Origin: Elusimicrobiota bacterium
GTDB lineage: Bacteria > Elusimicrobiota > Elusimicrobia > 2-02-FULL-39-32
Assembly: GCA_016180425.1 (NCBI GenBank)
Contig: JACPBF010000011.1
Span: 1-64,000 of the forward strand
Length of the DNA stretch: 64,000 nucleotides
Reading direction: 5' to 3'
Position numbers and translations under genes: made by a program. The notes below the pieces were generated by a model, which worked only from the letters and a program-made list of their open reading frames with translations, was not told the origin of the DNA and ran no database searches. This document shows, one piece after another, positions 1 through 64,000 of the stretch; positions within the stretch are counted from its first letter, which is position 1, and each line of letters opens with the position of its first letter.

Positions 1-17
1 GGTTTAAGAATGCAGTT

Positions 18-1391
18 ATGGAAGAGCAAGAGTTTTTAAATTTATGTAAGTGTGAATTTGGAGGGACACGGTATCCTATGACTAAAGATATGAACATGGC
101 TGAGTTGGTAAATAAGATTCAAGAATCGGCGCAAAGAATTGGACGGAAATTGTTGGAATCACGTTTGGAAGAGGATCCACGCAGAGAACCTGCAGAACCG
201 GTATGCCGCAAGTGCGGGTGGAAATTGCGGGTCCAAGATTCTGCACAGAGGCGTATGATCCACACCGGTTTAGGGGAGATTGAGTATCATCGAGCTTATG
301 GAGTCTGCGACCGATGTGGCCACAGCGGTGCGCCCTTAGATGAAGCGTTAGGCATCCCAATCTTTGGGCCTAGTGTGGAAGCGCGGCAAAAGATCTGTCA
401 TGCAGCGGTCGTGGGCCGTTCATTTGAAGACGGTCAGGAAATTCTCAAGGTTCATACACAAATTGAACTTAGCGCTAAACATGTCCGTACGATTGCAGAA
501 AAAGAGGGTCGAGATTTAGTCTGTGAACACAACAAGGAAGTGAACCACTATAAAACAGGCCAGATCAAAATCGAAGCAGTACCCTCTGTAGAACTATTGG
601 TGGTGACCGCCGATGGTGGACGGATCCAAATGCGAGAGGCTCAAGATGGGGAACAGTGGAAGGAAGACAAAATTGGAGTTGTCTATGATGCTACCGCTCA
701 GCCTCAGTCCGAAGCAAAACTAGGAGACTATCAAGGCTCCAAAGCTCAGACTAAGACTTATACTGCTACGCTGGAGAGTTGGGAGTCTATGGGATGGATG
801 TTACGCTTGGAGGCTGAACGCCGCGGTTATTGTCAAGCCAAAACCAAAGTCTTTGTGGCTGACGGCGCCAGACCTATCCGGGAACTGAAGAACCTGCAAT
901 TCCCTGAAGCTATCTTTATTCTGGATTGGCCTCATGCAGCACAGCATTTATCCGATTCTGCCAAAGCCTTTTTTGGAGAAGGCAGCCAAGAGGCTGTGCG
1001 ATGGTATGAGATCCATAAGTCTATGCTTTGGGAAGGCAAACTCGATACCATCATTAAAGATTTGCAAAAGCTTTCTAAACGGGCAGGATCCCCCAAAGAT
1101 TCCGATCCGGAAAATTCTCCGCGAAGAATCCTTTACCAAAATGCATTTTCTTACTTTCTCAATAACAAAGACGCCCTCAATTATCCATACTTCCGCAAAC
1201 AAGGATGGCCCATTGGTTCAGGAGTTGCAGAAGGGGCCATTAAACAATTTGCCTTACGTCTTAAGGGAAGTGAAAAATTTTGGAACCTCTCTCACACCGG
1301 TGCTGAAGAAATGCTGGCGCTTTGTGCACTCTATCATTCCCAAGATGCACGTTGGCAAAAATATTGGAAAAGGCGGGCTCAACCACGCTGA
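18..1391 (+). CDS. ISKra4-family transposase
   Basis: Transposase of an insertion sequence, expected to cut and join the ends of its own element. Two CxxC pairs (Cys63/66 and Cys97/100) suggest an N-terminal zinc ribbon. The catalytic half shows the family pattern: an ADGG strand near residue 195, a VADGAR strand followed by ILDWPHAAQHL, and a C-terminal WPIGSGVAEGAIKQ motif supplying the acidic residue of a DDE-type site. The 457-residue length fits a complete family member and no frameshift is seen. Base composition is richer in G+C than the neighbouring genes, as expected for a mobile gene. It faces the end of the ribosomal operon. The left end of the element probably lies outside the window, and I could not identify terminal inverted repeats. 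Confidence 0.85.
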   Translation: MEEQEFLNLCKCEFGGTRYPMTKDMNMAELVNKIQESAQRIGRKLLESRLEEDPRREPAEPVCRKCGWKLRVQDSAQRRMIHTGLGEIEYHRAYGVCDRCGHSGAPLDEALGIPIFGPSVEARQKICHAAVVGRSFEDGQEILKVHTQIELSAKHVRTIAEKEGRDLVCEHNKEVNHYKTGQIKIEAVPSVELLVVTADGGRIQMREAQDGEQWKEDKIGVVYDATAQPQSEAKLGDYQGSKAQTKTYTATLESWESMGWMLRLEAERRGYCQAKTKVFVADGARPIRELKNLQFPEAIFILDWPHAAQHLSDSAKAFFGEGSQEAVRWYEIHKSMLWEGKLDTIIKDLQKLSKRAGSPKDSDPENSPRRILYQNAFSYFLNNKDALNYPYFRKQGWPIGSGVAEGAIKQFALRLKGSEKFWNLSHTGAEEMLALCALYHSQDARWQKYWKRRAQPR

Positions 1392-1731
1392 AATATCCTG
1401 ATTCATTTAATTTCTTCGAAAAAATTCTGTCATCCTTTGTAAATTGACATAACTCTGTTTAGTTCATAAAAACTTTTATGGGAAAAAGCTCAGCCGACTT
1501 AGGCAGGAATGCTCTTAACTCCAGCTAGCCAATACCTAAAAGTAAATTAAAAATGTTTCAAAGATCAAAAAATTAAAAAGTTTTCAAAGTCACGATTCCT
1601 GCTGTATCTCTATCCTCATTTCCCTCGGTTCTATTAAGAAGTTTTTCAGTGTAAACTAAACTAGGATAAAAAATCCAGGTTGAAAGGAAATCTAAAGTTC
1701 TGTTTTAAAATTTTCTACAAAGGGTTTGGGA
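1392..1731. other. 340-bp spacer between transposase and rplA
   Basis: No convincing gene is present. The part nearest the transposase probably holds the right end of the insertion sequence, but its exact border is not visible. The part nearest rplA is AT-rich and, read on the minus strand, contains a long-range pairing (GCAGGAAT near 1600 with ATTCCTGC near 1508) discussed as a possible L10 leader. There is no ORF for ribosomal protein L10 in either direction. Confidence 0.5.
1485..1625 (-). promoter_or_regulatory. possible ribosomal protein L10 (rplJ) leader remnant
   Basis: Downstream of rplA on the minus strand, ACAGCAGGAAT can pair across about 80 bases with ATTCCTGCCTAAG. This arrangement and the CCTGCCTAAG string resemble leaders that precede rplJ-rplL in many bacteria, where L10-L12 binds and represses translation. 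The position right after rplA is the expected one. The gene that should follow is absent because the transposase lies there. The match is by eye only; it could be a chance inverted repeat. Confidence 0.3.
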
Positions 1732-2427
1732 TTATATTGCGGATTCGAACTTTTGAGAAGGTTCTATAGGAACGCCGGGGCCCATGCTAGAAGATAAGGT
1801 GATAGAGCGAATATAAACGCCTTTAGAAGATGCGGGTTTTACTTTTAGCACTGCTTGAATCAGCGCTTTAGCGTTTTCAGAAATTTGTTCTTGGCTAAAA
1901 GAGGCTTTACCAATGCCACAATGAATGATTCCATAATCATCATTTTTAAATTCAATCCTGCCCCCTTTTAGCTCCTTCACAGTGCGGCCAATATCAAAAG
2001 TAACGGTTCCAGATTTAGGGTTCGGCATGAGACCCTTGGGCCCTAAAATTTTTCCAAGTTTGCTTACATCTTTCATGGCATCAGGCGTAGCCACTAACAC
2101 GTCAAAATCCAACCAGCCTTTTTGAATTTTTTCTATTAAATCATTTTCGCCGCAAACATCCGCTCCTGCCTCTTTTGCTTCTTTAATTTTTTCACCCTTA
2201 ACAATCACAGCCACTTTCTTTGTTTTGCCGCTTCCCGCAGGCAAAAGCACAGTGCTTCTTACAGCCTGATCCGACTGTTTTGGATCTATCCCTAAACGAA
2301 TATGGAGCTCCACAGTTTCATTAAATTTCGCGTTTGCGTTTTCTTTAACGATTTTTGCAGCTTCTTCTAAGCTGTATTTTTTATGTTCTTCAAATTTTTT
2401 TTCTAATGCCTCTATCCTTTTACCCAT
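1732..2427 (-). CDS. rplA: 50S ribosomal protein L1
   Basis: L1 binds 23S rRNA at the mobile stalk near the E site and in many bacteria represses its own operon. The 231-residue length is normal. Family hallmarks are visible: an N-terminal YSLEEAAKIVKE helix, a VEL-IRLGIDPKQSDQ strand, ATPDAMKDVSKLGKILGPKGLMPNPKSGT across the second domain (split here for reading: the GPKGLMPNPK loop is the signature), and the C-terminal SSSMGPGVPI. A strong AAGGAAGG ribosome site precedes the ATG. It follows rplK by 14 bases and is the last gene of the tuf-secE-nusG-rplK-rplA cluster; rplJ, normally next, is not present. Confidence 0.97.
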   Translation of the reverse strand: MGKRIEALEKKFEEHKKYSLEEAAKIVKENANAKFNETVELHIRLGIDPKQSDQAVRSTVLLPAGSGKTKKVAVIVKGEKIKEAKEAGADVCGENDLIEKIQKGWLDFDVLVATPDAMKDVSKLGKILGPKGLMPNPKSGTVTFDIGRTVKELKGGRIEFKNDDYGIIHCGIGKASFSQEQISENAKALIQAVLKVKPASSKGVYIRSITLSSSMGPGVPIEPSQKFESAI

Positions 2428-2441
2428 TGTAAAACCTTCCT

Positions 2442-2870
2442 TTATTCTTTAACTTCAATTCCCATGCTGCGCGCTGTGCCTTCTACCATGAGGGAAGCTG
2501 CCTGAATGTCTTTAGTATTTAAATCCGGCAATTTTCTTAAAGCGATCTCTTCTACCTGTTTTCTGGAGACTTTCCCAACTTTTGTGCGGTTAGGCACAGG
2601 GGATGCTTTTGCCAATCCAGCTGCTTTTTTTAAAAGCGAAGAGATTGGAGGCATCTTCGTGATAAAAGTAAAGGAACGGTCTTCATAGACTGTAATCACT
2701 GCGGGGATAATCATGCCTTGTTCCATGGTCTTGGTGCGTTCATTGAACTGCTTACAAAAATCCATAATGTTTACGCCATGCTGCCCTAAGGCTGGTCCTA
2801 CCGGCGGAGCTGGATTAGCGGATCCCGCTGGGATTTGTAATTTAATTTGGGTTTTTATTTTTTTTGCCAT
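2442..2870 (-). CDS. rplK: 50S ribosomal protein L11
   Basis: L11 sits at the base of the L7/L12 stalk in the GTPase-associated centre of the large subunit. The 142 residues match the usual length. The N-terminal [20 protein letters not shown] and following [15 protein letters not shown] are the family signature, and the C-terminal rRNA-binding domain ends with the usual [10 protein letters not shown]. It lies 15 bases after nusG and 14 before rplA, as in most bacteria, so cotranscription is expected. Confidence 0.97.
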
Positions 2871-2885
2871 ACTTGATAAACCTCT

Positions 2886-3437
2886 CTATAACTTTTCCAC
2901 TTGCAAAAAATCAAGTTCTACAGGCGTTCCCCGTCCAAAAATAGAAACCGTCACTTTAATTTTTGCGCGCTCTTCGTTTACTTCTTCTACGGTGCCAATA
3001 AAATGTTTAAATGGCCCCTCATTGATCCGCACAGTTTCTCCTTGCTGAAATTGAATGGCTGCTTTAGGCTTAGAATCAGTGGGGGTGGTTGCCAATTCAA
3101 TTAAATTTTTTGCTTCAATTTCAGGCAAGGCTGTTGGTTTTAAACCGCCTAAAAAACCAGTAACCCCTTGAGTATTTTTCACCATCCAATAGGTCTCATT
3201 ATCTATCAGCATGTCCACTAAGATATACCCGGGAAAAAATTTTCTTTTTTTAATCTTTCTTTTATTCTTTTTAATTTCTACAACATCTTCCGTAGGAATT
3301 AAAACTTGAAAAATTTTATTGGAAAAATTTTTTAATAAAACCGCTTTTTCCAAAGAAGCTTTTACTTTATCTTCATACCCTGAATAAGTATGAATCACGT
3401 ACCAGGCTCTAGGTTGAATTTCTGTTATTTCTGACAT
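2886..3437 (-). CDS. nusG: transcription termination/antitermination protein NusG
   Basis: NusG binds RNA polymerase and links it to Rho and to the ribosome. The 183-residue protein has an N-terminal NGN domain ([17 protein letters not shown] at about residues 9-25, then [11 protein letters not shown]) and a C-terminal KOW domain starting at [15 protein letters not shown]. No insert between the two domains is seen. Its ATG overlaps the secE stop by one base (TAATG), indicating translational coupling. The order secE-nusG-rplK-rplA is the classical one. Confidence 0.97.
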
Positions 3438-3616
3438 TAAAGTATCCAGCTGATAAATCTTGTAAAAACAAAATCTACTAAAGAAATATAAACCGCTATA
3501 ATCGCCACCAAAACAATAATGACAAGGGTTGAACCCATCACTTCCTTGCGGGAAAGCCAGGTCACTTTTTTTAATTCCTCATAAGATTCTTTAAAAAATA
3601 ACCTAATTTTTTCCAT
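3437..3616 (-). CDS. secE: preprotein translocase subunit SecE
   Basis: This 59-residue gene is the small subunit that clamps the SecY channel in the inner membrane. It begins MEKIRLFFKESYEELKKV, followed by TWLSRKEV, the conserved amphipathic helix and PxR/K-type turn of SecE, then one strongly hydrophobic helix (STLVIIVLVAIIAVYISLV) and a short tail ending FISWIL. Length and single membrane segment match the short SecE of most bacteria. Both borders are one-base overlaps: its ATG shares a base with the stop of the upstream membrane gene and its stop shares a base with the nusG ATG. Confidence 0.93.
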   Translation of the reverse strand: MEKIRLFFKESYEELKKVTWLSRKEVMGSTLVIIVLVAIIAVYISLVDFVFTRFISWIL

Positions 3617-4131
3617 TATTCCTCTTCAATCTCCTTATTTTTCTCCATCATCACGCCAAGAACCAAAAGCCCAAAAGAACTGATTACCGCAAGGATAAGT
3701 CCGCCTCCAATAAAATCAAATCCATTAAAGGAAGTGTCCACTCCCATCCTCATAATTAATTTTGTAATGATTTTAGTCCATTGTTCCCCTACAATTTGCT
3801 GTAACTTCTGAATAAATGCGTCTCCCAAAATATCTGTCACTAAAGTCACAATTTCATTTAGCTTTGATCCATAAGTGGCGATTCTGCGGAAATAAAGCAC
3901 TTCTGCCAGCAAAGAAATAAGGGAAAAAACAATAAAAATTTGACCGCGCACTTTTCCAGAAAGATGCTGAAAAATAGAGACTGCTATTCCAAATAAACCC
4001 ACCAAAAGTATAAGCACTCCATAAATGCTCTCGATCCCTTTAAGCGAATAAAACCAAACCGTTATCCACGGAATAAACGCGGAAACCGCTAACACCATGG
4101 AGACAACTCCAGCAATATAATTCAATAACAT
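3616..4131 (-). CDS. small membrane protein of unknown function between tRNA-Trp and secE
   Basis: I do not recognise this 171-residue protein. It has four probable membrane helices: residues about 4-24, 38-56, 66-82 and 140-160, with a polar, partly amphipathic stretch (about 85-130) between the third and fourth. It ends in the charged tail EKNKEIEEE. Its stop codon overlaps the secE start (TAATG), so it is translated with secE, which is an unusual insertion into the conserved tRNA-Trp-secE interval. The link to protein export is only positional. It could be lineage-specific. Confidence 0.75.
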   Translation of the reverse strand: MLLNYIAGVVSMVLAVSAFIPWITVWFYSLKGIESIYGVLILLVGLFGIAVSIFQHLSGKVRGQIFIVFSLISLLAEVLYFRRIATYGSKLNEIVTLVTDILGDAFIQKLQQIVGEQWTKIITKLIMRMGVDTSFNGFDFIGGGLILAVISSFGLLVLGVMMEKNKEIEEE

Positions 4132-4217
4132 AATTTACCTTTAAATCTATTTTTAATAAAAAATCTTATCCTGACCCATTTAACCTAGCTGGGCAATCAA
4201 TGGAGTGTTAAAAGTCG

Positions 4218-4288
4218 CGGGGGAAGAGGGACTTGAACCCCCAGTCCTGGTTTTGGAGACCAGTGGTTTGCCATTAACCGATTCCCCC
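4218..4288 (-). tRNA. tRNA-Trp (anticodon CCA)
   Basis: Read on the minus strand the acceptor stem is GGGGGAA/TTCCCCC with a G discriminator, typical of bacterial tRNA-Trp. The D arm is GGTT/AACC, the anticodon arm CTGGT-CTCCAAA-ACCAG places CCA in the loop, and the T arm is GGGGG-TTCAAGT-CCCTC with one G-U pair. The 3' CCA is not encoded. Its location between tuf/rpmG and secE is a conserved bacterial arrangement. Confidence 0.96.
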
Positions 4289-4308
4289 TAAAAAATTTCT
4301 GGAATTGA

Positions 4309-4470
4309 TTAACTTTTTGCCTCTTTATGAAGAGTGTGCTTTTTGCACTTAGGGCAGAATTTCTTTACTTCCACCTTAACTTTATCCGCTCTTTTTTTGC
4401 CTGCTTGATAATGATAATTTTTATCTTTACAACTAGAGCAGACTAAAGTTTGAATATTGCGTTCAGCCAT
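4309..4470 (-). CDS. rpmG: 50S ribosomal protein L33
   Basis: This 53-residue protein starts MAERNIQTLVCSSCKDKNYH and ends KFCPKCKKHTLHKEAKS. Two CxxC pairs (Cys11/14 and Cys39/42) mark the zinc-binding form of L33, a component of the large subunit near the E site. It lies 12 bases after tuf and just before tRNA-Trp, the common order tuf-rpmG-trnW-secE. Confidence 0.95.
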   Translation of the reverse strand: MAERNIQTLVCSSCKDKNYHYQAGKKRADKVKVEVKKFCPKCKKHTLHKEAKS

Positions 4471-4482
4471 CTGTTTGTAAAC

Positions 4483-5688
4483 TTATTCCAAAATTTCCGT
4501 TACAACGCCTGCACCCACAGTGTGTCCGCCTTCACGAATCGCAAACCTTAACTGCTTCTCCATCGCCACTGGCGTTATTAACTCTACATCCATCTCCACA
4601 TTGTCTCCAGGCATCACCATCTCTACCCCAGGCTTTAATGTCACTGATCCTGTCACATCCGTTGTCCTAAAATAAAATTGAGGCCTGTATCCCTTAAAAA
4701 ATGGCGTATGCCTCCCACCCTCTTCCTTACTCAATATATATACCTGCCCCTTAAACTTCTTATGCGGCATTATGCTCCCAGGACTCGCTATCACCTGTCC
4801 CCTCTCTATCTGGTTCTTCTCTATCCCCCTTAACAACGCTCCAATATTGTCCCCGGCTATCGCCTCATCCAATAACTTCCTAAACATCTCTATCCCGGTA
4901 ATCACTGTCTTCTGCGTTGCCTTGATCCCTACCAACTCCACATTGTCCCCTACCTTTACCTTCCCTCTCTCCACCCTCCCGGTTGCCACTGTCCCTCGCC
5001 CTGTAATTGAAAATACATCCTCTACTGACATCAAAAACGCTTTGTCCACATCCCTCTGCGGTAAAGGGATTGTCTCATCTACCTTTGCCACTAACTCCAG
5101 TATAGGTCCACAGCTGGCGCATTCCTTCTTGGCGCATCCGCAACTAATCGCCTTTAATGCGCTCCCCCTTATAATCGGCACCTTATCCCCGGCAAACTCA
5201 TACTTGGTCAATAGCTCCCTTACCTCTAACTCCACTAAATCCAATAACTCCGCATCTTCTACCACATCGCACTTGTTTAAAAATACCACTAAATTCGGCA
5301 CATTCACCTGCCTTGCTAATAACACATGCTCCCTGGTCTGAGGCATAGGCCCATCTGCCGCGCTCACCACCAAGATCGCTCCATCCATCTGCGCTGCTCC
5401 AGTAATCATGTTCTTAATATAATCCGCATGACCTGGACAATCCACATGCGCATAGTGCCTCTTATCTGTCTCGTACTCTACATGCGATACCGCTACTGTC
5501 AATATCTTGGACGCGTCTCTCACCACTCCGCCCTTGGCTATCTCCGCGTACGACATCTCTTTGGCTTTCCCTAACTTACTTAGTACCTTCAATATCGCCC
5601 CTGTTAATGTCGTCTTCCCATGGTCCACATGCCCTATGGTCCCTACGTTCACATGCGGCTTTGTACGCTCAAATTTAGGCTTGCTCAT
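4483..5688 (-). CDS. tuf: elongation factor Tu
   Basis: EF-Tu carries aminoacyl-tRNA to the ribosome using GTP. G1 is GHVDHGKTT (residues about 18-26), G3 DCPGH, G4 NKCD and G5 near GSALK. Domains II and III are complete, giving 401 residues. Two things differ from the textbook form. The switch I string before SHVEYET reads KILTVAVS where most EF-Tu have RGITINTA, although the Mg-coordinating Thr is kept. A Cys-rich insert, [12 protein letters not shown], follows GSALKAIS in the G domain. Both look like a PVC-type EF-Tu rather than damage, because all GTPase motifs are intact. A strong AAGGAGG site precedes ATG, and a promoter lies at 5769-5798. Confidence 0.97.
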
Positions 5689-5768
5689 ATCGTGAAATCC
5701 TCCTTACTCTTTTATTTTAAACTCTTTTTCCTAAAATGAAAAATTATTATAATTACAAATGGAGACAA

Positions 5769-5798
5769 ATTATAGCAAATAAAATCCTTCTTTTACAA
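5769..5798 (-). promoter_or_regulatory. tuf operon promoter
   Basis: On the minus strand TTGTAA is followed after 18 bases by TATAAT. The start of transcription would leave a leader of about 75 bases before the tuf ATG, which has a strong AAGGAGG site. It is back to back with the iron-sulfur operon promoter on the other strand. Confidence 0.6.
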
Positions 5799-5824
5799 AA
5801 AAATTATCTGCGCAATTCGAATAC

Positions 5825-5853
5825 TTGACAAAAAAGTCAACTATAGGTATACT
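5825..5853 (+). promoter_or_regulatory. sigma-70-type promoter of the iron-sulfur operon
   Basis: TTGACA at 5825-5830 and TATACT at 5848-5853 are separated by 17 bases. Transcription would start near 5860, giving a leader of about 37 bases before the IscU-like gene. No clear IscR-type operator was recognised. Confidence 0.75.
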
Positions 5854-5896
5854 TATTTTAAGAATTGTCGAATAAAAATAATTCCAAACAAAATCA

Positions 5897-6376
5897 ATGA
5901 ACCCCTATAACCCAAAAATTGTAGATCATTTTATAAATCCTAGAAATGTGGGTGAAATTCCTAATGCGGATGGAGTGGGTACAGTAGGTCATCCTTCCTG
6001 CGGAGATATTGTCCGCTTTTATATTAAAATAGAATCACTGAATGGTCAAGAGGTTATTTCCCAGGCCACATTTAAAACATTCGGCTGCACCACAGCCATT
6101 GCCACCAGCTCTATAGCCACAGAATTAATTAAAGGTAAACCTGTGAAAGAGGCTTTGCTCCTTAAAAATGAAGATGTTGCCAAAGCCTTAGGAGGACTGC
6201 CTGCCATTAAAATGCATTGTTCTGTGCTGGCAGAGGATGCTTTTAGAGCTGCGATCGCTGACTATTATAAAAAATCAGGAAAAGAACAATTATTAGAAGA
6301 GGTCAGAGAACAAAGCCAGATCCATGAAGAAAAAGAACTGCTTTCAAGAAATAGCGGTAAAGGGGGGAAAAAATAA
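5897..6376 (+). CDS. IscU/NifU-like iron-sulfur cluster scaffold
   Basis: Assembles [2Fe-2S] clusters for transfer to apoproteins. The protein opens NPKIVDHFINPRNVGEIPNADG as in IscU, and the three cluster ligands are conserved: HPSCGD (about Cys34), FGCTTAIATSS (about Cys66) and MHCSVLAEDAF (about Cys109). The motif contexts differ slightly from proteobacterial IscU (PSCGD for PVCGD, FGCTT for FGCGS). A charged tail of about 25 residues after DYYKKSGKEQ lacks the NifU C-terminal domain. The next gene starts immediately after the stop. No IscS-type cysteine desulfurase lies in this operon, so sulfur must come from an enzyme encoded elsewhere. Confidence 0.9.
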   Translation: MNPYNPKIVDHFINPRNVGEIPNADGVGTVGHPSCGDIVRFYIKIESLNGQEVISQATFKTFGCTTAIATSSIATELIKGKPVKEALLLKNEDVAKALGGLPAIKMHCSVLAEDAFRAAIADYYKKSGKEQLLEEVREQSQIHEEKELLSRNSGKGGKK

Positions 6377-6733
6377 ATGAACTTAAAACAAGAAGATCAA
6401 AAAGAAACGATTATTACGCTCACTCCAAACACAGTGGCTAAAGTTAAAGAGATCGCGTCTCAAGACCCGCAAAGTGAGGGAAAAAGTTTCCGAATCTTTT
6501 TAGAAGCAGGCGGATGTTCCGGATATCAATATGGTTTCACTTTTGACACAAAAAAAGAAGGGGATCAGGAACTTTCTTTTGAGGGATTGAATGTCCTGCT
6601 AGATCCGCAAAGCGCTTTAGCATTAAAAGGAAGCGTTATTGACTATAAAGAGGACTTTGGCGGAGAAGGTTTTTCCATCCAAAATCCAAACGTAAAAAAA
6701 TCCTGCGGGTGCGGCCATTCTGTAGAGATCTAA
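6377..6733 (+). CDS. A-type iron-sulfur carrier (IscA/ErpA/HesB family), copy 1
   Basis: Carrier that receives clusters from the scaffold and passes them to target enzymes. The three conserved cysteines are present in EAGGCSGYQYGF and the C-terminal SCGCGHSVEI. An N-terminal extension of about 15 residues (LKQEDQKETIIT) precedes the usual LTPNTVAKVKEI start. The ATG directly abuts the scaffold gene's stop, and the second carrier gene follows after 13 bases, so the three form one operon. Confidence 0.9.
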   Translation: MNLKQEDQKETIITLTPNTVAKVKEIASQDPQSEGKSFRIFLEAGGCSGYQYGFTFDTKKEGDQELSFEGLNVLLDPQSALALKGSVIDYKEDFGGEGFSIQNPNVKKSCGCGHSVEI

Positions 6734-6746
6734 ATTAAACAATCTC

Positions 6747-7073
6747 ATGCTTCTTGCAATTACTGAAAATGCCGCTAAAAAAGTAAAACAGATCGCTGCA
6801 AAATCCGGCAAAGAGAGCGCGGCTTTAAGAATTCAGGTTGTGGGAGGGGGCTGTTCTGGTTTAAGTTATCAATTTGGCTTTGCAGACGCGATTACTCCAA
6901 CTGATAAAACCTTTGAAGAACATGGGGTCAAAGTCGTGGTGGACCCGCGCACCCTGCTTTATATTGCTGGTTCAGAACTAGACTATGAACAAAGTTTAGC
7001 TAAGTCCGGCTTTAAAGTAAAAAATCCTAATGCCACAGTCTCTTGCTCTTGCGGCGAATCCTTTAGTGTTTAA
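6747..7073 (+). CDS. A-type iron-sulfur carrier (IscA/ErpA/HesB family), copy 2
   Basis: A second 108-residue member of the same family: ITENAAKKVKQIA at the start, GGGCSGLSYQFGF in the middle and SCSCGESFSV at the end supply the three cysteine ligands. It has no N-terminal extension and differs enough from its upstream neighbour to suggest an old duplication with separate client proteins, like the IscA/ErpA pairs known in other bacteria. Which copy corresponds to ErpA cannot be decided from sequence alone. Confidence 0.9.
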   Translation: MLLAITENAAKKVKQIAAKSGKESAALRIQVVGGGCSGLSYQFGFADAITPTDKTFEEHGVKVVVDPRTLLYIAGSELDYEQSLAKSGFKVKNPNATVSCSCGESFSV

Positions 7074-7153
7074 CCCGGATTTAAGCCATCTAATAGTAAC
7101 GCCCTAAAAATAAAGTTACAAAATTAAATGAATTAACTTAACACTAAAATAAT

Positions 7154-7408
7154 ATGGAAATTAAAGAAAAAACAGTTATTGATCTAAACGATCTTTTCCC
7201 GCCTAAAGCCTCTCTTCAGGTTGTGCAAGAAAAACTAAAAAATTGGAATGTAGCGGCCTATAAAAATAAAAAAGTTCAAATCAGAGGATGCTCCCCAACC
7301 TGGGCGCATCTTTTAGTAGCAGGCAAACTGTTTGGAGTCGTAGAGGCGATTGATTTTATTTTAGATGATTCTAAAGGTGGCATTGTAATTCCAATTATTC
7401 CTTCCTAA
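7154..7408 (+). CDS. Csx3-like small protein
   Basis: The 84-residue protein resembles the core of Csx3, a family best known as a ring nuclease or RNA-binding accessory of type III CRISPR systems. The shared stretch is VQIRGCSPTWAHLLVAGKLF followed about 15 residues later by DDSKGGIVI, which parallels the VxISGxGPxWLxxxLAHK and DPRLGxxVV of Csx3. No CRISPR array or cas gene is in this window. It follows the second A-type carrier by 80 bases and has no clear ribosome site before its ATG. A housekeeping role for this branch of the fold is possible; the assignment is by eye. Confidence 0.5.
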   Translation: MEIKEKTVIDLNDLFPPKASLQVVQEKLKNWNVAAYKNKKVQIRGCSPTWAHLLVAGKLFGVVEAIDFILDDSKGGIVIPIIPS

Positions 7409-7426
7409 AAAATCGAACAGAAACTA

Positions 7427-7478
7427 ATTAAACCCGAATATTGGCTATGTGAATGTCAAGCCAATATTCGGGTTTAAT
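7427..7478. repeat. perfect 20-bp inverted repeat between convergent genes
   Basis: ATTAAACCCGAATATTGGCT at 7427-7446 is repeated exactly in inverted orientation at 7459-7478 with a 12-base loop. It separates the Csx3-like gene from the convergent priA gene and could act as a two-way transcription barrier, although no long T run follows. The arm shares the ATTAAACCCGAATATTG core with repeats at 10911 and 57301. Confidence 0.8.
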
Positions 7479-7545
7479 ATCCTCTGTAAAAATTTAAATC
7501 TGGATAATTACCGTATTTAGAGCCACTTATAGTTCTTTGGATGGA

Positions 7546-9564
7546 CTACAAAACATCATAAGGGTCAACATCAATCACTATTTTTATTCCGGATTTTGTC
7601 TGAAACGATAGCCCGGCTTTTATAACCTTCTGTAAAGATTCCTCATTTCCACACTTCACTAAAATCTGCCAACGGTTTTGTTTACGCAAGGTCTCTCTGG
7701 AAGAGGGGCCTGGACCTAAAATTTGGATATCCTCTCCTTTAAATGGAAATAAAAGTTCCTTTAACCTCTCAGCTTCAGCAATCACTAAATCCTTTTTTTT
7801 AGAACTTTGTATCCTAAAAAGAACCAGCTTTGAAAATGGAGGATAAAAAAGAAATTTTCTAAATTCTATCTCTTTTTCATAAAAAGCTCTGTAGTTTTGA
7901 GAAATCGCTGTTTGTAATGTGTAATGGTCTGGCAAAGCAGTTTGAACAATGACCTCTCCTCCCTCTGGGTTGCGTCCAGCTCTGCCCGAGGCTTGAGTGA
8001 TCCACTGAAAGGTTCGTTCACTCGCTCGAAAATCAGGATGGTGTAAAGCGGTATCCGCATCCACAATTCCAACCAAGCGCACCCCGGGAAAATCAAAACC
8101 CTGAACCACCATTTGAGTGCCCACTAAAATATCCGCTGATTCTTCCTTAAAAGTTTTATAGGTTTCCAAAGAAACTTTCTTTTTTCTGGCCGTATCTCGA
8201 TCCAACCGCAAAATTCTGGCAAAAGAAAAATTCTTTTTTAATTCAAGAACTATTTTTTGAGTCCCAAACCCTCCTAAAAAAAGAGATTCTTTTGCGCAAT
8301 TAGAACAAACTTTGGGCATGGGCTTTTCTTCAAAACAATAATGGCATCTTAATCGTCCTTCTTCCTCGCCCTCCTCCCGATGAAATACAAAAGCCAGATT
8401 ACAATTGGAACATTTCCAAACAAAGCCGCATTGAACACAAAGCAAAAAAGTAGAAAAACCTCTTCTATTTAAAGCTAAAATCACCTGTTCTCTGCGCAAG
8501 ATCGCTTTGGAAATAGCTTGCAGAAGTTCTTGCGAAAAAATTGCAAGATTTTTAGAATGCGTTCTTCTATCTGCCAAATAAAGTTGAGGCACTCTACTGG
8601 ATGGAACCCTTTTAGTCAGCTCTAAAAGATGAAACTCATTTTTCAAAGCTCTATAAAAACTTTCTAAAGAGGGTGTTGCGCTGCCTAAAATGACAACTCC
8701 CTGAATGAGTTTCCCAAGTTTTAAAGCAGCTTCTCTTGCATGGTACCTGGGCTTTTCCTCTTGTTTGTAAGAAAAATCATGTTCCTCATCTAAAATGATA
8801 AGGCCTAAACGTTCCATGGGCACAAATAAAGCGGACCGGGCTCCAAGCAAAATATTAATTTTTTTTTCTTTGATCTCTTTTAAAATTTTATCTCTTTGAC
8901 TTAAAGACATCTGGGAATGCCACAACCCTACCTGTTCGCCAAACCTATTCCTTAAAATGTCCCAAAAAGCCGAGCAAAGCGAAATTTCCGGAACCAAAAA
9001 TATCGCGGATTTTCCTTGAGCTAAAGTCTTAAAGATCGCGCGCAAATAAATTTCTGTTTTTCCAGAAGCTGTAACTCCAAAAAGTAAAAAATTTTCATGA
9101 ATTCCATTCACAATTGCCTGCTGGATAGGTTCTAAAGCAGACTTCTGTTCCTCTGTTAAAAATAGCTGCGGCTCTTTTACTAAACCATCTTCTACAAATG
9201 ATTCTTCCAGCCTTTTTATTTTTTTTTGGCTTAAACCTCTCTTCTCAATATTTAAAGATGGAATCAGGGTGAGAGCTTCTCCCCAGCTGCAAGCATATTG
9301 TTCCTTAATCCAAAAGGTTAAATCTAAATAGATCTTAGATATGGCTGAATCTAAAGATAAAATCTCATGGACCTCTTTTATGTTGGAATTTACTAGTTTA
9401 GAAGGAAGCTCCTGAACCTCTTTGACCACAACTCCTCTTGAGAAACGGTTGCCCAGTGGAACAGTAACGATCTTGCCAAGGCTAATCTCTTTACAAAATT
9501 TTTCAGGAACTTTATAGGTAAAAAGATTTTCTAAAGGTAAAGGAAGCGCAACATCAACCCACAT
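7546..9564 (-). CDS. priA: primosomal replication helicase PriA
   Basis: 3'-to-5' helicase that reloads the replisome at stalled forks. The N-terminal DNA-binding domain (residues about 1-100) is followed by Walker A GVTASGKT (163-170), DEEHD (259-263) and GSATPS, then the zinc region with four CxxC-type pairs (CVQCGFVWKCSNC, CHYC, CSNC; about residues 375-435), and the QASGRAGR motif. The 672 residues are close to the usual length. It is the last gene of gmk-rpoZ-coaC-coaB-priA, an order seen in many bacteria; 49 bases separate it from coaB, with a small AGCCCG/CGGGCT hairpin in the gap. Confidence 0.96.
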   Translation of the reverse strand: MWVDVALPLPLENLFTYKVPEKFCKEISLGKIVTVPLGNRFSRGVVVKEVQELPSKLVNSNIKEVHEILSLDSAISKIYLDLTFWIKEQYACSWGEALTLIPSLNIEKRGLSQKKIKRLEESFVEDGLVKEPQLFLTEEQKSALEPIQQAIVNGIHENFLLFGVTASGKTEIYLRAIFKTLAQGKSAIFLVPEISLCSAFWDILRNRFGEQVGLWHSQMSLSQRDKILKEIKEKKINILLGARSALFVPMERLGLIILDEEHDFSYKQEEKPRYHAREAALKLGKLIQGVVILGSATPSLESFYRALKNEFHLLELTKRVPSSRVPQLYLADRRTHSKNLAIFSQELLQAISKAILRREQVILALNRRGFSTFLLCVQCGFVWKCSNCNLAFVFHREEGEEEGRLRCHYCFEEKPMPKVCSNCAKESLFLGGFGTQKIVLELKKNFSFARILRLDRDTARKKKVSLETYKTFKEESADILVGTQMVVQGFDFPGVRLVGIVDADTALHHPDFRASERTFQWITQASGRAGRNPEGGEVIVQTALPDHYTLQTAISQNYRAFYEKEIEFRKFLFYPPFSKLVLFRIQSSKKKDLVIAEAERLKELLFPFKGEDIQILGPGPSSRETLRKQNRWQILVKCGNEESLQKVIKAGLSFQTKSGIKIVIDVDPYDVL

Positions 9565-9613
9565 TTAATTGATACTAGCCCGTATCCTTCGGGCTAACCC
9601 TGAATTGTTTAGA

Positions 9614-10315
9614 CTAAAGCTCAAGGCTTTGAGCGATCGCCTGACATATGCTCTTAGCGCAAAAATCTTTTGAGACGGGTCCTAAAAACTTATGAAACCC
9701 TTTAGAAGAAATAAGGGTTGCGTCTATCTCCTCTCCTTCCATGGAACGGGCGCTGTTTAGAACCATTAAATCACATCTTTTTTTAATCATCTTCATCCTT
9801 GCTCTTTTTAATACCTTTAGAGCAGGAGGCTTTGAATAGGGAAAATCTTCCAAAGCAAAACCCACGCAAAACTGATGCTTCTTAAGAGCTGTGACTGTTG
9901 CTAGAATGTCTGGATTTGGGATCAATTTTATTTGTAAAGGATGGCTGCCTCTAACCATCTTTGTTTTAAGAATTTTAAGAGGCCGATAATCTGCAATGGC
10001 AGCAGCGCAAATAAAAATATCGCAATCAGAAAATAGTTTCTTACTTTCTTCTAACATCTCAAGCGCGGAAACCACGTCCACTGATTTTAAATTTGGAGGA
10101 ACCCAAACCCCGGGGCCGCAGACCATAAGTGGAATGGCGCCAACATTTTTAAAGGCTTTAGCCAGAGCTAAGCCCATTTTACCGCTGGAACTATTTGAAA
10201 TATATCGGACAGGATCTAGATATTCTCGGGTAGGGCCTAAAGTGATTAGAATTTTTTTATTTTTAAAAATCTTTTTTAATTGAAGGGAAGAATAAAATTG
10301 CAACCTTTTTTTCAA
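9614..10315 (-). CDS. coaB: phosphopantothenate--cysteine ligase (CoaB), separate from CoaC
   Basis: Joins cysteine to 4'-phosphopantothenate in coenzyme A synthesis. The nucleotide-binding start GPTREYLDPVRYISNSSSGK (about residues 27-46), the AAAIADYRP and PNPDIL motifs and VGFALEDF are as in the ligase half of CoaBC. In most bacteria this is the C-terminal half of one CoaBC protein. Here it is a separate 233-residue ORF whose start overlaps the coaC stop by four bases (ATGA), so the two are translationally coupled and probably still form one complex. Confidence 0.9.
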   Translation of the reverse strand: MKKRLQFYSSLQLKKIFKNKKILITLGPTREYLDPVRYISNSSSGKMGLALAKAFKNVGAIPLMVCGPGVWVPPNLKSVDVVSALEMLEESKKLFSDCDIFICAAAIADYRPLKILKTKMVRGSHPLQIKLIPNPDILATVTALKKHQFCVGFALEDFPYSKPPALKVLKRARMKMIKKRCDLMVLNSARSMEGEEIDATLISSKGFHKFLGPVSKDFCAKSICQAIAQSLEL

Positions 10316-10902
10316 GACTTTAAAATTAATTTAAGAGCAGCTTGAACAATCTCGCTTAGGTTTGCTAAACGTCCCCAACCCCTTGCTCCTCTTAAAAGTT
10401 CTCCATATTCAGGGCCAATGAAAGTGTAGCCAAAAGTTTTTAATTTTTTTACATTGGCTTGGGTGCTTGGATTTTTCCACATTCCTTCGTGCATGGCAGG
10501 GGCCAGCAAGATGGGAGCTTTGGCGGCAGAAGCGGTTGCGGTAATAATGTCGTCACATAAGCCGCAAGATAATTTAGCCAAACAGTTTGCGCTGGCTGGA
10601 GCGATAATATAAAGATCGGCTTTGTCTGCCAGCTCCAAATGCGCCATCTTCCAAAGATTAGGATCCCATACTTCCAGAGCTACCGGGTTCCCGCTTAAAG
10701 CGCTAAAGGTGAGCGGGCTAATAAATTTTTGCGCTCCAAAACTCATTAAACAATAAACCTCAGCGCCCTCTTCTTTTAATTGCCGCAGCAACTCGCAAGA
10801 TTTATAAATTGCAATACTCCCTGTAAGCCCTAAAAGGATAACCCGTCCTTTAAGATTTTGTTTTTGCAATTTAAGGATTGGCTTTTTCTTCTCGTTTCTC
10901 AT
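10312..10902 (-). CDS. coaC: CoaC-like flavoprotein (phosphopantothenoylcysteine decarboxylase family) with altered active site
   Basis: The 196-residue protein has the flavoprotein fold of the decarboxylase half of CoaBC: GLTGSIAIYKSCELLRQL, the active-site His88 in MAHLELADKADL, and APASANCLAKL. Two residues considered essential in E. coli CoaBC are not conserved. The PxMNxxMW motif reads PAMHEGMW (His138 for Asn), and the ACG of the substrate-clamping loop reads LRG (Arg171 for Cys). The gene is intact and coupled to coaB, so it is not a pseudogene. Either this lineage uses a different catalytic arrangement, or the protein is mainly structural and decarboxylation is done elsewhere. Confidence 0.8.
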   Translation of the reverse strand: MRNEKKKPILKLQKQNLKGRVILLGLTGSIAIYKSCELLRQLKEEGAEVYCLMSFGAQKFISPLTFSALSGNPVALEVWDPNLWKMAHLELADKADLYIIAPASANCLAKLSCGLCDDIITATASAAKAPILLAPAMHEGMWKNPSTQANVKKLKTFGYTFIGPEYGELLRGARGWGRLANLSEIVQAALKLILKS

Positions 10903-10910
10903 TTTCTAAT

Positions 10911-10930
10911 GCAATATTCGGGTTTAATCC
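10911..10930 (-). repeat. half-site of the ATTAAACCCG repeat family between rpoZ and coaC
   Basis: Read on the minus strand this is GGATTAAACCCGAATATTGC. It covers the rpoZ stop codon and most of the 21-base gap before the coaC ATG. The first 12 bases are identical to the arm at 57289-57306 and the core matches the hairpin at 7427. Confidence 0.6.
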
Positions 10931-11271
10931 TTTTTAGAAGATTCTGAAGGAATTTTATGCAATGCATTCAGCAGTTCTTCCTGCGCATTTTTTTGCTTTC
11001 TAAATCCACGAAAAGGAGGCAATTCCCGAACCATTTTATGATTGACAGAATTTGTGACAATATCTCTTATCGCCACTTGAAGCAATTCTTGCAATGAGCG
11101 GGTTTCCCCATCCTTAGATTTTAATTCATAAGCCCAACGCCTTGAGAGCAAAACCAGATCATAGCGATTAAAAGGGCTGTCCACTACGAGCTTGCTTAAA
11201 TTCTCCACATTTAATGAGTTTTTTTTCTTTGTTCCAGGCTCAGAACTTTTTGAACTCTCTTCTTTTTCCAT
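10924..11271 (-). CDS. rpoZ: RNA polymerase omega subunit
   Basis: Omega helps assemble RNA polymerase by holding the beta' subunit. The recognisable part is SPFNRYDLVLLSRRWAYELK, an N-terminal omega helix pair, followed by SLQELLQVAIRDIVT. The protein is about 115 residues, with a charged N-terminal leader of about 25 residues and a C-terminal tail not found in the E. coli protein. An upstream GTG at 11280 is also in frame, but it lies inside the GAGGGTGG ribosome site, so the ATG at 11271 is the better start. The location between gmk and coaBC is conserved and supports the call. Confidence 0.85.
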   Translation of the reverse strand: MEKEESSKSSEPGTKKKNSLNVENLSKLVVDSPFNRYDLVLLSRRWAYELKSKDGETRSLQELLQVAIRDIVTNSVNHKMVRELPPFRGFRKQKNAQEELLNALHKIPSESSKKD

Positions 11272-11286
11272 GTTTTCCACCCTCTT

Positions 11287-11850
11287 TTAACCAGCATGTT
11301 CTGCAATCAATATCGCTCTTGCTCTTTCTACCGCAAGCGATAACTGATCATTCACAATCAAATAATCGTACAAAGATGCTTCCTTTATTTCTTCTTTAGC
11401 CCTTTTCAACCTTTTTTGTATGGAGGCATCATCGTCCTTCCCTCTTTCGCGCAAACGCGCCTCAAGCACTTTAAAAGACGGGGGCACAATAAAAACCAAG
11501 ATAGATTCAGGATAAATTTTTTTTATCTGTTTTCCGCCTTGGATATCAATATCTAATAATATGTCTTTGCCTTTTTTTAAATGATCCTCTATAAACTTTT
11601 TGGGAGTGCCGTACCAATAGCCATGAACATTAGCAAATTCCAAAAAGCCTTTTTCTTTTTTTATATTCTCAAATTCTTTTTCAGTTACAAAAAAATAATC
11701 TTTGCCATTTCTTTCTCCGGGCCTGGGCTTTCGAGTTGTGACTGAAATGGAAAAACTTAAACCCGGCACTTTTTTAATAAGTTCCCGAGTTATTGTGGAC
11801 TTGCCGCCTCCGGATGGAGCAGAAATAACAAACAGTTTTCCTTTTTTCAC
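11287..11850 (-). CDS. gmk: guanylate kinase
   Basis: Phosphorylates GMP to GDP with ATP. The P-loop APSGGGKST lies at about residues 10-18, followed by SVTTRKPRPGE and DYFFV, which bind GMP, and DIDIQGG (Walker B region). The 187-residue length is normal. Translation appears to start at GTG. It is the first gene behind the consensus promoter at 11892-11920, and rpoZ follows after about 15 bases. Confidence 0.96.
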   Translation of the reverse strand: MKKGKLFVISAPSGGGKSTITRELIKKVPGLSFSISVTTRKPRPGERNGKDYFFVTEKEFENIKKEKGFLEFANVHGYWYGTPKKFIEDHLKKGKDILLDIDIQGGKQIKKIYPESILVFIVPPSFKVLEARLRERGKDDDASIQKRLKRAKEEIKEASLYDYLIVNDQLSLAVERARAILIAEHAG

Positions 11851-11891
11851 TATTTTGGGTATTAAGTCGAAATAGCAATAGGTAGGCTTAT

Positions 11892-11920
11892 ATTATATGA
11901 TTCCCTAAAATTTTTGTCAA
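11892..11920 (-). promoter_or_regulatory. consensus promoter of the gmk-rpoZ-coaC-coaB-priA operon
   Basis: On the minus strand a perfect TTGACA is followed after 17 bases by a perfect TATAAT. The -10 box lies about 41 bases upstream of the gmk GTG. It is the best sigma-70-type promoter in the window. Confidence 0.85.
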
Positions 11921-11950
11921 AAAAATAAACAACACTTTTCTAAAAGAAAA

Positions 11951-12047
11951 GCTTCATCCCTTAAATCAAAATCCTAACCAAAATATTTCAGTTGGAGTAT
12001 CTAACCTTATAATCCAACTGAAATATTGAGATTTTAAGGGAGGAAGC
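11951..12047. terminator. long two-part hairpin, likely bidirectional terminator
   Basis: The inner arms AATATTTCAGTTGGA (11982-11996) and TCCAACTGAAATATT (12013-12027) are perfectly complementary over 15 bases. Outer arms GCTTCATCCCTT (from 11951) and AAGGGAGGAAGC (to 12047) extend the stem with few mismatches. T-rich runs follow on both sides: TTTTCTTTT on the minus strand and CTCTTTTTT on the plus strand. It ends transcription of the small lysine-rich gene and isolates the gmk promoter. Confidence 0.7.
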
Positions 12048-12082
12048 CTCTTTTTTCTAATAAAAACTATAAACTAAAAAGT

Positions 12083-12304
12083 TTATTTCCGAGCCATTTT
12101 TGCTCTGGCAACATCTCCTTGCTTATCCAAGAAATAAAGATAACCTTTTTCCTTCTTGATCCCTACTTTTTTTACTTTCTCTGGTTTCCCGCCTTTTTTA
12201 CCGCCGCGAGCCATCTTTGCTCGGGAAACATCTCCCTGCTTATCAATATAGTATAGATAACCTTCTTCTCTCTTTACACCGGTTTTTTCTACTTTCTGAG
12301 CCAT
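12083..12304 (-). CDS. lysine-rich small protein made of two homologous repeats
   Basis: The 73-residue protein consists of two copies of a unit of about 33 residues, KTGVKREEGYLYYIDKQGDV and VGIKKEKGYLYFLDKQGDVA, each ending in a basic (S/A)RAKMARGGKKGG-type tail. Nearly a third of the residues are Lys or Arg, so binding to nucleic acid or another polyanion is plausible, but I do not recognise a characterised family. A strong GGGAGGT ribosome site, a good promoter at 12399-12428 and a dedicated terminator suggest a highly expressed single-gene unit. The second repeat ends almost at the C-terminus. Confidence 0.8.
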   Translation of the reverse strand: MAQKVEKTGVKREEGYLYYIDKQGDVSRAKMARGGKKGGKPEKVKKVGIKKEKGYLYFLDKQGDVARAKMARK

Positions 12305-12398
12305 TGTGCTCTTACCTCCCTAATTTAACCCACACTCCCTCAAAAAAAAATGAGACGGAAGATGCTAGGTTTAGATTGCACTTCCCGAAGATTGGCTT

Positions 12399-12428
12399 AT
12401 TATAGTTCATCCTCATCTGAAAGGTCAA
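12399..12428 (-). promoter_or_regulatory. promoter of the lysine-rich small protein
   Basis: TTGACC and TATAAT on the minus strand are 18 bases apart. The -35 box overlaps the last codons of the radical SAM gene. A leader of about 85 bases precedes the small gene's ATG. Confidence 0.65.
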
Positions 12429-13639
12429 GAGGAAAAAGAAAAAATCTTTTCAGGATAAACAAATACTTTGCCTTCGCAATTTTTTAAAAGAACTCTTTTT
12501 TTATTTCTAGACAAAATGGACTCATAACGTAAAGAGATTTTTCCGCCCGCAGTATCCACAATATATTCAGGAAGAGAGAGCCCTGTAATCCGTCCGCGTA
12601 GATTCTCAATAATCTTTAAACCTCCGGAAATCGTAGTGCGAAAATGCTCTGTTCCCTGAAATGGGAGAAGTTGAACCAAACGGTATGGCCGAACGCGTAA
12701 ATTAAAAAGAGTTGAAAAAAGATAGGAAAGGGTTGCAACTTTGTCATTTAAATCTTTTAAAAGAACTGTTTGGGAGGCTAAAGGGATGCCTGAATCTGCC
12801 AGCTTTTGGCAAACGTCTTGGAATTCCGGGCTAATTTCTCTGGGATGATTCACATGCAAAATAAGATAAAGCGGCTGAAATTCTTTTAACATCTGAATGC
12901 ATTCTGAAGTAATCCTTTGCGGTAAAACAGAAAGAATTCTAGTTTCAATGCGCAAATTTTTTATGGAAGGAATTGCTTTAACATTAGAAAAAATTTGATG
13001 CAGAACCTCATCGTTCAACAAAAAAGGCTCTCCCCCGCTTAAAATAAGCTCTTGTATCTGAGGATGAGAGCTAAGATATTCTCTAATTTCACTCCACTCT
13101 TTCTCATTTAGGATGGAGCTGCCTTGAGAGTTAGAGAAAGAGAAAAAATGGGTTTTGCTTTCTCGCGGAACAATCTTTCTTTGCGGACAAAACCTGCAAT
13201 ATAGGACACATTCAGAGTGGAGGGATAAAATAGCCCTGTCCGGGTAAAGATGTGTAAGCCGTCCTTGGGCAACCTTCACTCCATCGCTGATAAAATCCCG
13301 GGGTTCATAAACAGAAGTTCTAAATTCTTCATCTAAAGGGATCGCTTGCCTTCGGATCGGGCACAAAAAGTCAGAAGGGTCCATTAAGGATGCCCAGTAA
13401 GGAGTAAAAGAAAAATGAAATTTCTCCTGAGAAAAATAAATAGCTCTTTTCTCTTCCACTGTGGGGCTAAGCCATTTTTCTAGTTCCGCTACTGTATTGA
13501 TCTGATTTTTTAAGTGCCATTGCCAATCACTCCATTGTTGAACAGTCACCGGAGGATTAGGCGGTCTTAAAATTTTTAATCTGGGATGATTTTGAACGGA
13601 TCCTGTAAAATGGGTTTCTGGTTTAGACAATCGGCTCAT
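12425..13639 (-). CDS. KamA/EpmB-family radical SAM aminomutase
   Basis: Family members move an amino group of lysine between C2 and C3 using S-adenosylmethionine, a [4Fe-4S] cluster and PLP. The cluster motif is CVLYCRFC (Cys144, Cys148, Cys151). N-terminal WSDWQWHLKNQINT, LILSGGEPFLL, HVNHP, QTVLLKDLND and HFRTTISGG follow the family order, and AGGKISL supplies the probable PLP lysine. The 404 residues match free lysine 2,3-aminomutase more closely than the shorter EpmB, but whether the substrate is free lysine, a lysine on elongation factor P or another amino acid cannot be told. No epmA or efp is nearby. Its start overlaps the HTH gene by 17 bases. Confidence 0.85.
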   Translation of the reverse strand: MSRLSKPETHFTGSVQNHPRLKILRPPNPPVTVQQWSDWQWHLKNQINTVAELEKWLSPTVEEKRAIYFSQEKFHFSFTPYWASLMDPSDFLCPIRRQAIPLDEEFRTSVYEPRDFISDGVKVAQGRLTHLYPDRAILSLHSECVLYCRFCPQRKIVPRESKTHFFSFSNSQGSSILNEKEWSEIREYLSSHPQIQELILSGGEPFLLNDEVLHQIFSNVKAIPSIKNLRIETRILSVLPQRITSECIQMLKEFQPLYLILHVNHPREISPEFQDVCQKLADSGIPLASQTVLLKDLNDKVATLSYLFSTLFNLRVRPYRLVQLLPFQGTEHFRTTISGGLKIIENLRGRITGLSLPEYIVDTAGGKISLRYESILSRNKKRVLLKNCEGKVFVYPEKIFSFSS

Positions 13640-13904
13640 TCGGATGATTTTTAACGACCGGATTTAGAGAAAATGACATCTGACTTTCTTCAGGCCGTGT
13701 GATTAGTTTTTCTTTTAACCATTCATCAATCACTGATTTTGAAAATCTGTATTGCCGTCCAATACGACTGGCAGGAATTTTTTTCATGCGGATTAAAGCA
13801 TAAATTTTCGATTTGCCCATGCCTAAATATAGAGCTAAAGTCTGTATATCCATCACTTCTGGTATGCCTTGTAAAGAAAATTCTTTCCTAGCATCTTTTT
13901 TCAT
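13623..13904 (-). CDS. excisionase-family helix-turn-helix protein
   Basis: A 93-residue DNA-binding protein with the MerR-like winged helix of the excisionase/AlpA family: MDIQTLALYLGMGKSKIYAL, then KKIPASRIGRQYRFSKSVID and EWLKEK, spanning about residues 18-65. Such proteins are usually regulators or recombination directionality factors. No integrase is nearby, and it is coupled by overlap to the radical SAM gene, so a regulatory role for that gene is more likely than excision. The 28-residue tail after the domain is low in structure. Confidence 0.8.
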   Translation of the reverse strand: MKKDARKEFSLQGIPEVMDIQTLALYLGMGKSKIYALIRMKKIPASRIGRQYRFSKSVIDEWLKEKLITRPEESQMSFSLNPVVKNHPNEPIV

Positions 13905-13915
13905 ATTTTACCAGC

Positions 13916-13944
13916 AGCTTACATTAAATACCATCTTTTGTCAA
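13916..13944 (-). promoter_or_regulatory. promoter of the HTH-radical SAM operon
   Basis: TTGACA is followed after 17 bases by TAAGCT, a weak -10 box, on the minus strand; the HTH gene begins 12 bases further on. The strong -35 and weak -10 would suit a regulated promoter, possibly by the HTH protein itself. Confidence 0.45.
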
Positions 13945-14012
13945 GTTTTATAACAAAAAAGAGAGTCTCCCCCAAAGAATATTTTTTTGGGCAGCTTTCT
14001 TTTATGATAGGA

Positions 14013-14864
14013 TTAGGAATGTAGAGAAACATCTCCGGAAAAGAATTTTTTTAATTCTTTTCCGGCTGTCAATAAGATGAGGGAACCGTCAGAATCTAGC
14101 TTTAAAAATTTTCCTTCTGTTTTATTTTTATAATCTTCAATCATAATATTTTTATCGTGTAAAATTGATTTTTGGTTATAGCTGTTATAAAAAGCGCTAA
14201 ACCCTTCCTGAGCAAATTTTATGTAAGAACTCTCCATGGCTTTTAAAAGCGCCCGCAAAAGAAAATTTCTATTTATTTTTTTTCCTAAAACCTCTTTTAG
14301 GCTTACTGCCTTGGGCAGTAAGTCTTTAGAAAGCGAATTGTTCACATTCACCCCGCATCCCACAATGGCCCAATGAACCTTATCAGATTCCGCAGACATC
14401 TCTATCAAAATTCCACAAACTTTTTTAAAACGATTTTTTAAATCTGGGGTTTGCAGCAAAACATCATTTGGCCACTTTACTTTGCAAAGCGCTTTACACT
14501 CTTTTTCTAGTGTTTCTGCAATGCTAAGAGAAAAAACCAAAGAGAGCTTGGGGATTTCTTTAGGCTCTAAAGCGGGTTTAAGAAGAAGAGAAAACCAAAG
14601 CCCTCCCTTAGGAGAAAACCAGGAGCGATCTCCCCGCCCCCTAGCTTTGGTCTGCTCCTCTGCAATCACTAAAGCGCCTTCTGGGGTTCCATCTTGTTCC
14701 AATTTTTTTGCAGTGTCTTGAGTAGAATCTATGGAATTAAAATAAAAAATATTTTTTCCAAAATTCTTTGTGGAAAGTTTTTTAAGAGTTCCTTCCGGAT
14801 TTAAAAGGTCTGGCCTTTTTTTTAAAAAAATACCTTGGCTAAAATTTCTTTTGCCTGTTTTCAC
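14013..14864 (-). CDS. birA: biotin--[acetyl-CoA-carboxylase] ligase
   Basis: Activates biotin as biotinyl-AMP and attaches it to carboxyl carrier protein. The catalytic core shows SIDSTQDTAKKL, GRGDRSWFSPKGGL (residues 76-89, the biotinyl-AMP loop), KWPNDV (130-135) and GILIE. There is no N-terminal winged helix, so it is a group I enzyme without the repressor function of E. coli BirA. A C-terminal SH3-like domain (DYKNKTEGKFLKLDSDGSLIL) is present. The first 35 residues precede the conserved fold and a later start is possible. It lies 6 bases after nadC. Confidence 0.92.
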   Translation of the reverse strand: MKTGKRNFSQGIFLKKRPDLLNPEGTLKKLSTKNFGKNIFYFNSIDSTQDTAKKLEQDGTPEGALVIAEEQTKARGRGDRSWFSPKGGLWFSLLLKPALEPKEIPKLSLVFSLSIAETLEKECKALCKVKWPNDVLLQTPDLKNRFKKVCGILIEMSAESDKVHWAIVGCGVNVNNSLSKDLLPKAVSLKEVLGKKINRNFLLRALLKAMESSYIKFAQEGFSAFYNSYNQKSILHDKNIMIEDYKNKTEGKFLKLDSDGSLILLTAGKELKKFFSGDVSLHS

Positions 14865-14870
14865 GGTTTC

Positions 14871-15752
14871 TTAAAAAATCCGGCGCATCTCCAGGCTAAA
14901 ATCCAGGGCTTTCGCTGAGTGCGTTAACTGGCCTATGGAAATCCTATCCACCCCCAATTGAGCTACCTTCCTCACATTTTTTAAATTTATTCCGCCTGAA
15001 ACTTCAATTAAAGGTTTAAAATTTTTTGCGGCAGTAAAAGATTTGGACCGAATAAAATGAACAGCTTTTTTTAATAAAGGAATCTCCATGTTGTCTAGTA
15101 AAATAATATCTGCTCTAGCTTCTAAAGCAGCCTGAACTTCCTCTATGCTCTTTGCTTCAATTACCAAGACCTTGTTCTGGCATTTAGATTTTAAATCTTT
15201 CAAACAATTTCTTTGAGATTTCATAAGAAATAAATGGTTATCTTTCACCATTGCCATTTCACTCAAGTTCATGCGATGGTTCAACCCACCGCCGCAACGC
15301 ACAGCGTACTTTTGCAGCCAGCGTAAACCAGGAATTGTTTTGCGCGTGTCAAAAATTTTTGCTTTTGTGCCCTTTACCGCTTGCACAAATTGTCTAGTTA
15401 GACTCGCCACTCCAGACAAATGCTGCAAAAAATTTAGAGCTGCGCGCTCAGCGCTTAAAATTTTAGAGCTTCTCCCCCAAATACTCAGCACTTCTTCTTT
15501 AGGCAAAACCATTTCCCCATCTTTCTTAAGAACCTGCGCCTTTATTTTGGGATCCATTTCTAAAAAAACAGCCTTGGCAATTTCTACGCCGCAGAGAACC
15601 CCAGCTTCTTTTGCAATAATTTTTCCTTCAGCAGTTTGCGCTTTAGGCAATAAAAAACGATTGGTCAGATCTTGGCTGGCGCAATCTTCTTTTAAAGCGT
15701 CCAGAATAATTCTTCTGATTTTTTTATCTAAAAGCTGTTGGTATTTTTCCAT
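14871..15752 (-). CDS. nadC: nicotinate-nucleotide pyrophosphorylase (quinolinate phosphoribosyltransferase)
   Basis: Converts quinolinate and PRPP to nicotinate mononucleotide in NAD synthesis. Motifs in order: the N-terminal [42 protein letters not shown] (135-144), [15 protein letters not shown] (149-163), KDNH, and a late EVSGGIN. The 293-residue length is normal. Its start overlaps the uvrB 3' end by 29 bases, so the two are coupled, and birA follows. nadA and nadB are not in this window. Confidence 0.95.
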
Positions 15753-17739
15753 GTTTTTTATGCGCTCTCATTTCTTTAAATTCAAAAAGTTGGTCGCGCA
15801 AGACCGCCGCGGTTTCAAAATCTAACCTCTCCGCAGCTTCTTTCATTTGCGCTTCTATCTCTTTCATCGTCTCTGGCAAATTCTTGCCCGCGTATTGTAA
15901 CCTATTTTCCCTTAACAAAGAAAGACCTTGTTTCTTTGCCTTGATTTGAAACTCTTCCAGCTCATCAATAGCTTTGACTATAGTTTTAGGGGTGATCTGG
16001 TGCGTTTGGTTATACTCTAACTGTATTTTTCTTCTGCGACTCATCTCCCCTAAAGCTCTTTTCATGGAGCCTGTCATAAAATCCGCATAAAAAATAACTT
16101 TGCCATTCAAATGCCGGGCTGCTCTGCCGCAAATTTGGATTAAGGTTGTTTCTGAACGCAAGAATCCTTCCTTATCCGCATCTAAAATTGCGACTAAACT
16201 CACCTCTGGCAAATCCAACCCTTCCCGCAAAAGATTAATTCCCACCAAAACGTCAAAAATGCCTTTGCGCAAATCTTTAATAATCTCCACTCGTTTTAGG
16301 GTATCAATATCAGAATGCAAATACCTTACTTTTAATCTTTTTTGGCTCAAAAACTGAGAAAGGTCTTCTGCTAATCTTTTAGTCAATGTAGTCACCAAGA
16401 CCCGCTCCTTTCTTTTTACTCTCAATTCAATTTCCTTAATAAGATGGTCAATCTGCCCCTTTATTGGATGGATTTCAATTTCTGGATCCACTAACCCTGT
16501 TGGCCGAATCACCTGCTCTACAACCGCGCCTGAAGATTTCTGAAGCTCATAAGAACTCGGGGTTGCTGAAACATAAAGCACATTTTTAACTAATGCCTCA
16601 AACTCAGGATTCTTTAAAGGTCTGTTATCCAAAGCTGAAGGCAAACGAAAACCATATTGCACTAAAATATTCTTACGAGCCCGATCCCCCTCATACATCC
16701 CTTTAATTTGCGGCACTGTCACATGGCTTTCATCTATAAAAACCAAAAAATCTTTAGGATAATAATCTAAAAGACAAGATGGCCTCTCTCCCCTAGCTCT
16801 GCCAGAAATGTGCCTGGAATAGTTTTCAATCCCATGGCAAAACCCAGTTTCGCGCATCATTTCCAGATCATAATTTGTTCTTTGAAGAATTCTCTCCGCT
16901 TCTAACAGTTTTCCTTTCTCTTTAAAAAAAAGAACCCTTTCTTTTAATTCCTGTTCAATCGCCACAAGCGCCCGCTCTAATGTTGGCTGAGTCGTCACAA
17001 AATGACGCGCAGGATAAATATAAACCAGTTCTTTTTCCCCTAACTTTTCACCTGTCAAAGGATGAATCTCATAAATTTTTTCGATTTCATTGCCTCTCAG
17101 CTGAATCCGTAAAGCTGTTTCCATGTAAGCAGGAAAAATTTCAACAGTATCTCCTTTCACGCGAAACTTCCCGCGAATAAATGCCAGATCGTTTCTTTCA
17201 TAATGGATCGCCACCAACTCCTGTAAAATAAGTTCCCGGGACTTTGTCCTGCCTTTTTCTAAATACAGGCACAAATCTCTATAATCTCTGGGTGAACCTA
17301 AGCCGTAAATACAAGAAACAGAAGCGACAATAATCACATCTTTTCTTTCTAAAAGACTGGATGTGGCTTTTAATCTTAAGCGGTCAATATGGTCATTAAT
17401 GCTTGCATCTTTTTCAATGTAGGTGTCGGATTGGGGAACATACGCTTCCGGCTGGTAATAATCATAATAAGAAATAAAATATTCCACTGCGTTTTTTGGG
17501 AAAAACTGTTTAAACTCCGCGTAAAGCTGAGCTGCCAGAATTTTATTTGGAGAAATCACTAAAGTTGGTTTTTGCATGGCGCAAATCAGATGCGCCATGG
17601 TAAAAGTTTTGCCAGAACCTGTTACCCCCATTAAAACTTGATGAGAACGGTCCTCTTTTAACCCTTGAACCAAGGCTTTAATGGCCTTGGGCTGGTCTCC
17701 TTGAGGCGTAAATTTTGAGCACAGATTGAACTGGTACAT
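15724..17739 (-). CDS. uvrB: excinuclease ABC subunit B
   Basis: DNA-damage verifying helicase of nucleotide excision repair. From the chosen ATG the protein starts [20 protein letters not shown] as in other UvrB proteins; a longer frame to 17796 runs into the yceI start and lacks support. Walker A GVTGSGKT is at about residues 38-45, the beta-hairpin [12 protein letters not shown] near 92-103, DESHVT and the helicase motifs [11 protein letters not shown] and QICGRAARH follow, and a UVR motif ([20 protein letters not shown]) ends the protein. A short tail beyond the UVR motif overlaps the nadC start. Confidence 0.96.
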
Positions 17740-17754
17740 GCTTTGTTCTATAAT
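17726..17754 (+). promoter_or_regulatory. promoter of yceI
   Basis: TTGAAC and a perfect TATAAT are separated by 17 bases. The site lies at the start of the divergent uvrB gene and places transcription about 26 bases before the yceI ATG. Confidence 0.65.
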
Positions 17755-17786
17755 GATACAAAATTTATCTTTTAAGGAGGCTTTGA

Positions 17787-18401
17787 ATGAAAACAATGAA
17801 AAAATTTAGCTTTATTTTCTCTTTATCCATAACTTTTTTAGGAAGTTTTAGCTCGCTTTGGGCAGAAGTCTATCAGATTGATCCTGTACACTCCAGCATA
17901 AGCTTTAAAATTAAACACATGGTTATTTCCAAGGTGCGCGGACAATTTGATCGTTTTTCCGGCGAATTTCTTTATGATGAAAAAGAACCAAAAAATTGGA
18001 AAGCCTCTGCGAATATTGAGACCGCTTCTATCAATACCGCCAATGAAAAAAGAGATCAACACTTAAAAAGTCCGGATTTTTTTGATATGGAAAAGTATCC
18101 AACCATTACCTTTAAAAGCTTAAAAATTTCAAATCTAAAAGGATCCTCTGCAAAACTTTCCGGACTCCTTTCCATGCATGGGGTAGAAAAACCAGTAGTT
18201 TTAGATTTGGAAATTGGCGGGGTCATAAAAGACCCTATGGGAGTGATGCGGGCAGGTTTTGAAGCCACTACAAAACTCAATCGTAAAAATTTTGGCATTA
18301 TCTATAACAAAATTTTAGAGAGTGGGGGCCTTGCTCTTGGAGAAGAAGTGGAAATAGAGATTCATATAGAAGGAACTGCGCAAAAAAAAGAGGAGAAATA
18401 A
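17787..18401 (+). CDS. YceI-family exported lipid-binding protein
   Basis: YceI proteins are small lipocalin-like beta-barrels that bind polyisoprenoid or similar lipids in the periplasm. Residues 1-26 form a signal peptide with a cleavage site after LWA, giving a mature start [20 protein letters not shown], the family's opening motif. Further conserved strings are [32 protein letters not shown] and [21 protein letters not shown] strong AAGGAGG site lies 7 bases before ATG. The exact ligand is unknown. Confidence 0.92.
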
Positions 18402-18421
18402 ACACACCTTTTAAAAAATTT

Positions 18422-18494
18422 GCCACCCTAGCTCAATTGGCGGAGCAATGGTTTTGTAAACCATAGGTTGTCGGTTCAAATCCGACGGGTGGCT
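18422..18494 (+). tRNA. tRNA-Thr (anticodon TGT)
   Basis: Acceptor GCCACCC/GGGTGGC, D arm GCTC/GAGC-type, anticodon arm ATGGT-TTTGTAA-ACCAT with TGT, and T arm GTCGG-TTCAAAT-CCGAC form a complete cloverleaf with U as discriminator. No CCA is encoded. It lies between yceI and purD and may be cotranscribed with them. Confidence 0.96.
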
Positions 18495-18519
18495 AAAGAA
18501 TCTATAAGGACAATCCAGA

Positions 18520-19791
18520 ATGAAAATATTAGTAATAGGCGGGGGCGGCAGAGAACATGCCATCATCTGGAAATTAAAACAAAACCCAGAGGTCAAGGAA
18601 ATTTTCTCATCTCCTGGAAATGGAGGAATCTCTGAGTCTGCTACCTTGCTGCCTGCTTGCGCGGAAAATGATTGGAGCTCCTATGTCAATCTGGTAAAAA
18701 GTAAAAAAATTGATTTAACGATTGTAGGGCCTGAAGCGCCTTTAGCATCAGGTATTGTGGATGCTTTTAAAGAGAAAAAATTAAAAATCTTTGGGCCCTC
18801 AAAAGAGTGCGCGCAATTAGAAGCAAGCAAAATTTTCGCAAAAAATTTCATGAAAAAACATGGCATTCCAACCGCGAACTTCAAGGTTTTAGAACATTCA
18901 AAGGAAGCTCTAAACTTTCTTGCCAACCTCTCTTTAACTACCTATAAATTTCCTTTGGTCATTAAAGCAGACGGCTTAGCTCAAGGCAAAGGGGTGGTAA
19001 TCTGCCAAACCCTTGAAGAAGCCAAAACAATTTTAGATCAAATGATGGTAAAAAAAATCTTTGGCGCTGCTGGAAAAAAAATCATTGTGGAAGACAAACT
19101 AGAGGGCAGAGAAGTTTCAATTCTTGCCTTTTGTGACGGAAGAAGCTTAAAAATCCTGCCGCAAGCGCAAGACTATAAAAGAGCTTTTGACCAAGACCTT
19201 GGCCCTAATACTGGAGGCATGGGGTCCATCGCTCCCTCCCCTCTTACGGAAAGCCAAAGTAAAGAGATAGAGCGTTTCATATTCCAGCCATTTTTAAAAG
19301 GATTGCAAAACGAAAATTTAGATTATCGCGGCATTATTTACTTTGGGATCATGCTCACAGAGAATGGAGCTAACCTGCTTGAGTTCAATGTGCGGTTTGG
19401 GGATCCGGAAACGCAAGTCATTTTGCCCTTAATTGAAACAGATCTGCTTGAAATCATAGAGGCGGTCCTATCTCAAACCTTAAGTAAAATTTCTTTAAAA
19501 ATGTTGAACCAAACCGCAGTCAGCGCAGTCTTAGCCTCTGGCGGTTACCCTGGAAAATATGAAACAGATAAAGAAATCTTTGGTCTCAATGAAATTGAGC
19601 AAAAAGAAAATATTCTTTGCTTTCATGCTGGAACAATAAAAAAAGACGGCAAATTCTTTACCAGTGGCGGCAGGGTTTTAAATATAGTCGGACTTGGGGG
19701 TTCAAGAGAAGAAGCTAAAAATAGCTGTTATGCCGCTCTCTCAAAAATTAGTTTTGAGAAGATGCAGTTTCGCACGGATATCGCTTCCTAA
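18520..19791 (+). CDS. purD: phosphoribosylamine--glycine ligase
   Basis: Second step of purine synthesis: joins glycine to phosphoribosylamine with ATP. The N-terminal VIGGGGREHAIIWKL (about residues 5-19), TIVGPEAPLASGIVD, the ATP-grasp stretch FPLVIKADGLAQGKGVVI, and LNTGGMG-type PNTGGMGSIAP, GIIYFGIM and EFNVRFGDPETQ motifs are all present over 423 residues. The glucan phosphorylase-like gene starts 7 bases later. Confidence 0.96.
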   Translation: MKILVIGGGGREHAIIWKLKQNPEVKEIFSSPGNGGISESATLLPACAENDWSSYVNLVKSKKIDLTIVGPEAPLASGIVDAFKEKKLKIFGPSKECAQLEASKIFAKNFMKKHGIPTANFKVLEHSKEALNFLANLSLTTYKFPLVIKADGLAQGKGVVICQTLEEAKTILDQMMVKKIFGAAGKKIIVEDKLEGREVSILAFCDGRSLKILPQAQDYKRAFDQDLGPNTGGMGSIAPSPLTESQSKEIERFIFQPFLKGLQNENLDYRGIIYFGIMLTENGANLLEFNVRFGDPETQVILPLIETDLLEIIEAVLSQTLSKISLKMLNQTAVSAVLASGGYPGKYETDKEIFGLNEIEQKENILCFHAGTIKKDGKFFTSGGRVLNIVGLGGSREEAKNSCYAALSKISFEKMQFRTDIAS

Positions 19792-19798
19792 AGAAACC

Positions 19799-21514
19799 AT
19801 GAAAGAAAAGTTGGTGATCGCGGAAGTGGCAATGGAAATTGCCTATCATTCTGACCTTTTAAATCAAATAGTCAAACGCTATGGAGCTAATTTGGCCCGA
19901 GCTTGCGCCATGTCCAGCTCAGTAGGCGGTATTGGCCCGCTTTTAAAAGAAAGAATTATAGCCCAAGCAGAATTAGGCGTGGAAGTCATTGGAATCAGTC
20001 TCTTGTATGAAAATGTCTGGATTCAAGGATTCCAAAAATGGGGACAAATCTATATTGAAAAAAAGAAAGTGGGCAGCTACTTAAAAGAATTTCTGGAAAA
20101 GTGCGATTTTAAATTGAATCTTGAGATGCCAGACATGACCCAAATTGAAATAGAGGTATGGAAAACCCCTTTAGAAAAAGGCGTTGTTTATTATTTAAAT
20201 ATGCCAGAAATTGCCAATGTTATTTATCCAGGGCCAGAAGACGCGCCTCCTTCAGAAAAAAATGTTGGGGAATGGATTGAAAACCAAAAACTAAAACAGT
20301 CCTGGCTCATTGGCAGAGGGGCTCTAGCTCTGCTTAAAGCCCTTAATAAAAAACCATCTTTTATTATTCAAAGCGAAACCCCTACTTTTTTTGCCAACCA
20401 CTCCCTAGTGATGGACCCCTTTCAAAAAGAGCCTTTTTTCCAAGAAACTAAAACTATCTTTAATGACCACACCCCTTTAGAGTATGCGCATCCTGTATGG
20501 AACGAACCCCAAATCGTCAAAGCCCGAATAGATCCTCTCTTGGCGCATGACCCTCAATACTGGAATAAGAGTTCCAAAACCATTGATGTCACCAGACTTT
20601 TGATAGGAGTTTCTGCCGGCGTGTATGGGGTTTCTAAGAAACACGCGCAAGTCATGAAAAACATGGTTTCTTTAAAAGGCTTTGAAAATAAAATTAAATA
20701 TATTACCAATGGAATACGCATAAAAGATTGGCAAGATCCGGATTATGCCCTTGCCCATGTAAAGTCAGACGATCACTTGATCGCTTTAAAAGAAAAAAAG
20801 AAACAAGAACTGATTGATTGGGTTTGGAAAAGGTATGGCTTGTGGTACAGCTGGAAAAAAGATGTAAGAGACAAATGTTTTGTCTTATGGACCAGAAGGA
20901 TCACCAGCTACAAACGTTTTGACGTGCTGGACAGGCTGCTTAAAAATCCAGAATTAAAAAAGAGATTTTTGCAAACTGAAATTGTGGTTTTAGTAGGGGG
21001 AAGAATTCATCAAAACGACAACCTCTCTCAACACGTGATCTTTAACCTTTTAGATTTAGTGACTCGGGATCCGGAATTAAAAAATAGAGTTGTGATTTTA
21101 GACAATTACAATATCTGGGAAGCTCCGAATCTTTTTCATGGCGTGGATGCGACCATTATGCTTGCAGATGACGGCAGAGAAGCCTCAGCCACAGGTTTTA
21201 TGAAAGCCCAGGTGAATGGCGCCATGGTGATCGCTTCCAAAGACGGGGCTGTGCCTGAATCTGTTTATTTTTCTGAAAAAGAAGGTCAGCTGCCAAACGG
21301 ATTTGAAGTGCCTTATCTAAATGGAGAACCCCAACCACAAGGGCTGATGGATGCTTTTGAATCTTTAGATAAGGTCTATAAAAACCCAAAAGTAAGAGCT
21401 GGAATGATTCGAGCCTCTTTTGTCGCCGCCAAACAGGTTAGTATTGAACGCACTGCAAAGGAAATGATAGAATTATTAGTTCAACTAAATTCAGATGTCC
21501 AAGTCGAAAAATAA
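19799..21514 (+). CDS. alpha-glucan phosphorylase-like glycosyltransferase (GT35 family, short form)
   Basis: Members release glucose 1-phosphate from glycogen or maltodextrin using PLP. The 571-residue protein opens with [11 protein letters not shown] and contains [30 protein letters not shown] and [12 protein letters not shown]. The diagnostic region is [20 protein letters not shown] followed by [20 protein letters not shown], where the FMK lysine corresponds to the PLP lysine. Several strings differ from canonical short GlgP (for example [10 protein letters not shown] in place of the usual motif), so the acceptor sugar is uncertain. A longer frame from 19694 overlaps purD and is not preferred. 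The next gene, gltB, overlaps its 3' end by 20 bases. Confidence 0.8.
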
Positions 21515-24500
21515 ATTTCTTTTGGATCCAACCCAAGGCAAAGATGCCTGTGGAATTGGATTTGTGGCCAATGTTAAAGGCGAAAAATCCCATAAAATTG
21601 TGGAAATGGGAATTGAAATGCTTATTCACCTGGAACATCGCGGCGCTTGCGGCTGCGACCCTCTGACAGGAGACGGGGCTGGAATCCTAATCCAAATTCC
21701 TCACGAATTTTATCTTAAAAACAATAATTTTAGCTTACCTCAAAAAGGAGAATATGGCGTGGGAATGATCTTTCTTCCCAAGCAAAACTCCGATAGAAAA
21801 ATCTGTGAAGAAATAGTGAACCAAGTTATAAAAGATGAAAAACAACATGTTTTAGGCTGGAGAGATGTCCCGATTGATCCAAATGAATGCGGCGAACTTT
21901 CCAGACTTGCCATGCCTGTGATCCAACAGGTTTTTATCGCTAAAAACAAAGAGCTTCCTGATGAAGAAAGCTTTGAACGCAAACTTTATGTTATCCGTAA
22001 ACGGATAGAACAGTCCGTAAGAGAGTCCCGCTTAAAAACAGCCCAAGATTTTTATATCTCAAGCCTTTCCGCAAGAACCGTAGTTTATAAAGGACAGCTC
22101 ATTTCTCATCAAATTCCAAAATTTTTCTTGGATTTTAATAATGACCAGATGCAATCCGCAATTGCCATGGTGCACCAACGCTTTAGCACCAATACTTTCC
22201 CTTCCTGGAAAAGAGCGCATCCTTACCGTTACATTATCCATAACGGTGAAATCAATACTTTGCGCGGCAATATCAATTGGATGCATGCCAGGGAAAAAAT
22301 GTTTTCTTCTCCGCTTTTTGGTTCTGATATTACAAAACTCATGCCGATCATTGACCCGGATGGAAGCGACTCCGCCATGTTCGACAATGTCTTAGAACTC
22401 CTCATGCATACCGGACGATCTCTGCCCCATGCCATTATGATGATGATTCCAGAAGCCTGGCAAAAAAATGAGCAGATGGATCCTGCAAAAGAAGCTTTTT
22501 ATGAATACCATGCCTGTTTAATGGAGCCCTGGGACGGACCAGCATCCATTGCTTTTACAGACGGACGAGTGATTGGCGCTGTGCTGGATAGGAACGGTTT
22601 ACGACCCAGCCGCTATGTGGTAACAAAAGATGATTTGGTGATCATGTCTTCAGAAGTCGGAGTGATTGATCTGCCTCCAGAAAAAATCTCTTATAAAGGA
22701 AGATTGCAGCCTGGAAAAATGTTTCTGATTGATACCATTAAAGGAAAGATTGTTAAAGACGAAGAATTAAAACAGGAAATAGCGAGCCTCAAACCATACA
22801 AAAAATGGTTAGATGAAAATCTAGTTCATTTAGAATCTTTGTCCCCTGCAAAAAATGTGCCTCAAGGAATAGAAAATCCTGAAGAACTAATTCGGCTGCA
22901 AAAAACTTTTGGCTACACCATAGAAGATTTAAAAATATTAATGTCTCCCATGGCCATGAACGGACAGGAAGCTGTAGGTTCCATGGGGATAGATACCCCT
23001 TTAGCGGTCTTATCCAATCGGCCGCAAAATCTTTTTAATTATTTTAAACAACTATTTGCTCAAGTCACGAACCCTCCTATTGACCCTTTAAGAGAAGATT
23101 TAGTCATGTCTCTTGAAACCACGCTTGGTTCTGAACAAAATCTTTTTGAGGAAACTGCTGAACACTGCCTTCAGTTGAAGTTAGATTCCCCCACTCTTTC
23201 CAATGAAGAGCTGGCTCAAATAAAAGAGATTAAAACAGGAAAAATTCTTTCCAGAACTATCCCCATACTTTTTAAAGCTAAAGAAGGAAAAAACGGATTA
23301 GAAAAAGCTCTGGAGCAATGCTGCCAAGCTGCTTCTAAAGCGATTGAGGATGGGATTCAAATTTTGATTCTTTCTGATCGAAACACAAATCAAGAAATGG
23401 CTGGGATCCCTTCTCTTTTGGCTACAGGCGCTGTGCACCATCACCTGATTCGCAATGCCACGCGCATGAAAGTAGGATTAGTAGTTGAAAGCGGGGAACC
23501 CAGAGAAATCATGCATTTTGCTTTGCTGGCTGGTTTTGGAGCAGGAGCGTGGAATCCCTATCTAGCCTTTGAAACCATTCGCATGCTGGTGAAAGATGGA
23601 ATTATTAAAAATGAAGAAGAAAGCGCTGCTTTGGCTAACTATAGAAAAGCGATTGATAAAGGCGTATTGAAAGTAGCGACTAAAATGGGTATTTCCACTT
23701 TACAAAGTTATCGAGGAGCGCAAATTTTTGAGGCTCTTGGTTTAAATCAAGAAGTGATTGATAAATATTTTACCTGGACCGCTTCCAGAATTGAGGGCAT
23801 TGGATTAGAAGAAATAGCAAAAGAGACTTTAATGAACCATACAAAAGCCTATCAAAATAAAATTTCTGAGCTAAGAGAAGAGCTGGAAGTGGGCGGCAAA
23901 TATCAGTGGAGAAGAAGAGGAGAGTACCATCTTTTAAATCCAGATACGATTGGCAAATTGCAGTACGCGGTAAAGCTAAAAAATGCGAACTCGTATAAAG
24001 AATATTCTGATCTAATCAACAATCAAAATGAAAAACTTTTAACTTTACGAGGACTGCTTCAATTTAAAACCAGCAGCCCTATTCCCATAGAAGAGGTTGA
24101 GCCGGCAAAAGAGATTGTAAAAAGATTCGCCACTGGAGCCATGTCTTTAGGATCTATTAGCAGAGAAACTCATGAAACTCTAGCGATTGCCATGAATAGA
24201 ATCGGCGGAAAAAGCAATACTGGGGAAGGCGGAGAAGATCCAGAACGCTATTTTCCAGACCCAAATGGAGATTCTCGCCGCAGTTCTATAAAACAGGTGG
24301 CTTCCGGCAGGTTTGGAGTGACCATTGGTTATTTAGTAAATTCCGATGATTTGCAAATTAAAATTGCGCAAGGCGCAAAACCCGGTGAAGGAGGTCAGCT
24401 CCCAGGGCATAAAATTAGCGAGTATATAGCAAAAATCCGTTATTCAGTCCCGGGAGTAGGGCTAATTTCACCGCCTCCGCACCACGACATCTATTCCATT

Positions 24501-26024
24501 GAAGATATTGCTCAACTGATTCATGATCTTAAAAATTCTAACCCCCAAGCCCGCATCCATGTAAAATTAGTGGCAGAAGTCGGGGTAGGCACTGTAGCTG
24601 CTGGAGTTGTAAAAGCAAAAGCAGATGTGGTTTTAATTAGCGGTTATGACGGAGGAACAGGAGCTTCTCCCCTTACCTCTATCCAACATGCCGGAATCCC
24701 CTGGGAATTAGGATTAGCAGAAACACAACAAGTTTTGGTAGCCAATGGTTTAAGAGGAAGAACTGTGGTGCAGACTGATGGCAAAATGTTTACCGGAAGA
24801 GACGTGGCCATTGCCGCGCTTTTAGGAGCTGAAGAATTTGGTTTTTCCACCGCGCCTTTAATTAGTTTGGGCTGTATCATGATGAGAGTCTGCCATTTAA
24901 ATACCTGCCCAGTAGGAATCGCAACACAGGATCCAGAGTTAAGAAAAAAATTTGAGGGAAAACCAGAAGATGTTATTAACTACTTTTTCTTTGTTGCAGA
25001 AGAGGTCAGAGCCATTATGGCGCAACTGGGTTTTAAAACCATGAATGAGATGATTGGCCGAGTAGAGATGTTAGACGCAAAAAAAGCTGTGAACCACTGG
25101 AAAGCGAACGGCTTAGACCTAACCCCGCTTTTAACTAAAGTAGAAGCTAAAGATAAGTGGCATGCCTTAAGAAATATTGAAAAACAAGATCATGGACTCT
25201 CTAAAGCTTTGGATCATACTTTGATACAACTCTCTAAAGAAGCTTTAGAAAATAAAAAGAAAGTAAAGATTACGCAGCCTATAAAAAATTATAACCGTTG
25301 CGTGGCAACCATGCTGAGCAGCGAGGTAGCAAAAAAATATGGAGATGAAGGGCTGCCGGAAGACACCATTCAATGTAACTTTAAAGGTTCTGGAGGACAA
25401 AGTTTTGGCGCTTTTCTTGCCAGAGGCATTACCCTTTATTTGGAAGGGGATTCAAATGACTATTGCGGAAAAGGATTGTCTGGCGGAAAAATAATTGTCT
25501 ATCCTCATAGAGAGTCCACATTTAAGGCAGAAGAAAATATTTTAATCGGCAATGTGGCGCTTTATGGCGCTACAGCAGGAGAAGCCTACTTTAATGGGCT
25601 GGCTGGAGAACGTTTTGCTGTAAGAAATAGCGGCGCCATCACTGTGGTAGAAGGCGTGGGCGACCATGGATGTGAATACATGACAAAAGGGTTGGTCGTG
25701 GTCTTAGGTAAAACCGGACGTAATTTCGCGGCAGGCATGAGCGGCGGAGTCGCTTATGTTTTAGATCTGGATGGAAATTTTCTTCTTCACTGCAATCTGG
25801 GAATGGTGGAGCTTTTAAAAGTAGAAAATAAAAATGATCAGGAACAACTTAAAAACCTAATTCAGCGCCATGTCCAATACACAGGCAGCCCCTGGGCAAA
25901 AACCATTCTTTTAACCTGGGAAAAGTACCTTCCCCATTTTATAAAAGTTTTGCCTCAAGAATATAAAAAAGTTCTAGAAAAACAGCATTTGGATCAGGAA
26001 GCGATGAAACTCGCTGCCATCTAA
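21495..26024 (+). CDS. gltB: glutamate synthase (NADPH) large subunit
   Basis: Makes two glutamates from glutamine and 2-oxoglutarate. The 1,509 residues contain all four domains: an Ntn glutaminase (mature N-terminal Cys19 in DACGIGF after an 18-residue propeptide; [19 protein letters not shown]), a central domain, an FMN/2-oxoglutarate domain ([34 protein letters not shown]) and a beta-helix. The [3Fe-4S] ligands are Cys1127, Cys1133 and Cys1138 around [11 protein letters not shown]. gltD follows after about 65 bases; together they form the GOGAT holoenzyme. Confidence 0.97.
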
Positions 26025-26089
26025 AACAAAATATTGAATTAGAAAATGAGAACTGAAATGAAAAAGAGTTGTATTTTTTCAAAACAAAA

Positions 26090-27547
26090 ATGGGAAAAGT
26101 AACAGGATTTAAAGAATTTAAAAGAGAACTTCCAGAAGATCGTCCAATTCAAGAACGTCTTAAGGATTGGAAAGATGTGCATACCAAATTTCCAAAAAAC
26201 CTTTTAGAAGAACAAGCGAGCCGCTGCATGGATTGCGGCATTCCTTTTTGCCATAAAGGCTGCCCTTTAGGAAATATTATTCCTGACTGGAACGATTTAA
26301 TTTATCGCAATCGCTGGCAAGAGGCTCTGCATCGTCTTCTTTCTACCAATAATTTTCCAGAATTTACAGGAAGGATTTGCCCTGCTCCCTGCGAAGATTC
26401 CTGTGTTTTAAATATCAATGATAACCCTGTAACCATTGAACGCATTGAGCAAGGCATTATTGAGCATGGCTATGAGAATGGGTGGATGAAACCGAATCCG
26501 CCAAAAATGCGCACTGGAAAAAAAGTAGGGGTGATTGGTTCTGGACCTTCTGGCCTTGCTGCCGCGGACCAGCTAAATAAAGCAGGCCATTCTGTCACTG
26601 TTTTTGAGCGGAGCGATAGAATTGGCGGACTTCTCATGTACGGCATTCCAGACTTTAAATTAGAAAAATGGGTGGTTTTACGCAGAATAAAGTTAATGGA
26701 AGAAGAAGGGGTTATTTTTAAAACCAATGCGCATGTAGGAGTAAATATTCTCGCGGATGAGCTAAGAAAAAATTTTGACGCGCTGGTTTTAGCAGGAGGC
26801 TCAACCCAAGCAAGGGATTTGCCTATAGAAGGACGAGAACTTAAAGGCGTTTATTTTGCCATGCAATTTCTTCCTTTACAAAACAAGCGCAATCAAGGAG
26901 ACCCAATTCCTGATGACCAATTTATCTCAGCTAAAGACAAAACTGTTGTGGTTTTAGGAGGCGGGGATACAGGCTCAGACTGTCATGGAACTTCTCTTAG
27001 GCAGGGAGCAAAAAATGTTTATTCTTTTGAACTCCTGCCTCAACCCCCTTTAAGCCGTTCTCTTAATAATCCTTGGCCAGAGTGGGGAAAGATTTTCCGC
27101 ACTTCCAGTTCCCATGAAGAGGGGGGCAAAAGGGACTGGGCGATTTCAACTAAAAAATTTTCTGGTGAAAATGGAATTTTAAAAAAAATTCATATGGTCA
27201 AGGTTGACTGGAGCATGAGCCAAAACAACACAACTCCTCAAATGAGAGAAATTCCAGGAAGCGAATTTGAAATTGCCGCAGACCTTGTTATTTTGGCTCT
27301 AGGATTTTTAGGGCCTGAAAAAAACACTCTCTTAAAACAACTGGGAATCAAACTAACAGACCGAGGCAATGTAGAAGCTAATAAAGATTTTATGACCAAT
27401 ACGCCGGGAATTTTTTCTTGCGGAGACATGCGGCGCGGACAATCTTTAGTTGTTTGGGCTATTTGGGAAGGCAGGGAAGCTGCCCGAGGCGTGGACAAAT
27501 ATTTAATGGGAGAAACCTCCCTCCCCTCTTCCCCCTTCCACGCTTAA
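26090..27547 (+). CDS. gltD: glutamate synthase small subunit
   Basis: FAD protein that takes electrons from NADPH and passes them through two [4Fe-4S] clusters to GltB. The conserved MGKVTGFKEFKRE start supports ATG at 26090 over an upstream TTG at 26069. Cluster motifs are SRCMDCGIPFCHKGCPLGN and GRICPAPCEDSC. The FAD site is GVIGSGPSGLAAADQL and the NADPH site is VVVLGGGDTGSDC. The last codons (from GREAARGVDKY to GETSLP) are duplicated as DNA at 29255-29306, beyond the helicase gene. Confidence 0.96.
   Translation: MGKVTGFKEFKRELPEDRPIQERLKDWKDVHTKFPKNLLEEQASRCMDCGIPFCHKGCPLGNIIPDWNDLIYRNRWQEALHRLLSTNNFPEFTGRICPAPCEDSCVLNINDNPVTIERIEQGIIEHGYENGWMKPNPPKMRTGKKVGVIGSGPSGLAAADQLNKAGHSVTVFERSDRIGGLLMYGIPDFKLEKWVVLRRIKLMEEEGVIFKTNAHVGVNILADELRKNFDALVLAGGSTQARDLPIEGRELKGVYFAMQFLPLQNKRNQGDPIPDDQFISAKDKTVVVLGGGDTGSDCHGTSLRQGAKNVYSFELLPQPPLSRSLNNPWPEWGKIFRTSSSHEEGGKRDWAISTKKFSGENGILKKIHMVKVDWSMSQNNTTPQMREIPGSEFEIAADLVILALGFLGPEKNTLLKQLGIKLTDRGNVEANKDFMTNTPGIFSCGDMRRGQSLVVWAIWEGREAARGVDKYLMGETSLPSSPFHA
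27474..27525 (+). repeat. 52-bp direct repeat, left copy (3' end of gltD)
   Basis: Starts GGGAAGCTGCCCGAGGCGTG and ends GAAACCTCCCTCCC. All 52 bases recur at 29255-29306 in the same orientation, offset by 1,781 bases. The copy codes for the last part of GltD. The repeat brackets the PIF1-WYL gene and resembles the duplicated target left by integration of a cassette. Confidence 0.9.
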
Positions 27548-27583
27548 TTCTTAAAAAACCACTATTGAACCCAGATTTTATAG

Positions 27584-29158
27584 TTAACCCGAACCATTCC
27601 TATCCACCACTTTCATCTCCAGAATCCGGTCAACGCGGAAAACGCGTTCATCCCGTCGTTTCAAGCAATAAGCCTGCAAACCCGTGAAAGGTTTGCCCTG
27701 GTATTCCATGGAACCGACTTCGCGCGGGATAATCGTTCGCCGTGTTTTGTCATCAGTTGCCTTTAAATAAACAATGTCCAATAGCGATTCGCTTTCAATC
27801 GCTCCCTGAATCATCTCCAGTTTCCGGTCAAGCGACATATTCTGCTCAGAATTTTCGTATTGGCGGCGCGTCATGAACCGCACAATCCTCCAGTCAGTCC
27901 AAATGTGCGTTTTTTGCACAGGTTTTACAAAGGTCATGCCTTCCAGCGATGTGCATCGGCTTAATGCCACATAGGTTTGTCCATGCGCAAAAGCCCCGTG
28001 TCCCATATTAATTACCACACGATCAAATGTCTTCCCTTGGCTCTTATGAATGGTTACAGCCCATGCTAGTTTTAAGGGATACTGCTTAAATGAGCCCAAC
28101 GTCTCTGTCTCTATTATTTGCGTCTCACTGTTGAATGTAAAATGAAATATGTCCCAAGTATATGGCTGAACATCTTCTACGAGTCCACTAGAGAGCCGTA
28201 CCTGAACCATATCTTCGCCCGTCTCCTTGTCCCGTTCGATCGCTTCCACCCTGCCAAGCGTGCCATTCACCCACCGCCCGCCGGAATCGTTATTTAAAAG
28301 CATGACCTGCGCTTCCTTTGCCAATTGAAGGGTTGCATCCGCTGGATAGGCATGGCTCTCGAACCGTCCTGAAATTTCCGCAGAATAGGTGTGGACTCTG
28401 CTCTTCAGCCGACTTAAGTGCGCGGCATTAATTTCTGAAGCCATGGCATTCGTTGGAGTTAGATGAACAGTATAGTCCGCCTCTTTAACAGCAGAGAGTT
28501 TAGCGCCGACCCTTGAGTTTAATATCTTCAACTGATCCTCGGTGACGGTATTGTTGCGGATTGCGTTCAGCAGTTCGATGAAACTCTGATCTTTCTGACG
28601 GTAAATTTTCTCAAGCTCGATCATCTCCATTGGATGCGCGCGAAAGACCCGCGAGTCAAAAAAGTAAGGGCTCTCATAATGTGTTTCAAAAATCTTTTTT
28701 TCTTTAGAAATGACAACGGGAGGAAGCTGGTACAAGTCGCCAATCAAGATCATCTGTACACCGCCGAATGGCAGCCTAGATGATTTGGCGTTCAAACGCA
28801 GAAACCGGTCCACATAATCCAGCAAATCAGCGCGGACCATAGAAATTTCATCTATGATAATCGCTTCGATTTCTTGGTAAAGGCAAGCTCTCCTTTCTTT
28901 TAATTTTTTGATTTTCTCAAGCGTAATATCGGGTTTAAAACCGAAAAAGGAATGGATGGTTTCTCCCTGAACATTAAGGGCAGCGACTCCGGTGGGAGCC
29001 AGCACAACGACTTTACATTGAGTGTGTTGACGAAAATAGTTGAGAAGAGTGGATTTGCCTGTACCAGCCTTGCCAGTGATAAAAAGGTTTTTTTGGGATT
29101 CTATAGCGTCTAAAGCCTTTTGAAACTGCCCATTAATTTCAATGGAGGAGACGTTCAT
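27584..29158 (-). CDS. PIF1-family DNA helicase with C-terminal WYL domain
   Basis: 5'-to-3' superfamily 1B helicase. Walker A GKAGTGKS (residues 29-36), APTGVAALNVQGETIHSFFG, DEISMV, GDLYQLPPV and the late AWAVTIHKSQGKTFDRVVIN and YVALSRC motifs are those of PIF1. The last about 70 residues (LLDIVYLKATDD... RTIIPREVG... LQAYCLKRRDERVFRVDRI) form a WYL domain; in the PIF1 of Thermotoga elfii the WYL module is known to bind single-stranded DNA. Base composition is richer in G+C than the flanks. The gene opposes gltD and sits between 52-bp direct repeats, which points to acquisition by insertion. Confidence 0.92.
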   Translation of the reverse strand: MNVSSIEINGQFQKALDAIESQKNLFITGKAGTGKSTLLNYFRQHTQCKVVVLAPTGVAALNVQGETIHSFFGFKPDITLEKIKKLKERRACLYQEIEAIIIDEISMVRADLLDYVDRFLRLNAKSSRLPFGGVQMILIGDLYQLPPVVISKEKKIFETHYESPYFFDSRVFRAHPMEMIELEKIYRQKDQSFIELLNAIRNNTVTEDQLKILNSRVGAKLSAVKEADYTVHLTPTNAMASEINAAHLSRLKSRVHTYSAEISGRFESHAYPADATLQLAKEAQVMLLNNDSGGRWVNGTLGRVEAIERDKETGEDMVQVRLSSGLVEDVQPYTWDIFHFTFNSETQIIETETLGSFKQYPLKLAWAVTIHKSQGKTFDRVVINMGHGAFAHGQTYVALSRCTSLEGMTFVKPVQKTHIWTDWRIVRFMTRRQYENSEQNMSLDRKLEMIQGAIESESLLDIVYLKATDDKTRRTIIPREVGSMEYQGKPFTGLQAYCLKRRDERVFRVDRILEMKVVDRNGSG

Positions 29159-29254
29159 ATAGAGCGACTCTTTAAGAATTCCTCATTACTTTCCCCTAAT
29201 AAATGTGATTTGTTTCGACTTCTACATTATATATTAATTAGTGTTATGAGCGAT

Positions 29255-29306
29255 GGGAAGCTGCCCGAGGCGTGGACAAATATTTAATGGGAGAAACCTC
29301 CCTCCC
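29255..29306 (+). repeat. 52-bp direct repeat, right copy
   Basis: Identical to 27474-27525. Here it is noncoding: it preserves the gltD reading frame for about 18 codons but then runs into the brnT promoter region. The sequence after this copy (from 29307) is the likely original downstream neighbour of gltD. Confidence 0.9.
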
Positions 29307-29329
29307 TAACTTCTCTACTATAGGTAAAC

Positions 29330-29358
29330 TTGACATTCAGCTAATTTCTGTGTACACT
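29330..29358 (+). promoter_or_regulatory. brnT promoter, apparently leaderless
   Basis: TTGACA at 29330-29335 and TACACT at 29353-29358 are 17 bases apart. The brnT ATG is at 29365, so transcription should begin at or next to the start codon. No ribosome site precedes this ATG. Confidence 0.65.
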
Positions 29359-29364
29359 ATAAAT

Positions 29365-29649
29365 ATGACGTTTGAATGGAACAATCAAAAGGCAAAACAA
29401 AATGCCCTCAAACATGGAATCAGCTTTAAGACCGCTACCTTTGCATTTGATGATCCATATGCTCTTATCCTGGAAGACTCAAAACATTCCACCCATGAGA
29501 CCAGACAATGGTTAATTGGGGATTCAGGCGCCAGCGTATTGGTTGTGGTGTTTACAATACGTCCCCCGGGTCAAACTATACGGATTATTAGCGCCCGCAG
29601 AGCTAATCGTAAAGAAAGGAGATCCTATGAAAAAAATAAGAGAGTTTAA
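29365..29649 (+). CDS. brnT: BrnT-family ribonuclease toxin
   Basis: Toxin of the BrnT/BrnA type II system; BrnT is a RelE-fold RNase that arrests translation. The 94 residues show the family hallmarks FEWNNQKAKQNALKHGISF at the N-terminus, FDDPYALILEDSKHSTHETR, and the late IIRIISARRANRKERRSYE. An in-frame extension to 29272 arises only from the duplicated gltD tail and is rejected. The antitoxin gene overlaps its 3' end by 23 bases. The pair may stabilise the neighbouring inserted region. Confidence 0.88.
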   Translation: MTFEWNNQKAKQNALKHGISFKTATFAFDDPYALILEDSKHSTHETRQWLIGDSGASVLVVVFTIRPPGQTIRIISARRANRKERRSYEKNKRV

Positions 29650-29890
29650 CTTTTCTAAAGCGCGGAGAGTTACTCCCCAAGAGAACCAGATGTTTCGAAA
29701 AGCTATCGAGAATACTTTTCACATCAAACGCCGATTGCGCGGCCGTCCACCAAAACAACAAGATAAATATCAAGATATTCACATTCGATTGCATCCAAAA
29801 GCTATTCAATGGGCACGGACTCAAGCTAAAAAGAAGGGAATAGGTTATCAGACAATTATCAATGAAACTCTTTTACATCATGCAGCATAG
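29627..29890 (+). CDS. brnA: BrnA-family antitoxin
   Basis: Antitoxin partner of BrnT and probable autorepressor. The 87 residues start MKKIREFNFSKARRVTPQEN and end with the ribbon-helix-helix core IHIRLHPKAIQWARTQAKKK and GYQTIINETLL, the usual BrnA pattern in which the toxin-binding part comes first. A good AAAGGAG site precedes the ATG. A longer frame from 29516 lies inside brnT and is not credible. Confidence 0.85.
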   Translation: MKKIREFNFSKARRVTPQENQMFRKAIENTFHIKRRLRGRPPKQQDKYQDIHIRLHPKAIQWARTQAKKKGIGYQTIINETLLHHAA

Positions 29891-29918
29891 CTATGGGTCT
29901 CTATCAGTGGAATTCAGG

Positions 29919-30668
29919 TTAAATTCCTAACCCTAGTTTTTGTTTTAGCTCTTCAATCTGTTTTTTTGCCTGCTCTACATACCAAGGATCTTTGCCTGCT
30001 TCATAAACCTCCAGCCAAATTTCTAAAGCTCTTTTATCATTTCCTCTCTCTCTATAAATATTAGCCAAAATGGATTTAATCATGGTAGGGCAATCCGGAT
30101 AACGAATCGCATTTTCTAAAAGGTGAACCATGTTGTCCAACTTCCCTTTTTGTTTATAAATAATCGCTCCTGCATAGAGCTGGAACCGCCAATAAAAAGG
30201 ATTTTGTTTTATTCCTTCTTCTAGGATTTCCATCGCCTCATTTGGACGATTTAAATTAAATGCAAGAGCTCCAGCTCCATAAAGATAAGCGTAATAAAGG
30301 GATGGGTCTAAACGCACTGCGCGTAGAACCATTTTTTTTAACGCATCATATTCTCCGGCTCCAAACTCATGAGCATGGGACTCCTCCCTTTCATGATCTT
30401 TTTCATGAGAACCGTAATACTGCAAAACGCTTAACCAGGCTATATCCGCGGTTAAACGGCGCGCGCCAAAAAGAAGCCCAATAAAATCCCTAAAACCTCC
30501 TTTAGAGCCTAAAGGCTGATCGTATGAAATACGATCGGAAAATTCTTTGTCAATATCAAAAATAAGTTGGTTAAAAGGAGGAAATGGAAAAATAAAATTA
30601 GAGTGAATCTTAAAAGATAGGAAAAAGATTAAAAAAGGAAGAATAAAAAAGGAAAAAACTTTTGTCAC
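29919..30668 (-). CDS. membrane-anchored TPR-like protein
   Basis: A 249-residue protein with one N-terminal hydrophobic segment (residues about 5-22, either a signal anchor or an uncleaved signal peptide) and helical repeats of the tetratricopeptide type from about residue 110 (ALKKMVLRAVRLDPSLYYAY, EAMEILEEGIKQNPFYWRFQ, RALEIWLEVYEAGKDPWYVE). The His-rich HEKDHEREESHAHEFG before the repeats is unusual. It begins 2 bases after the ABC permease stop, so it probably works with that exporter. The exact role is unknown. Confidence 0.75.
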   Translation of the reverse strand: MTKVFSFFILPFLIFFLSFKIHSNFIFPFPPFNQLIFDIDKEFSDRISYDQPLGSKGGFRDFIGLLFGARRLTADIAWLSVLQYYGSHEKDHEREESHAHEFGAGEYDALKKMVLRAVRLDPSLYYAYLYGAGALAFNLNRPNEAMEILEEGIKQNPFYWRFQLYAGAIIYKQKGKLDNMVHLLENAIRYPDCPTMIKSILANIYRERGNDKRALEIWLEVYEAGKDPWYVEQAKKQIEELKQKLGLGI

Positions 30669-30670
30669 AT

Positions 30671-31444
30671 TTAAAACTCTTTTTTGCGGAAAACTAAAAT
30701 AGCAAGCGATAGCGCAAAGCTGCTATATAGCGCTGTATAGAGAGTTCCGTAAACAATAAAAATAGGCAAACGATCTAAAACAGTAAGCCAGAGATCTCTG
30801 GCGTTCAAATATTGAAAATGCGGAATTAAAAAGTAAAAGCCTTTAAAAATTAATTTAGAAAATTCACTTGGAACCGAATACGCTAAAAACTTAAGTTCCA
30901 TGGCAAAGTGCCCTAAAATCCAGAAAAAAAAGGTAAAAGCTATTGCAACCAAAGCGGAAGAAGAAAATAAAGAAAAAAATAGAGCCAAAGAAGATATTAA
31001 AATCACTTTTTCAAAAGACATGAATAGCGCTAAAAAATAAAGAACTCCTTCCTCTTTTAAATTCCACCCTTTAAAAATGATCAAGAATAGATGAGCTAAC
31101 GCCATCAGTAAAACGCAAGTTAGAACAGAACTCATGGTGCCTAAAAACCTGCCAAAAAGATAGCCTTTCTTGCTGATGGAGCGAGTGAGCACCAAATAAA
31201 TAGTGCGGGAATCCATCTCTTCTAAAACAAGATTGACCATTAAAAATACAGCGGTTAATAAAGATAACTTTTCTATACAAGTTAATCCTAAGTCCACCAG
31301 CATGCGCACTTCCTGTTCCTGGCTTAAAAGCCCAAGCAAAATAGAGCTGGCTAAAAGAAGAAAGCCAAAGATAAGAAGCACCAGAAATATTTTATTTCTG
31401 AAATTGCTGATAAAAGTGTATTTGGCAATGGATAAAAACTTCAT
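30671..31444 (-). CDS. ABC transporter permease (ABC-2 type)
   Basis: Membrane subunit of an ABC exporter. The 257-residue protein has six hydrophobic segments (about residues 18-40, 55-75, 100-130, 138-165, 168-190 and 230-252) with the conserved EEMDSRTIYLVLTRSISKKG cytoplasmic stretch typical of ABC-2 permeases. Its start overlaps the ATPase gene by four bases. The substrate is unknown. Confidence 0.85.
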   Translation of the reverse strand: MKFLSIAKYTFISNFRNKIFLVLLIFGFLLLASSILLGLLSQEQEVRMLVDLGLTCIEKLSLLTAVFLMVNLVLEEMDSRTIYLVLTRSISKKGYLFGRFLGTMSSVLTCVLLMALAHLFLIIFKGWNLKEEGVLYFLALFMSFEKVILISSLALFFSLFSSSALVAIAFTFFFWILGHFAMELKFLAYSVPSEFSKLIFKGFYFLIPHFQYLNARDLWLTVLDRLPIFIVYGTLYTALYSSFALSLAILVFRKKEF

Positions 31445-32205
31445 GACAAACTACTCACTCCAAACTCTTTCACAGTATCCACATAAATCTTTTCTAATTT
31501 TCCTGCCTGTCCGCTTCCATTCCATTCACTGGCGTTTAAACATTTAACAAGTTTTCCATCCACCAGAATTCCAACCCGATGAGCGATTTTTTCTACTTCC
31601 GCGATAATATGAGAAGAAAAAAGAATGGTTTTTCCTTTTGAATTAAGATCCAGCAAAAGTTCTCTCATCTCAGCTAACCCTAAAGGATCGAGCCCTGTAA
31701 TAGGCTCATCTAAAATAAGAAGTTCCGGGTCATGAATTAAGCTTTGAGCTAAAGAAAGACGCTGCAGCATGCCTTTGGAACACTCTCTAATTCTTTTATC
31801 TTTGTGCTCAAACATTCTCATTAATTTAAGCACTGCCAAAGTCCTCTGGATAATTTGAGATTTAGGAATATTGGAAAGAAGTCCATAAAATTCTAAAACT
31901 TCTTTTACAGTAAGATGGCGGGGAAAATAGGGCACTTCTGGAACAAAACCTGTTTTTTGGATTGCGGAACGGTCGGGCAATGTTTTGCCCCCTAAAGAAA
32001 TTTCTCCTTTATTTTGGAAAAGGAGACCAAGGATTAATTTTAATGTGGTTGTTTTCCCAGCCCCATTTTGACCAAGCAGCCCAAAGATTTCACCCTTATA
32101 AATTTCCAGAGATAAATCTTTTACGCCTATGGTTCTTTTAGTTTTCCAAAGATGAGATTTTTTGTATTCTTTGGTTAGATTTGAAATTTTAAGGAAAATT
32201 TCCAT
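31441..32205 (-). CDS. ABC transporter ATP-binding protein
   Basis: ATPase subunit of the exporter. Walker A GLLGQNGAGKTT (about residues 42-53), a Q-loop near GFVPEVPYF, signature RECSKGMLQRLSLAQS, Walker B LLILDEP and the H-loop SSHIIAE are in order over 254 residues. It starts 4 bases after serA, suggesting one transcript: aminotransferase, serA, ATPase, permease, TPR protein. The functional tie between serine synthesis and the exporter is not evident. Confidence 0.92.
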   Translation of the reverse strand: MEIFLKISNLTKEYKKSHLWKTKRTIGVKDLSLEIYKGEIFGLLGQNGAGKTTTLKLILGLLFQNKGEISLGGKTLPDRSAIQKTGFVPEVPYFPRHLTVKEVLEFYGLLSNIPKSQIIQRTLAVLKLMRMFEHKDKRIRECSKGMLQRLSLAQSLIHDPELLILDEPITGLDPLGLAEMRELLLDLNSKGKTILFSSHIIAEVEKIAHRVGILVDGKLVKCLNASEWNGSGQAGKLEKIYVDTVKEFGVSSLS

Positions 32206-32209
32206 TTAT

Positions 32210-33793
32210 TCACGTTAAATTCACAACGCAAACACTGGTAATTCCGGAAAACTCGCCTATTTTTTTAATCACCTCTTGGCTCACCTGTGAATCAATATTA
32301 AGAATTGAGACCGCTTCCCCGCCTTGGGACCTTCTACCCACTTGAAATTCCGCAATATTGATTTGGTTTTGTCCAAGGAGCGTGCCGATAAAACCAACCA
32401 CGCCCGGCCTATCAATATTGGTTAAAACTAAAAGGTGGCCGCTCGGAATCACATCTACAGGCAGGTCGTCAATCCGCACAATTCTAGGAATTCCCTTGGT
32501 TAAGATACTGCCGGAAACAGAACGCGTTTGCAGAGCGGTTTTAACTTGAACCGTCATTAAATTTGTGTAATCTTCAACTTCTGAAACTACAATCTCTTCT
32601 ACTCTAATGCCTCTTTCTTTAGCAATCGGCAGGGCATTGACCCAATTTACCTCAGCTTTTCCTATGGCGCTTAAGAGTACTCCTCTAACCACTGTAATGG
32701 CAAGAAGGTGAGACACAGCGCTTGAAAAATCCCCGCTAAAAGTAATTTTAATCTCTTCGATCCCGCCCTTTGCAATTTGAAAAATAAACTTTCCTAAATT
32801 TTCAGCTAGAGCGATGTACGGGGATACTTTTTCTAGATTTTCTATGTCTAGGGAAGGGACATTAACCGCATTGCGAATTAAACCTTTTTCAAAAAATTCT
32901 TTTACTGAATCCGACAATTCTTTGGCTACTTTAATTTGCGCCTCTTCCGTAGAAGCGCCTAAATGAGGGGTTAAAATCACATTTTCCAATCCAAAAAAAG
33001 GGCTATTTTCTAAAGGCTCTTTAGTAAAAACATCCAGAGCTGCTCCTTTAATTTTCTTAAGCTCTAAAGCGCTAATTAAGCTAGGCTCATCAATCAGTTC
33101 TCCGCGAGCGCAATTAATCAGCCTTGCATCTGGTTTCATAAGAGCAATGGTTTTCTGATTTATAATTTTTTTGGTTTCATCTGTAATAGGAAGATGAAGA
33201 GAAATATAATCGGATTCTTTTAAAATAGTCTCTAAAGACCCTGCTTGAACACTAGAAGCTTTCATATTAGCCTCAGAAATAAAAGGATCATAAGCAAAAA
33301 CCTTCATGCCAAAAGCAAGCGCTCTTTTTGCAACTTCCCTGCCAATTCTGCCAAAACCAAGCAACCCTAAAGATTTTCCTAAAAGTTCAGAACCAATAAA
33401 TTTTTCTCTTTTCCAGAACCCTTTGCGCACGCTCGCGTCAGATTGCGGCACATTGCGCGCCAGAGCTAAAAGCAAAGCGAATGTATGTTCCGCGGCAGAA
33501 ATAGTATTTCCTCCAGGCACATTAGCCACTACAATCCCTTTTTTTGTGGCAGTTTCCACATCAATGTTATCCACTCCCACGCCTGCTCGGCCCACAAACC
33601 TTAACTTTTTCCCTTGAGAAATAAGCTCCTGATTCACTTTTGTTTTGGAGCGCACTAAAAGAGCATCCGCATCTGGAAGCTCTTTTAGAAGTTCTTTGGA
33701 ATCTTCTGTAATATAAAGTTTAAAACCATTGTGTGAGGCGAGAGATGCCAGCCCCTCTTTATCTATGCCGTCAGTTACAATAATTTTTATCAT
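32210..33793 (-). CDS. serA: D-3-phosphoglycerate dehydrogenase
   Basis: First step of serine synthesis, oxidising 3-phosphoglycerate with NAD. At 527 residues it is the long form: substrate domain, Rossmann domain with LGLLGFGRIGREVAKRA, the catalytic LTPHLGAST region, an intervening allosteric domain (about 315-450) and a C-terminal ACT domain (LVLTNIDRPGVVGFIGTLLG) that usually binds serine for feedback control. A class V aminotransferase gene lies just upstream. Confidence 0.95.
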   Translation of the reverse strand: MIKIIVTDGIDKEGLASLASHNGFKLYITEDSKELLKELPDADALLVRSKTKVNQELISQGKKLRFVGRAGVGVDNIDVETATKKGIVVANVPGGNTISAAEHTFALLLALARNVPQSDASVRKGFWKREKFIGSELLGKSLGLLGFGRIGREVAKRALAFGMKVFAYDPFISEANMKASSVQAGSLETILKESDYISLHLPITDETKKIINQKTIALMKPDARLINCARGELIDEPSLISALELKKIKGAALDVFTKEPLENSPFFGLENVILTPHLGASTEEAQIKVAKELSDSVKEFFEKGLIRNAVNVPSLDIENLEKVSPYIALAENLGKFIFQIAKGGIEEIKITFSGDFSSAVSHLLAITVVRGVLLSAIGKAEVNWVNALPIAKERGIRVEEIVVSEVEDYTNLMTVQVKTALQTRSVSGSILTKGIPRIVRIDDLPVDVIPSGHLLVLTNIDRPGVVGFIGTLLGQNQINIAEFQVGRRSQGGEAVSILNIDSQVSQEVIKKIGEFSGITSVCVVNLT

Positions 33794-33843
33794 GGTATTT
33801 AAAAAAACTCCTAAATTATTAAGCGCATGCTTAAATGTCGCAT

Positions 33844-34935
33844 TTATTTAGCGGAAATTAAACTTTGGGAAAGGGTTTCAGCTAAAGCCTGCATCCCTTT
33901 TTGGATATCTGCTTTTTGAATATATCCCATGTGGGCTATGCGCACCACTTTTCCTTTCAGTTTGTCCTGGCCTCCCGCAAGAGAAATATTATATTTTTCC
34001 ACAATCTGTTTTACAATCTTTTGTCCATCTAAACCTTCTGGAACTTTAAATGAAGTTAAAATTTCGCAAGGATCTTTAGGAAAGATTTTAAGCCCCAAGG
34101 AAGAGCCAACCTCTCGGGTAAATTGTGCCAGTTCTTTAGTCTCCTGCCAAACATTTTTTAATGTTTTTTTGCGAATCATCTTTAAACTTTCGTTTGTGGC
34201 TCTTAAAAGAGAAACAGGAGGTGTAAAGGGAGTTTGGCCGGTTGCAAAGACTTTTTCAAAAGCTCTTAAATCCCAATAAAATCTGGAAGATTTAGATTCT
34301 TGAACTAACACCCAAGCTTTTGGACCTACAGAAATAAAACCAAGACCTGGCGCAGACATTAACCCTTTTTGAGAGGCAGAAACTACTACATCCAAATGCC
34401 AATCATCCATATAAAGCTCTTGTCCCCCTAAACCGGAAATAGAGTCCACCACAATCACCGCTTTTGTTTTAGCTGTGATTTCCGCATACTTTTTAATGTC
34501 GCAAAGCACAGCTGTAGAAGTGTCTGTATGCGTAGAAAAAACCGCTTTTACATCTGGATTTTCTTTTAAAACTTTTTCCAGCTCCTCTGGTTTTACCTGC
34601 GCGCCCCATTCTGAACGAAGTGGAATGACATTGGCATTAAAAGCAGTTAAAATTTTAATCCAGCGTTCTCCAAAAACTCCGCAGGCCACAGCAATCACTT
34701 TATCTCCGGGAGAAACTAAATTGGCTACCGCGCATTCCATTGCCCCTGTTCCAGAAGAAGCTAAACTATAAACCTTATTTTTAGTTTGAAATAAATATTG
34801 CAAATTCTCATGCAGCTCATTAAAAAGATCCATGAACTCTTTTGTGCGGTGATGTATGATAGGCAAAGATTCCATCTTTAGAGTTTCTGGAGGAATCGGC
34901 GTGGGCCCTGGGGTTAACAAAATCTGTTGATCCAT
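33844..34935 (-). CDS. class V aminotransferase (serine-pyruvate/phosphoserine type)
   Basis: PLP-dependent enzyme of 363 residues. It begins LLTPGPTPIPPETLKM and has HHRTKEF, SSGTGAMECAVANL, VVDSISGLGG and SASQKGLMSAPGLGF with Lys190 as the PLP lysine. These are features of the alanine-glyoxylate/serine-pyruvate group. Being just upstream of serA, it may act as the phosphoserine aminotransferase of this organism, a role already known for members of this group; that is an inference from context. Confidence 0.88.
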   Translation of the reverse strand: MDQQILLTPGPTPIPPETLKMESLPIIHHRTKEFMDLFNELHENLQYLFQTKNKVYSLASSGTGAMECAVANLVSPGDKVIAVACGVFGERWIKILTAFNANVIPLRSEWGAQVKPEELEKVLKENPDVKAVFSTHTDTSTAVLCDIKKYAEITAKTKAVIVVDSISGLGGQELYMDDWHLDVVVSASQKGLMSAPGLGFISVGPKAWVLVQESKSSRFYWDLRAFEKVFATGQTPFTPPVSLLRATNESLKMIRKKTLKNVWQETKELAQFTREVGSSLGLKIFPKDPCEILTSFKVPEGLDGQKIVKQIVEKYNISLAGGQDKLKGKVVRIAHMGYIQKADIQKGMQALAETLSQSLISAK

Positions 34936-35025
34936 TTTCTTGCTCCTCTTGTACGGCTGTTCTTTATAGTCGCACCTACTCTGGTTTGCTGCCCTATCAA
35001 TAAAAATTCACAATTTATTAGGCAG

Positions 35026-37356
35026 CTAAATTGTAAGCGCCTGCTGAAGGACTTGATCCATATGTTTTACCGGGATTAACTCTACAGAAGTTAAAACTTC
35101 TTTAGGAATTTCAGGTAAATCTTTTTTATTGCCTTCAGGATAAAGCACCTTTTTAATTCCCTCCCGATGAGCTGCAATCACTTTTTCTTTAAAACCGCCA
35201 ATGGGAAGCACCTGACCTCTTAAAGTAATTTCACCGGTCATGGCTAAATCCTTGTTGACTGGTTTTCCAGAGCAAAGGCTGGCTATGGCTGTGCCAATGG
35301 CAATGCCTGCAGAAGGGCCGTCTTTAGGAACCGCTCCTTCAGGCACATGCACATGAAAATCTGTTTCTTTAAAATATCCATTTTGAATATTCAAATTTTT
35401 AGAAGATGCTTTCACATAAGAAAGAGCAGCCTGAGCAGACTCCCGCATCACCTCGCCTAACTTTCCTGTTAAGATTAATTTTCCTTTTCCTGGCATGGCA
35501 TTCACTTCTATGGAAAGAAGCTCCCCTCCATGTTCGGTCCAGGCAAGTCCTGTAGAAACCCCAATTTGATTTTCAGTTCTTACCTCTTTATAAAATTCAG
35601 GTATTCCTAAATAGTCTGAAAGTTTTGAAGAATAAATCTTATAAGCGCTCTGTTTTTTTTCTTCTTTAGCCACGTCCTTAGCTATTTTTCTGCAAATTTT
35701 AGCGATCTGCCTTTCTAAGCTGCGCACCCCGGCTTCTCGCGTGTAACTGCGAATCGCTTCTTGCAGAATCGGTTCCTCTATTTCTAAACAGGATTCTAGC
35801 AAGCCATGCTCTTTAAGCTGTTTAGGAATTAAAAAACCTTTTGCAATCGCGATTTTTTCCAAATCCGTATATCCTGGAAAACGAACTATTTCCAAACGGT
35901 CTTGCAATGAAACTGGAATATTATAAAGGGTATTGGCTGTGGTTATAAAAAGTATGTCGCTTAAATCAAAACCAACATCCAGATAATGGTCCACAAAATT
36001 TGTATTTTGTTCTGGATCTAAGACCTCCAGCAAAGCTGCGGAAGGATCCCCTCTCCAATCTGTGCCCATCTTATCAATTTCATCCAATAGAAAAACAGGA
36101 TTTCTGGATTTTGCTTTTTTTAAAGACTGCATGATCCGTCCGGGCAAAGAACCAATATAGGTGCGCCTGTGCCCTCTAATTTCAGCTTCATCCCTTACCC
36201 CGCCTAAAGATACCCGCACAAAATTTCTGCCCAAGGCATGGGCAATGGATTTTGCCAGAGATGTTTTGCCAACTCCCGGAGGACCCACAAAACATAAAAT
36301 TGGACCTTTTATTTTTTTAACAAGTTTTAAAACAGCCAGATACTCTAAAATTCTTTCTTTTGCTTTTTCCAAACCAAAATGTTCTTCATCTAAAATTTTT
36401 TGGCTGGCTCCTAAATCCAGCTGATCTTTAGTGCGGTTAGACCAAGGGATCTGAATCAGCCAATCTAAATAATTGCGCACAACCGTTGCTTCCGGAGAGT
36501 AAGGCATCATTTTTTCCAAACGCTCGCACTCTTTTTTAGCCACAGCAAAAGCCTCTTCGCTCATCTTAACTTCTTTAATTTTTACATAGAGCTCCTGCAC
36601 CTCTTTCGCAAAATCATCTTTCTGCCGCAGCTCTTTTTGAATCGCTTTCATTTGTTCATTTAAATAATACTCTTTCTGGCTTTTTTCTATTTGGGTTCTT
36701 ACTCTGGCTTGAATTTTCTTTTCCACATTTAAAATTTCAATCTCCGCGCTTAAGAACTCAATCATTTTTTCCAAGCGGGATTGCACTAGGGTCAGTTCAA
36801 GCAATTTTTGTTTATCCGAAATTTTAAGAAAAAGATGGCTGGCCACAAGGTCAGACAAACGAGAAGGATCTTCAATAGATTGAAAAGATCCCGCAACCTC
36901 TGCCGGCACCCTGCGATTCAATTTAACATATTGTTCAAAAAGCGATAGGGTTTGTCTTTTAAGCGCTTCGATTTCCGTACTTTCTTCATATATATCTTCC
37001 AGCCATTCCAGCTTAACAGCCATGTAATTTTTTTCCTGCACAAACTTAAAATCTTTAATTTGAGCTCTTTTAATCCCTTCCACTAAAATTTTTAAAGTCC
37101 CGTCCGGCATTTTAGCCAACTGCAGCACTTCACAAACCGTGCCTATAGAATAAAGATCTAAATTTTGCGGTTCATCCACCTGCACTCTTTTTTGAGTCAC
37201 TAAAAAAATAAAGCGATGCGTGGCCATGGCCTCTTCTAAAGCCCGCACTGAGCGTTCCCTGCCCACAGCAAGGGGAAGCACCATGAGAGGATAAACCACC
37301 ACATCTCTAATGGGGAGTAAAGGAAGAATACTAGGAATTTTTTCTGTGCCAGCCAT
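35026..37356 (-). CDS. lon: ATP-dependent Lon protease
   Basis: Degrades misfolded and regulatory proteins. The 776 residues include the N-terminal substrate domain ([20 protein letters not shown]), a coiled stretch, the AAA+ module ([20 protein letters not shown]) and the serine-lysine peptidase domain, where Ser682 lies in PKDGPSAG and Lys725 in GGFKEK. Length and order match bacterial LonA. It starts 3 bases after clpX. Confidence 0.97.
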
Positions 37357-37359
37357 TTT

Positions 37360-38649
37360 TCAAGCGCTCTCTTTTAATTCTTTTTCTCTGATCAGTAAAG
37401 GTGATCTTTTCTTTTGCACACTAGGCAAATCTATAACACACTGTTTTAAAGTTTTATCTTCTGGCAAATCATACATCACATCCAAGAGAATCTCTTCTAA
37501 AGTAGAGCGCAAACCTCTAGCGCCAGAACCTCTAGTAAGGCTGACATTGGCCACTTCTCGCAAAGCTTCAGGAGTAAAAATAAGCTCTACCCCTTCAATC
37601 GCAAACATTTTTTTATACTGTTTTACAATCGCATTTTTTGGCTGCGTAAGAACATTAATTAAAGCTTCTTCATCTAAATCTTCTAACGCGGCGATGGCAG
37701 GCAAACGTCCCACCAATTCTGGAATTAAACCATAACGAATTAGATCTTCAGGCTGCAAGTGCTTTAAGAGTTGATAAGCTCTTTTTTCTTCTTTCTTTTT
37801 TAATTCCGCGCCAAAGCCTAAGGTTTTTTTGCCTATTCTCTGCTCTATAATTTTATCTAACCCCTCAAAAGCTCCTCCGCAAATAAAAAGAATATTCGCA
37901 GTGTTCAACTGGATATATTCCTGCTGCGGATGTTTTCTGCCTCCTTGCGGCGGAATAGCGGCTGTGGTCCCTTCCAAAATTTTTAACAATGCCTGCTGTA
38001 CTCCTTCGCCGGAAACGTCCCGGGTAATGCTGGGGCTGTCTGTTTTTCTAGAGATTTTATCAATCTCATCTATATAAACAATCCCTTTTTCCGCCCGCTT
38101 TACATCATAAGCCGCATTCTGCAAAAGCCTTAAAAGAATGTTCTCCACATCTTCTCCCACATAACCAGCTTCAGTTAAAGTGGTGGAATCAGCAATGGCA
38201 AAAGGAACATGTAAAAGTTTTGCCAGAGTTTGAGCCAAAAGAGTTTTTCCTGTGCCAGTAGGTCCGATTAAAAGAATATTTGATTTTTGCAGTTCAATCG
38301 CATGATAAGGATCTAACTTAGGAATAGAATTTCTTGCATTAGCATTAGGGTCCATCGCCTCTATTCTGCGAAAATGAGAATAAACAGCAACTGAAAGAAT
38401 TCTTTTAGCGCGTTCCTGTCCAATCACATATTCATCTAAAGCCCTTTTTATATCCGCAGGCTTCAGGATGCTGCGAGTCGTCCTTTTTTCATCTTCTTCG
38501 CTAATTTTCTGCAGCAAGGCAAAAGAATTGCGAATGCATTCCTCGCAAACATAGACCCCGTTGCCGCCAATCAGTTTTAATCCGTCTTTTTTGGATTTAG
38601 AGCAGAAGACGCACTCAAAACTTTCTTTTCCGTCTTTTGGGGCAACCAT
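37360..38649 (-). CDS. clpX: ATP-dependent Clp protease ATP-binding subunit ClpX
   Basis: Unfolds substrates and feeds them to ClpP. A zinc-binding domain uses Cys13, Cys16, Cys35 and Cys38; the AAA+ module has [34 protein letters not shown] and the [10 protein letters not shown] sensor 2. The 429-residue length is normal. It lies directly after clpP and before lon, the usual order. Confidence 0.97.
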
Positions 38650-38652
38650 TTT

Positions 38653-39267
38653 TTAAGATTTTTTCCTTGTCTCTATCACTACATCTAAAAGGCCATAGGC
38701 TTTAGCGTCTTCAGCAGACATATAAAAATTTCTTTCTGAGTCCTGTTTTACTTTTTCCAAAGTTTGGCCGGTATGCCTGGCAAGAATATCTAAAAGTTTT
38801 GCTTTTGTGCTCACCAACTCTTTGGTTTCAATGTCAATATCCGTAACAGAGCCTGAAATGCCCTCTCCATAAATCAAAGGCTGATGAATCATAATTCTGG
38901 AATGAGGCAAAGCAAATCTTCTTCCCTTAGTGCCTGCAGCTAAAAGCAGGGCGCCAAAAGACATGGCCATGCCCATGCAAATGGTGGTGATGGGCGGTCG
39001 GATATACTGCATGGTATCATACACAGCCAAACCAGCGCTGACCATGCCGCCCGGAGAATTAATGTATAGATTAATATCTTTTTCAGGATCTTCCGCTTCC
39101 AAATAAAGCAGCTGGGCAATAATAAGATTAGCGGAATCTGTGGTAACTGCGCCTTCATAACCTCCAACAAAGATAATCCGATCCTTTAAGAGTCGCGAAT
39201 AGATGTCATAACCTACTGCGGCTCCTTGATTCCAACGCTCTATAATCGTAGGGACTAATCCTGGCAT
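38653..39267 (-). CDS. clpP: ATP-dependent Clp protease proteolytic subunit
   Basis: Serine peptidase that forms a tetradecameric chamber. Ser103 in GMAMSFGA, His128 in MIHQPL and a downstream Asp in the [12 protein letters not shown] region make the triad. The 204 residues include a short N-terminal propeptide. A GGAGG site precedes the ATG. It follows tig after 130 bases. Confidence 0.97.
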
Positions 39268-39397
39268 AACTTTACCTCCTGGTATAAGTTCTTCTAAGCA
39301 GCTAAGGCGAAGAGTTCCGCCGTCGCCTCTGGTATTCTATCTCTAAAGGCTGCTAAAGCTCTGCAAGGCAGCGATTGCAGCCATTTCTTTAAAGTAT

Positions 39398-40708
39398 CTA
39401 CTCTTGAATCTCTTTAATTTTCGCTTGATCTGTTAAAAATTTTACAATTTTGTGACGGTGAAGCTGGTCTAAAATATTTTGTTGGTTTTCCTCATAATAT
39501 TTTTCAATTTGCACTTTAAGCTCTGGATTTTTTTCTAAAGCGTTTTCTTTATCTTTTTTAAAATCTTCCTCTAAGGTTTTTATCTCTTCTGACCTGCCAA
39601 CCCCGTCAATTAAATAAGAGAGCCGCACTAACTTCTCAGCCTGGCTCTTAAATTTCTCCTTTAAAATCTTTTTTTGCTCCTCTAAACTTTGCCTAAAAGA
39701 CTGATCTTCCATAGCTTTGCCGTACTCTCTTTTTAAAGCCTGATCCACTAAAGATTCTAGCTGTAAAAAAACTAAACTTTCAGGCACTGAGATTGGATTT
39801 TCAAGAATCAATTTGTCAAAAATAGCTTTTTCTACTTGCTCCTGGGATGCGTTATCTGCCCATCCTTGCATGGTCCCTAACATTTTCTCTTTTAATTCTG
39901 CCAAAGTTTTTAAACCATAGTCTTTGGAAAATTCATCGTCTAGCACAGGCAAAACTTTTTCTTTAATTTCCCTTAAAACTACTTTAAAAGTAACTGACTT
40001 GCCGGAAAGTTCTTTCCTTGGATATTCCTTAGGAAACTGAAAAGGGACCTCTTTTGTTTCCCCGGATTTAAGCCCTAAGATACCTTCTGCCAGCCCCTCT
40101 ACTGTCTGCGGAGCAGAACAATCAATCAATTGATTTTCATATTTTAAATCTGGAATCTCTTTGCCATCGAGGAAAGCCGCATAATCAATCACCGCGAAAT
40201 GAGTTTTCTCTAAAATTTTTGCGGAAGAAGGCGCGAGACGGGCGTTTCTTTCCCGCATGTTTTCCAATTCCTTTAATACATCCTCATCTTTAATTTTTTT
40301 AATCTTTTTTTCTACCGCGATCCCTTTATAATTTTTTACCTTAAACTTTGGGCTCCTCTCTACAATCAGCTCAAAACTAAGGTTGTTATTGCCGTCATAT
40401 TCCATTTCGCTAATAAAAGGAGTGACAATAGGGGATATCTCTTTTTCTTTTAAAATCTGGGGCACATAAACTGCTAGCAGCTTATCCTTGGTTCTGCTTT
40501 TTACTTTTTCCAGATAATTCTTGCGCACCAGCTCCACAGGCGCTTTCCCCACCCTAAAACCCGGGAGCTGAGCCTGTCTCTTAAATTCCAAAGTCACCTC
40601 TTCTTCTTTTATGCTGACCACATCCTGAGGTATCTGCACGGAAAAAATGATCTTGCAAGGATTTTCTTCTTTTGTTTTAAATTTTATTTTCTCTAAAGTT
40701 AGTTCCAT
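39398..40708 (-). CDS. tig: trigger factor
   Basis: Ribosome-bound chaperone for nascent proteins. The N-terminal ribosome-binding domain ends in LPGFRVGKAPVELVRKNY, a variant of the GFRxGxxP signature; an FKBP-like domain (about 155-245) and the long helical C-terminal domain follow, giving 436 residues. Gene order tig-clpP-clpX-lon is conserved in many bacteria. The FKBP region lacks several catalytic aromatic residues by eye, so prolyl isomerase activity is uncertain. Confidence 0.93.
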   Translation of the reverse strand: MELTLEKIKFKTKEENPCKIIFSVQIPQDVVSIKEEEVTLEFKRQAQLPGFRVGKAPVELVRKNYLEKVKSRTKDKLLAVYVPQILKEKEISPIVTPFISEMEYDGNNNLSFELIVERSPKFKVKNYKGIAVEKKIKKIKDEDVLKELENMRERNARLAPSSAKILEKTHFAVIDYAAFLDGKEIPDLKYENQLIDCSAPQTVEGLAEGILGLKSGETKEVPFQFPKEYPRKELSGKSVTFKVVLREIKEKVLPVLDDEFSKDYGLKTLAELKEKMLGTMQGWADNASQEQVEKAIFDKLILENPISVPESLVFLQLESLVDQALKREYGKAMEDQSFRQSLEEQKKILKEKFKSQAEKLVRLSYLIDGVGRSEEIKTLEEDFKKDKENALEKNPELKVQIEKYYEENQQNILDQLHRHKIVKFLTDQAKIKEIQE

Positions 40709-40733
40709 AGATTTAATTTTCCTTCCTAAAAAA

Positions 40734-40814
40734 TGCCGGGAAGAGGATTCGAACCTCCACAGGTTTCCCTACTAGCTCCTAAGGCTAGCGCGTCTGCCAT
40801 TCCGCCATCCCGGC
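40734..40814 (-). tRNA. tRNA-Leu (anticodon TAG)
   Basis: On the minus strand the acceptor is GCCGGGA/TCCCGGC with an A discriminator. The anticodon arm CTAGC-CTTAGGA-GCTAG gives TAG. A long variable arm (TAGGGAAACCTGT) and the T arm GGAGG-TTCGAAT-CCTCT complete a class II leucine tRNA of 81 bases. It sits immediately upstream of tig. Confidence 0.95.
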
Positions 40815-40831
40815 GTTACCGAGTAGCTTCT

Positions 40832-40857
40832 AACCCGCATTTTGCAAAATACGGATT
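40832..40857. repeat. palindromic pair of AACCCG(T/C)ATTTTGCA half-sites
   Basis: AACCCGCATTTTG is followed directly by CAAAATACGGATT, its near-perfect reverse complement (11 of 13). The same half-site bounds the inverted-repeat element at 57301-57466. It lies upstream of tRNA-Leu. Confidence 0.6.
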
Positions 40858-40884
40858 CTAACCTTCTTCCTTTTTATAAGTAAA
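40855..40884 (-). promoter_or_regulatory. possible promoter of tRNA-Leu and tig
   Basis: TTTACT and TAGAAT on the minus strand are 18 bases apart, about 40 bases upstream of the tRNA. The match is moderate; the -35 box overlaps the terminator hairpin at 40884. Confidence 0.35.
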
Positions 40885-40917
40885 AATTCCCTTTTTTAAC
40901 CGTAAAAAAGGGAATTT
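40884..40917. terminator. bidirectional hairpin terminator
   Basis: AAATTCCCTTTTTT and AAAAAAGGGAATTT form a perfect 14-base stem with a 6-base loop. The T-rich and A-rich arms make it suited to stop transcription arriving from the HEPN gene on the minus strand before the tRNA-Leu/tig unit. Confidence 0.7.
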
Positions 40918-41067
40918 AGTATTATAGATTTTTAGAGAGGTTCTTGCAATTAAACTTGCTCTTTTTCTAAATCCTCCCACTGTTTACAAAATTAAAAATG
41001 GAAGAAAAGTAATATTCTCTAACCTTTAAAAGAAGTCGCGAAAACAAATAGCTTTCCATGACTTTAG

Positions 41068-41484
41068 TTACACTTTGCCTAAAATGAAAAGTGCCCAATC
41101 CCTGTATCGCTCCAACTGTTTCCACAGTTTTTCTATGTCCGTCCTTGTATAAATTTCTCCACTGTAAGATACAAGATTTTTTTGTTCAATCATGCGGATA
41201 AGATGATTCAAAGCTCTCTGCCCATGTTCATCCAATGCCACAACCTCCCTCAGCAGATCAATAACAGCCATATGATCCTCTCCTTGGCTCTTTACGCCCC
41301 CCACTTTGATGGTTATGGCATCCGTGTACGCAATCGCCGCATGGACAATCAAAACTCCAGCAGCATTCCAATACTCAAATTCCCTGGCACAATCAGAGCC
41401 AGAAAAAAAGTTATCCGCTACCTTGGCATAATCATGATACTTAGACCGAGAAATGGAAACTCGCTTACTCATTCTAGGAGTCAT
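41068..41484 (-). CDS. HEPN-domain protein, partner of the nucleotidyltransferase
   Basis: A 138-residue all-helical protein resembling HEPN-type toxins or substrate-binding subunits: EYWNAAGVLIVHAAIAYTDA, then GEDHMAVIDLLREVV and a final RYRDWALFIL helix. A canonical Rx4HxY catalytic motif is not obvious (RALNH is the nearest), so it may not be an RNase. Its start overlaps the nucleotidyltransferase stop by four bases. The pair fits the MNT-HEPN toxin-antitoxin class by context. Confidence 0.65.
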   Translation of the reverse strand: MTPRMSKRVSISRSKYHDYAKVADNFFSGSDCAREFEYWNAAGVLIVHAAIAYTDAITIKVGGVKSQGEDHMAVIDLLREVVALDEHGQRALNHLIRMIEQKNLVSYSGEIYTRTDIEKLWKQLERYRDWALFILGKV

Positions 41485-42104
41485 GAAAGCAGATTTTTAA
41501 GCCTTTGGGGAAGTAAATCAATCCCTTCTGAAAGAATATTTTTCATTAAAGGATCTGACCTTTTCACTCTATCTTTGACCTGTCTTACTGTCATTACAAT
41601 TGATGACAAACGAATCCCGTACCGATGCACAAATGTGGAGCTATAGGTCATTGCATGGGTCAGAATTTTGTTCTTATTGGGCCCTTGAATGATGAGGAGT
41701 AAATCAATATCACTCCCCAAAATATCCTGATCGCGCGCCGCGCTTCCAAAAAGAGTGATGGCCAACGCATCCTTCTTGAATGTTTCTGTGATTTCTTGCT
41801 TCAACTTCTTTAAAAATTCTCTTTCCTGCCGTAGTAAGGGAAGCAACAAATTTTTGACGATATAATTTTTAAAATTAAGCCGGATAAGTTGAGTTTTTCC
41901 ACTGCCTTGCCTCTGGAGAAGTCCTAAAGCTTCAAGATTTTTGACAGCTACAGCGCAAGATTGGTGATTGACACGCGCTTCTCTGGCTATGGCTCGACTG
42001 CTCATACCTTCACGGCAGTCTTGAATCGCGCGAAGGATGGGAGTATGGCTTGATATAGAAAAAATTCGGTCTAAAGGATAACGGAGATGGCTGACGGATC
42101 GCAT
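41481..42104 (-). CDS. HTH-nucleotidyltransferase (MNT) antitoxin-like protein
   Basis: Residues about 25-85 form a winged helix (SSRAIAREARVNHQSCAVAV, then a wing GSGKTQLIRLN), and residues about 100-190 a minimal nucleotidyltransferase with an exact GSx10DxD motif: GSAARDQDILGSDID. In MNT-HEPN systems such enzymes modify and inactivate the HEPN toxin. The attached DNA-binding domain and the palindrome inside its own promoter suggest autoregulation. G+C content is higher than in adjacent genes, consistent with transfer. Confidence 0.85.
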   Translation of the reverse strand: MRSVSHLRYPLDRIFSISSHTPILRAIQDCREGMSSRAIAREARVNHQSCAVAVKNLEALGLLQRQGSGKTQLIRLNFKNYIVKNLLLPLLRQEREFLKKLKQEITETFKKDALAITLFGSAARDQDILGSDIDLLLIIQGPNKNKILTHAMTYSSTFVHRYGIRLSSIVMTVRQVKDRVKRSDPLMKNILSEGIDLLPQRLKNLLS

Positions 42105-42111
42105 GGTGTCT

Positions 42112-42140
42112 ATTATAACAGACTATTGTCTGTTTATCAA
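42112..42140 (-). promoter_or_regulatory. MNT-HEPN promoter with operator palindrome, apparently leaderless
   Basis: TTGATA (42135-42140) and TATAAT (42112-42117) are separated by 17 bases on the minus strand. The spacer is almost wholly occupied by the perfect palindrome ACAGAC-AATA-GTCTGT (42118-42133), a likely operator. The -10 box ends 7 bases before the ATG at 42104, so the transcript should start at or very near the start codon. Confidence 0.75.
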
Positions 42141-42149
42141 TGATATAAA

Positions 42150-45100
42150 TTATGCAGAATAAGTGATGAGTTGAATCTTTTCCATCTCTATATTTAAGAT
42201 ATGGGTGAATGGTTCGGCGTCAATGCGAATGATCTCTTTAAGAACATGGTCTAAATTCCACTCATCTGCTCCGCTTAAGAGAATTAAAGAGGAACTAAAC
42301 AATTCATAAGTATCAATGAGTTCCTGAAAATCGAACTTGCCATTTTTCTTAGGCTGTATTAGAACTCTAAACTTTAGATTTTCAATTCCCTTTTCCATTA
42401 ACTCGCCTTTTATCTCCTCCTCTTTTAAAGAAGAACTCTCTGTGACCACTAAAAGTTCAATCTGCTTTTCTTCAAACAGATCGCTCAATTTTTTAATAAT
42501 GGTTGAAAACTTTTCAAGTTCCTGATAACTTACTGTAATTTTTATTGAATCTTTTTGATTGATAGTCTCTGGAACTTTTTCATTTAAGTTTCTAGCCAGC
42601 ATCTCAATGCTGCTTCCAACGTTTGAAGCAGAGCTAACTCCCCTAAATACAATTCCTCCCATCTTAAAAATCAAATTAGGCGCTTTAAGTAATAGCCAGT
42701 TTGGTTTTCTAAATAATGTGAATATATTTTCTGCGCTTTGGTTTACACCTAAGTGATTCCATTGCAATAGTGAGCTGGCAAAATTTATTTTTTCATTAAG
42801 TAAATTAATGGCGAATGGATTTTTATTAATTCTTGCTTCTATCGCCAAGCTGCTGCCAAGCCATTGAGAAATAGAATAATTAGATGATGGCTCTGTATGA
42901 AATGACTTTCTTAATGCCTGCTGGGTTTCTAAAGTCAGACGATCCCATGAGTTCTGCCCAAAATAAAAAGAAGAGGAGGTTATGGGCTCAAGAAAAATAG
43001 GCAAAGCTGAAATGGTTGCGCTCAGAATAGCATGTGCAGAAGATTCATCAGTTTTATCGCTGTTTTTATCTTCTTTGTCATCTTCTGGTTCTTCAGTATC
43101 ATCAAATAAAGGATTAAAGCCAATAGCATCCCAATCTTCTGGTTCATTTTCTTTAAACAAAACTACAAATGTCCGTTCTTTATTGATTTCAATGATTTGA
43201 AAGCCTGCGCTTTTAAACTCCTCATCAGTATAAAGGAAGCGTTTCTTTGTGCCATGAATGCTAAAAGAGCCTACTGGCGTAAGAGAAGAAATAGAGCGCA
43301 AAATCTTTATTCTTTTTTTCCTATTCGATATGTTATTTAAAAGACCGTAAGAAAAAGTTAAAGCGACTTTTCTTTTACCAATCAATTCTTCAACAGCTGT
43401 TTTAACATCTTCTTTTAATAATGTGCCGTGTATAATAGGAATTCCAAATTCCTTGGCAAATTCTACAAATCGTTTGTCTGTGTCAATGCCTAAAGCATTG
43501 ACACCTCCCAAACGGATTAGTTGCTCTACTGAAACGCCTGGACCAGCGTACAAATCTATGACTGTTTTCCCTTTAAGAGAACCAAATCTTCTGTATATTT
43601 CTCTTAAGAACTTCCATGCTCCTAAACTATTCCACATATCTTCTTTAACAAGAGAATCAAAATATTCACATGCCTCAGAAGTAAAAAATTGGCTAAGAAC
43701 AGCGCTTCTATATTTTGAACTTTCTACTTCATTTTTTAGATTCCTTCTTACCATGGGATCCGTAATATCAATCGCTGGGTTTCTCCTATAAGTTAAAACA
43801 TCCCCTTCATCATCAGTAGTAATCATAATAGGTCCCTTTATTGGGGCTCTAAACTCTGTCTCTGCTTCCTTATCAAGATAAGGAACTTCTTGCTTTACAT
43901 TCACAGGATCATTTATCTTCTGCTCTGGAGTTTCATTAGCCCAATCTATAAAGATTTGAAACGCATTTAAAAGTGTATGGGTTAGAGTGCCTGCTAAATA
44001 CGCATTAAAAAGCACAACCTCTTTGGAATGCCACTGAACAAAAGGATAAAAATATAGAATAACGATGCTATTCATGACAACGATAAAAATAGGAATAGCG
44101 CGTGAGCCAACAGGATGCAAAGCAATAAATCGCGCCCCCACAAGAATATTGAGCAAAAATATTAAAACACCAGTTGGAACAATGCCAAGCCCAGCCTGTA
44201 ATAACAGTTCTCCTGCTAAAAGCGGAGCTAAATTTAACCAAGCTCCCTCTGTAAAAAGAGGGGCTATCACAAGCCGATAAACAGGTTTGGGAGTTTTGGG
44301 AAAATGTTGCATCCACCAATCTTCAATAAAAGGAATAATCCCGGCTTTCAATCTCTTAGTTCTCTCCAACCCTATCCTTACTCTGCTCAATCTAATTAAT
44401 CCTTTGTACTTTTCTCTTTCTTGAGCAGTTCGTTTTGGATTGCGAAGAAGATCCATTAAGGCATGGTAATCATTCTCGCCCAAGGCTTCTTTTATCCTGC
44501 CTAAAACTATAGTTTCTTCTTTTTTGTCGCCAGCGCCTAAGATGCTAGAATCCGTAAAATCTTCTTCACCATGAATAGAGTCTTGAAGCAGATGAAGAAT
44601 AGGTGAATAATACCAGTGCATCTCTTTGCGAAGTTGATCTGGAACACTAGATAAATATTTAGCGATATCTAATTTAGATAAAAGCGTATTTGATTGAATT
44701 CTTATCTGACTAATGAGACGATTAAATCCTTCATATCCTTTATAATCTTGAAAAGGAAATCTTAAATCTGCAACCTTGATCTCTCCCTTATCATTTAGAC
44801 TCATTCCTGCTAATATTTTTGCATCATTAGTACCGCAGGATAATTTTGTCCAGAGGATTCTTTTATTACTTCTAATCGCTTTTGGTAAAACCAAATAAAG
44901 AATTGATAAAGACATTTTTGAAATATCTTTTGGAAAGACGGCGCTATAAAATTCCAACTGACCTTGATTATCTTTTCCATACATTCTTTCAATTTCGCTG
45001 ATTCCCATTCTCTCAACTTGATTTAATAAGAGCCTAATTTGAGCTGGGGCAATCGTGCTTCGCACAACAGACCTGATCTGAAACTTATCTAGAATTCCTT

Positions 45101-48100
45101 CAGCTTTAAGGGCATCAACAACTTTTTTTATACCGGCAAGATATCTTTCTCTCCTCAAAATTCTTGAAATTTGAGCGTGATCCTCAATCCCTAAAACATT
45201 TAAAAAAGCGATAAAAGCATTAATAGTATCTATATCTTTTGAACTTCCCAGAATCTGGCTAAGATGAGAACTGTTTGTAAACCCTAATTTGTAAAGGCGA
45301 TTGATGAATTGTCTAACCTCTTTTAAATTCATGGAACTACTCATGATTTGGCTCATGTGAGATTTATTCTCAATGGCTGCTTGAACTAAATAATTTATAA
45401 ATCTCTTAATTTGTTTTAAATCTCTTGGATGACTTACAATTAAGCTTATATGAGCTCCATCTGAAAAACCTTCTTGAACAAGGAACCTAATGGTTCTCAC
45501 AATAACTTCCGGACTCTTTGCATTATCCATGATCATGGCTATTTGATTGCCATTAAATACAAAACCATTATCAATTTGAAACAAAACCAAAAATTCCAAT
45601 AATCCTGCTCTTTTTGCCAACTTAATCCAAGATAACTCCATTATTCTTTTAATATCTGATCTTTTAAATAATGGTTCGCCATCCCGTTTGAATTCAGTAA
45701 GATAGTTCTCAATCTCTTCTTTATTTTTAGAACTATTGGAAAAAAAGGAACTCATTTCTTCCTTTATTCTCAGATGCGTTGCAGCATTGGTTTCTCTGTT
45801 TGTTAAGTTTGTTAAATCTAACAGTATAAAATCTCCTGCTTCCATGCTGTTATAACGGTCTTCCCCAAACTTTTCTGTAAAACTGTTCCAGCTTTCTCTA
45901 TGAACCGGTTTTACATTAATTTTTTTGCCATTCTTATATAAACCCATTTTGGAAATCACATTTTTATTTTCAAAATTAAAGTATTGGGTATTTTTAATGT
46001 TTTCAGGCAAAGCAATGCCAATGGCTCCTAATTCTTGAGCGACCTTGTGAAGTCCATTGAAAAGATTGATAAGCGTGTCTTCATCATTTAAAGAAGGTGA
46101 GTTAATCGTATCAATGGTTAAGACTTTTTCTCCATCCTCTCTTATTCCCATCATTAGACCAACATACCCTTTTAGTTCTTTGCCTTTATAGACAAAATAG
46201 TAAAGGGTATCTTCCTGCATGGCGCGAGTATGCGGGAATCCGCGTTCTCTATCAAATGAACAATCGCTAATTCCAGCTCGTCCTCTAAATAAACTTAAAA
46301 ACCCTTGCGGAATCAAACGGTAGGTGTCATTGCTGGTTGTTTCAATGTAAATAACTTTTTTTATTTCAGCATAAACTGCTTTTGAAAGTTCTTTAATGCT
46401 TTTGTCTAAAGATTTAATTTGTTTGACATTGAGGCCAACCGCATCGTTTGGCAAGTGATGGACAGAATCTTCATAAAAATTTTTGATCGCGATGATTCTA
46501 GTCTCAATATTGGAAGAGAGCATTTCACTCACAAGCTCGCTGTTTGATAGGGCTTCTGATAAGGTTAAATCCCTTAACAGGCTCACACATTTTTCCCTTA
46601 ACGTTTTGTCCCCCATTTTTTTATAGGCCAGTTGGAACGCGATTTTATATAAAAGTTTAAGGTCAATTCGTAATTCCACCGCCATATCTTCATTAGAAGG
46701 GTAGTGAACTCTATACCTCTCTCCTTCTCTAATTCCACCTTGCTTGATCGCTTGCTCGCGCTTAAAAATAAAATAGAGATTGCGCAAATTAAAATCTTTG
46801 TCTCCCTGAAAATCTTTTAGCCATTGTAGAGTGTCTGTTCGTTTTTCGATCTCCAATAACTCGTGGAGATGTTCATCTAAAATATTCGCGTTAATTTGGC
46901 TCGTGTCAATCTGTTTTGATTCTTTATCGCTGATTTCAATTGGTTTTAACCCTTTAGTTTTAGAGAAGAGAGCGCGAAAAACGCCAGGGACATCTTGATC
47001 ATATTCAATCACATCATCCATTCTTTCTACAAAATCTTTCCAGCTGATATGAATGCCATTGAAGCGGGTTCCAAGGAATGCCAGCCATACATTTTGCGGA
47101 AAGTGATAGTTAAAACCTTCGCGAATAATCTTTTCTGCTTTTCTCTTAAGAGCATCAATAAAATTTTTTGAATCTTGTGATTCTAAGTAGTCAGTTACTA
47201 GCTCTTCTTGATAAGGAAGGCTATTCGCCTTCCAAAGAAGATATTTTTGGTAGTCTTCCTCTAGCACTTTTCCTTCCCTAATATTAGAAGCAAACGTTTC
47301 ACCTAAAGCAATCACACCTATGAGGCGGCGCCATTCATCATCTTCTAAATATTTTTCTAGTTGAGAAGTTTCTTTCTTTTGCATGGTATAGAGGTAACCT
47401 AAAGCGATTGCGGCTGTTCTTCGAACAGAAAAATCAGGATCGGAAAGTCTTTCTTCAAGCAAAGTAAGATCTGGGATTTCTCCCCCTCTAATCATTACAA
47501 GGTAATGTTTTTTTAGTGAAAGGATGGCTCGGCATCTCGCTTCTTCATCATGTGATTTTAGGCTCTGTTCCGTACTCTTCAATTCTTTATCTTCCAATAT
47601 TGAACTTAATGAGGGAGTATCTTTCTTAAGCATGAAAGCAGCTTGAATTCTTTGAGTCACATCGTTTGCCATGCGCCGCACATCTATGTCTGGATCATCC
47701 AAAAAGCTTTCTAAATGTAAAATTCCTTTGATGATCTTTTTAGATAAAATTTTTGATTCTAATATATTCACTTCTGGATTTGCGCTATAAAGCATGGATT
47801 CATAAAGCACCATTGGCCAGGGGCCAGAGCCAACCGTGGCAATGGGTTTTAACCAATCTTGCTGGTTAAAATAAGATGTAGATCTTCCCCAAGAAATAAT
47901 CCGTATCTTTTTTTTCTGAGCCGTCTCTTTTAATTTATTAACCACAATTCCTAAAGTTTCATCATTAAAAGGGTTAAATAGATAAAATACGGTTCCATCG
48001 CTAAAATCGTAATCTCTTACATTTGAAGGAATAAATTCAACATTTTCTAATCCTAATTGATTTTTAACTCTATTGCTTTCAGCAACTCTTTCCAGCGATA

Positions 48101-51100
48101 TTTCAACTCCTTTTACTTTTCCTATTTTTGTGGTCATTGCCGCATAAAGCGGCAAACGGCCATAACCAGAACCTAAATCATAAAGAGTATCGGATGAGCT
48201 AAGGTTTAAGGCAGGAAGGAGTTCCCTGATTTTATGATAAGGTGTTCCTTCATAGGTCACCTGCTCCATTGCAAAACGATCTTGAAGAACTCTATAATTT
48301 GTAGTGGTTTCCACCCACTCAACATTCATATTCAAAATCCAATCCATGATTGGATCCGATAACATAAAAAACTGTTCAGAGCTTAAGCGAACCAATTTAT
48401 GAATAAGAGCAGTATCCGCAAGGATCCTTTGCTTAAGTTCTGTTTGCAATCTTTCTTGAAGTAAAGATAAAGGACCAAAATACGAGATCCTGGATCTTTC
48501 CACAAAATGTGAAAAATCTTCATGCTTAGCAAATAAAGAATTTAATTCTTCAGGGATTGAATTAGGCTCTGATGAATCTCTATATGGGTTTAATTCATTT
48601 AGATTGGAAATCATTACGTCAATAGGAAAAACTCTTCCTATCCTTTGATAAACAACTCGATTGATATGAGATAATCCAAACTCTTTCCATCTTAATTCTA
48701 TTCTTGACTTTAAAATTTCTACCTGATTTAAAAGAATAAAAAGATTAAAATCTTCTAGTTCAGTTTCATTAAGATCGTTTCCAATCAATGGTTCAACTTC
48801 ATCTAATTCTGTTAAGTATGAATTAAACGCTCTAGTCAAATCATCTTCAGAAAATTGGGAATTTTCTGGAGCGCTTAGATAGTTTGCCCACCACCAGTAC
48901 TCTTCAAAAAAGCTCTCAGCATCTAGAAAGTCCAGTAAATCAAAAAGAGCTAATTCCATAGGATTATTCAAGTTTCTATTTTCTTCTGAATACAATTTCT
49001 TAACCCATTCAACTTGTTTTAATCTACTGGGTTCAGAAAAAATTATAGCAGGGCTAAGATGAGACGGCAGGAAACGCTTGAGTGAATAAGGACTATTTTT
49101 TTCCAACCATTTAAATATTTCATCAATATTTTCGTTATATTCCTTATGGAGATGAATATTCCAGAAAATTCCGATTACTAAGAGAACGACATAAGTTATC
49201 GCGTTAACCACGAATGGTAATTCTAAGCCAAGCCAATTAAGAGTCAAAGAAAATAAAATAGCAGGAGCAATGGTTGCTCCTGCTAAAATTGAACCGACCA
49301 CCTGCAAATTGAAGCTTTCCCTTCCTTTGTGCGCTCCGCTAAACACATAGCCGCTGGCTAAAGACCATAAAACAGATGCGGCGATAATTATGAAATTATG
49401 ACCTGTTAAAAAACTACTGATCAAAACTAGAGAGCTAATAAAGCTGATTGTTTTAGAGTAGGGAGCTTCTCCTAGCTGATCGCGGATTCTCTTTATTCCT
49501 AACTTCTTCCCAACTGCGCGCGCGATCGCATTTGAAAAAATAGATAGAGCAGGTGTCTGATATACCCACTCCCAATAACGCGCTGTATCTTTATGCTTTT
49601 CCCCAAAAATAGAGCCTATGATTAACAATGGAGAATAAAGAATTTTTGGTATTTTTGATTGCATGTATCCAAACAATGAGCTGTCAATTGGCAGCATAAT
49701 AATAGGATCTTCATATTCAAACATAACATCTTCAGCTTGAAAAATATCATCTACATATAATGGGCTGCCTGCTTCTTGTACGCTTCTTAACCCTTCTGCG
49801 AATATCCCAGTATATATAAACCTGCCTTCACCGTTTGCAGTAATAATAAAAGGACAACCGGTTCTTATATCAGGATCGGACATATACCTTTCAGTTAGAT
49901 AACTAATAAAAGTTCTGGATAGATCGTATGGATAACAACAATCAAATATGATCTTAACTTCACTTAAGCTTCCTCTTTCTAAAAGAGTATCTACTAACTC
50001 GCTGTGGCTGATAGAATAAGGTTCATCAATAGGGCGTTTACCCTGATTGGTACTATTTTGAGAACTTACTTCTTTACTGTCCAAACTAAATCCCTCTCCA
50101 TCCCCATGCGCATGAATATAGATGGTCGTTGGACCTTTGCTTTGTCTGATCGCTTCCAAAGCATTCTCTTTTTGTTCAAATCCTTTGAATGTTTTGATCT
50201 GTTCTGGTTTAACGCCTGCCAGAATCTGCACCGTTTCCATACTCTCTTTTCTGTACTCTTGATCTTGATGCAAGATATTGATGGCAGTCACATTGGATCT
50301 ATAAATTAAATTATCTACATGTAAAGATAAAACTCTTCTAAAAACTAAAATCAAATCTAAACCTTTTTTAATGTTTTGTTTGGAAAAACGAAGATTAGAA
50401 AACGTTAAAAGCTCGTAAACCGCGTTAGCAACCGAATAAGCCTCGCTATTTGATGGATATTTTTCCATCCATGCTCTAAAATAATTATCAGTATAGATGC
50501 GCCAATGATGAAAGGGATGGCCTAATATTTTTTCCGGCAATGTTTTTATAACCGGGTATAATACGCTTCCATTTTCTAATTTTGGTTCTGCTTTTATTAT
50601 TTTTTTCATTAAGTTTGCGGCATATCGGTATTCTTCTGCTTCGTGTCTTTTTTGCATCATTAAGTACTCTAATGCGGAAAATATTGCTTTATTAAATTTT
50701 GGTCTTTTTTGAATTAAATTTTTAAAAGTATCTAATACTGCCATATAAGTTTGTGGGCGGAGGTCCTTAATTTTTAAAAGGTTGGATAAAAGCGATACGG
50801 TGGATGATTGGATAAGATCAGGTCTGGCTCTTGAAACTTCTTTAAAACAATCAGCAATGGGCTTAAGAAATTGACTGTGATGAGCAGATTCACTCTTTAG
50901 AATTCTTCTTGCATGAGATTCCAAAATTTTCATGTGGTTTGTCTGAAAAATTTTAGGCGCTTTTAAAACGATTTGTTTAATGAGAAAGAAGCCGTGTGGA
51001 TAGATGCGTTCGGAATTCTTTAAAAATTTTATAACTACTTCAACTAATCTTTCTAGTTCCACAAGATCAGAACAAAATTTTAAAATCCGAATAAAAGCGC

Positions 51101-54100
51101 CTAATGCCACGCCATAATGGGTTGTTGATTTGTCTTTATCCGCAAAATGTGCCTCTACATAATCTTTTCTCTGTAAAGATTGAATTAAAGATTCAACTGT
51201 TGATACCTGAATAAAGGAAGAACGATTTTCAGCAATGATATCAATAAACTCAGCCGCGCTTTTATAGACTTCATCTTCCTGGCCATTGGCGCGCAATATC
51301 TCTTCCTGTGTAGACAATAAATCGGGATTAAATAATAAATTGCCTCTTTTTTTAATGATTTCTAAAATAGCATGGTTAATATGACGAATTACATAACTTT
51401 CTAATCTCTTTTTTATCGCTGTATGAATAAAACTATTCAAGACAGAAAGAGTATTGGCAGTAATAAAATCTGGATGGATCTGGACAATAGCTTCAATCGC
51501 CTGCGCTGCGGCTGCATAGACAAAAGGTTCAAGCCCATCGTATGAAAAAACTCTTTCTAAAGCCCTAACAATCATTGGATCAAAAATTAGGTCTGGCCTA
51601 TGTTTTGCAATGGTTTCTAAAATATCGCATGCGGAGGAATAAAAAAGGCTGTCCATCCTACCTACCCAAAAAATATTGTCAGTATTGAGAATGTTCATCG
51701 CAACAATAACGAACAAGGATGAGATTCTATCCGGTCGTTTTTCAGCTATTGCTAAGCTAACAAGATCCTCAATCGCGGCAAATTCAAGAGAACTGAGGTT
51801 TTTTCTTTCAAGCAGAATTTCTAATGTTTCTCGAATGGATTCGCTAATCAAATGCGGCTGTTTCATCATAATCCACATCAATGATCTTATCGCCTGCTCA
51901 GAATTAATGTCGCTCAGTTCCCCGCGCCTTAATACATCTTCTAAAACTGAAACAAGGGATTGAGAAATTGCTAAAGGTTTTTTATTGTTAATTTCATGAA
52001 TGCTTGAGAATAAAGCGCGACCAAAATCATAACTTAAATCTTCTTGAAGAAAATATTCAAAAGCTTTCATGGCCTGCGCCATGCGCCTTAGATCAGATTC
52101 TTCTAATACAATTTTCTGTAATTTTTCTATTTCTCCCAGCTTGTAAAATTCTAATAGTTCGTTATCCCATTCGGTTGTATCAAATTGTATCGCAATGGAA
52201 TTTCTTATTTTTTTTCTAATTTTAACTTCCCATCCATAACCGGAATCAGAAGGAATAAACATGCGCCACCAGCGCATGGAATAGGACGATCCCCAATCAA
52301 CAAACTTTGAGCCTAATTTTTGTAAATGAGGCATTGAATCTATTGGTCTTTCATCCCCGTCAAAATCGCAAATAATAGCCATTCCATCTAATTTAACAGC
52401 TTCTGCAATGCGGGGAAGAAATTCCCCCCAACTTTTATGAATGTTCATCCCTGCTTTTTCGTAATAAAAATCAATGCCGGAATCTAAAATTTTATTTAAA
52501 AAATCATTGGCCTCTTTTTTATTGCCAATACTTTCAACATTAGAATTAATATAAACAATCGTATATTTACGATTTTTATTAGTGATGGGATGCGCCCAAT
52601 TGAAGCTTGATTTTGTATGTCCTTGATCTAGCTCAACCTCAATGGCATTCAAATCTACTCCCATGCTTTTAAGTTCAGCTGCAATTGCCCAATAAATGTT
52701 GTCAGGAGTATTTTGTAAAAAAGTGCCCTCTCCAAAACCCTTCAGACGTTTTTTGTAAGTGTACTCCTGGTCAGTATAAGCGGACTCAACTGTTTTAAAA
52801 TCCCATTCCCTTAAACAGGACTGTAATTTATTGGAATCCACTCTATTGTTTGTAACAAAATAGCCTGTGCCTACGTCTGTTGAAAGCAGAAAAGAAGAAA
52901 TATCAGCGCCTGCTCCGCCATAAACACCCACTAAATCTTTATGATCCGGGTTCACAATCTCACAAACTGACATTGCGTAATGAACATAGGGAAGTAAAAG
53001 AATCGAATACCAGTCTTTAATAACTTTTGGGTCAAACCCTGTAATGCGGCTAACAATTTTAGATAATTCGCGTTTCTTAAATCTCTTTGACTGAACTATT
53101 TTCTTATTTTTATTTAACCACTGAAAAAAATTGGACGGAACATGATCGTATTCTTGCTTAAATTGAGGAAGCAGAGCTTTAAAATCCTTACTTTCAAAAT
53201 AAGCTTTTATCAAGCCTGCAAGCTGAACTTGGGTTTCATCCCCTAAGTTTCTAGTTGGAGTCGGAAGCAAGTTATAGATTAATTTTAAATTTTTAATTAT
53301 TGTAAAATCTCGAGCCTCTTCTAACCATTTCGGATCCATTTTAGAAAGCGCAACAATTCTTGCAATTGTATATTCTTCTGCTTTTTCCGCAAATTTTTCT
53401 GGAGGGATATGAGCCATGACCATATCCGTTGCCACAAGATCCGCCAATGCCACTAAAGACAAATCCTCTGCTTTAACGCCGCTTGTTCTCTCTCTGGGTT
53501 TTGCAGCGGCAGTAATAGGTTGTTGTTGAGGTTGTTCTTTTTTTATTCTGATTGTTACATCCCAGCCGTAGTTAGATTTTGAGGGAATGATTTTTTTCCA
53601 CCAATCGAATATCTTTTTAGAGGAATTTTGTTTAAGTGAAACAAAATGATCTGATTCTGTATTAAGAAACGGTTCAGGATTGTGAATACCGCTTGATTGG
53701 GAATCATCTGTAATGGAATAGCCGCCCGCTCTAATTGCTTTTGCAATCCTAGACAAAAATTGACCCCATAAGTTATTTGTATCCTGTACAGCTTTTTGAT
53801 AGTAGATATCAATGCCTTTTTCAAGCGCAGCATTAAGCAAGGGGTCGGTTGTTTCAGGGCTGCCAAGCTTCTGCAACCGCTGCCCTATATAAGTAATTGA
53901 ATAAGTTCTAGGCTGATTGGTCCCTGGATAAACCCAGTCAAAAGTAATTTGGGTATGGCCATCCTTATTTTCAATTCTTACAGATTCTTTTCTAACTTCA
54001 ATTGTTTTTAGTTCTTGGACTATCGCTTTGTAGATCGCGCCCTTCTTTTTATCAAGAGTTCCGCCATTTCCAAAGCCATAAAGCCTTTTATCTTTAGCAT

Positions 54101-57100
54101 AATCATCATCAAATGTTATTGAATCCCATTGTTCCATCATATTTTTAAGTTGTTCAGCATCTACTTGATTTTGCGTAACAAAATAACTAATGGAAGCATT
54201 GACAGACAACAAAAATGTTGAAATATCAGCGCCAGCTCCGCCATATACCGCGACTAATGGGTTATGTTCAGGATTAACTGATTTTCTTACCTGCATGGCA
54301 TAGTAAACATAGGGAATAGAAAGTACCCCATCCCTGTCCTGAATGGATTCCAAACTAAAACCTGTAAGTTCTTCAAATAGAGCTCCAACATCATCTTCTC
54401 TGGGAGTATAATCCATTGGCAATTCAAAAGGATTTTTATTCCATTCATCATTCTGTTTAAACCAAAGATCTAATCTGCAAAAATTTTCAAAAATAAATGA
54501 AGAACCTTTTTCAAAATAGTCTTTCACAATTCCAACAAAATAATTTTTGTAAGAATCTCCCAAATAGATTTCAGCTGTTTCCATAGCCTTAAAAATAAGT
54601 TCCAGATCTTTATTATCCGTATATTGCGCAAATAATTTTCTATCCTTGCTGTTAAACCTAGATAAAATCTCCATACGAACTACCGCATATTTTTCTGCCT
54701 CTTTTATAAAATCTTCGGGGTTAACTCCATTTCTCCTCATATCAGCTAAAACCATGTCTGCAAAAACATCTAGCCCTTGGATAAACTGATTCTTTTTCTT
54801 AGCTGTAGGTTTTAATTGGGGTTTGCTACTCAATAATTCCTCATCTGAAATCATTGAAGATTTGAAAGTGATTGGATTGTTTTCTAATCTAACTTTATTC
54901 ACAGGATTTTTTATTCTTCTAGGAATTTTGATCTTAAGCTCTTTCCTAAAATTTCTTAATGTCAATTCATTAATTCCTAAACTTTGGGCTGTTTTAATAA
55001 AATTTCCTTTATGTTCAATTAATCTTTCAATGATCTTTCTTTTTAACTGGGGAAATAGTCCTTTCTCTTTAAAAAATTTCAAATACCCTCCACCGCGTCC
55101 AGCAAGCTTGACACCTAATTCCCTTCGAGCTTTAGACAAAACCCAATTATGCTTATTAAGTATCTTCATGTTAGAATCATCTGAGGGATCATCCGATTGA
55201 TGGTCTATTTTATTTTTATCTGTAACAATAAGTCCATGTAAAAAAATGCTAAATTTAGCGCCATTCAATTTACTATTTTGATCTATAACATTACTGGCAT
55301 GGATCCATGCAGGCTGATCTTTAATGCTATGAAGTTGTATGAGATGCCAAACTTCTGCTAAACCTAAACCGGTGCCGCCTTTTCGCCCAGATGCATTTAA
55401 GAAAAATAATTTTTGCCGATCTGGTTCTTGACTATCTGGAACATCCAAAAGCCCGGCATTATAAATACCTCCGGCATCATCTGTTATTTCAAAAATAGGT
55501 TTATCTCCAATCCATTTTATTTGAACGCTAATCTGAAGTGGTAAAGGTGGTGGAACATTGTCTTTAGCTTCGGCTTGTAATTTCTCCTGCCATACCTGCC
55601 TTGTGTTCATAAACAAGGTTCTAAAAACATTTAGAATCTTTCTCCTGTCCCCAACTATTTCAATAAGGTAATTTTCAAAACCTTCAAGCTTCAAAATAAT
55701 TTCATTGCCTCTTTTCGCATATCTTTCCCTAAATGATTCATTAAATACACTCTCCAACGCTTCCTCAATCACTTCCTTAATTCCAAATGTACTTTTCCGT
55801 TCCTCTATATTCCCATCAATAAAAGAAATTAAATCCTCTATAATTTCAATGGAACGGGTATAATAAAGTTGAAGGGTGGAATAGTTTGGAAGGCCGATCA
55901 AAATTTTGTTATTAAGACGCGGGCTAATTTCGTTTTTTAAAAGACCGATTAAAATTTCTAAAACTTCTCTATACTCAAGCAGTTCATGATCTTGAAAAAT
56001 CAAACTGGCGCGTTCCGTATAAAGCTCCAACCGATCCCTGATCCCTTGAAGACGATCTTCTATTTCCAAACTCAAACGATCTGGCTCATCTAATTTTGTC
56101 AGCGCTTTACAAAGAACAGACAATTTAATAGGGAGTTCGTTCCACGAGCCATGTTTAATGGAACGAACTGCGATTTCTGACCGTTCTCGATCATCTTGTA
56201 AATTGAATTTAGAGCGCCTGGTTGGAAGCATCCCGGAGACAAACTGGTAATAGGTTAACCATTTTTTTGTTTCCTCAAGAATTTCTTTTGGTATAAACCT
56301 AAACCCCTCTCGATAAATATCCAGCGGTGTTCTTGCACCCATGCTTACAAGTCCGCTTAAAATAAAAAAGTTCCTTGCAAATGTTTGAAGCGACTGAAGT
56401 TCTTGCGTATTTTCATAAACCGCAGTCACTTGATCCTGTGGGGAAAGAGCAAAAATAGTTTGCAAAACATTAATAAAATATTGATTTGCTTTAAGAAGTT
56501 GACCCAAATATTTTGCTTGAAGCTCTTTAAATTTTTCATCGTATAGTCTTGCCACGTTTCTATTATTTATGAATTCCGGCGTTCCAGATATTTTGCTTTG
56601 AGGACCAGTGTCTTTTTGTTGAAGGAGAGCCCATAATTCACTTAAATCTACGGGAGAATTCAATTCATGAACTTTTTGGATATGGGAATTGATTTGATCT
56701 GGGAAAGAAGTGATGGCGGCCATTGCTAGGGGCAAATCATATCTAGGCGCAAGTTGAGCGTTATAGATAATGCCATGAATAATAATAACTATGAGGGTTG
56801 CAAGGAAAATGTCCGCAATATTTCCAAAAGGGGCTAAATAGAGAGTTAAAAGATAAATGGTTCGGAGAGCTATGGCTGTTAAAAGAAGAATTTTTTTTGC
56901 TCTTGCCAGGGCTTGGGGTTCATCCATTCCTAAAGGAGGAGCGTGAGTGAGAACGCCTTCAGAGGTTAAATAAATCGGTTTTTTATGGGTTTTCATAAAA
57001 ACAAACAAACTAATCATAGCTCCCATTAAAGCGCCAATCATGGGAGTTCCCAAAAATAGATGATTCCATATTTCTCCTATCCCGCTCACTAAAAGAGCGC

Positions 57101-57395
57101 TGTAAAAAATCTCCTCAAAACCTCTTAAACCTGCTGTCTGTCTGCTAGACAAAACCAATCCCTTTTTGGGTAAAGTAGATGGATAATCTGAAAAAATTTT
57201 CTGAACTTCTATTTTTTTCATCATCCGGCTTTGTACTTTTGACCATTCGCCTTTTAAACCGGCAGATTCAAAAGCTAACTCCATTTCAGAATCAGGATTA
57301 AACCCGTATTTTGCAATAGGACGTTGGATTCGACGAACGATGGCGGACTTTTTCGTCCTCAAAAAGTTCGACCGCAGCCAACGCTGCGCTCTCAC
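42150..57395 (-). CDS. giant multidomain protein (5,081 residues)
   Basis: No single function is recognised. Domains by residue: CPBP-like membrane module (about 86-230), GHKL ATPase (532-722), Fis-like HTH (742-828), two tandem methyltransferase-like copies (869-1287, 1311-1731), HEAT-like solenoid (1736-2369), caspase-like protease (2389-2579), a second membrane module (2643-2756), methyltransferase (3032-3202), HEAT repeats (3209-3385), GNAT-like domain (3684-3862), six 31-residue repeats (3950-4135), a third membrane module (4365-4490) and another methyltransferase (4536-4762), then an unrecognised end. The frame is open throughout 15.2 kb, so it is under selection. The GTG start overlaps the upstream stop (GTGA) but lies in an inverted-repeat element; the first about 37 codons may be non-native and ATG at 57284 is an alternative. 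Giant genes of this kind are known in Omnitrophota. Confidence 0.85.
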   Translation of the reverse strand: MRAQRWLRSNFLRTKKSAIVRRIQRPIAKYGFNPDSEMELAFESAGLKGEWSKVQSRMMKKIEVQKIFSDYPSTLPKKGLVLSSRQTAGLRGFEEIFYSALLVSGIGEIWNHLFLGTPMIGALMGAMISLFVFMKTHKKPIYLTSEGVLTHAPPLGMDEPQALARAKKILLLTAIALRTIYLLTLYLAPFGNIADIFLATLIVIIIHGIIYNAQLAPRYDLPLAMAAITSFPDQINSHIQKVHELNSPVDLSELWALLQQKDTGPQSKISGTPEFINNRNVARLYDEKFKELQAKYLGQLLKANQYFINVLQTIFALSPQDQVTAVYENTQELQSLQTFARNFFILSGLVSMGARTPLDIYREGFRFIPKEILEETKKWLTYYQFVSGMLPTRRSKFNLQDDRERSEIAVRSIKHGSWNELPIKLSVLCKALTKLDEPDRLSLEIEDRLQGIRDRLELYTERASLIFQDHELLEYREVLEILIGLLKNEISPRLNNKILIGLPNYSTLQLYYTRSIEIIEDLISFIDGNIEERKSTFGIKEVIEEALESVFNESFRERYAKRGNEIILKLEGFENYLIEIVGDRRKILNVFRTLFMNTRQVWQEKLQAEAKDNVPPPLPLQISVQIKWIGDKPIFEITDDAGGIYNAGLLDVPDSQEPDRQKLFFLNASGRKGGTGLGLAEVWHLIQLHSIKDQPAWIHASNVIDQNSKLNGAKFSIFLHGLIVTDKNKIDHQSDDPSDDSNMKILNKHNWVLSKARRELGVKLAGRGGGYLKFFKEKGLFPQLKRKIIERLIEHKGNFIKTAQSLGINELTLRNFRKELKIKIPRRIKNPVNKVRLENNPITFKSSMISDEELLSSKPQLKPTAKKKNQFIQGLDVFADMVLADMRRNGVNPEDFIKEAEKYAVVRMEILSRFNSKDRKLFAQYTDNKDLELIFKAMETAEIYLGDSYKNYFVGIVKDYFEKGSSFIFENFCRLDLWFKQNDEWNKNPFELPMDYTPREDDVGALFEELTGFSLESIQDRDGVLSIPYVYYAMQVRKSVNPEHNPLVAVYGGAGADISTFLLSVNASISYFVTQNQVDAEQLKNMMEQWDSITFDDDYAKDKRLYGFGNGGTLDKKKGAIYKAIVQELKTIEVRKESVRIENKDGHTQITFDWVYPGTNQPRTYSITYIGQRLQKLGSPETTDPLLNAALEKGIDIYYQKAVQDTNNLWGQFLSRIAKAIRAGGYSITDDSQSSGIHNPEPFLNTESDHFVSLKQNSSKKIFDWWKKIIPSKSNYGWDVTIRIKKEQPQQQPITAAAKPRERTSGVKAEDLSLVALADLVATDMVMAHIPPEKFAEKAEEYTIARIVALSKMDPKWLEEARDFTIIKNLKLIYNLLPTPTRNLGDETQVQLAGLIKAYFESKDFKALLPQFKQEYDHVPSNFFQWLNKNKKIVQSKRFKKRELSKIVSRITGFDPKVIKDWYSILLLPYVHYAMSVCEIVNPDHKDLVGVYGGAGADISSFLLSTDVGTGYFVTNNRVDSNKLQSCLREWDFKTVESAYTDQEYTYKKRLKGFGEGTFLQNTPDNIYWAIAAELKSMGVDLNAIEVELDQGHTKSSFNWAHPITNKNRKYTIVYINSNVESIGNKKEANDFLNKILDSGIDFYYEKAGMNIHKSWGEFLPRIAEAVKLDGMAIICDFDGDERPIDSMPHLQKLGSKFVDWGSSYSMRWWRMFIPSDSGYGWEVKIRKKIRNSIAIQFDTTEWDNELLEFYKLGEIEKLQKIVLEESDLRRMAQAMKAFEYFLQEDLSYDFGRALFSSIHEINNKKPLAISQSLVSVLEDVLRRGELSDINSEQAIRSLMWIMMKQPHLISESIRETLEILLERKNLSSLEFAAIEDLVSLAIAEKRPDRISSLFVIVAMNILNTDNIFWVGRMDSLFYSSACDILETIAKHRPDLIFDPMIVRALERVFSYDGLEPFVYAAAAQAIEAIVQIHPDFITANTLSVLNSFIHTAIKKRLESYVIRHINHAILEIIKKRGNLLFNPDLLSTQEEILRANGQEDEVYKSAAEFIDIIAENRSSFIQVSTVESLIQSLQRKDYVEAHFADKDKSTTHYGVALGAFIRILKFCSDLVELERLVEVVIKFLKNSERIYPHGFFLIKQIVLKAPKIFQTNHMKILESHARRILKSESAHHSQFLKPIADCFKEVSRARPDLIQSSTVSLLSNLLKIKDLRPQTYMAVLDTFKNLIQKRPKFNKAIFSALEYLMMQKRHEAEEYRYAANLMKKIIKAEPKLENGSVLYPVIKTLPEKILGHPFHHWRIYTDNYFRAWMEKYPSNSEAYSVANAVYELLTFSNLRFSKQNIKKGLDLILVFRRVLSLHVDNLIYRSNVTAINILHQDQEYRKESMETVQILAGVKPEQIKTFKGFEQKENALEAIRQSKGPTTIYIHAHGDGEGFSLDSKEVSSQNSTNQGKRPIDEPYSISHSELVDTLLERGSLSEVKIIFDCCYPYDLSRTFISYLTERYMSDPDIRTGCPFIITANGEGRFIYTGIFAEGLRSVQEAGSPLYVDDIFQAEDVMFEYEDPIIMLPIDSSLFGYMQSKIPKILYSPLLIIGSIFGEKHKDTARYWEWVYQTPALSIFSNAIARAVGKKLGIKRIRDQLGEAPYSKTISFISSLVLISSFLTGHNFIIIAASVLWSLASGYVFSGAHKGRESFNLQVVGSILAGATIAPAILFSLTLNWLGLELPFVVNAITYVVLLVIGIFWNIHLHKEYNENIDEIFKWLEKNSPYSLKRFLPSHLSPAIIFSEPSRLKQVEWVKKLYSEENRNLNNPMELALFDLLDFLDAESFFEEYWWWANYLSAPENSQFSEDDLTRAFNSYLTELDEVEPLIGNDLNETELEDFNLFILLNQVEILKSRIELRWKEFGLSHINRVVYQRIGRVFPIDVMISNLNELNPYRDSSEPNSIPEELNSLFAKHEDFSHFVERSRISYFGPLSLLQERLQTELKQRILADTALIHKLVRLSSEQFFMLSDPIMDWILNMNVEWVETTTNYRVLQDRFAMEQVTYEGTPYHKIRELLPALNLSSSDTLYDLGSGYGRLPLYAAMTTKIGKVKGVEISLERVAESNRVKNQLGLENVEFIPSNVRDYDFSDGTVFYLFNPFNDETLGIVVNKLKETAQKKKIRIISWGRSTSYFNQQDWLKPIATVGSGPWPMVLYESMLYSANPEVNILESKILSKKIIKGILHLESFLDDPDIDVRRMANDVTQRIQAAFMLKKDTPSLSSILEDKELKSTEQSLKSHDEEARCRAILSLKKHYLVMIRGGEIPDLTLLEERLSDPDFSVRRTAAIALGYLYTMQKKETSQLEKYLEDDEWRRLIGVIALGETFASNIREGKVLEEDYQKYLLWKANSLPYQEELVTDYLESQDSKNFIDALKRKAEKIIREGFNYHFPQNVWLAFLGTRFNGIHISWKDFVERMDDVIEYDQDVPGVFRALFSKTKGLKPIEISDKESKQIDTSQINANILDEHLHELLEIEKRTDTLQWLKDFQGDKDFNLRNLYFIFKREQAIKQGGIREGERYRVHYPSNEDMAVELRIDLKLLYKIAFQLAYKKMGDKTLREKCVSLLRDLTLSEALSNSELVSEMLSSNIETRIIAIKNFYEDSVHHLPNDAVGLNVKQIKSLDKSIKELSKAVYAEIKKVIYIETTSNDTYRLIPQGFLSLFRGRAGISDCSFDRERGFPHTRAMQEDTLYYFVYKGKELKGYVGLMMGIREDGEKVLTIDTINSPSLNDEDTLINLFNGLHKVAQELGAIGIALPENIKNTQYFNFENKNVISKMGLYKNGKKINVKPVHRESWNSFTEKFGEDRYNSMEAGDFILLDLTNLTNRETNAATHLRIKEEMSSFFSNSSKNKEEIENYLTEFKRDGEPLFKRSDIKRIMELSWIKLAKRAGLLEFLVLFQIDNGFVFNGNQIAMIMDNAKSPEVIVRTIRFLVQEGFSDGAHISLIVSHPRDLKQIKRFINYLVQAAIENKSHMSQIMSSSMNLKEVRQFINRLYKLGFTNSSHLSQILGSSKDIDTINAFIAFLNVLGIEDHAQISRILRRERYLAGIKKVVDALKAEGILDKFQIRSVVRSTIAPAQIRLLLNQVERMGISEIERMYGKDNQGQLEFYSAVFPKDISKMSLSILYLVLPKAIRSNKRILWTKLSCGTNDAKILAGMSLNDKGEIKVADLRFPFQDYKGYEGFNRLISQIRIQSNTLLSKLDIAKYLSSVPDQLRKEMHWYYSPILHLLQDSIHGEEDFTDSSILGAGDKKEETIVLGRIKEALGENDYHALMDLLRNPKRTAQEREKYKGLIRLSRVRIGLERTKRLKAGIIPFIEDWWMQHFPKTPKPVYRLVIAPLFTEGAWLNLAPLLAGELLLQAGLGIVPTGVLIFLLNILVGARFIALHPVGSRAIPIFIVVMNSIVILYFYPFVQWHSKEVVLFNAYLAGTLTHTLLNAFQIFIDWANETPEQKINDPVNVKQEVPYLDKEAETEFRAPIKGPIMITTDDEGDVLTYRRNPAIDITDPMVRRNLKNEVESSKYRSAVLSQFFTSEACEYFDSLVKEDMWNSLGAWKFLREIYRRFGSLKGKTVIDLYAGPGVSVEQLIRLGGVNALGIDTDKRFVEFAKEFGIPIIHGTLLKEDVKTAVEELIGKRKVALTFSYGLLNNISNRKKRIKILRSISSLTPVGSFSIHGTKKRFLYTDEEFKSAGFQIIEINKERTFVVLFKENEPEDWDAIGFNPLFDDTEEPEDDKEDKNSDKTDESSAHAILSATISALPIFLEPITSSSFYFGQNSWDRLTLETQQALRKSFHTEPSSNYSISQWLGSSLAIEARINKNPFAINLLNEKINFASSLLQWNHLGVNQSAENIFTLFRKPNWLLLKAPNLIFKMGGIVFRGVSSASNVGSSIEMLARNLNEKVPETINQKDSIKITVSYQELEKFSTIIKKLSDLFEEKQIELLVVTESSSLKEEEIKGELMEKGIENLKFRVLIQPKKNGKFDFQELIDTYELFSSSLILLSGADEWNLDHVLKEIIRIDAEPFTHILNIEMEKIQLITYSA
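43110..43790 (-). other. C-terminal methyltransferase domain of the giant protein
   Basis: KTVIDLYAGPGVSVEQLIRL gives motif I of a class I SAM-dependent methyltransferase, GIDTDKRFVEFA is motif II with an acidic ribose ligand, and SYGLLNN follows at the expected place. An acidic linker (about residues 4765-4790) comes after it. The substrate is unknown. Confidence 0.65.
43926..44303 (-). other. third CPBP-like membrane module of the giant protein
   Basis: About four membrane helices carry FIALH (Phe4423 to His4427) and HTLLN (His4473 to Asn4477), which match motifs 2 (FxxxH) and 3 (HxxxN) of CPBP intramembrane proteases. The Glu-Glu of motif 1 is reduced to one Glu (Glu4383 in FTEGAW), so activity is doubtful. 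Confidence 0.5.
44991..45548 (-). other. six tandem 31-residue helical repeats in the giant protein
   Basis: Residues 3950-4135 divide into six units of exactly 31 residues. Clear examples are SHMSQIMSSSMNLKEVRQFI and SHLSQILGSSKDIDTINAFI, each followed by a second helix ending LxxLG(F/I). The two-helix layout with a short variable loop after I(L/M) recalls TAL-effector-like and mTERF-like repeats. Confidence 0.75.
45810..46345 (-). other. GNAT-like domain of the giant protein
   Basis: Residues about 3684-3862 contain FRGRAGISDCSFDRERGFPH, YYFVYKGKELKGYVGLMMG, VLTIDTINSP and LGAIGIALPE in the strand-helix order of an N-acetyltransferase-like fold. The acetyl-CoA loop is not clear, so the assignment is tentative. 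Confidence 0.4.
47790..48300 (-). other. central methyltransferase domain of the giant protein
   Basis: DTLYDLGSGYGRLPLYAAM is a clear motif I of a SAM-dependent methyltransferase, followed by VKGVEISLERVAES, FIPSNVRDYDF and FYLFNPFND. All core motifs seem intact, unlike the tandem copies nearer the N-terminus. Confidence 0.75.
49130..49470 (-). other. second CPBP-like membrane module of the giant protein
   Basis: Four hydrophobic segments (residues about 2645-2755) include VFSGAH with Phe2685 to His2689, the FxxxH spacing shared with the other two membrane modules. Motifs 1 and 3 are degenerate. Confidence 0.4.
49660..50230 (-). other. caspase-like protease domain of the giant protein
   Basis: IYIHAHGDGEG gives a catalytic His (2428 or 2430) at the end of a hydrophobic strand, and 56-59 residues later KIIFDCCYPYD gives Cys2486/Cys2487. 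This spacing and context match the caspase/CHAT/C13-like fold. A later strand, PFIITANGEGRFIYTG, is like the substrate-pocket strand of these enzymes. Confidence 0.7.
52205..53465 (-). other. second copy of the tandem methyltransferase-like domain
   Basis: Residues about 1311-1731. Starts ALADLVATDMVMAHIPPEKF, contains LVGVYGGAGADISSFLLSTD, GIDFYYEKAG and WGEFLPRIAEAVK, and ends MRWWRMFIPSDSGYGWEVKI. Each string has a counterpart in the copy just upstream. Confidence 0.75.
53535..54790 (-). other. first copy of the tandem methyltransferase-like domain
   Basis: Residues about 869-1287. FADMVLADMRRNGVNPEDF, LVAVYGGAGADISTFLLSVN, GIDIYYQKAV, WGQFLSRIAKAIR and IFDWWKKIIPSKSNYGWDVT align one by one with the second copy. 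The glycine-rich GGAGADIS loop follows a hydrophobic strand as in Rossmann methyltransferases. Confidence 0.75.
54910..55170 (-). other. Fis-like helix-turn-helix of the giant protein
   Basis: The strings KIIERLIEHKGNFIKTAQSL and GINELTLRNFRKELKI read as the helix-turn-helix found at the end of NtrC-type regulators. It directly follows the GHKL ATPase, so the N-terminal quarter resembles a fused sensor-regulator. Confidence 0.65.
55230..55802 (-). other. GHKL (histidine-kinase-type) ATPase domain of the giant protein
   Basis: RKILNVFRTLFMNTRQVW is the N box, EITDDAGGI the G1 box and ASGRKGGTGLGLAEV the F/G2 boxes (about residues 635-680). A dimerisation helix with a phosphorylatable His upstream is not obvious. 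Confidence 0.75.
56706..57140 (-). other. first CPBP-like membrane module of the giant protein
   Basis: Residues about 86-230 contain four hydrophobic segments. EEIFYS (Glu94, Glu95), FVFMKTH (Phe133 to His137) and IIIHGIIYN (His207) line up with CPBP motifs 1-3, although the Arg of motif 1 is missing and the motif 3 spacing is one residue long. Confidence 0.45.
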
Positions 57396-57466
57396 TTTTT
57401 TCGTCGCGTCGAAAAAGCCTCGCCCTCGCTCGTCTCCTCCGACACGCCTATTGCAAAATACGGGTT
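57301..57466. repeat. 166-bp inverted-repeat (MITE-like) element at the giant-gene junction
   Basis: The ends AACCCGTATTTTGCAATAGG (57301-57320) and its exact reverse complement (57447-57466) bound an imperfect palindrome whose arms continue for about 55 bases. Inside is a small CGCAGC/GCTGCG hairpin. The core is much richer in G+C than the flanks. It encodes the last about 25 residues of the phosphoesterase and the first about 32 of the giant protein. There is no transposase in it. Confidence 0.75.
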
Positions 57467-60199
57467 AAATAATGCATGATTCTGATCAGCCTCATTTGAA
57501 AAAATTAGTCCTGTATGTTGGGCCGCGATTAAACATTTCTCAAGGATTAATCTTCTCCAATAAAATATGCGAGTATCCTTTCCATTATATTTTTCTGCCG
57601 CAAATTCATGATTCAAGAGACAAGCCGCCAACCTTGAAGCATGAGTCAATGAATCGTCTTTTTCTAAAATCAATTGATGCGGCTGAAATCTTGAATGTTC
57701 TGGATCAATAAAAATATTATTTGAATTTGTTAAATCAAGCGTGTAACCAGCATCCTGAATTTTTTTTAAGTCTATGGCTAAGTTGTCATAAGCGCTTTGG
57801 GCCATTCCTGCGGCAATCTCAAGATGCTTTTCATATAGGGAATCTGAAGTTGGACTGGGCATAAATGAAAGGGAAGAGACACTGTAAGGAACTCCTAACA
57901 ATCTCTTATGAATAATCACACTACCCAGATGAGCAACTGCCTGACCAAAATTACTGTTTGGAAAAGGGTCCTGCACAGGTTTAAAATCATCAAATTTAAT
58001 ATCCCGTGGAAAATGAAGTTCATAATCCTCTAAGTCCTCAATTTTATAGACTTGACCTTCTGAAGATTGTCTAACCATATTTTGGAGCTTAATGTTCTTA
58101 ATAATAAAGTCAAGCAATCCCTTAGCCCCAATTTTTTCCGCAGCTCCCATAAAAGCGCGATAAACTTTAACTGAGTAATGTTCAAAAATTTCATCTTCTA
58201 AGCCAAACTCATTCTCCCCATAGGTCACTTTGACAGTATGCGCTAAGTTTCTATCAAATAGAAATTCTAGAACAGCCTCAGCCCCTCCCTCTGCTGACTG
58301 ACGAGGAGTTGTATTGATATTGTAAATTTTAGGCATGATTTGAGCGACTTTACCTTGAACACCTCCATTTTTCCCTACACCAATTGGAGTTTGGCAAGTA
58401 TGTCCATACACAAAGTATTCAATTCCTAAATTTTTCATCCACTCTTTTACGCGTTTAGAATTAGCGACCCACTCCCTATCCTGTATGGTCATCAACTCCC
58501 CTTTGGCGCTAGAAGCGATCTCTTCAAATGTTCTGGCATAAAAATCTGGAGCTGCATGCGCTGCCAAAACATTTTCATTGACCCTTACCGCATAAGGCAT
58601 AGAATGGTTCATCCATCTTAGAATGTTATTCAATTCTGGATACCGTTCATGAATTTCTCTTAAAAGTTCTTCTCTATTTTGAACCGCATACCCTAACTCA
58701 GCATAAGGATCTTCTTTCCAGTTTGGAACTAAATGTTCTCTGCCAAGCAATTTTTTTAAAGTATTCAGTCCACTCATATCTTTGTCATCATTTAACCAAT
58801 GAGTCCAGATCAACTCTCGCGCGTAGCGATCTCTTCCTTCAAGGCTATTAATAAACATGTACTCATGGTTTCCCATCACTGCGATCACTTTTCCTCCTTG
58901 AGCGCTTGCTTTGTTTTGAAGACTATAAACAAACTCTAATACCTCCCATGGATTTGGCCCGCCGTCTATTAAGTCTCCATCAAAGATAAGAACTGCTGAA
59001 CCTGCAATCCAATCTCCTTTGCTGTCAATAAATCCAGATTTTTCAAGGGCATTTAACATCTGCAAATAATTTCCTTGCACATCCCCCATAATTCCCAGTC
59101 TTTCAACTCCTGCAACATCCATGAGCCGAACTTTATTAGATCCATCTGTGATATGTTTTGTGTTTATTTTTGTTTGGTGAGCCGGTTCTAACTCCGATTC
59201 TCCATCAGAAGCGTGAATCTCGTTCAGTTGAGCTGGTTTGCCCTCTGGTTTGTCCTCAGGTTTGTTCCCTTTACCGCGTATTAAATTGGATAAAAGAAGC
59301 CTTTCTGGCAACCGTACCTTCTTTATTGAAAAATAGGGGTAAAAAACAAGAGCTGGAAAATAGTTTTGATGTTTAGTGATCAGACTGTATAGATTCAATA
59401 AAATTAATGCAATCACCGTAAAATAAAGATTCATAGCTGGGAAAGAAGCCACAGACATGGAAGATTGTTCCGTTATTACTGGAGCGCAGCCCTGAGTTAA
59501 AAGAGTAGTGAGATTTAAAAGCAAGAGAATAGATGCTGCTTTTACCCAAGGTTCAAAACTTTTTTTCTTTATCTGGTCTTGTTTTTTAAAAGAGCTCTTT
59601 GCATGAAGATTGGACATAAGCTGATTCGGTTTAAAATTTAATCTTGATCCCTCTTTCTCAAGCTCTACAAGAAAGTTAGGCCATAAGGATAACCCTCTTC
59701 TTATATCTTTAAGCTCCCAATTTTCATTTACTTTGAATTCATTTTCTGTAAGTAATTTTTTGATCTCAAAATCTTTTTCTACCTTAGCCTCAAAGTTCCC
59801 ATCTTTAGAAAATATCAGCGCCAGATTGGTTTGAAAATGCTTTCCCCTGATTGCGGCTAAAACATAAATTTTTTCATCTCTTACGCTAAAAATCGGATTT
59901 GCGAAAAGGAGTCTGTCAGCAAAAGACTGAAATGGAACTTTAAGCTCATTCTCTTTTTTACTTATTGTTTCTAATTCATGGATATATTGTTCGTAAAATA
60001 AATGGAACTCTTTTGGATTCTGAACCAATTTTTCTGCAAGATGCTGCACAACTAAAGTAAGAGGATTTTTTGTGAATTGGCTCAAGGCGCGTAACTGATC
60101 ATACTTTTGCCTTTCATAAATTTTAGCTTGGGCAAAACTTGGGAGCGCCATGCTAAAAAGCAAAGAAGCTGCCAGAACAATGGAAAACAATTTTTTCAT
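57392..60199 (-). CDS. exported PPP-type metallophosphoesterase, multidomain
   Basis: From ATG 60199 the protein is 935 residues and begins with a signal peptide (MKKLFSIVLAASLLFSMALP, cleavage near SFAQA). After a 190-residue unknown domain come two hydrophobic segments (about 220-275). The phosphoesterase domain has GDVQGNY (Asp373), FDGDLIDGG (about 406-414), GNHEYMF (about 441), HAAPDF (about 546) and YGHT (about 596): the metal ligands of the PPP/calcineurin family, with two variants (GDVQG for GDxHG, DGG for DRG). The C-terminal 300 residues are unrecognised; YTLDLTNSNNIFID faintly recalls the catalytic loop of kinase-like folds. The last 25 residues derive from the inverted-repeat element. 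The frame extends to 60262 but lacks a start there that suits a signal peptide. Confidence 0.8.
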   Translation of the reverse strand: MKKLFSIVLAASLLFSMALPSFAQAKIYERQKYDQLRALSQFTKNPLTLVVQHLAEKLVQNPKEFHLFYEQYIHELETISKKENELKVPFQSFADRLLFANPIFSVRDEKIYVLAAIRGKHFQTNLALIFSKDGNFEAKVEKDFEIKKLLTENEFKVNENWELKDIRRGLSLWPNFLVELEKEGSRLNFKPNQLMSNLHAKSSFKKQDQIKKKSFEPWVKAASILLLLNLTTLLTQGCAPVITEQSSMSVASFPAMNLYFTVIALILLNLYSLITKHQNYFPALVFYPYFSIKKVRLPERLLLSNLIRGKGNKPEDKPEGKPAQLNEIHASDGESELEPAHQTKINTKHITDGSNKVRLMDVAGVERLGIMGDVQGNYLQMLNALEKSGFIDSKGDWIAGSAVLIFDGDLIDGGPNPWEVLEFVYSLQNKASAQGGKVIAVMGNHEYMFINSLEGRDRYARELIWTHWLNDDKDMSGLNTLKKLLGREHLVPNWKEDPYAELGYAVQNREELLREIHERYPELNNILRWMNHSMPYAVRVNENVLAAHAAPDFYARTFEEIASSAKGELMTIQDREWVANSKRVKEWMKNLGIEYFVYGHTCQTPIGVGKNGGVQGKVAQIMPKIYNINTTPRQSAEGGAEAVLEFLFDRNLAHTVKVTYGENEFGLEDEIFEHYSVKVYRAFMGAAEKIGAKGLLDFIIKNIKLQNMVRQSSEGQVYKIEDLEDYELHFPRDIKFDDFKPVQDPFPNSNFGQAVAHLGSVIIHKRLLGVPYSVSSLSFMPSPTSDSLYEKHLEIAAGMAQSAYDNLAIDLKKIQDAGYTLDLTNSNNIFIDPEHSRFQPHQLILEKDDSLTHASRLAACLLNHEFAAEKYNGKDTRIFYWRRLILEKCLIAAQHTGLIFSNEADQNHALFNPYFAIGVSEETSEGEAFSTRRKK

Positions 60200-60280
60200 A
60201 AACTTTAAAAAGATTTCATTTTCTAGTAAAAAATTGGACCTATCCCTACTCCAAAACCGCAAAGGAAAAAGCGCCTTTTT

Positions 60281-60422
60281 ATTATACGGTAAAATGGGTC
60301 ATTTGATCTTCAACTTTTTGTGACATTTTTGTAACAATTTTGTAACGGAAAAAAGCGTTACAAAAAATGTTACAAATTTGTTACAAAAAGTTTAAGAATA
60401 GTTAGAGGATAGTAGGTATAAT
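60281..60422. promoter_or_regulatory. mirror-symmetric divergent promoter/operator array
   Basis: Six heptamers of the type TTGTAAC/GTTACAA lie at 60318, 60329, 60340 (TTGT(G/A)AC) and 60357, 60369, 60380 (GTTACAA). Within each block they repeat every 11-12 bases with AT-rich 4-5 base gaps, as in PhoB/OmpR-type sites. TATAAT boxes at 60281-60286 (minus strand) and 60417-60422 (plus strand) are equally far from the centre near 60351.5. Neither has a good -35 box, which suits an activator-dependent promoter pair. Confidence 0.7.
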
Positions 60423-60429
60423 TTTCTTA

Positions 60430-63400
60430 ATGAGAACCATATCTCAAAGCCAAGGCAAAATGATTTTGAACCGGGATTTTTTTATTTTAATCCTGATTCT
60501 TCCTTTTATTTTATCCTGGTTCCATTCCCCTTTATTTTCCGCCCCAGGGTTTAAACAATGGCAATCCATTGAACAGCCGGATGGAACAAAAATAAAAGTT
60601 CTTAATAAAGGGGATGAGTGGGCGAACTGGCTGGAAACTGAAGAAGGTTATCCTGTCATCCTAAATAAAGAAAGCCTTTATTTTGAATACGCAAAAATAG
60701 ATTCAACAAAAGGCCTTGTACCCAGCAGCCTTATCGTTGGAAAAGACCAGCCGCAAGGCATAAAAAAAATCACATCTTCTGATTTAGAAACCCTTAAAAC
60801 AATTAAAACGCGTGGTGCTCCTAGTTTTTTTGCTCCCCAATTTTCCGCGCAAGCAGCAGTCTCGGTAGAACCAACTTTAGGCACTCACAAAATTTTAGCG
60901 ATCCTGGTCAATTTTAAAAATCGAAGTTTAACCACTACAGAAGCAGATTGGGAAGAAAAATTTTTTGGCGCAACCAACAGCGTAAAAAAATATTTTAAAG
61001 AAGTTTCTTATAACCAGCTGACCATGACGCCTGCGGAAGAAAGCAATGGAACTGCTAACAATGGAATTGTAGTAGTCACCTTATCTTACGACCATCCCAA
61101 CACAGGTTCTACTATTGACGAGCCCAATCAACAGCTTACCAAAGATGCGATTCTCGCAGCTGATTCTTATGTAAATTTTGCTTCCTTTGATACTAATAAC
61201 GATGGTTATCTCTCTACAGATGAATTGCATGTTGTCATCATACCCGCAGGTTATGAAAGAGCTTACTCTCTAACCACGCCCTCTGTCTGGGGTCATCGCT
61301 GGTCAATTTTCTTTATTGATCCGCCGGTTGTGGATGGAACAACAGTGGCTGGATTTTCAAGCGGATATACACAATTTGGCGAACTGCACTATAGTCATCA
61401 GGCCACAATTGGGATTATTTGTCATGAACTATCCCATGATTTAGGCTTGCCTGATCTTTATGATACAGATAGTTCAAATGGTTCCTCAGCTGGGATTGGG
61501 GATTGGGATATTATGGCTTCTGGTTCATGGAATGGAATACTCTATGCTGGAGATAGTCCCAGCCACTATAGCGCTTGGAGTAAATCTTATTTAGGATGGG
61601 TCACTCCTACCCAGATAAAAAACTTTATCACAGGAGCTTCATTTCCACAAGTTGAAACATCTGAAGATTCTGACAGAGGAATCAAACAACTCTTATCTAA
61701 CCCTAATGGACCAGAAATGTTTGGTTCTGGAGAATATTTTTTAATAGAAAATAGGCAAAAAACCGGATATGATCAGGCTCTGCCTAGCTCAGGGCTTTTA
61801 ATCTGGCATATTGATGAATCTCAATCAGGCAACGGAAATCAAGCAAGAAAACTTGTGGATTTAGTGGAAGCAGATGGTTTAAATCAACTAGATACTGGCG
61901 CAAGTTACGGAGATAGCGGAGATCCATACCCTGGATCCTCCGGCAATAAAACTTTTAATAATAGTTCTAATCCTTCAAGTAAATTTTATAATGGCGCCAA
62001 TAGCAATATTAGTATTTCTAATATCAGCAACTCCTCAGCCGCCATGACCGCAGATATCAGCTTACCCATTCCTACCATCTCTCTTAATAAAAATTCTCTA
62101 AGTTTCACTGCTGCTTATGCATCCAATAGCAGCGATCCTCAAATTTTTACCATTGCCAATACAGGATCAGAAAATTCCACTTTAAACTGGACTGGAAAAC
62201 AGTCCGCTTCCTGGTTAACTCTTTCTTCTAATTCTGGATCCATGGCAAAAAATGATCAAAACCAAATTACAGTCTCAGTAAAACCATTTGGTCTGGCTGT
62301 AGGAACGCACAAAACCACAGTTGTAATCTCAGATTCAAACTCTTCCAACTCCGAGGTTTCCATTTCAGTTTCACTCACTATTCAAGATATAACCCCTGTT
62401 GTTGGCGCCCCATCTATGCCTCAAGATCAAGGAACATACACGAATTCAACCAGCATTGTTTTTAGCTGGGAATCTGGCGCAGCTCAAGATTTAGAAACTG
62501 GAATCGCAGGATATTATTTGCAGGTTGGAAATAGTCCGGGAGGAGCAAACCTTTTTGATGGGGATGTAGGCAATGTTTTTTCAAAAACAGTCACAGGCGC
62601 AAAAGAAGGGGAAACTTACTATGCCAGAGTGCGTGCAAAAAATGGAGCTGGCCTCTATGGGAGCTATTCTGACAATTCCAATGGAATTAAAATAGATTTA
62701 ACCGCTCCAGAAAAACCAAGTTCCATTATTTCTAAAACTCATCCAAATTCAACTACTAGTTACCCAGAACCAAAACCAGAGTTTAAAGTTTCAGGGCCAG
62801 AAGATTCTTCAGGCGTTTCAGGCTATTACTGGAAAGTGGATAGTCTGCCTGATTCTGTTCCCTCTCAGTCAGACAATTTTTCCAGCGATGGAACTTGTAA
62901 AGAATCTAACCCTATAGCGGACAATACATGGTACTTCCATGTAATTGCCAAAGATGGGGCAGGCAATATTGGAACACAAGCCGCTCATTACAAATTTATA
63001 GTTCGATCTTTAATTGATATAGCGAATAAAAATATTTTTGCTACTGCAGACGGAGTAGAAGTGGAAATTCCGCCGGATGCTTTAACCAACTCTACACAAA
63101 TTATGATTGAAGAAAAAACAAACGCCCCGCCTCTTCAAAACGATCCAAAAATAAAAGGAACTGGGATCATGAGAGAAATTACCTTAACTGATGGAACAAA
63201 AAAATTTAAAAAAGAGGTTACCATTAATCTTCCTTATAATGACAGTGATGTATCGAATTTAAATGAACATCTCCTTCGCCTCTTCTATTATGATGAATCT
63301 AGCGGCCTTTGGGTTCTGGTTCCAAATTCAAGCGTGGACAGAACCAATAAAAGAGTGATTGGAAAAGTGGACCATCTCACTTTATTCGCGATTATGGAAT

Positions 63401-63693
63401 ATGCCGCAGACATCACTTCTGATATTATGGTCTATCCTAATCCTTTTAGACCGAAAAATATTGAACATGCAAATAATGGGATTATCTTTAGAGGTCTCCC
63501 TGTATATTCAGAAATTAAAATTTATACGCTTTCAGGCGATCTAGTTAAACAGCTTAAGGATGAAGACGGCGACGGCAGGGTGAAGTGGAACGCTCAAACT
63601 GAATCTGATCAAAAAGTAGAAAGCGGAATCTATTTTGCTTTAGTAAAAGAAAGCGGAAAAACAAAAACAGTGAAGATTGCGATCCAACGTTAA
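60430..63693 (+). CDS. secreted M6-family (immune inhibitor A-like) metalloprotease
   Basis: A 1,087-residue exported zinc protease. A signal peptide (hydrophobic stretch about residues 17-35) is followed by a propeptide region (to about 150) and the peptidase domain with HELSHDLGLPDLYD (His332, Glu333, His336, Asp342), the M6 zinc motif. Next come a BACON-like domain (about 540-640, SASWLTLSSNSGS), two fibronectin-like domains (about 660-860), a ZU5-like domain (about 870-990) and a C-terminal FlgD-like segment (YPNPFRPKN... KIYTLSGDLVKQLKDEDGDG... SGIYF) like the tails of many surface-exported proteins. An inner ATG at 60460 is an alternative start with a weak AAGG site. It is divergent from the phosphoesterase/giant unit. 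Confidence 0.9.
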   Translation: MRTISQSQGKMILNRDFFILILILPFILSWFHSPLFSAPGFKQWQSIEQPDGTKIKVLNKGDEWANWLETEEGYPVILNKESLYFEYAKIDSTKGLVPSSLIVGKDQPQGIKKITSSDLETLKTIKTRGAPSFFAPQFSAQAAVSVEPTLGTHKILAILVNFKNRSLTTTEADWEEKFFGATNSVKKYFKEVSYNQLTMTPAEESNGTANNGIVVVTLSYDHPNTGSTIDEPNQQLTKDAILAADSYVNFASFDTNNDGYLSTDELHVVIIPAGYERAYSLTTPSVWGHRWSIFFIDPPVVDGTTVAGFSSGYTQFGELHYSHQATIGIICHELSHDLGLPDLYDTDSSNGSSAGIGDWDIMASGSWNGILYAGDSPSHYSAWSKSYLGWVTPTQIKNFITGASFPQVETSEDSDRGIKQLLSNPNGPEMFGSGEYFLIENRQKTGYDQALPSSGLLIWHIDESQSGNGNQARKLVDLVEADGLNQLDTGASYGDSGDPYPGSSGNKTFNNSSNPSSKFYNGANSNISISNISNSSAAMTADISLPIPTISLNKNSLSFTAAYASNSSDPQIFTIANTGSENSTLNWTGKQSASWLTLSSNSGSMAKNDQNQITVSVKPFGLAVGTHKTTVVISDSNSSNSEVSISVSLTIQDITPVVGAPSMPQDQGTYTNSTSIVFSWESGAAQDLETGIAGYYLQVGNSPGGANLFDGDVGNVFSKTVTGAKEGETYYARVRAKNGAGLYGSYSDNSNGIKIDLTAPEKPSSIISKTHPNSTTSYPEPKPEFKVSGPEDSSGVSGYYWKVDSLPDSVPSQSDNFSSDGTCKESNPIADNTWYFHVIAKDGAGNIGTQAAHYKFIVRSLIDIANKNIFATADGVEVEIPPDALTNSTQIMIEEKTNAPPLQNDPKIKGTGIMREITLTDGTKKFKKEVTINLPYNDSDVSNLNEHLLRLFYYDESSGLWVLVPNSSVDRTNKRVIGKVDHLTLFAIMEYAADITSDIMVYPNPFRPKNIEHANNGIIFRGLPVYSEIKIYTLSGDLVKQLKDEDGDGRVKWNAQTESDQKVESGIYFALVKESGKTKTVKIAIQR

Positions 63694-63697
63694 AAAA

Positions 63698-64000
63698 TTA
63701 TTTGGTTTCAAAAAATTTCCAGTGTTCTTCCCAATATTTTAATACTTCATACCAAAATTGAGTTTGTAAGTAACGTTCCCCGCCATCAGGAAAAATAGTC
63801 ACAATCATGCCTTGTTTCATTTCATTCGCCAGTTGATAACAAGCTTGTAAAGCTGCTCCAGAAGAGTAGCCTGCCAAAATCCCTTCTTGCCGAGCCAGCC
63901 TGCAAGTCATTTCATAAGCGTCTTCTGTAAAAACAGAAATTTTGCGATCATACCCTCTAGGGTCATAAATCCCAGGAACAATGGAAGATTCCATATGCTT
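63698..64000 (-). CDS. cysteine synthase/cystathionine beta-synthase family protein (C-terminal part)
   Basis: Only the last about 100 residues are in the window; the frame is open to the right edge. Residues VFTEDAYEMTCRLARQEGIL, AGYSSGAALQACYQLA, IVTIFPDGGERYLQTQFW match the end of PLP-dependent O-acetylserine sulfhydrylases, including the SSGAAL turn and the PDGGERYL strand. Which subgroup (CysK, CysM or CBS) cannot be told. It converges on the metalloprotease gene with only 4 bases between stops. Confidence 0.88.
   Translation of the reverse strand, partial: KHMESSIVPGIYDPRGYDRKISVFTEDAYEMTCRLARQEGILAGYSSGAALQACYQLANEMKQGMIVTIFPDGGERYLQTQFWYEVLKYWEEHWKFFETK

Follow-up and report, generated by a model that had tools for sequence, protein, structure and literature searches.

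Two head-to-head promoters with OmpR/PhoB-type direct repeats, probably part of a family-wide regulon of giant exported proteins in Elusimicrobiota

The divergent region and its two genes

The window analysed here is a stretch of 64,000 nucleotides on contig C19 of a 2.6-Mb draft genome from the Elusimicrobiota (G000), and the region at 60281-60422 lies between two divergent genes for exported proteins (Table 1). The leftward gene opens with a 956-aa part that matches, at 90% identity, the beginning of a 6,108-aa frame of the sister species G001; where G001 has this single frame, the window has an overlap at 57392-57395 that splits the giant into 956 and 5,081 aa, the result of a frameshift, a programmed frame change or an assembly error. 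Pfam assigns calcineurin-like phosphoesterase and methyltransferase domains to the left giant. A preliminary description of the region had named a phosphatase among the controlled genes: what Pfam finds is the phosphoesterase domain, in the N-terminal part of a giant exported protein. For the rightward gene, an alternative start is possible at 60460, with AAGG upstream.

The same description had proposed a mirror-symmetric divergent promoter with six heptamers phased at 11 bp. The coordinates of all six are exact, the two TATAAT boxes lie on opposite strands as described, and the paired heptamers are centred on 60351.5 or 60352. The left-arm units, which read TTGT(G/A)AC on the forward strand, follow each other at steps of 11 and 11 bp; the uniform phasing fails in the right arm, where the GTTACAA units are correctly placed but the steps are 12 and 11 bp. 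Three degenerate repeats (Table 1) had been missed. The six heptamers fall within 69 bp (eight if overlapping matches on the opposite strand are counted), whereas no other 69-bp segment of the window holds more than two, and 200 windows simulated with an order-3 Markov model never gave more than four; the cluster is far beyond chance.

A strong inverted repeat or hairpin is also found in the region (z = -8.9). Readings of it as a terminator or an RNA hairpin were rejected, given that there is no T-run beside it and that it lies upstream of both predicted starts; it would therefore not be transcribed from these promoters. A scan with the sigma-70 consensus recognised neither promoter of the window, as expected for promoters without a -35 element.

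Table 1. Promoter elements and target genes of the divergent region (positions in the window).
Feature	Position	Strand	Remarks
Left giant gene, remainder: 5,081-aa frame overlapping the next entry	42150..57395	-
Left target: exported protein, calcineurin-like phosphoesterase domain, N-terminal part of giant gene	57392..60199	-	ATG at 60199
-10 TATAAT, leftward promoter	60281..60286	-	20 nt from end of GTTGAAGA; kept in sister species
Degenerate third repeat GTTGAAG, left arm, -35 region	60308..60314	-	GTTTAAG in sister species
Half-site GTCACAA, left arm, promoter-proximal	60318..60324	-
Half-site GTTACAA, left arm, middle	60329..60335	-
Half-site GTTACAA, left arm, outermost (extra upstream unit)	60340..60346	-
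Half-site GTTACAA, right arm, outermost	60357..60363	+	12 bp from next
Half-site GTTACAA, right arm, middle	60369..60375	+
Half-site GTTACAA, right arm, promoter-proximal	60380..60386	+
Degenerate third repeat GTTTAAG, right arm, -35 region	60390..60396	+	GTTGAAG in sister species
Weak fourth repeat GTTAGAG	60401..60407	+	9 bp before -10; GTT here in 18/37 genomic copies
-10 TATAAT, rightward promoter	60417..60422	+	19 nt after GTTTAAGA
Right target: exported M6 (immune inhibitor A-like) metallopeptidase, 1,087 aa	60430..63693	+

One promoter form in the genome and the family

Regulon counts were obtained from pattern searches and sequence stretches, and 398 kb of unselected stretches served as background. 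The genome scan suggested in the preliminary description finds the heptamer pair recurring before genes: GTNACAA-N4-GTNACAA, with at most one mismatch, has 62 matches in G000 compared with 14 for the reversed control. The 12-bp step, searched as GTTACAA-N5-GTTACAA, is not enriched in this genome (24 matches versus 57 for the reversed control), and the right arm of the window is in this respect an outlier genome-wide. The short core TNACAANNNGTTNRAGA with one mismatch allowed stays at noise level (97 versus 91); the discriminating queries were only the exact core or a 29-bp pattern with at most three mismatches, and the latter occurs at 41 places in G000.

Alignment of the genomic copies yields a long promoter form, GTnACAA-N4-GTTACAA-N3-GTTnAAGA followed by a TATAMT -10, with unit steps of 11, 10 and, where a further unit is present, 11 bp. 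The aligned copies share GTnACAAAAAtGTTACAAAAAGTTnAAGA, which is often extended by a third unit at 11 bp on the upstream side and by AAAGTTT on the downstream side. TATAMT starts 19-20 nt past GTTnAAGA in 32 of the 37 G000 copies, and 21 nt past it in two more. Both arms of the window match the long form, one per strand; the copies elsewhere in the genome are mostly single-arm and gene-oriented, at a constant distance to the -10. A position weight matrix built from the 37 copies scores these at 30-51 bits, and its best score in the 398 kb of box-blind G000 DNA (147 ORFs of at least 300 aa) is 12.8.

Across nine genomes of the family, the 29-bp pattern has 41, 42, 13, 28, 28, 12, 3, 11 and 8 matches, and its reversed version has none. 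Seven promoter pairs from two species of the genus were compared: identity is highest in the -10 (97%) and the box (94%), and lower in the spacer (80%), the downstream sequence (63%) and the upstream sequence (52%). The heptamer pattern is present in orthologous regions, the check that the preliminary description had set; G001 retains the divergent region in full, with all six heptamers, a 28-bp piece of the leader being absent and the variable base of GTTnAAGA swapped on both sides. A box also stands at the start of the left gene's orthologues in genera g4 and g5. No box accompanies the row of genes that contains the M6 gene of G004 (g4), so confirmation of the right arm is limited to this genus. 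Neither of the two refuting outcomes named in the preliminary description occurred: conservation in orthologous regions and recurrence before genes across the genome support a divergent promoter with the PhoB/PhoP-type (OmpR-family) direct-repeat layout that had been proposed. In the open-access literature that we searched, no promoter of this kind is described for Elusimicrobiota; the promoter family is real, conserved and, as far as that literature goes, previously undescribed.

Genes behind the boxes

Where enough sequence is available, the box is in most cases followed by a giant frame as its first or second gene. The sizes include 5,061, 4,751, 5,040, 3,901, 4,333, >5,896, 3,327 and 2,306 aa, and further 5,477, 2,571, 2,775, 4,131, >6,565, 5,253, 4,022 and 5,781 aa; overall, the boxed giants extend from 1,509 to >6,565 aa and carry N-terminal export signals, most of them starting with a common signal type, e.g., MIQFWIEKRNRNWLQITAGLVVISFLFTTVSAPFAQA. 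Five giant frames searched against Pfam gave only methyltransferase or NHL matches, or nothing. Many targets are paralogues, and their promoters may have been copied along with them.

Not every boxed gene is a giant; among the others are genes for a single-domain response regulator, for a LacI-type regulator and for small exported proteins. The box before the LacI-type gene (L047, C22:83667 of G000, minus strand) raises the possibility of a second layer in the network. A 122-aa single-domain response regulator is found shortly downstream of the box at L060 (C34:19872 of G000, plus strand) and at L107 in G001, and another of 122 aa follows the box at L119 in G003. At L019, L053, L112, L113 and L319, in three genomes of the family, the boxes precede a second, small exported family of about 250-305 aa, whose N-terminus reads HFSGLNNGFT or similar.

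Many boxes of G000 stand near contig ends (C3:757, C4:3586, C5:158766, C6:20061, C9:118, C14:17564, C16:5457, C17:232, C24:3335, C37:33854 and C43:55839), as if giant genes or their common 5' parts break the assembly. Five stretches on the minus strand of C22:93995-146392 (L359, L309, L360, L310 and L361) are all open in one frame and join gaplessly; the resulting frame, 52.4 kb or about 17,400 codons, continues past the end of the contig, so that the assembly contains neither its start nor its promoter.

The candidate regulator and the mode of control

Three OmpR-type wHTH (Trans_reg_C) proteins were found in G000, all of which read as receiver-type response regulators; one heads the pho-pst operon and one lies in a signalling cluster. 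The gene at C3:35680-36378 starts about 10 bp downstream of a triple box, and an OmpR-type wHTH regulator is in this way genetically linked to the operator. Its orthologue in G001 has a box within about 10 bp of the start, those in G003 and G006 have one likewise placed, and that in G008 a degenerate one; the other two wHTH genes have no box in the promoters checked. Because the box adjoins the regulator's own start codon, as it does in related genera, C3:35680-36378 is the likely regulator of the box promoters, and the box at this gene may allow feedback on its own expression. The protein is a member of the OmpR/PhoB group, and among solved proteins RegX3 is closest to it in sequence; a scan of named genomes with it returned mainly general OmpR-family paralogues. 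The informative match was in the Elusimicrobia MAG JAHFCA01 ("Elusimicrobia bacterium isolate nzgw210"), in which the regulator fragment reads the same as in G004; this puts the family in the Elusimicrobiota.

The promoters combine features of OmpR/PhoB operators: 7-bp half-sites in direct repeat at 11-bp steps, and a fixed placement in the -35 region before the -10 (19-21 nt in 34 of 37 copies). We consider it probable that the window holds two head-to-head promoters with operators of this type, members of a family-wide giant-gene regulon of about 40 promoters, with C3:35680-36378 as the probable regulator. Each arm would be an operator of 11-bp-phased direct repeats for an OmpR/PhoB-type response regulator, with the strong GTTACAA half-sites lying between about -70 and -45, and with in-phase degenerate repeats (GTTnAAG, then GTTT) that would take the place of a -35 and end 9-10 bp before TATAAT. 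Regulator dimers would probably occupy the strong upstream units first and assist the binding of another dimer at the weak ones, where contact with sigma region 4 is possible. Such cooperative class II activation fits the promoters because the -10 distance is fixed, a TTGACA -35 is lacking and the repeats run from strong to weak. In the window, the site would drive the giant gene to the left and the exported M6 peptidase to the right, and since the arms stand back to back, one signal would switch both.

The regulon could be as described and its regulator another one, either C3:14399-15064 or a factor outside the OmpR family, with the box at C3:35680 serving as the promoter of the divergent neighbour. 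The box does point away from the regulator and towards the divergent gene in G000, G003 and G006, and no clear orthologue of C3:35680 was found in G005 and G007, two assemblies (80% and 73% complete) that have boxes. The partner across the box, however, varies between genera (a giant gene, a CheY-like gene or a small ORF), whereas the contact of box and regulator persists, and no box lies close to the C3:14399 gene; we regard another regulator as rather unlikely. A repressor, which by covering both -35 regions would shut off the divergent pair, is less probable again: the repeats do cover the -35 region, and the inverted pair could support looping, but the fixed space of 19-20 nt holds no TTGACA-like -35 at the usual distance, so that the promoters look activator-dependent, and the strong units lie upstream of -45. 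That the hairpin is the functional part of a mobile or repetitive element (MITE- or REP-like) with no regulatory role is barely credible. The strong inverted repeat and the roughly 40 arm copies per genome would agree with it, but the copies are mostly single-arm, oriented to genes at a fixed -10 distance and absent from the 398 kb of other DNA, and the hairpin's position ahead of both predicted starts also speaks against it.

The preliminary description had noted that the phosphatase would fit a phosphate response, and this does not hold: the targets are not phosphate genes and the promoters of the pst-pho operon are without a box. The operon in G000 reads phoB-phoR-porin-pstS-pstC-pstA-pstB-pstB-phoU (names read from translations); no box was found in the promoters of phoB, the porin gene, pstS and phoU, where the best matrix score is below -23 bits, compared with 30-51 bits for real sites.

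The Pho box of PhoB is placed over the -35 region. In E. coli its units, each a 7-bp half-site plus about four bp of lower conservation, recur at 11-bp intervals (PMC2648988), the same 7+4-bp direct-repeat layout as in the box promoters; one boxed giant gene, moreover, lies directly downstream of phoU. Both points would favour binding of the repeats by PhoB (C43:7318-7989), with phosphate starvation inducing the phosphatase and the peptidase. Against this, the half-site is GTTACAA and not CTGTCAT, the third repeat is degenerate and 10 bp away, the targets are giant exported proteins whose "phosphatase" is just a calcineurin-like domain, the pst-linked regulator has no box, and the linked regulator on C3 falls below the cut-off of the PhoB model TIGR02154 (197 bits, cut-off 296). 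A true Pho box is thus very improbable; the box promoter would work in the manner of a Pho-type operator, yet it is not a Pho box.

Other operators share parts of the design. KdpE binds two AT-rich TTTA(T/C)A direct repeats at kdpFABC, with a 5-bp gap and an 11-bp step (PMC3264566), and many boxes here contain TTTACAA; unlike in that system, no kdp genes are among the targets examined, and the candidate regulator scores 134 bits against a KdpE cut-off of 325. The cyanobacterial HLR1, bound by the OmpR-type RpaB, is a direct repeat with a TTACAA core (PMC6331805), as are the half-sites here; its repeats, however, are about 9-10 bp apart and serve light-response genes, whereas the step here is 11 bp, and against RpaB the candidate reaches 153 bits (cut-off 330). 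In Streptomyces the SARP AfsR binds the afs box as an OmpR-like wHTH dimer on 11-bp direct repeats that overlap the -35, the last repeat lying 8 bp before the -10, and engages sigma region 4 (PMC10936776). The box promoters likewise carry 11-bp direct repeats over the -35 region, but actinobacterial SARPs are not receiver-domain regulators, and the three wHTH proteins here are receiver-type.

Elusimicrobiota rank among the bacteria with the most proteins of more than 5,000 aa, and the survey that noted these proteins gives them no functional category (PMC11573180); what makes this promoter family interesting is its link with giant exported proteins. As judged from the sequences, what we describe is a putative family-wide regulon of giant proteins, itself undescribed and of a known regulatory kind. 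The common promoter suggests that many giants of the family are expressed together by one regulator, and argues that the huge frames are real, regulated genes. With slightly less than even confidence, we suggest that a dedicated two-component system switches most of the family's giant exported proteome jointly, in which case dozens of dissimilar giants would be a coordinated apparatus for one life stage or condition. Learning what activates the regulator would tell when the giants are made, and the box is a sequence tag by which more members of the regulon can be found.

In 138 other genomes of the class, the 29-bp pattern has two matches in total. A diverged relative of the promoter was seen in a genome of another family (L127, G033), upstream of a frame that holds MNTLEPHIYRFSFKKTIALL; it reads ATTTACGGAAATGTTACAACTTCTTAAGATGAACTTAAGATAG and then TTTATAT, with 11-bp CTTAAGAT repeats. 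Given this relative, the promoter architecture may be older than the family.
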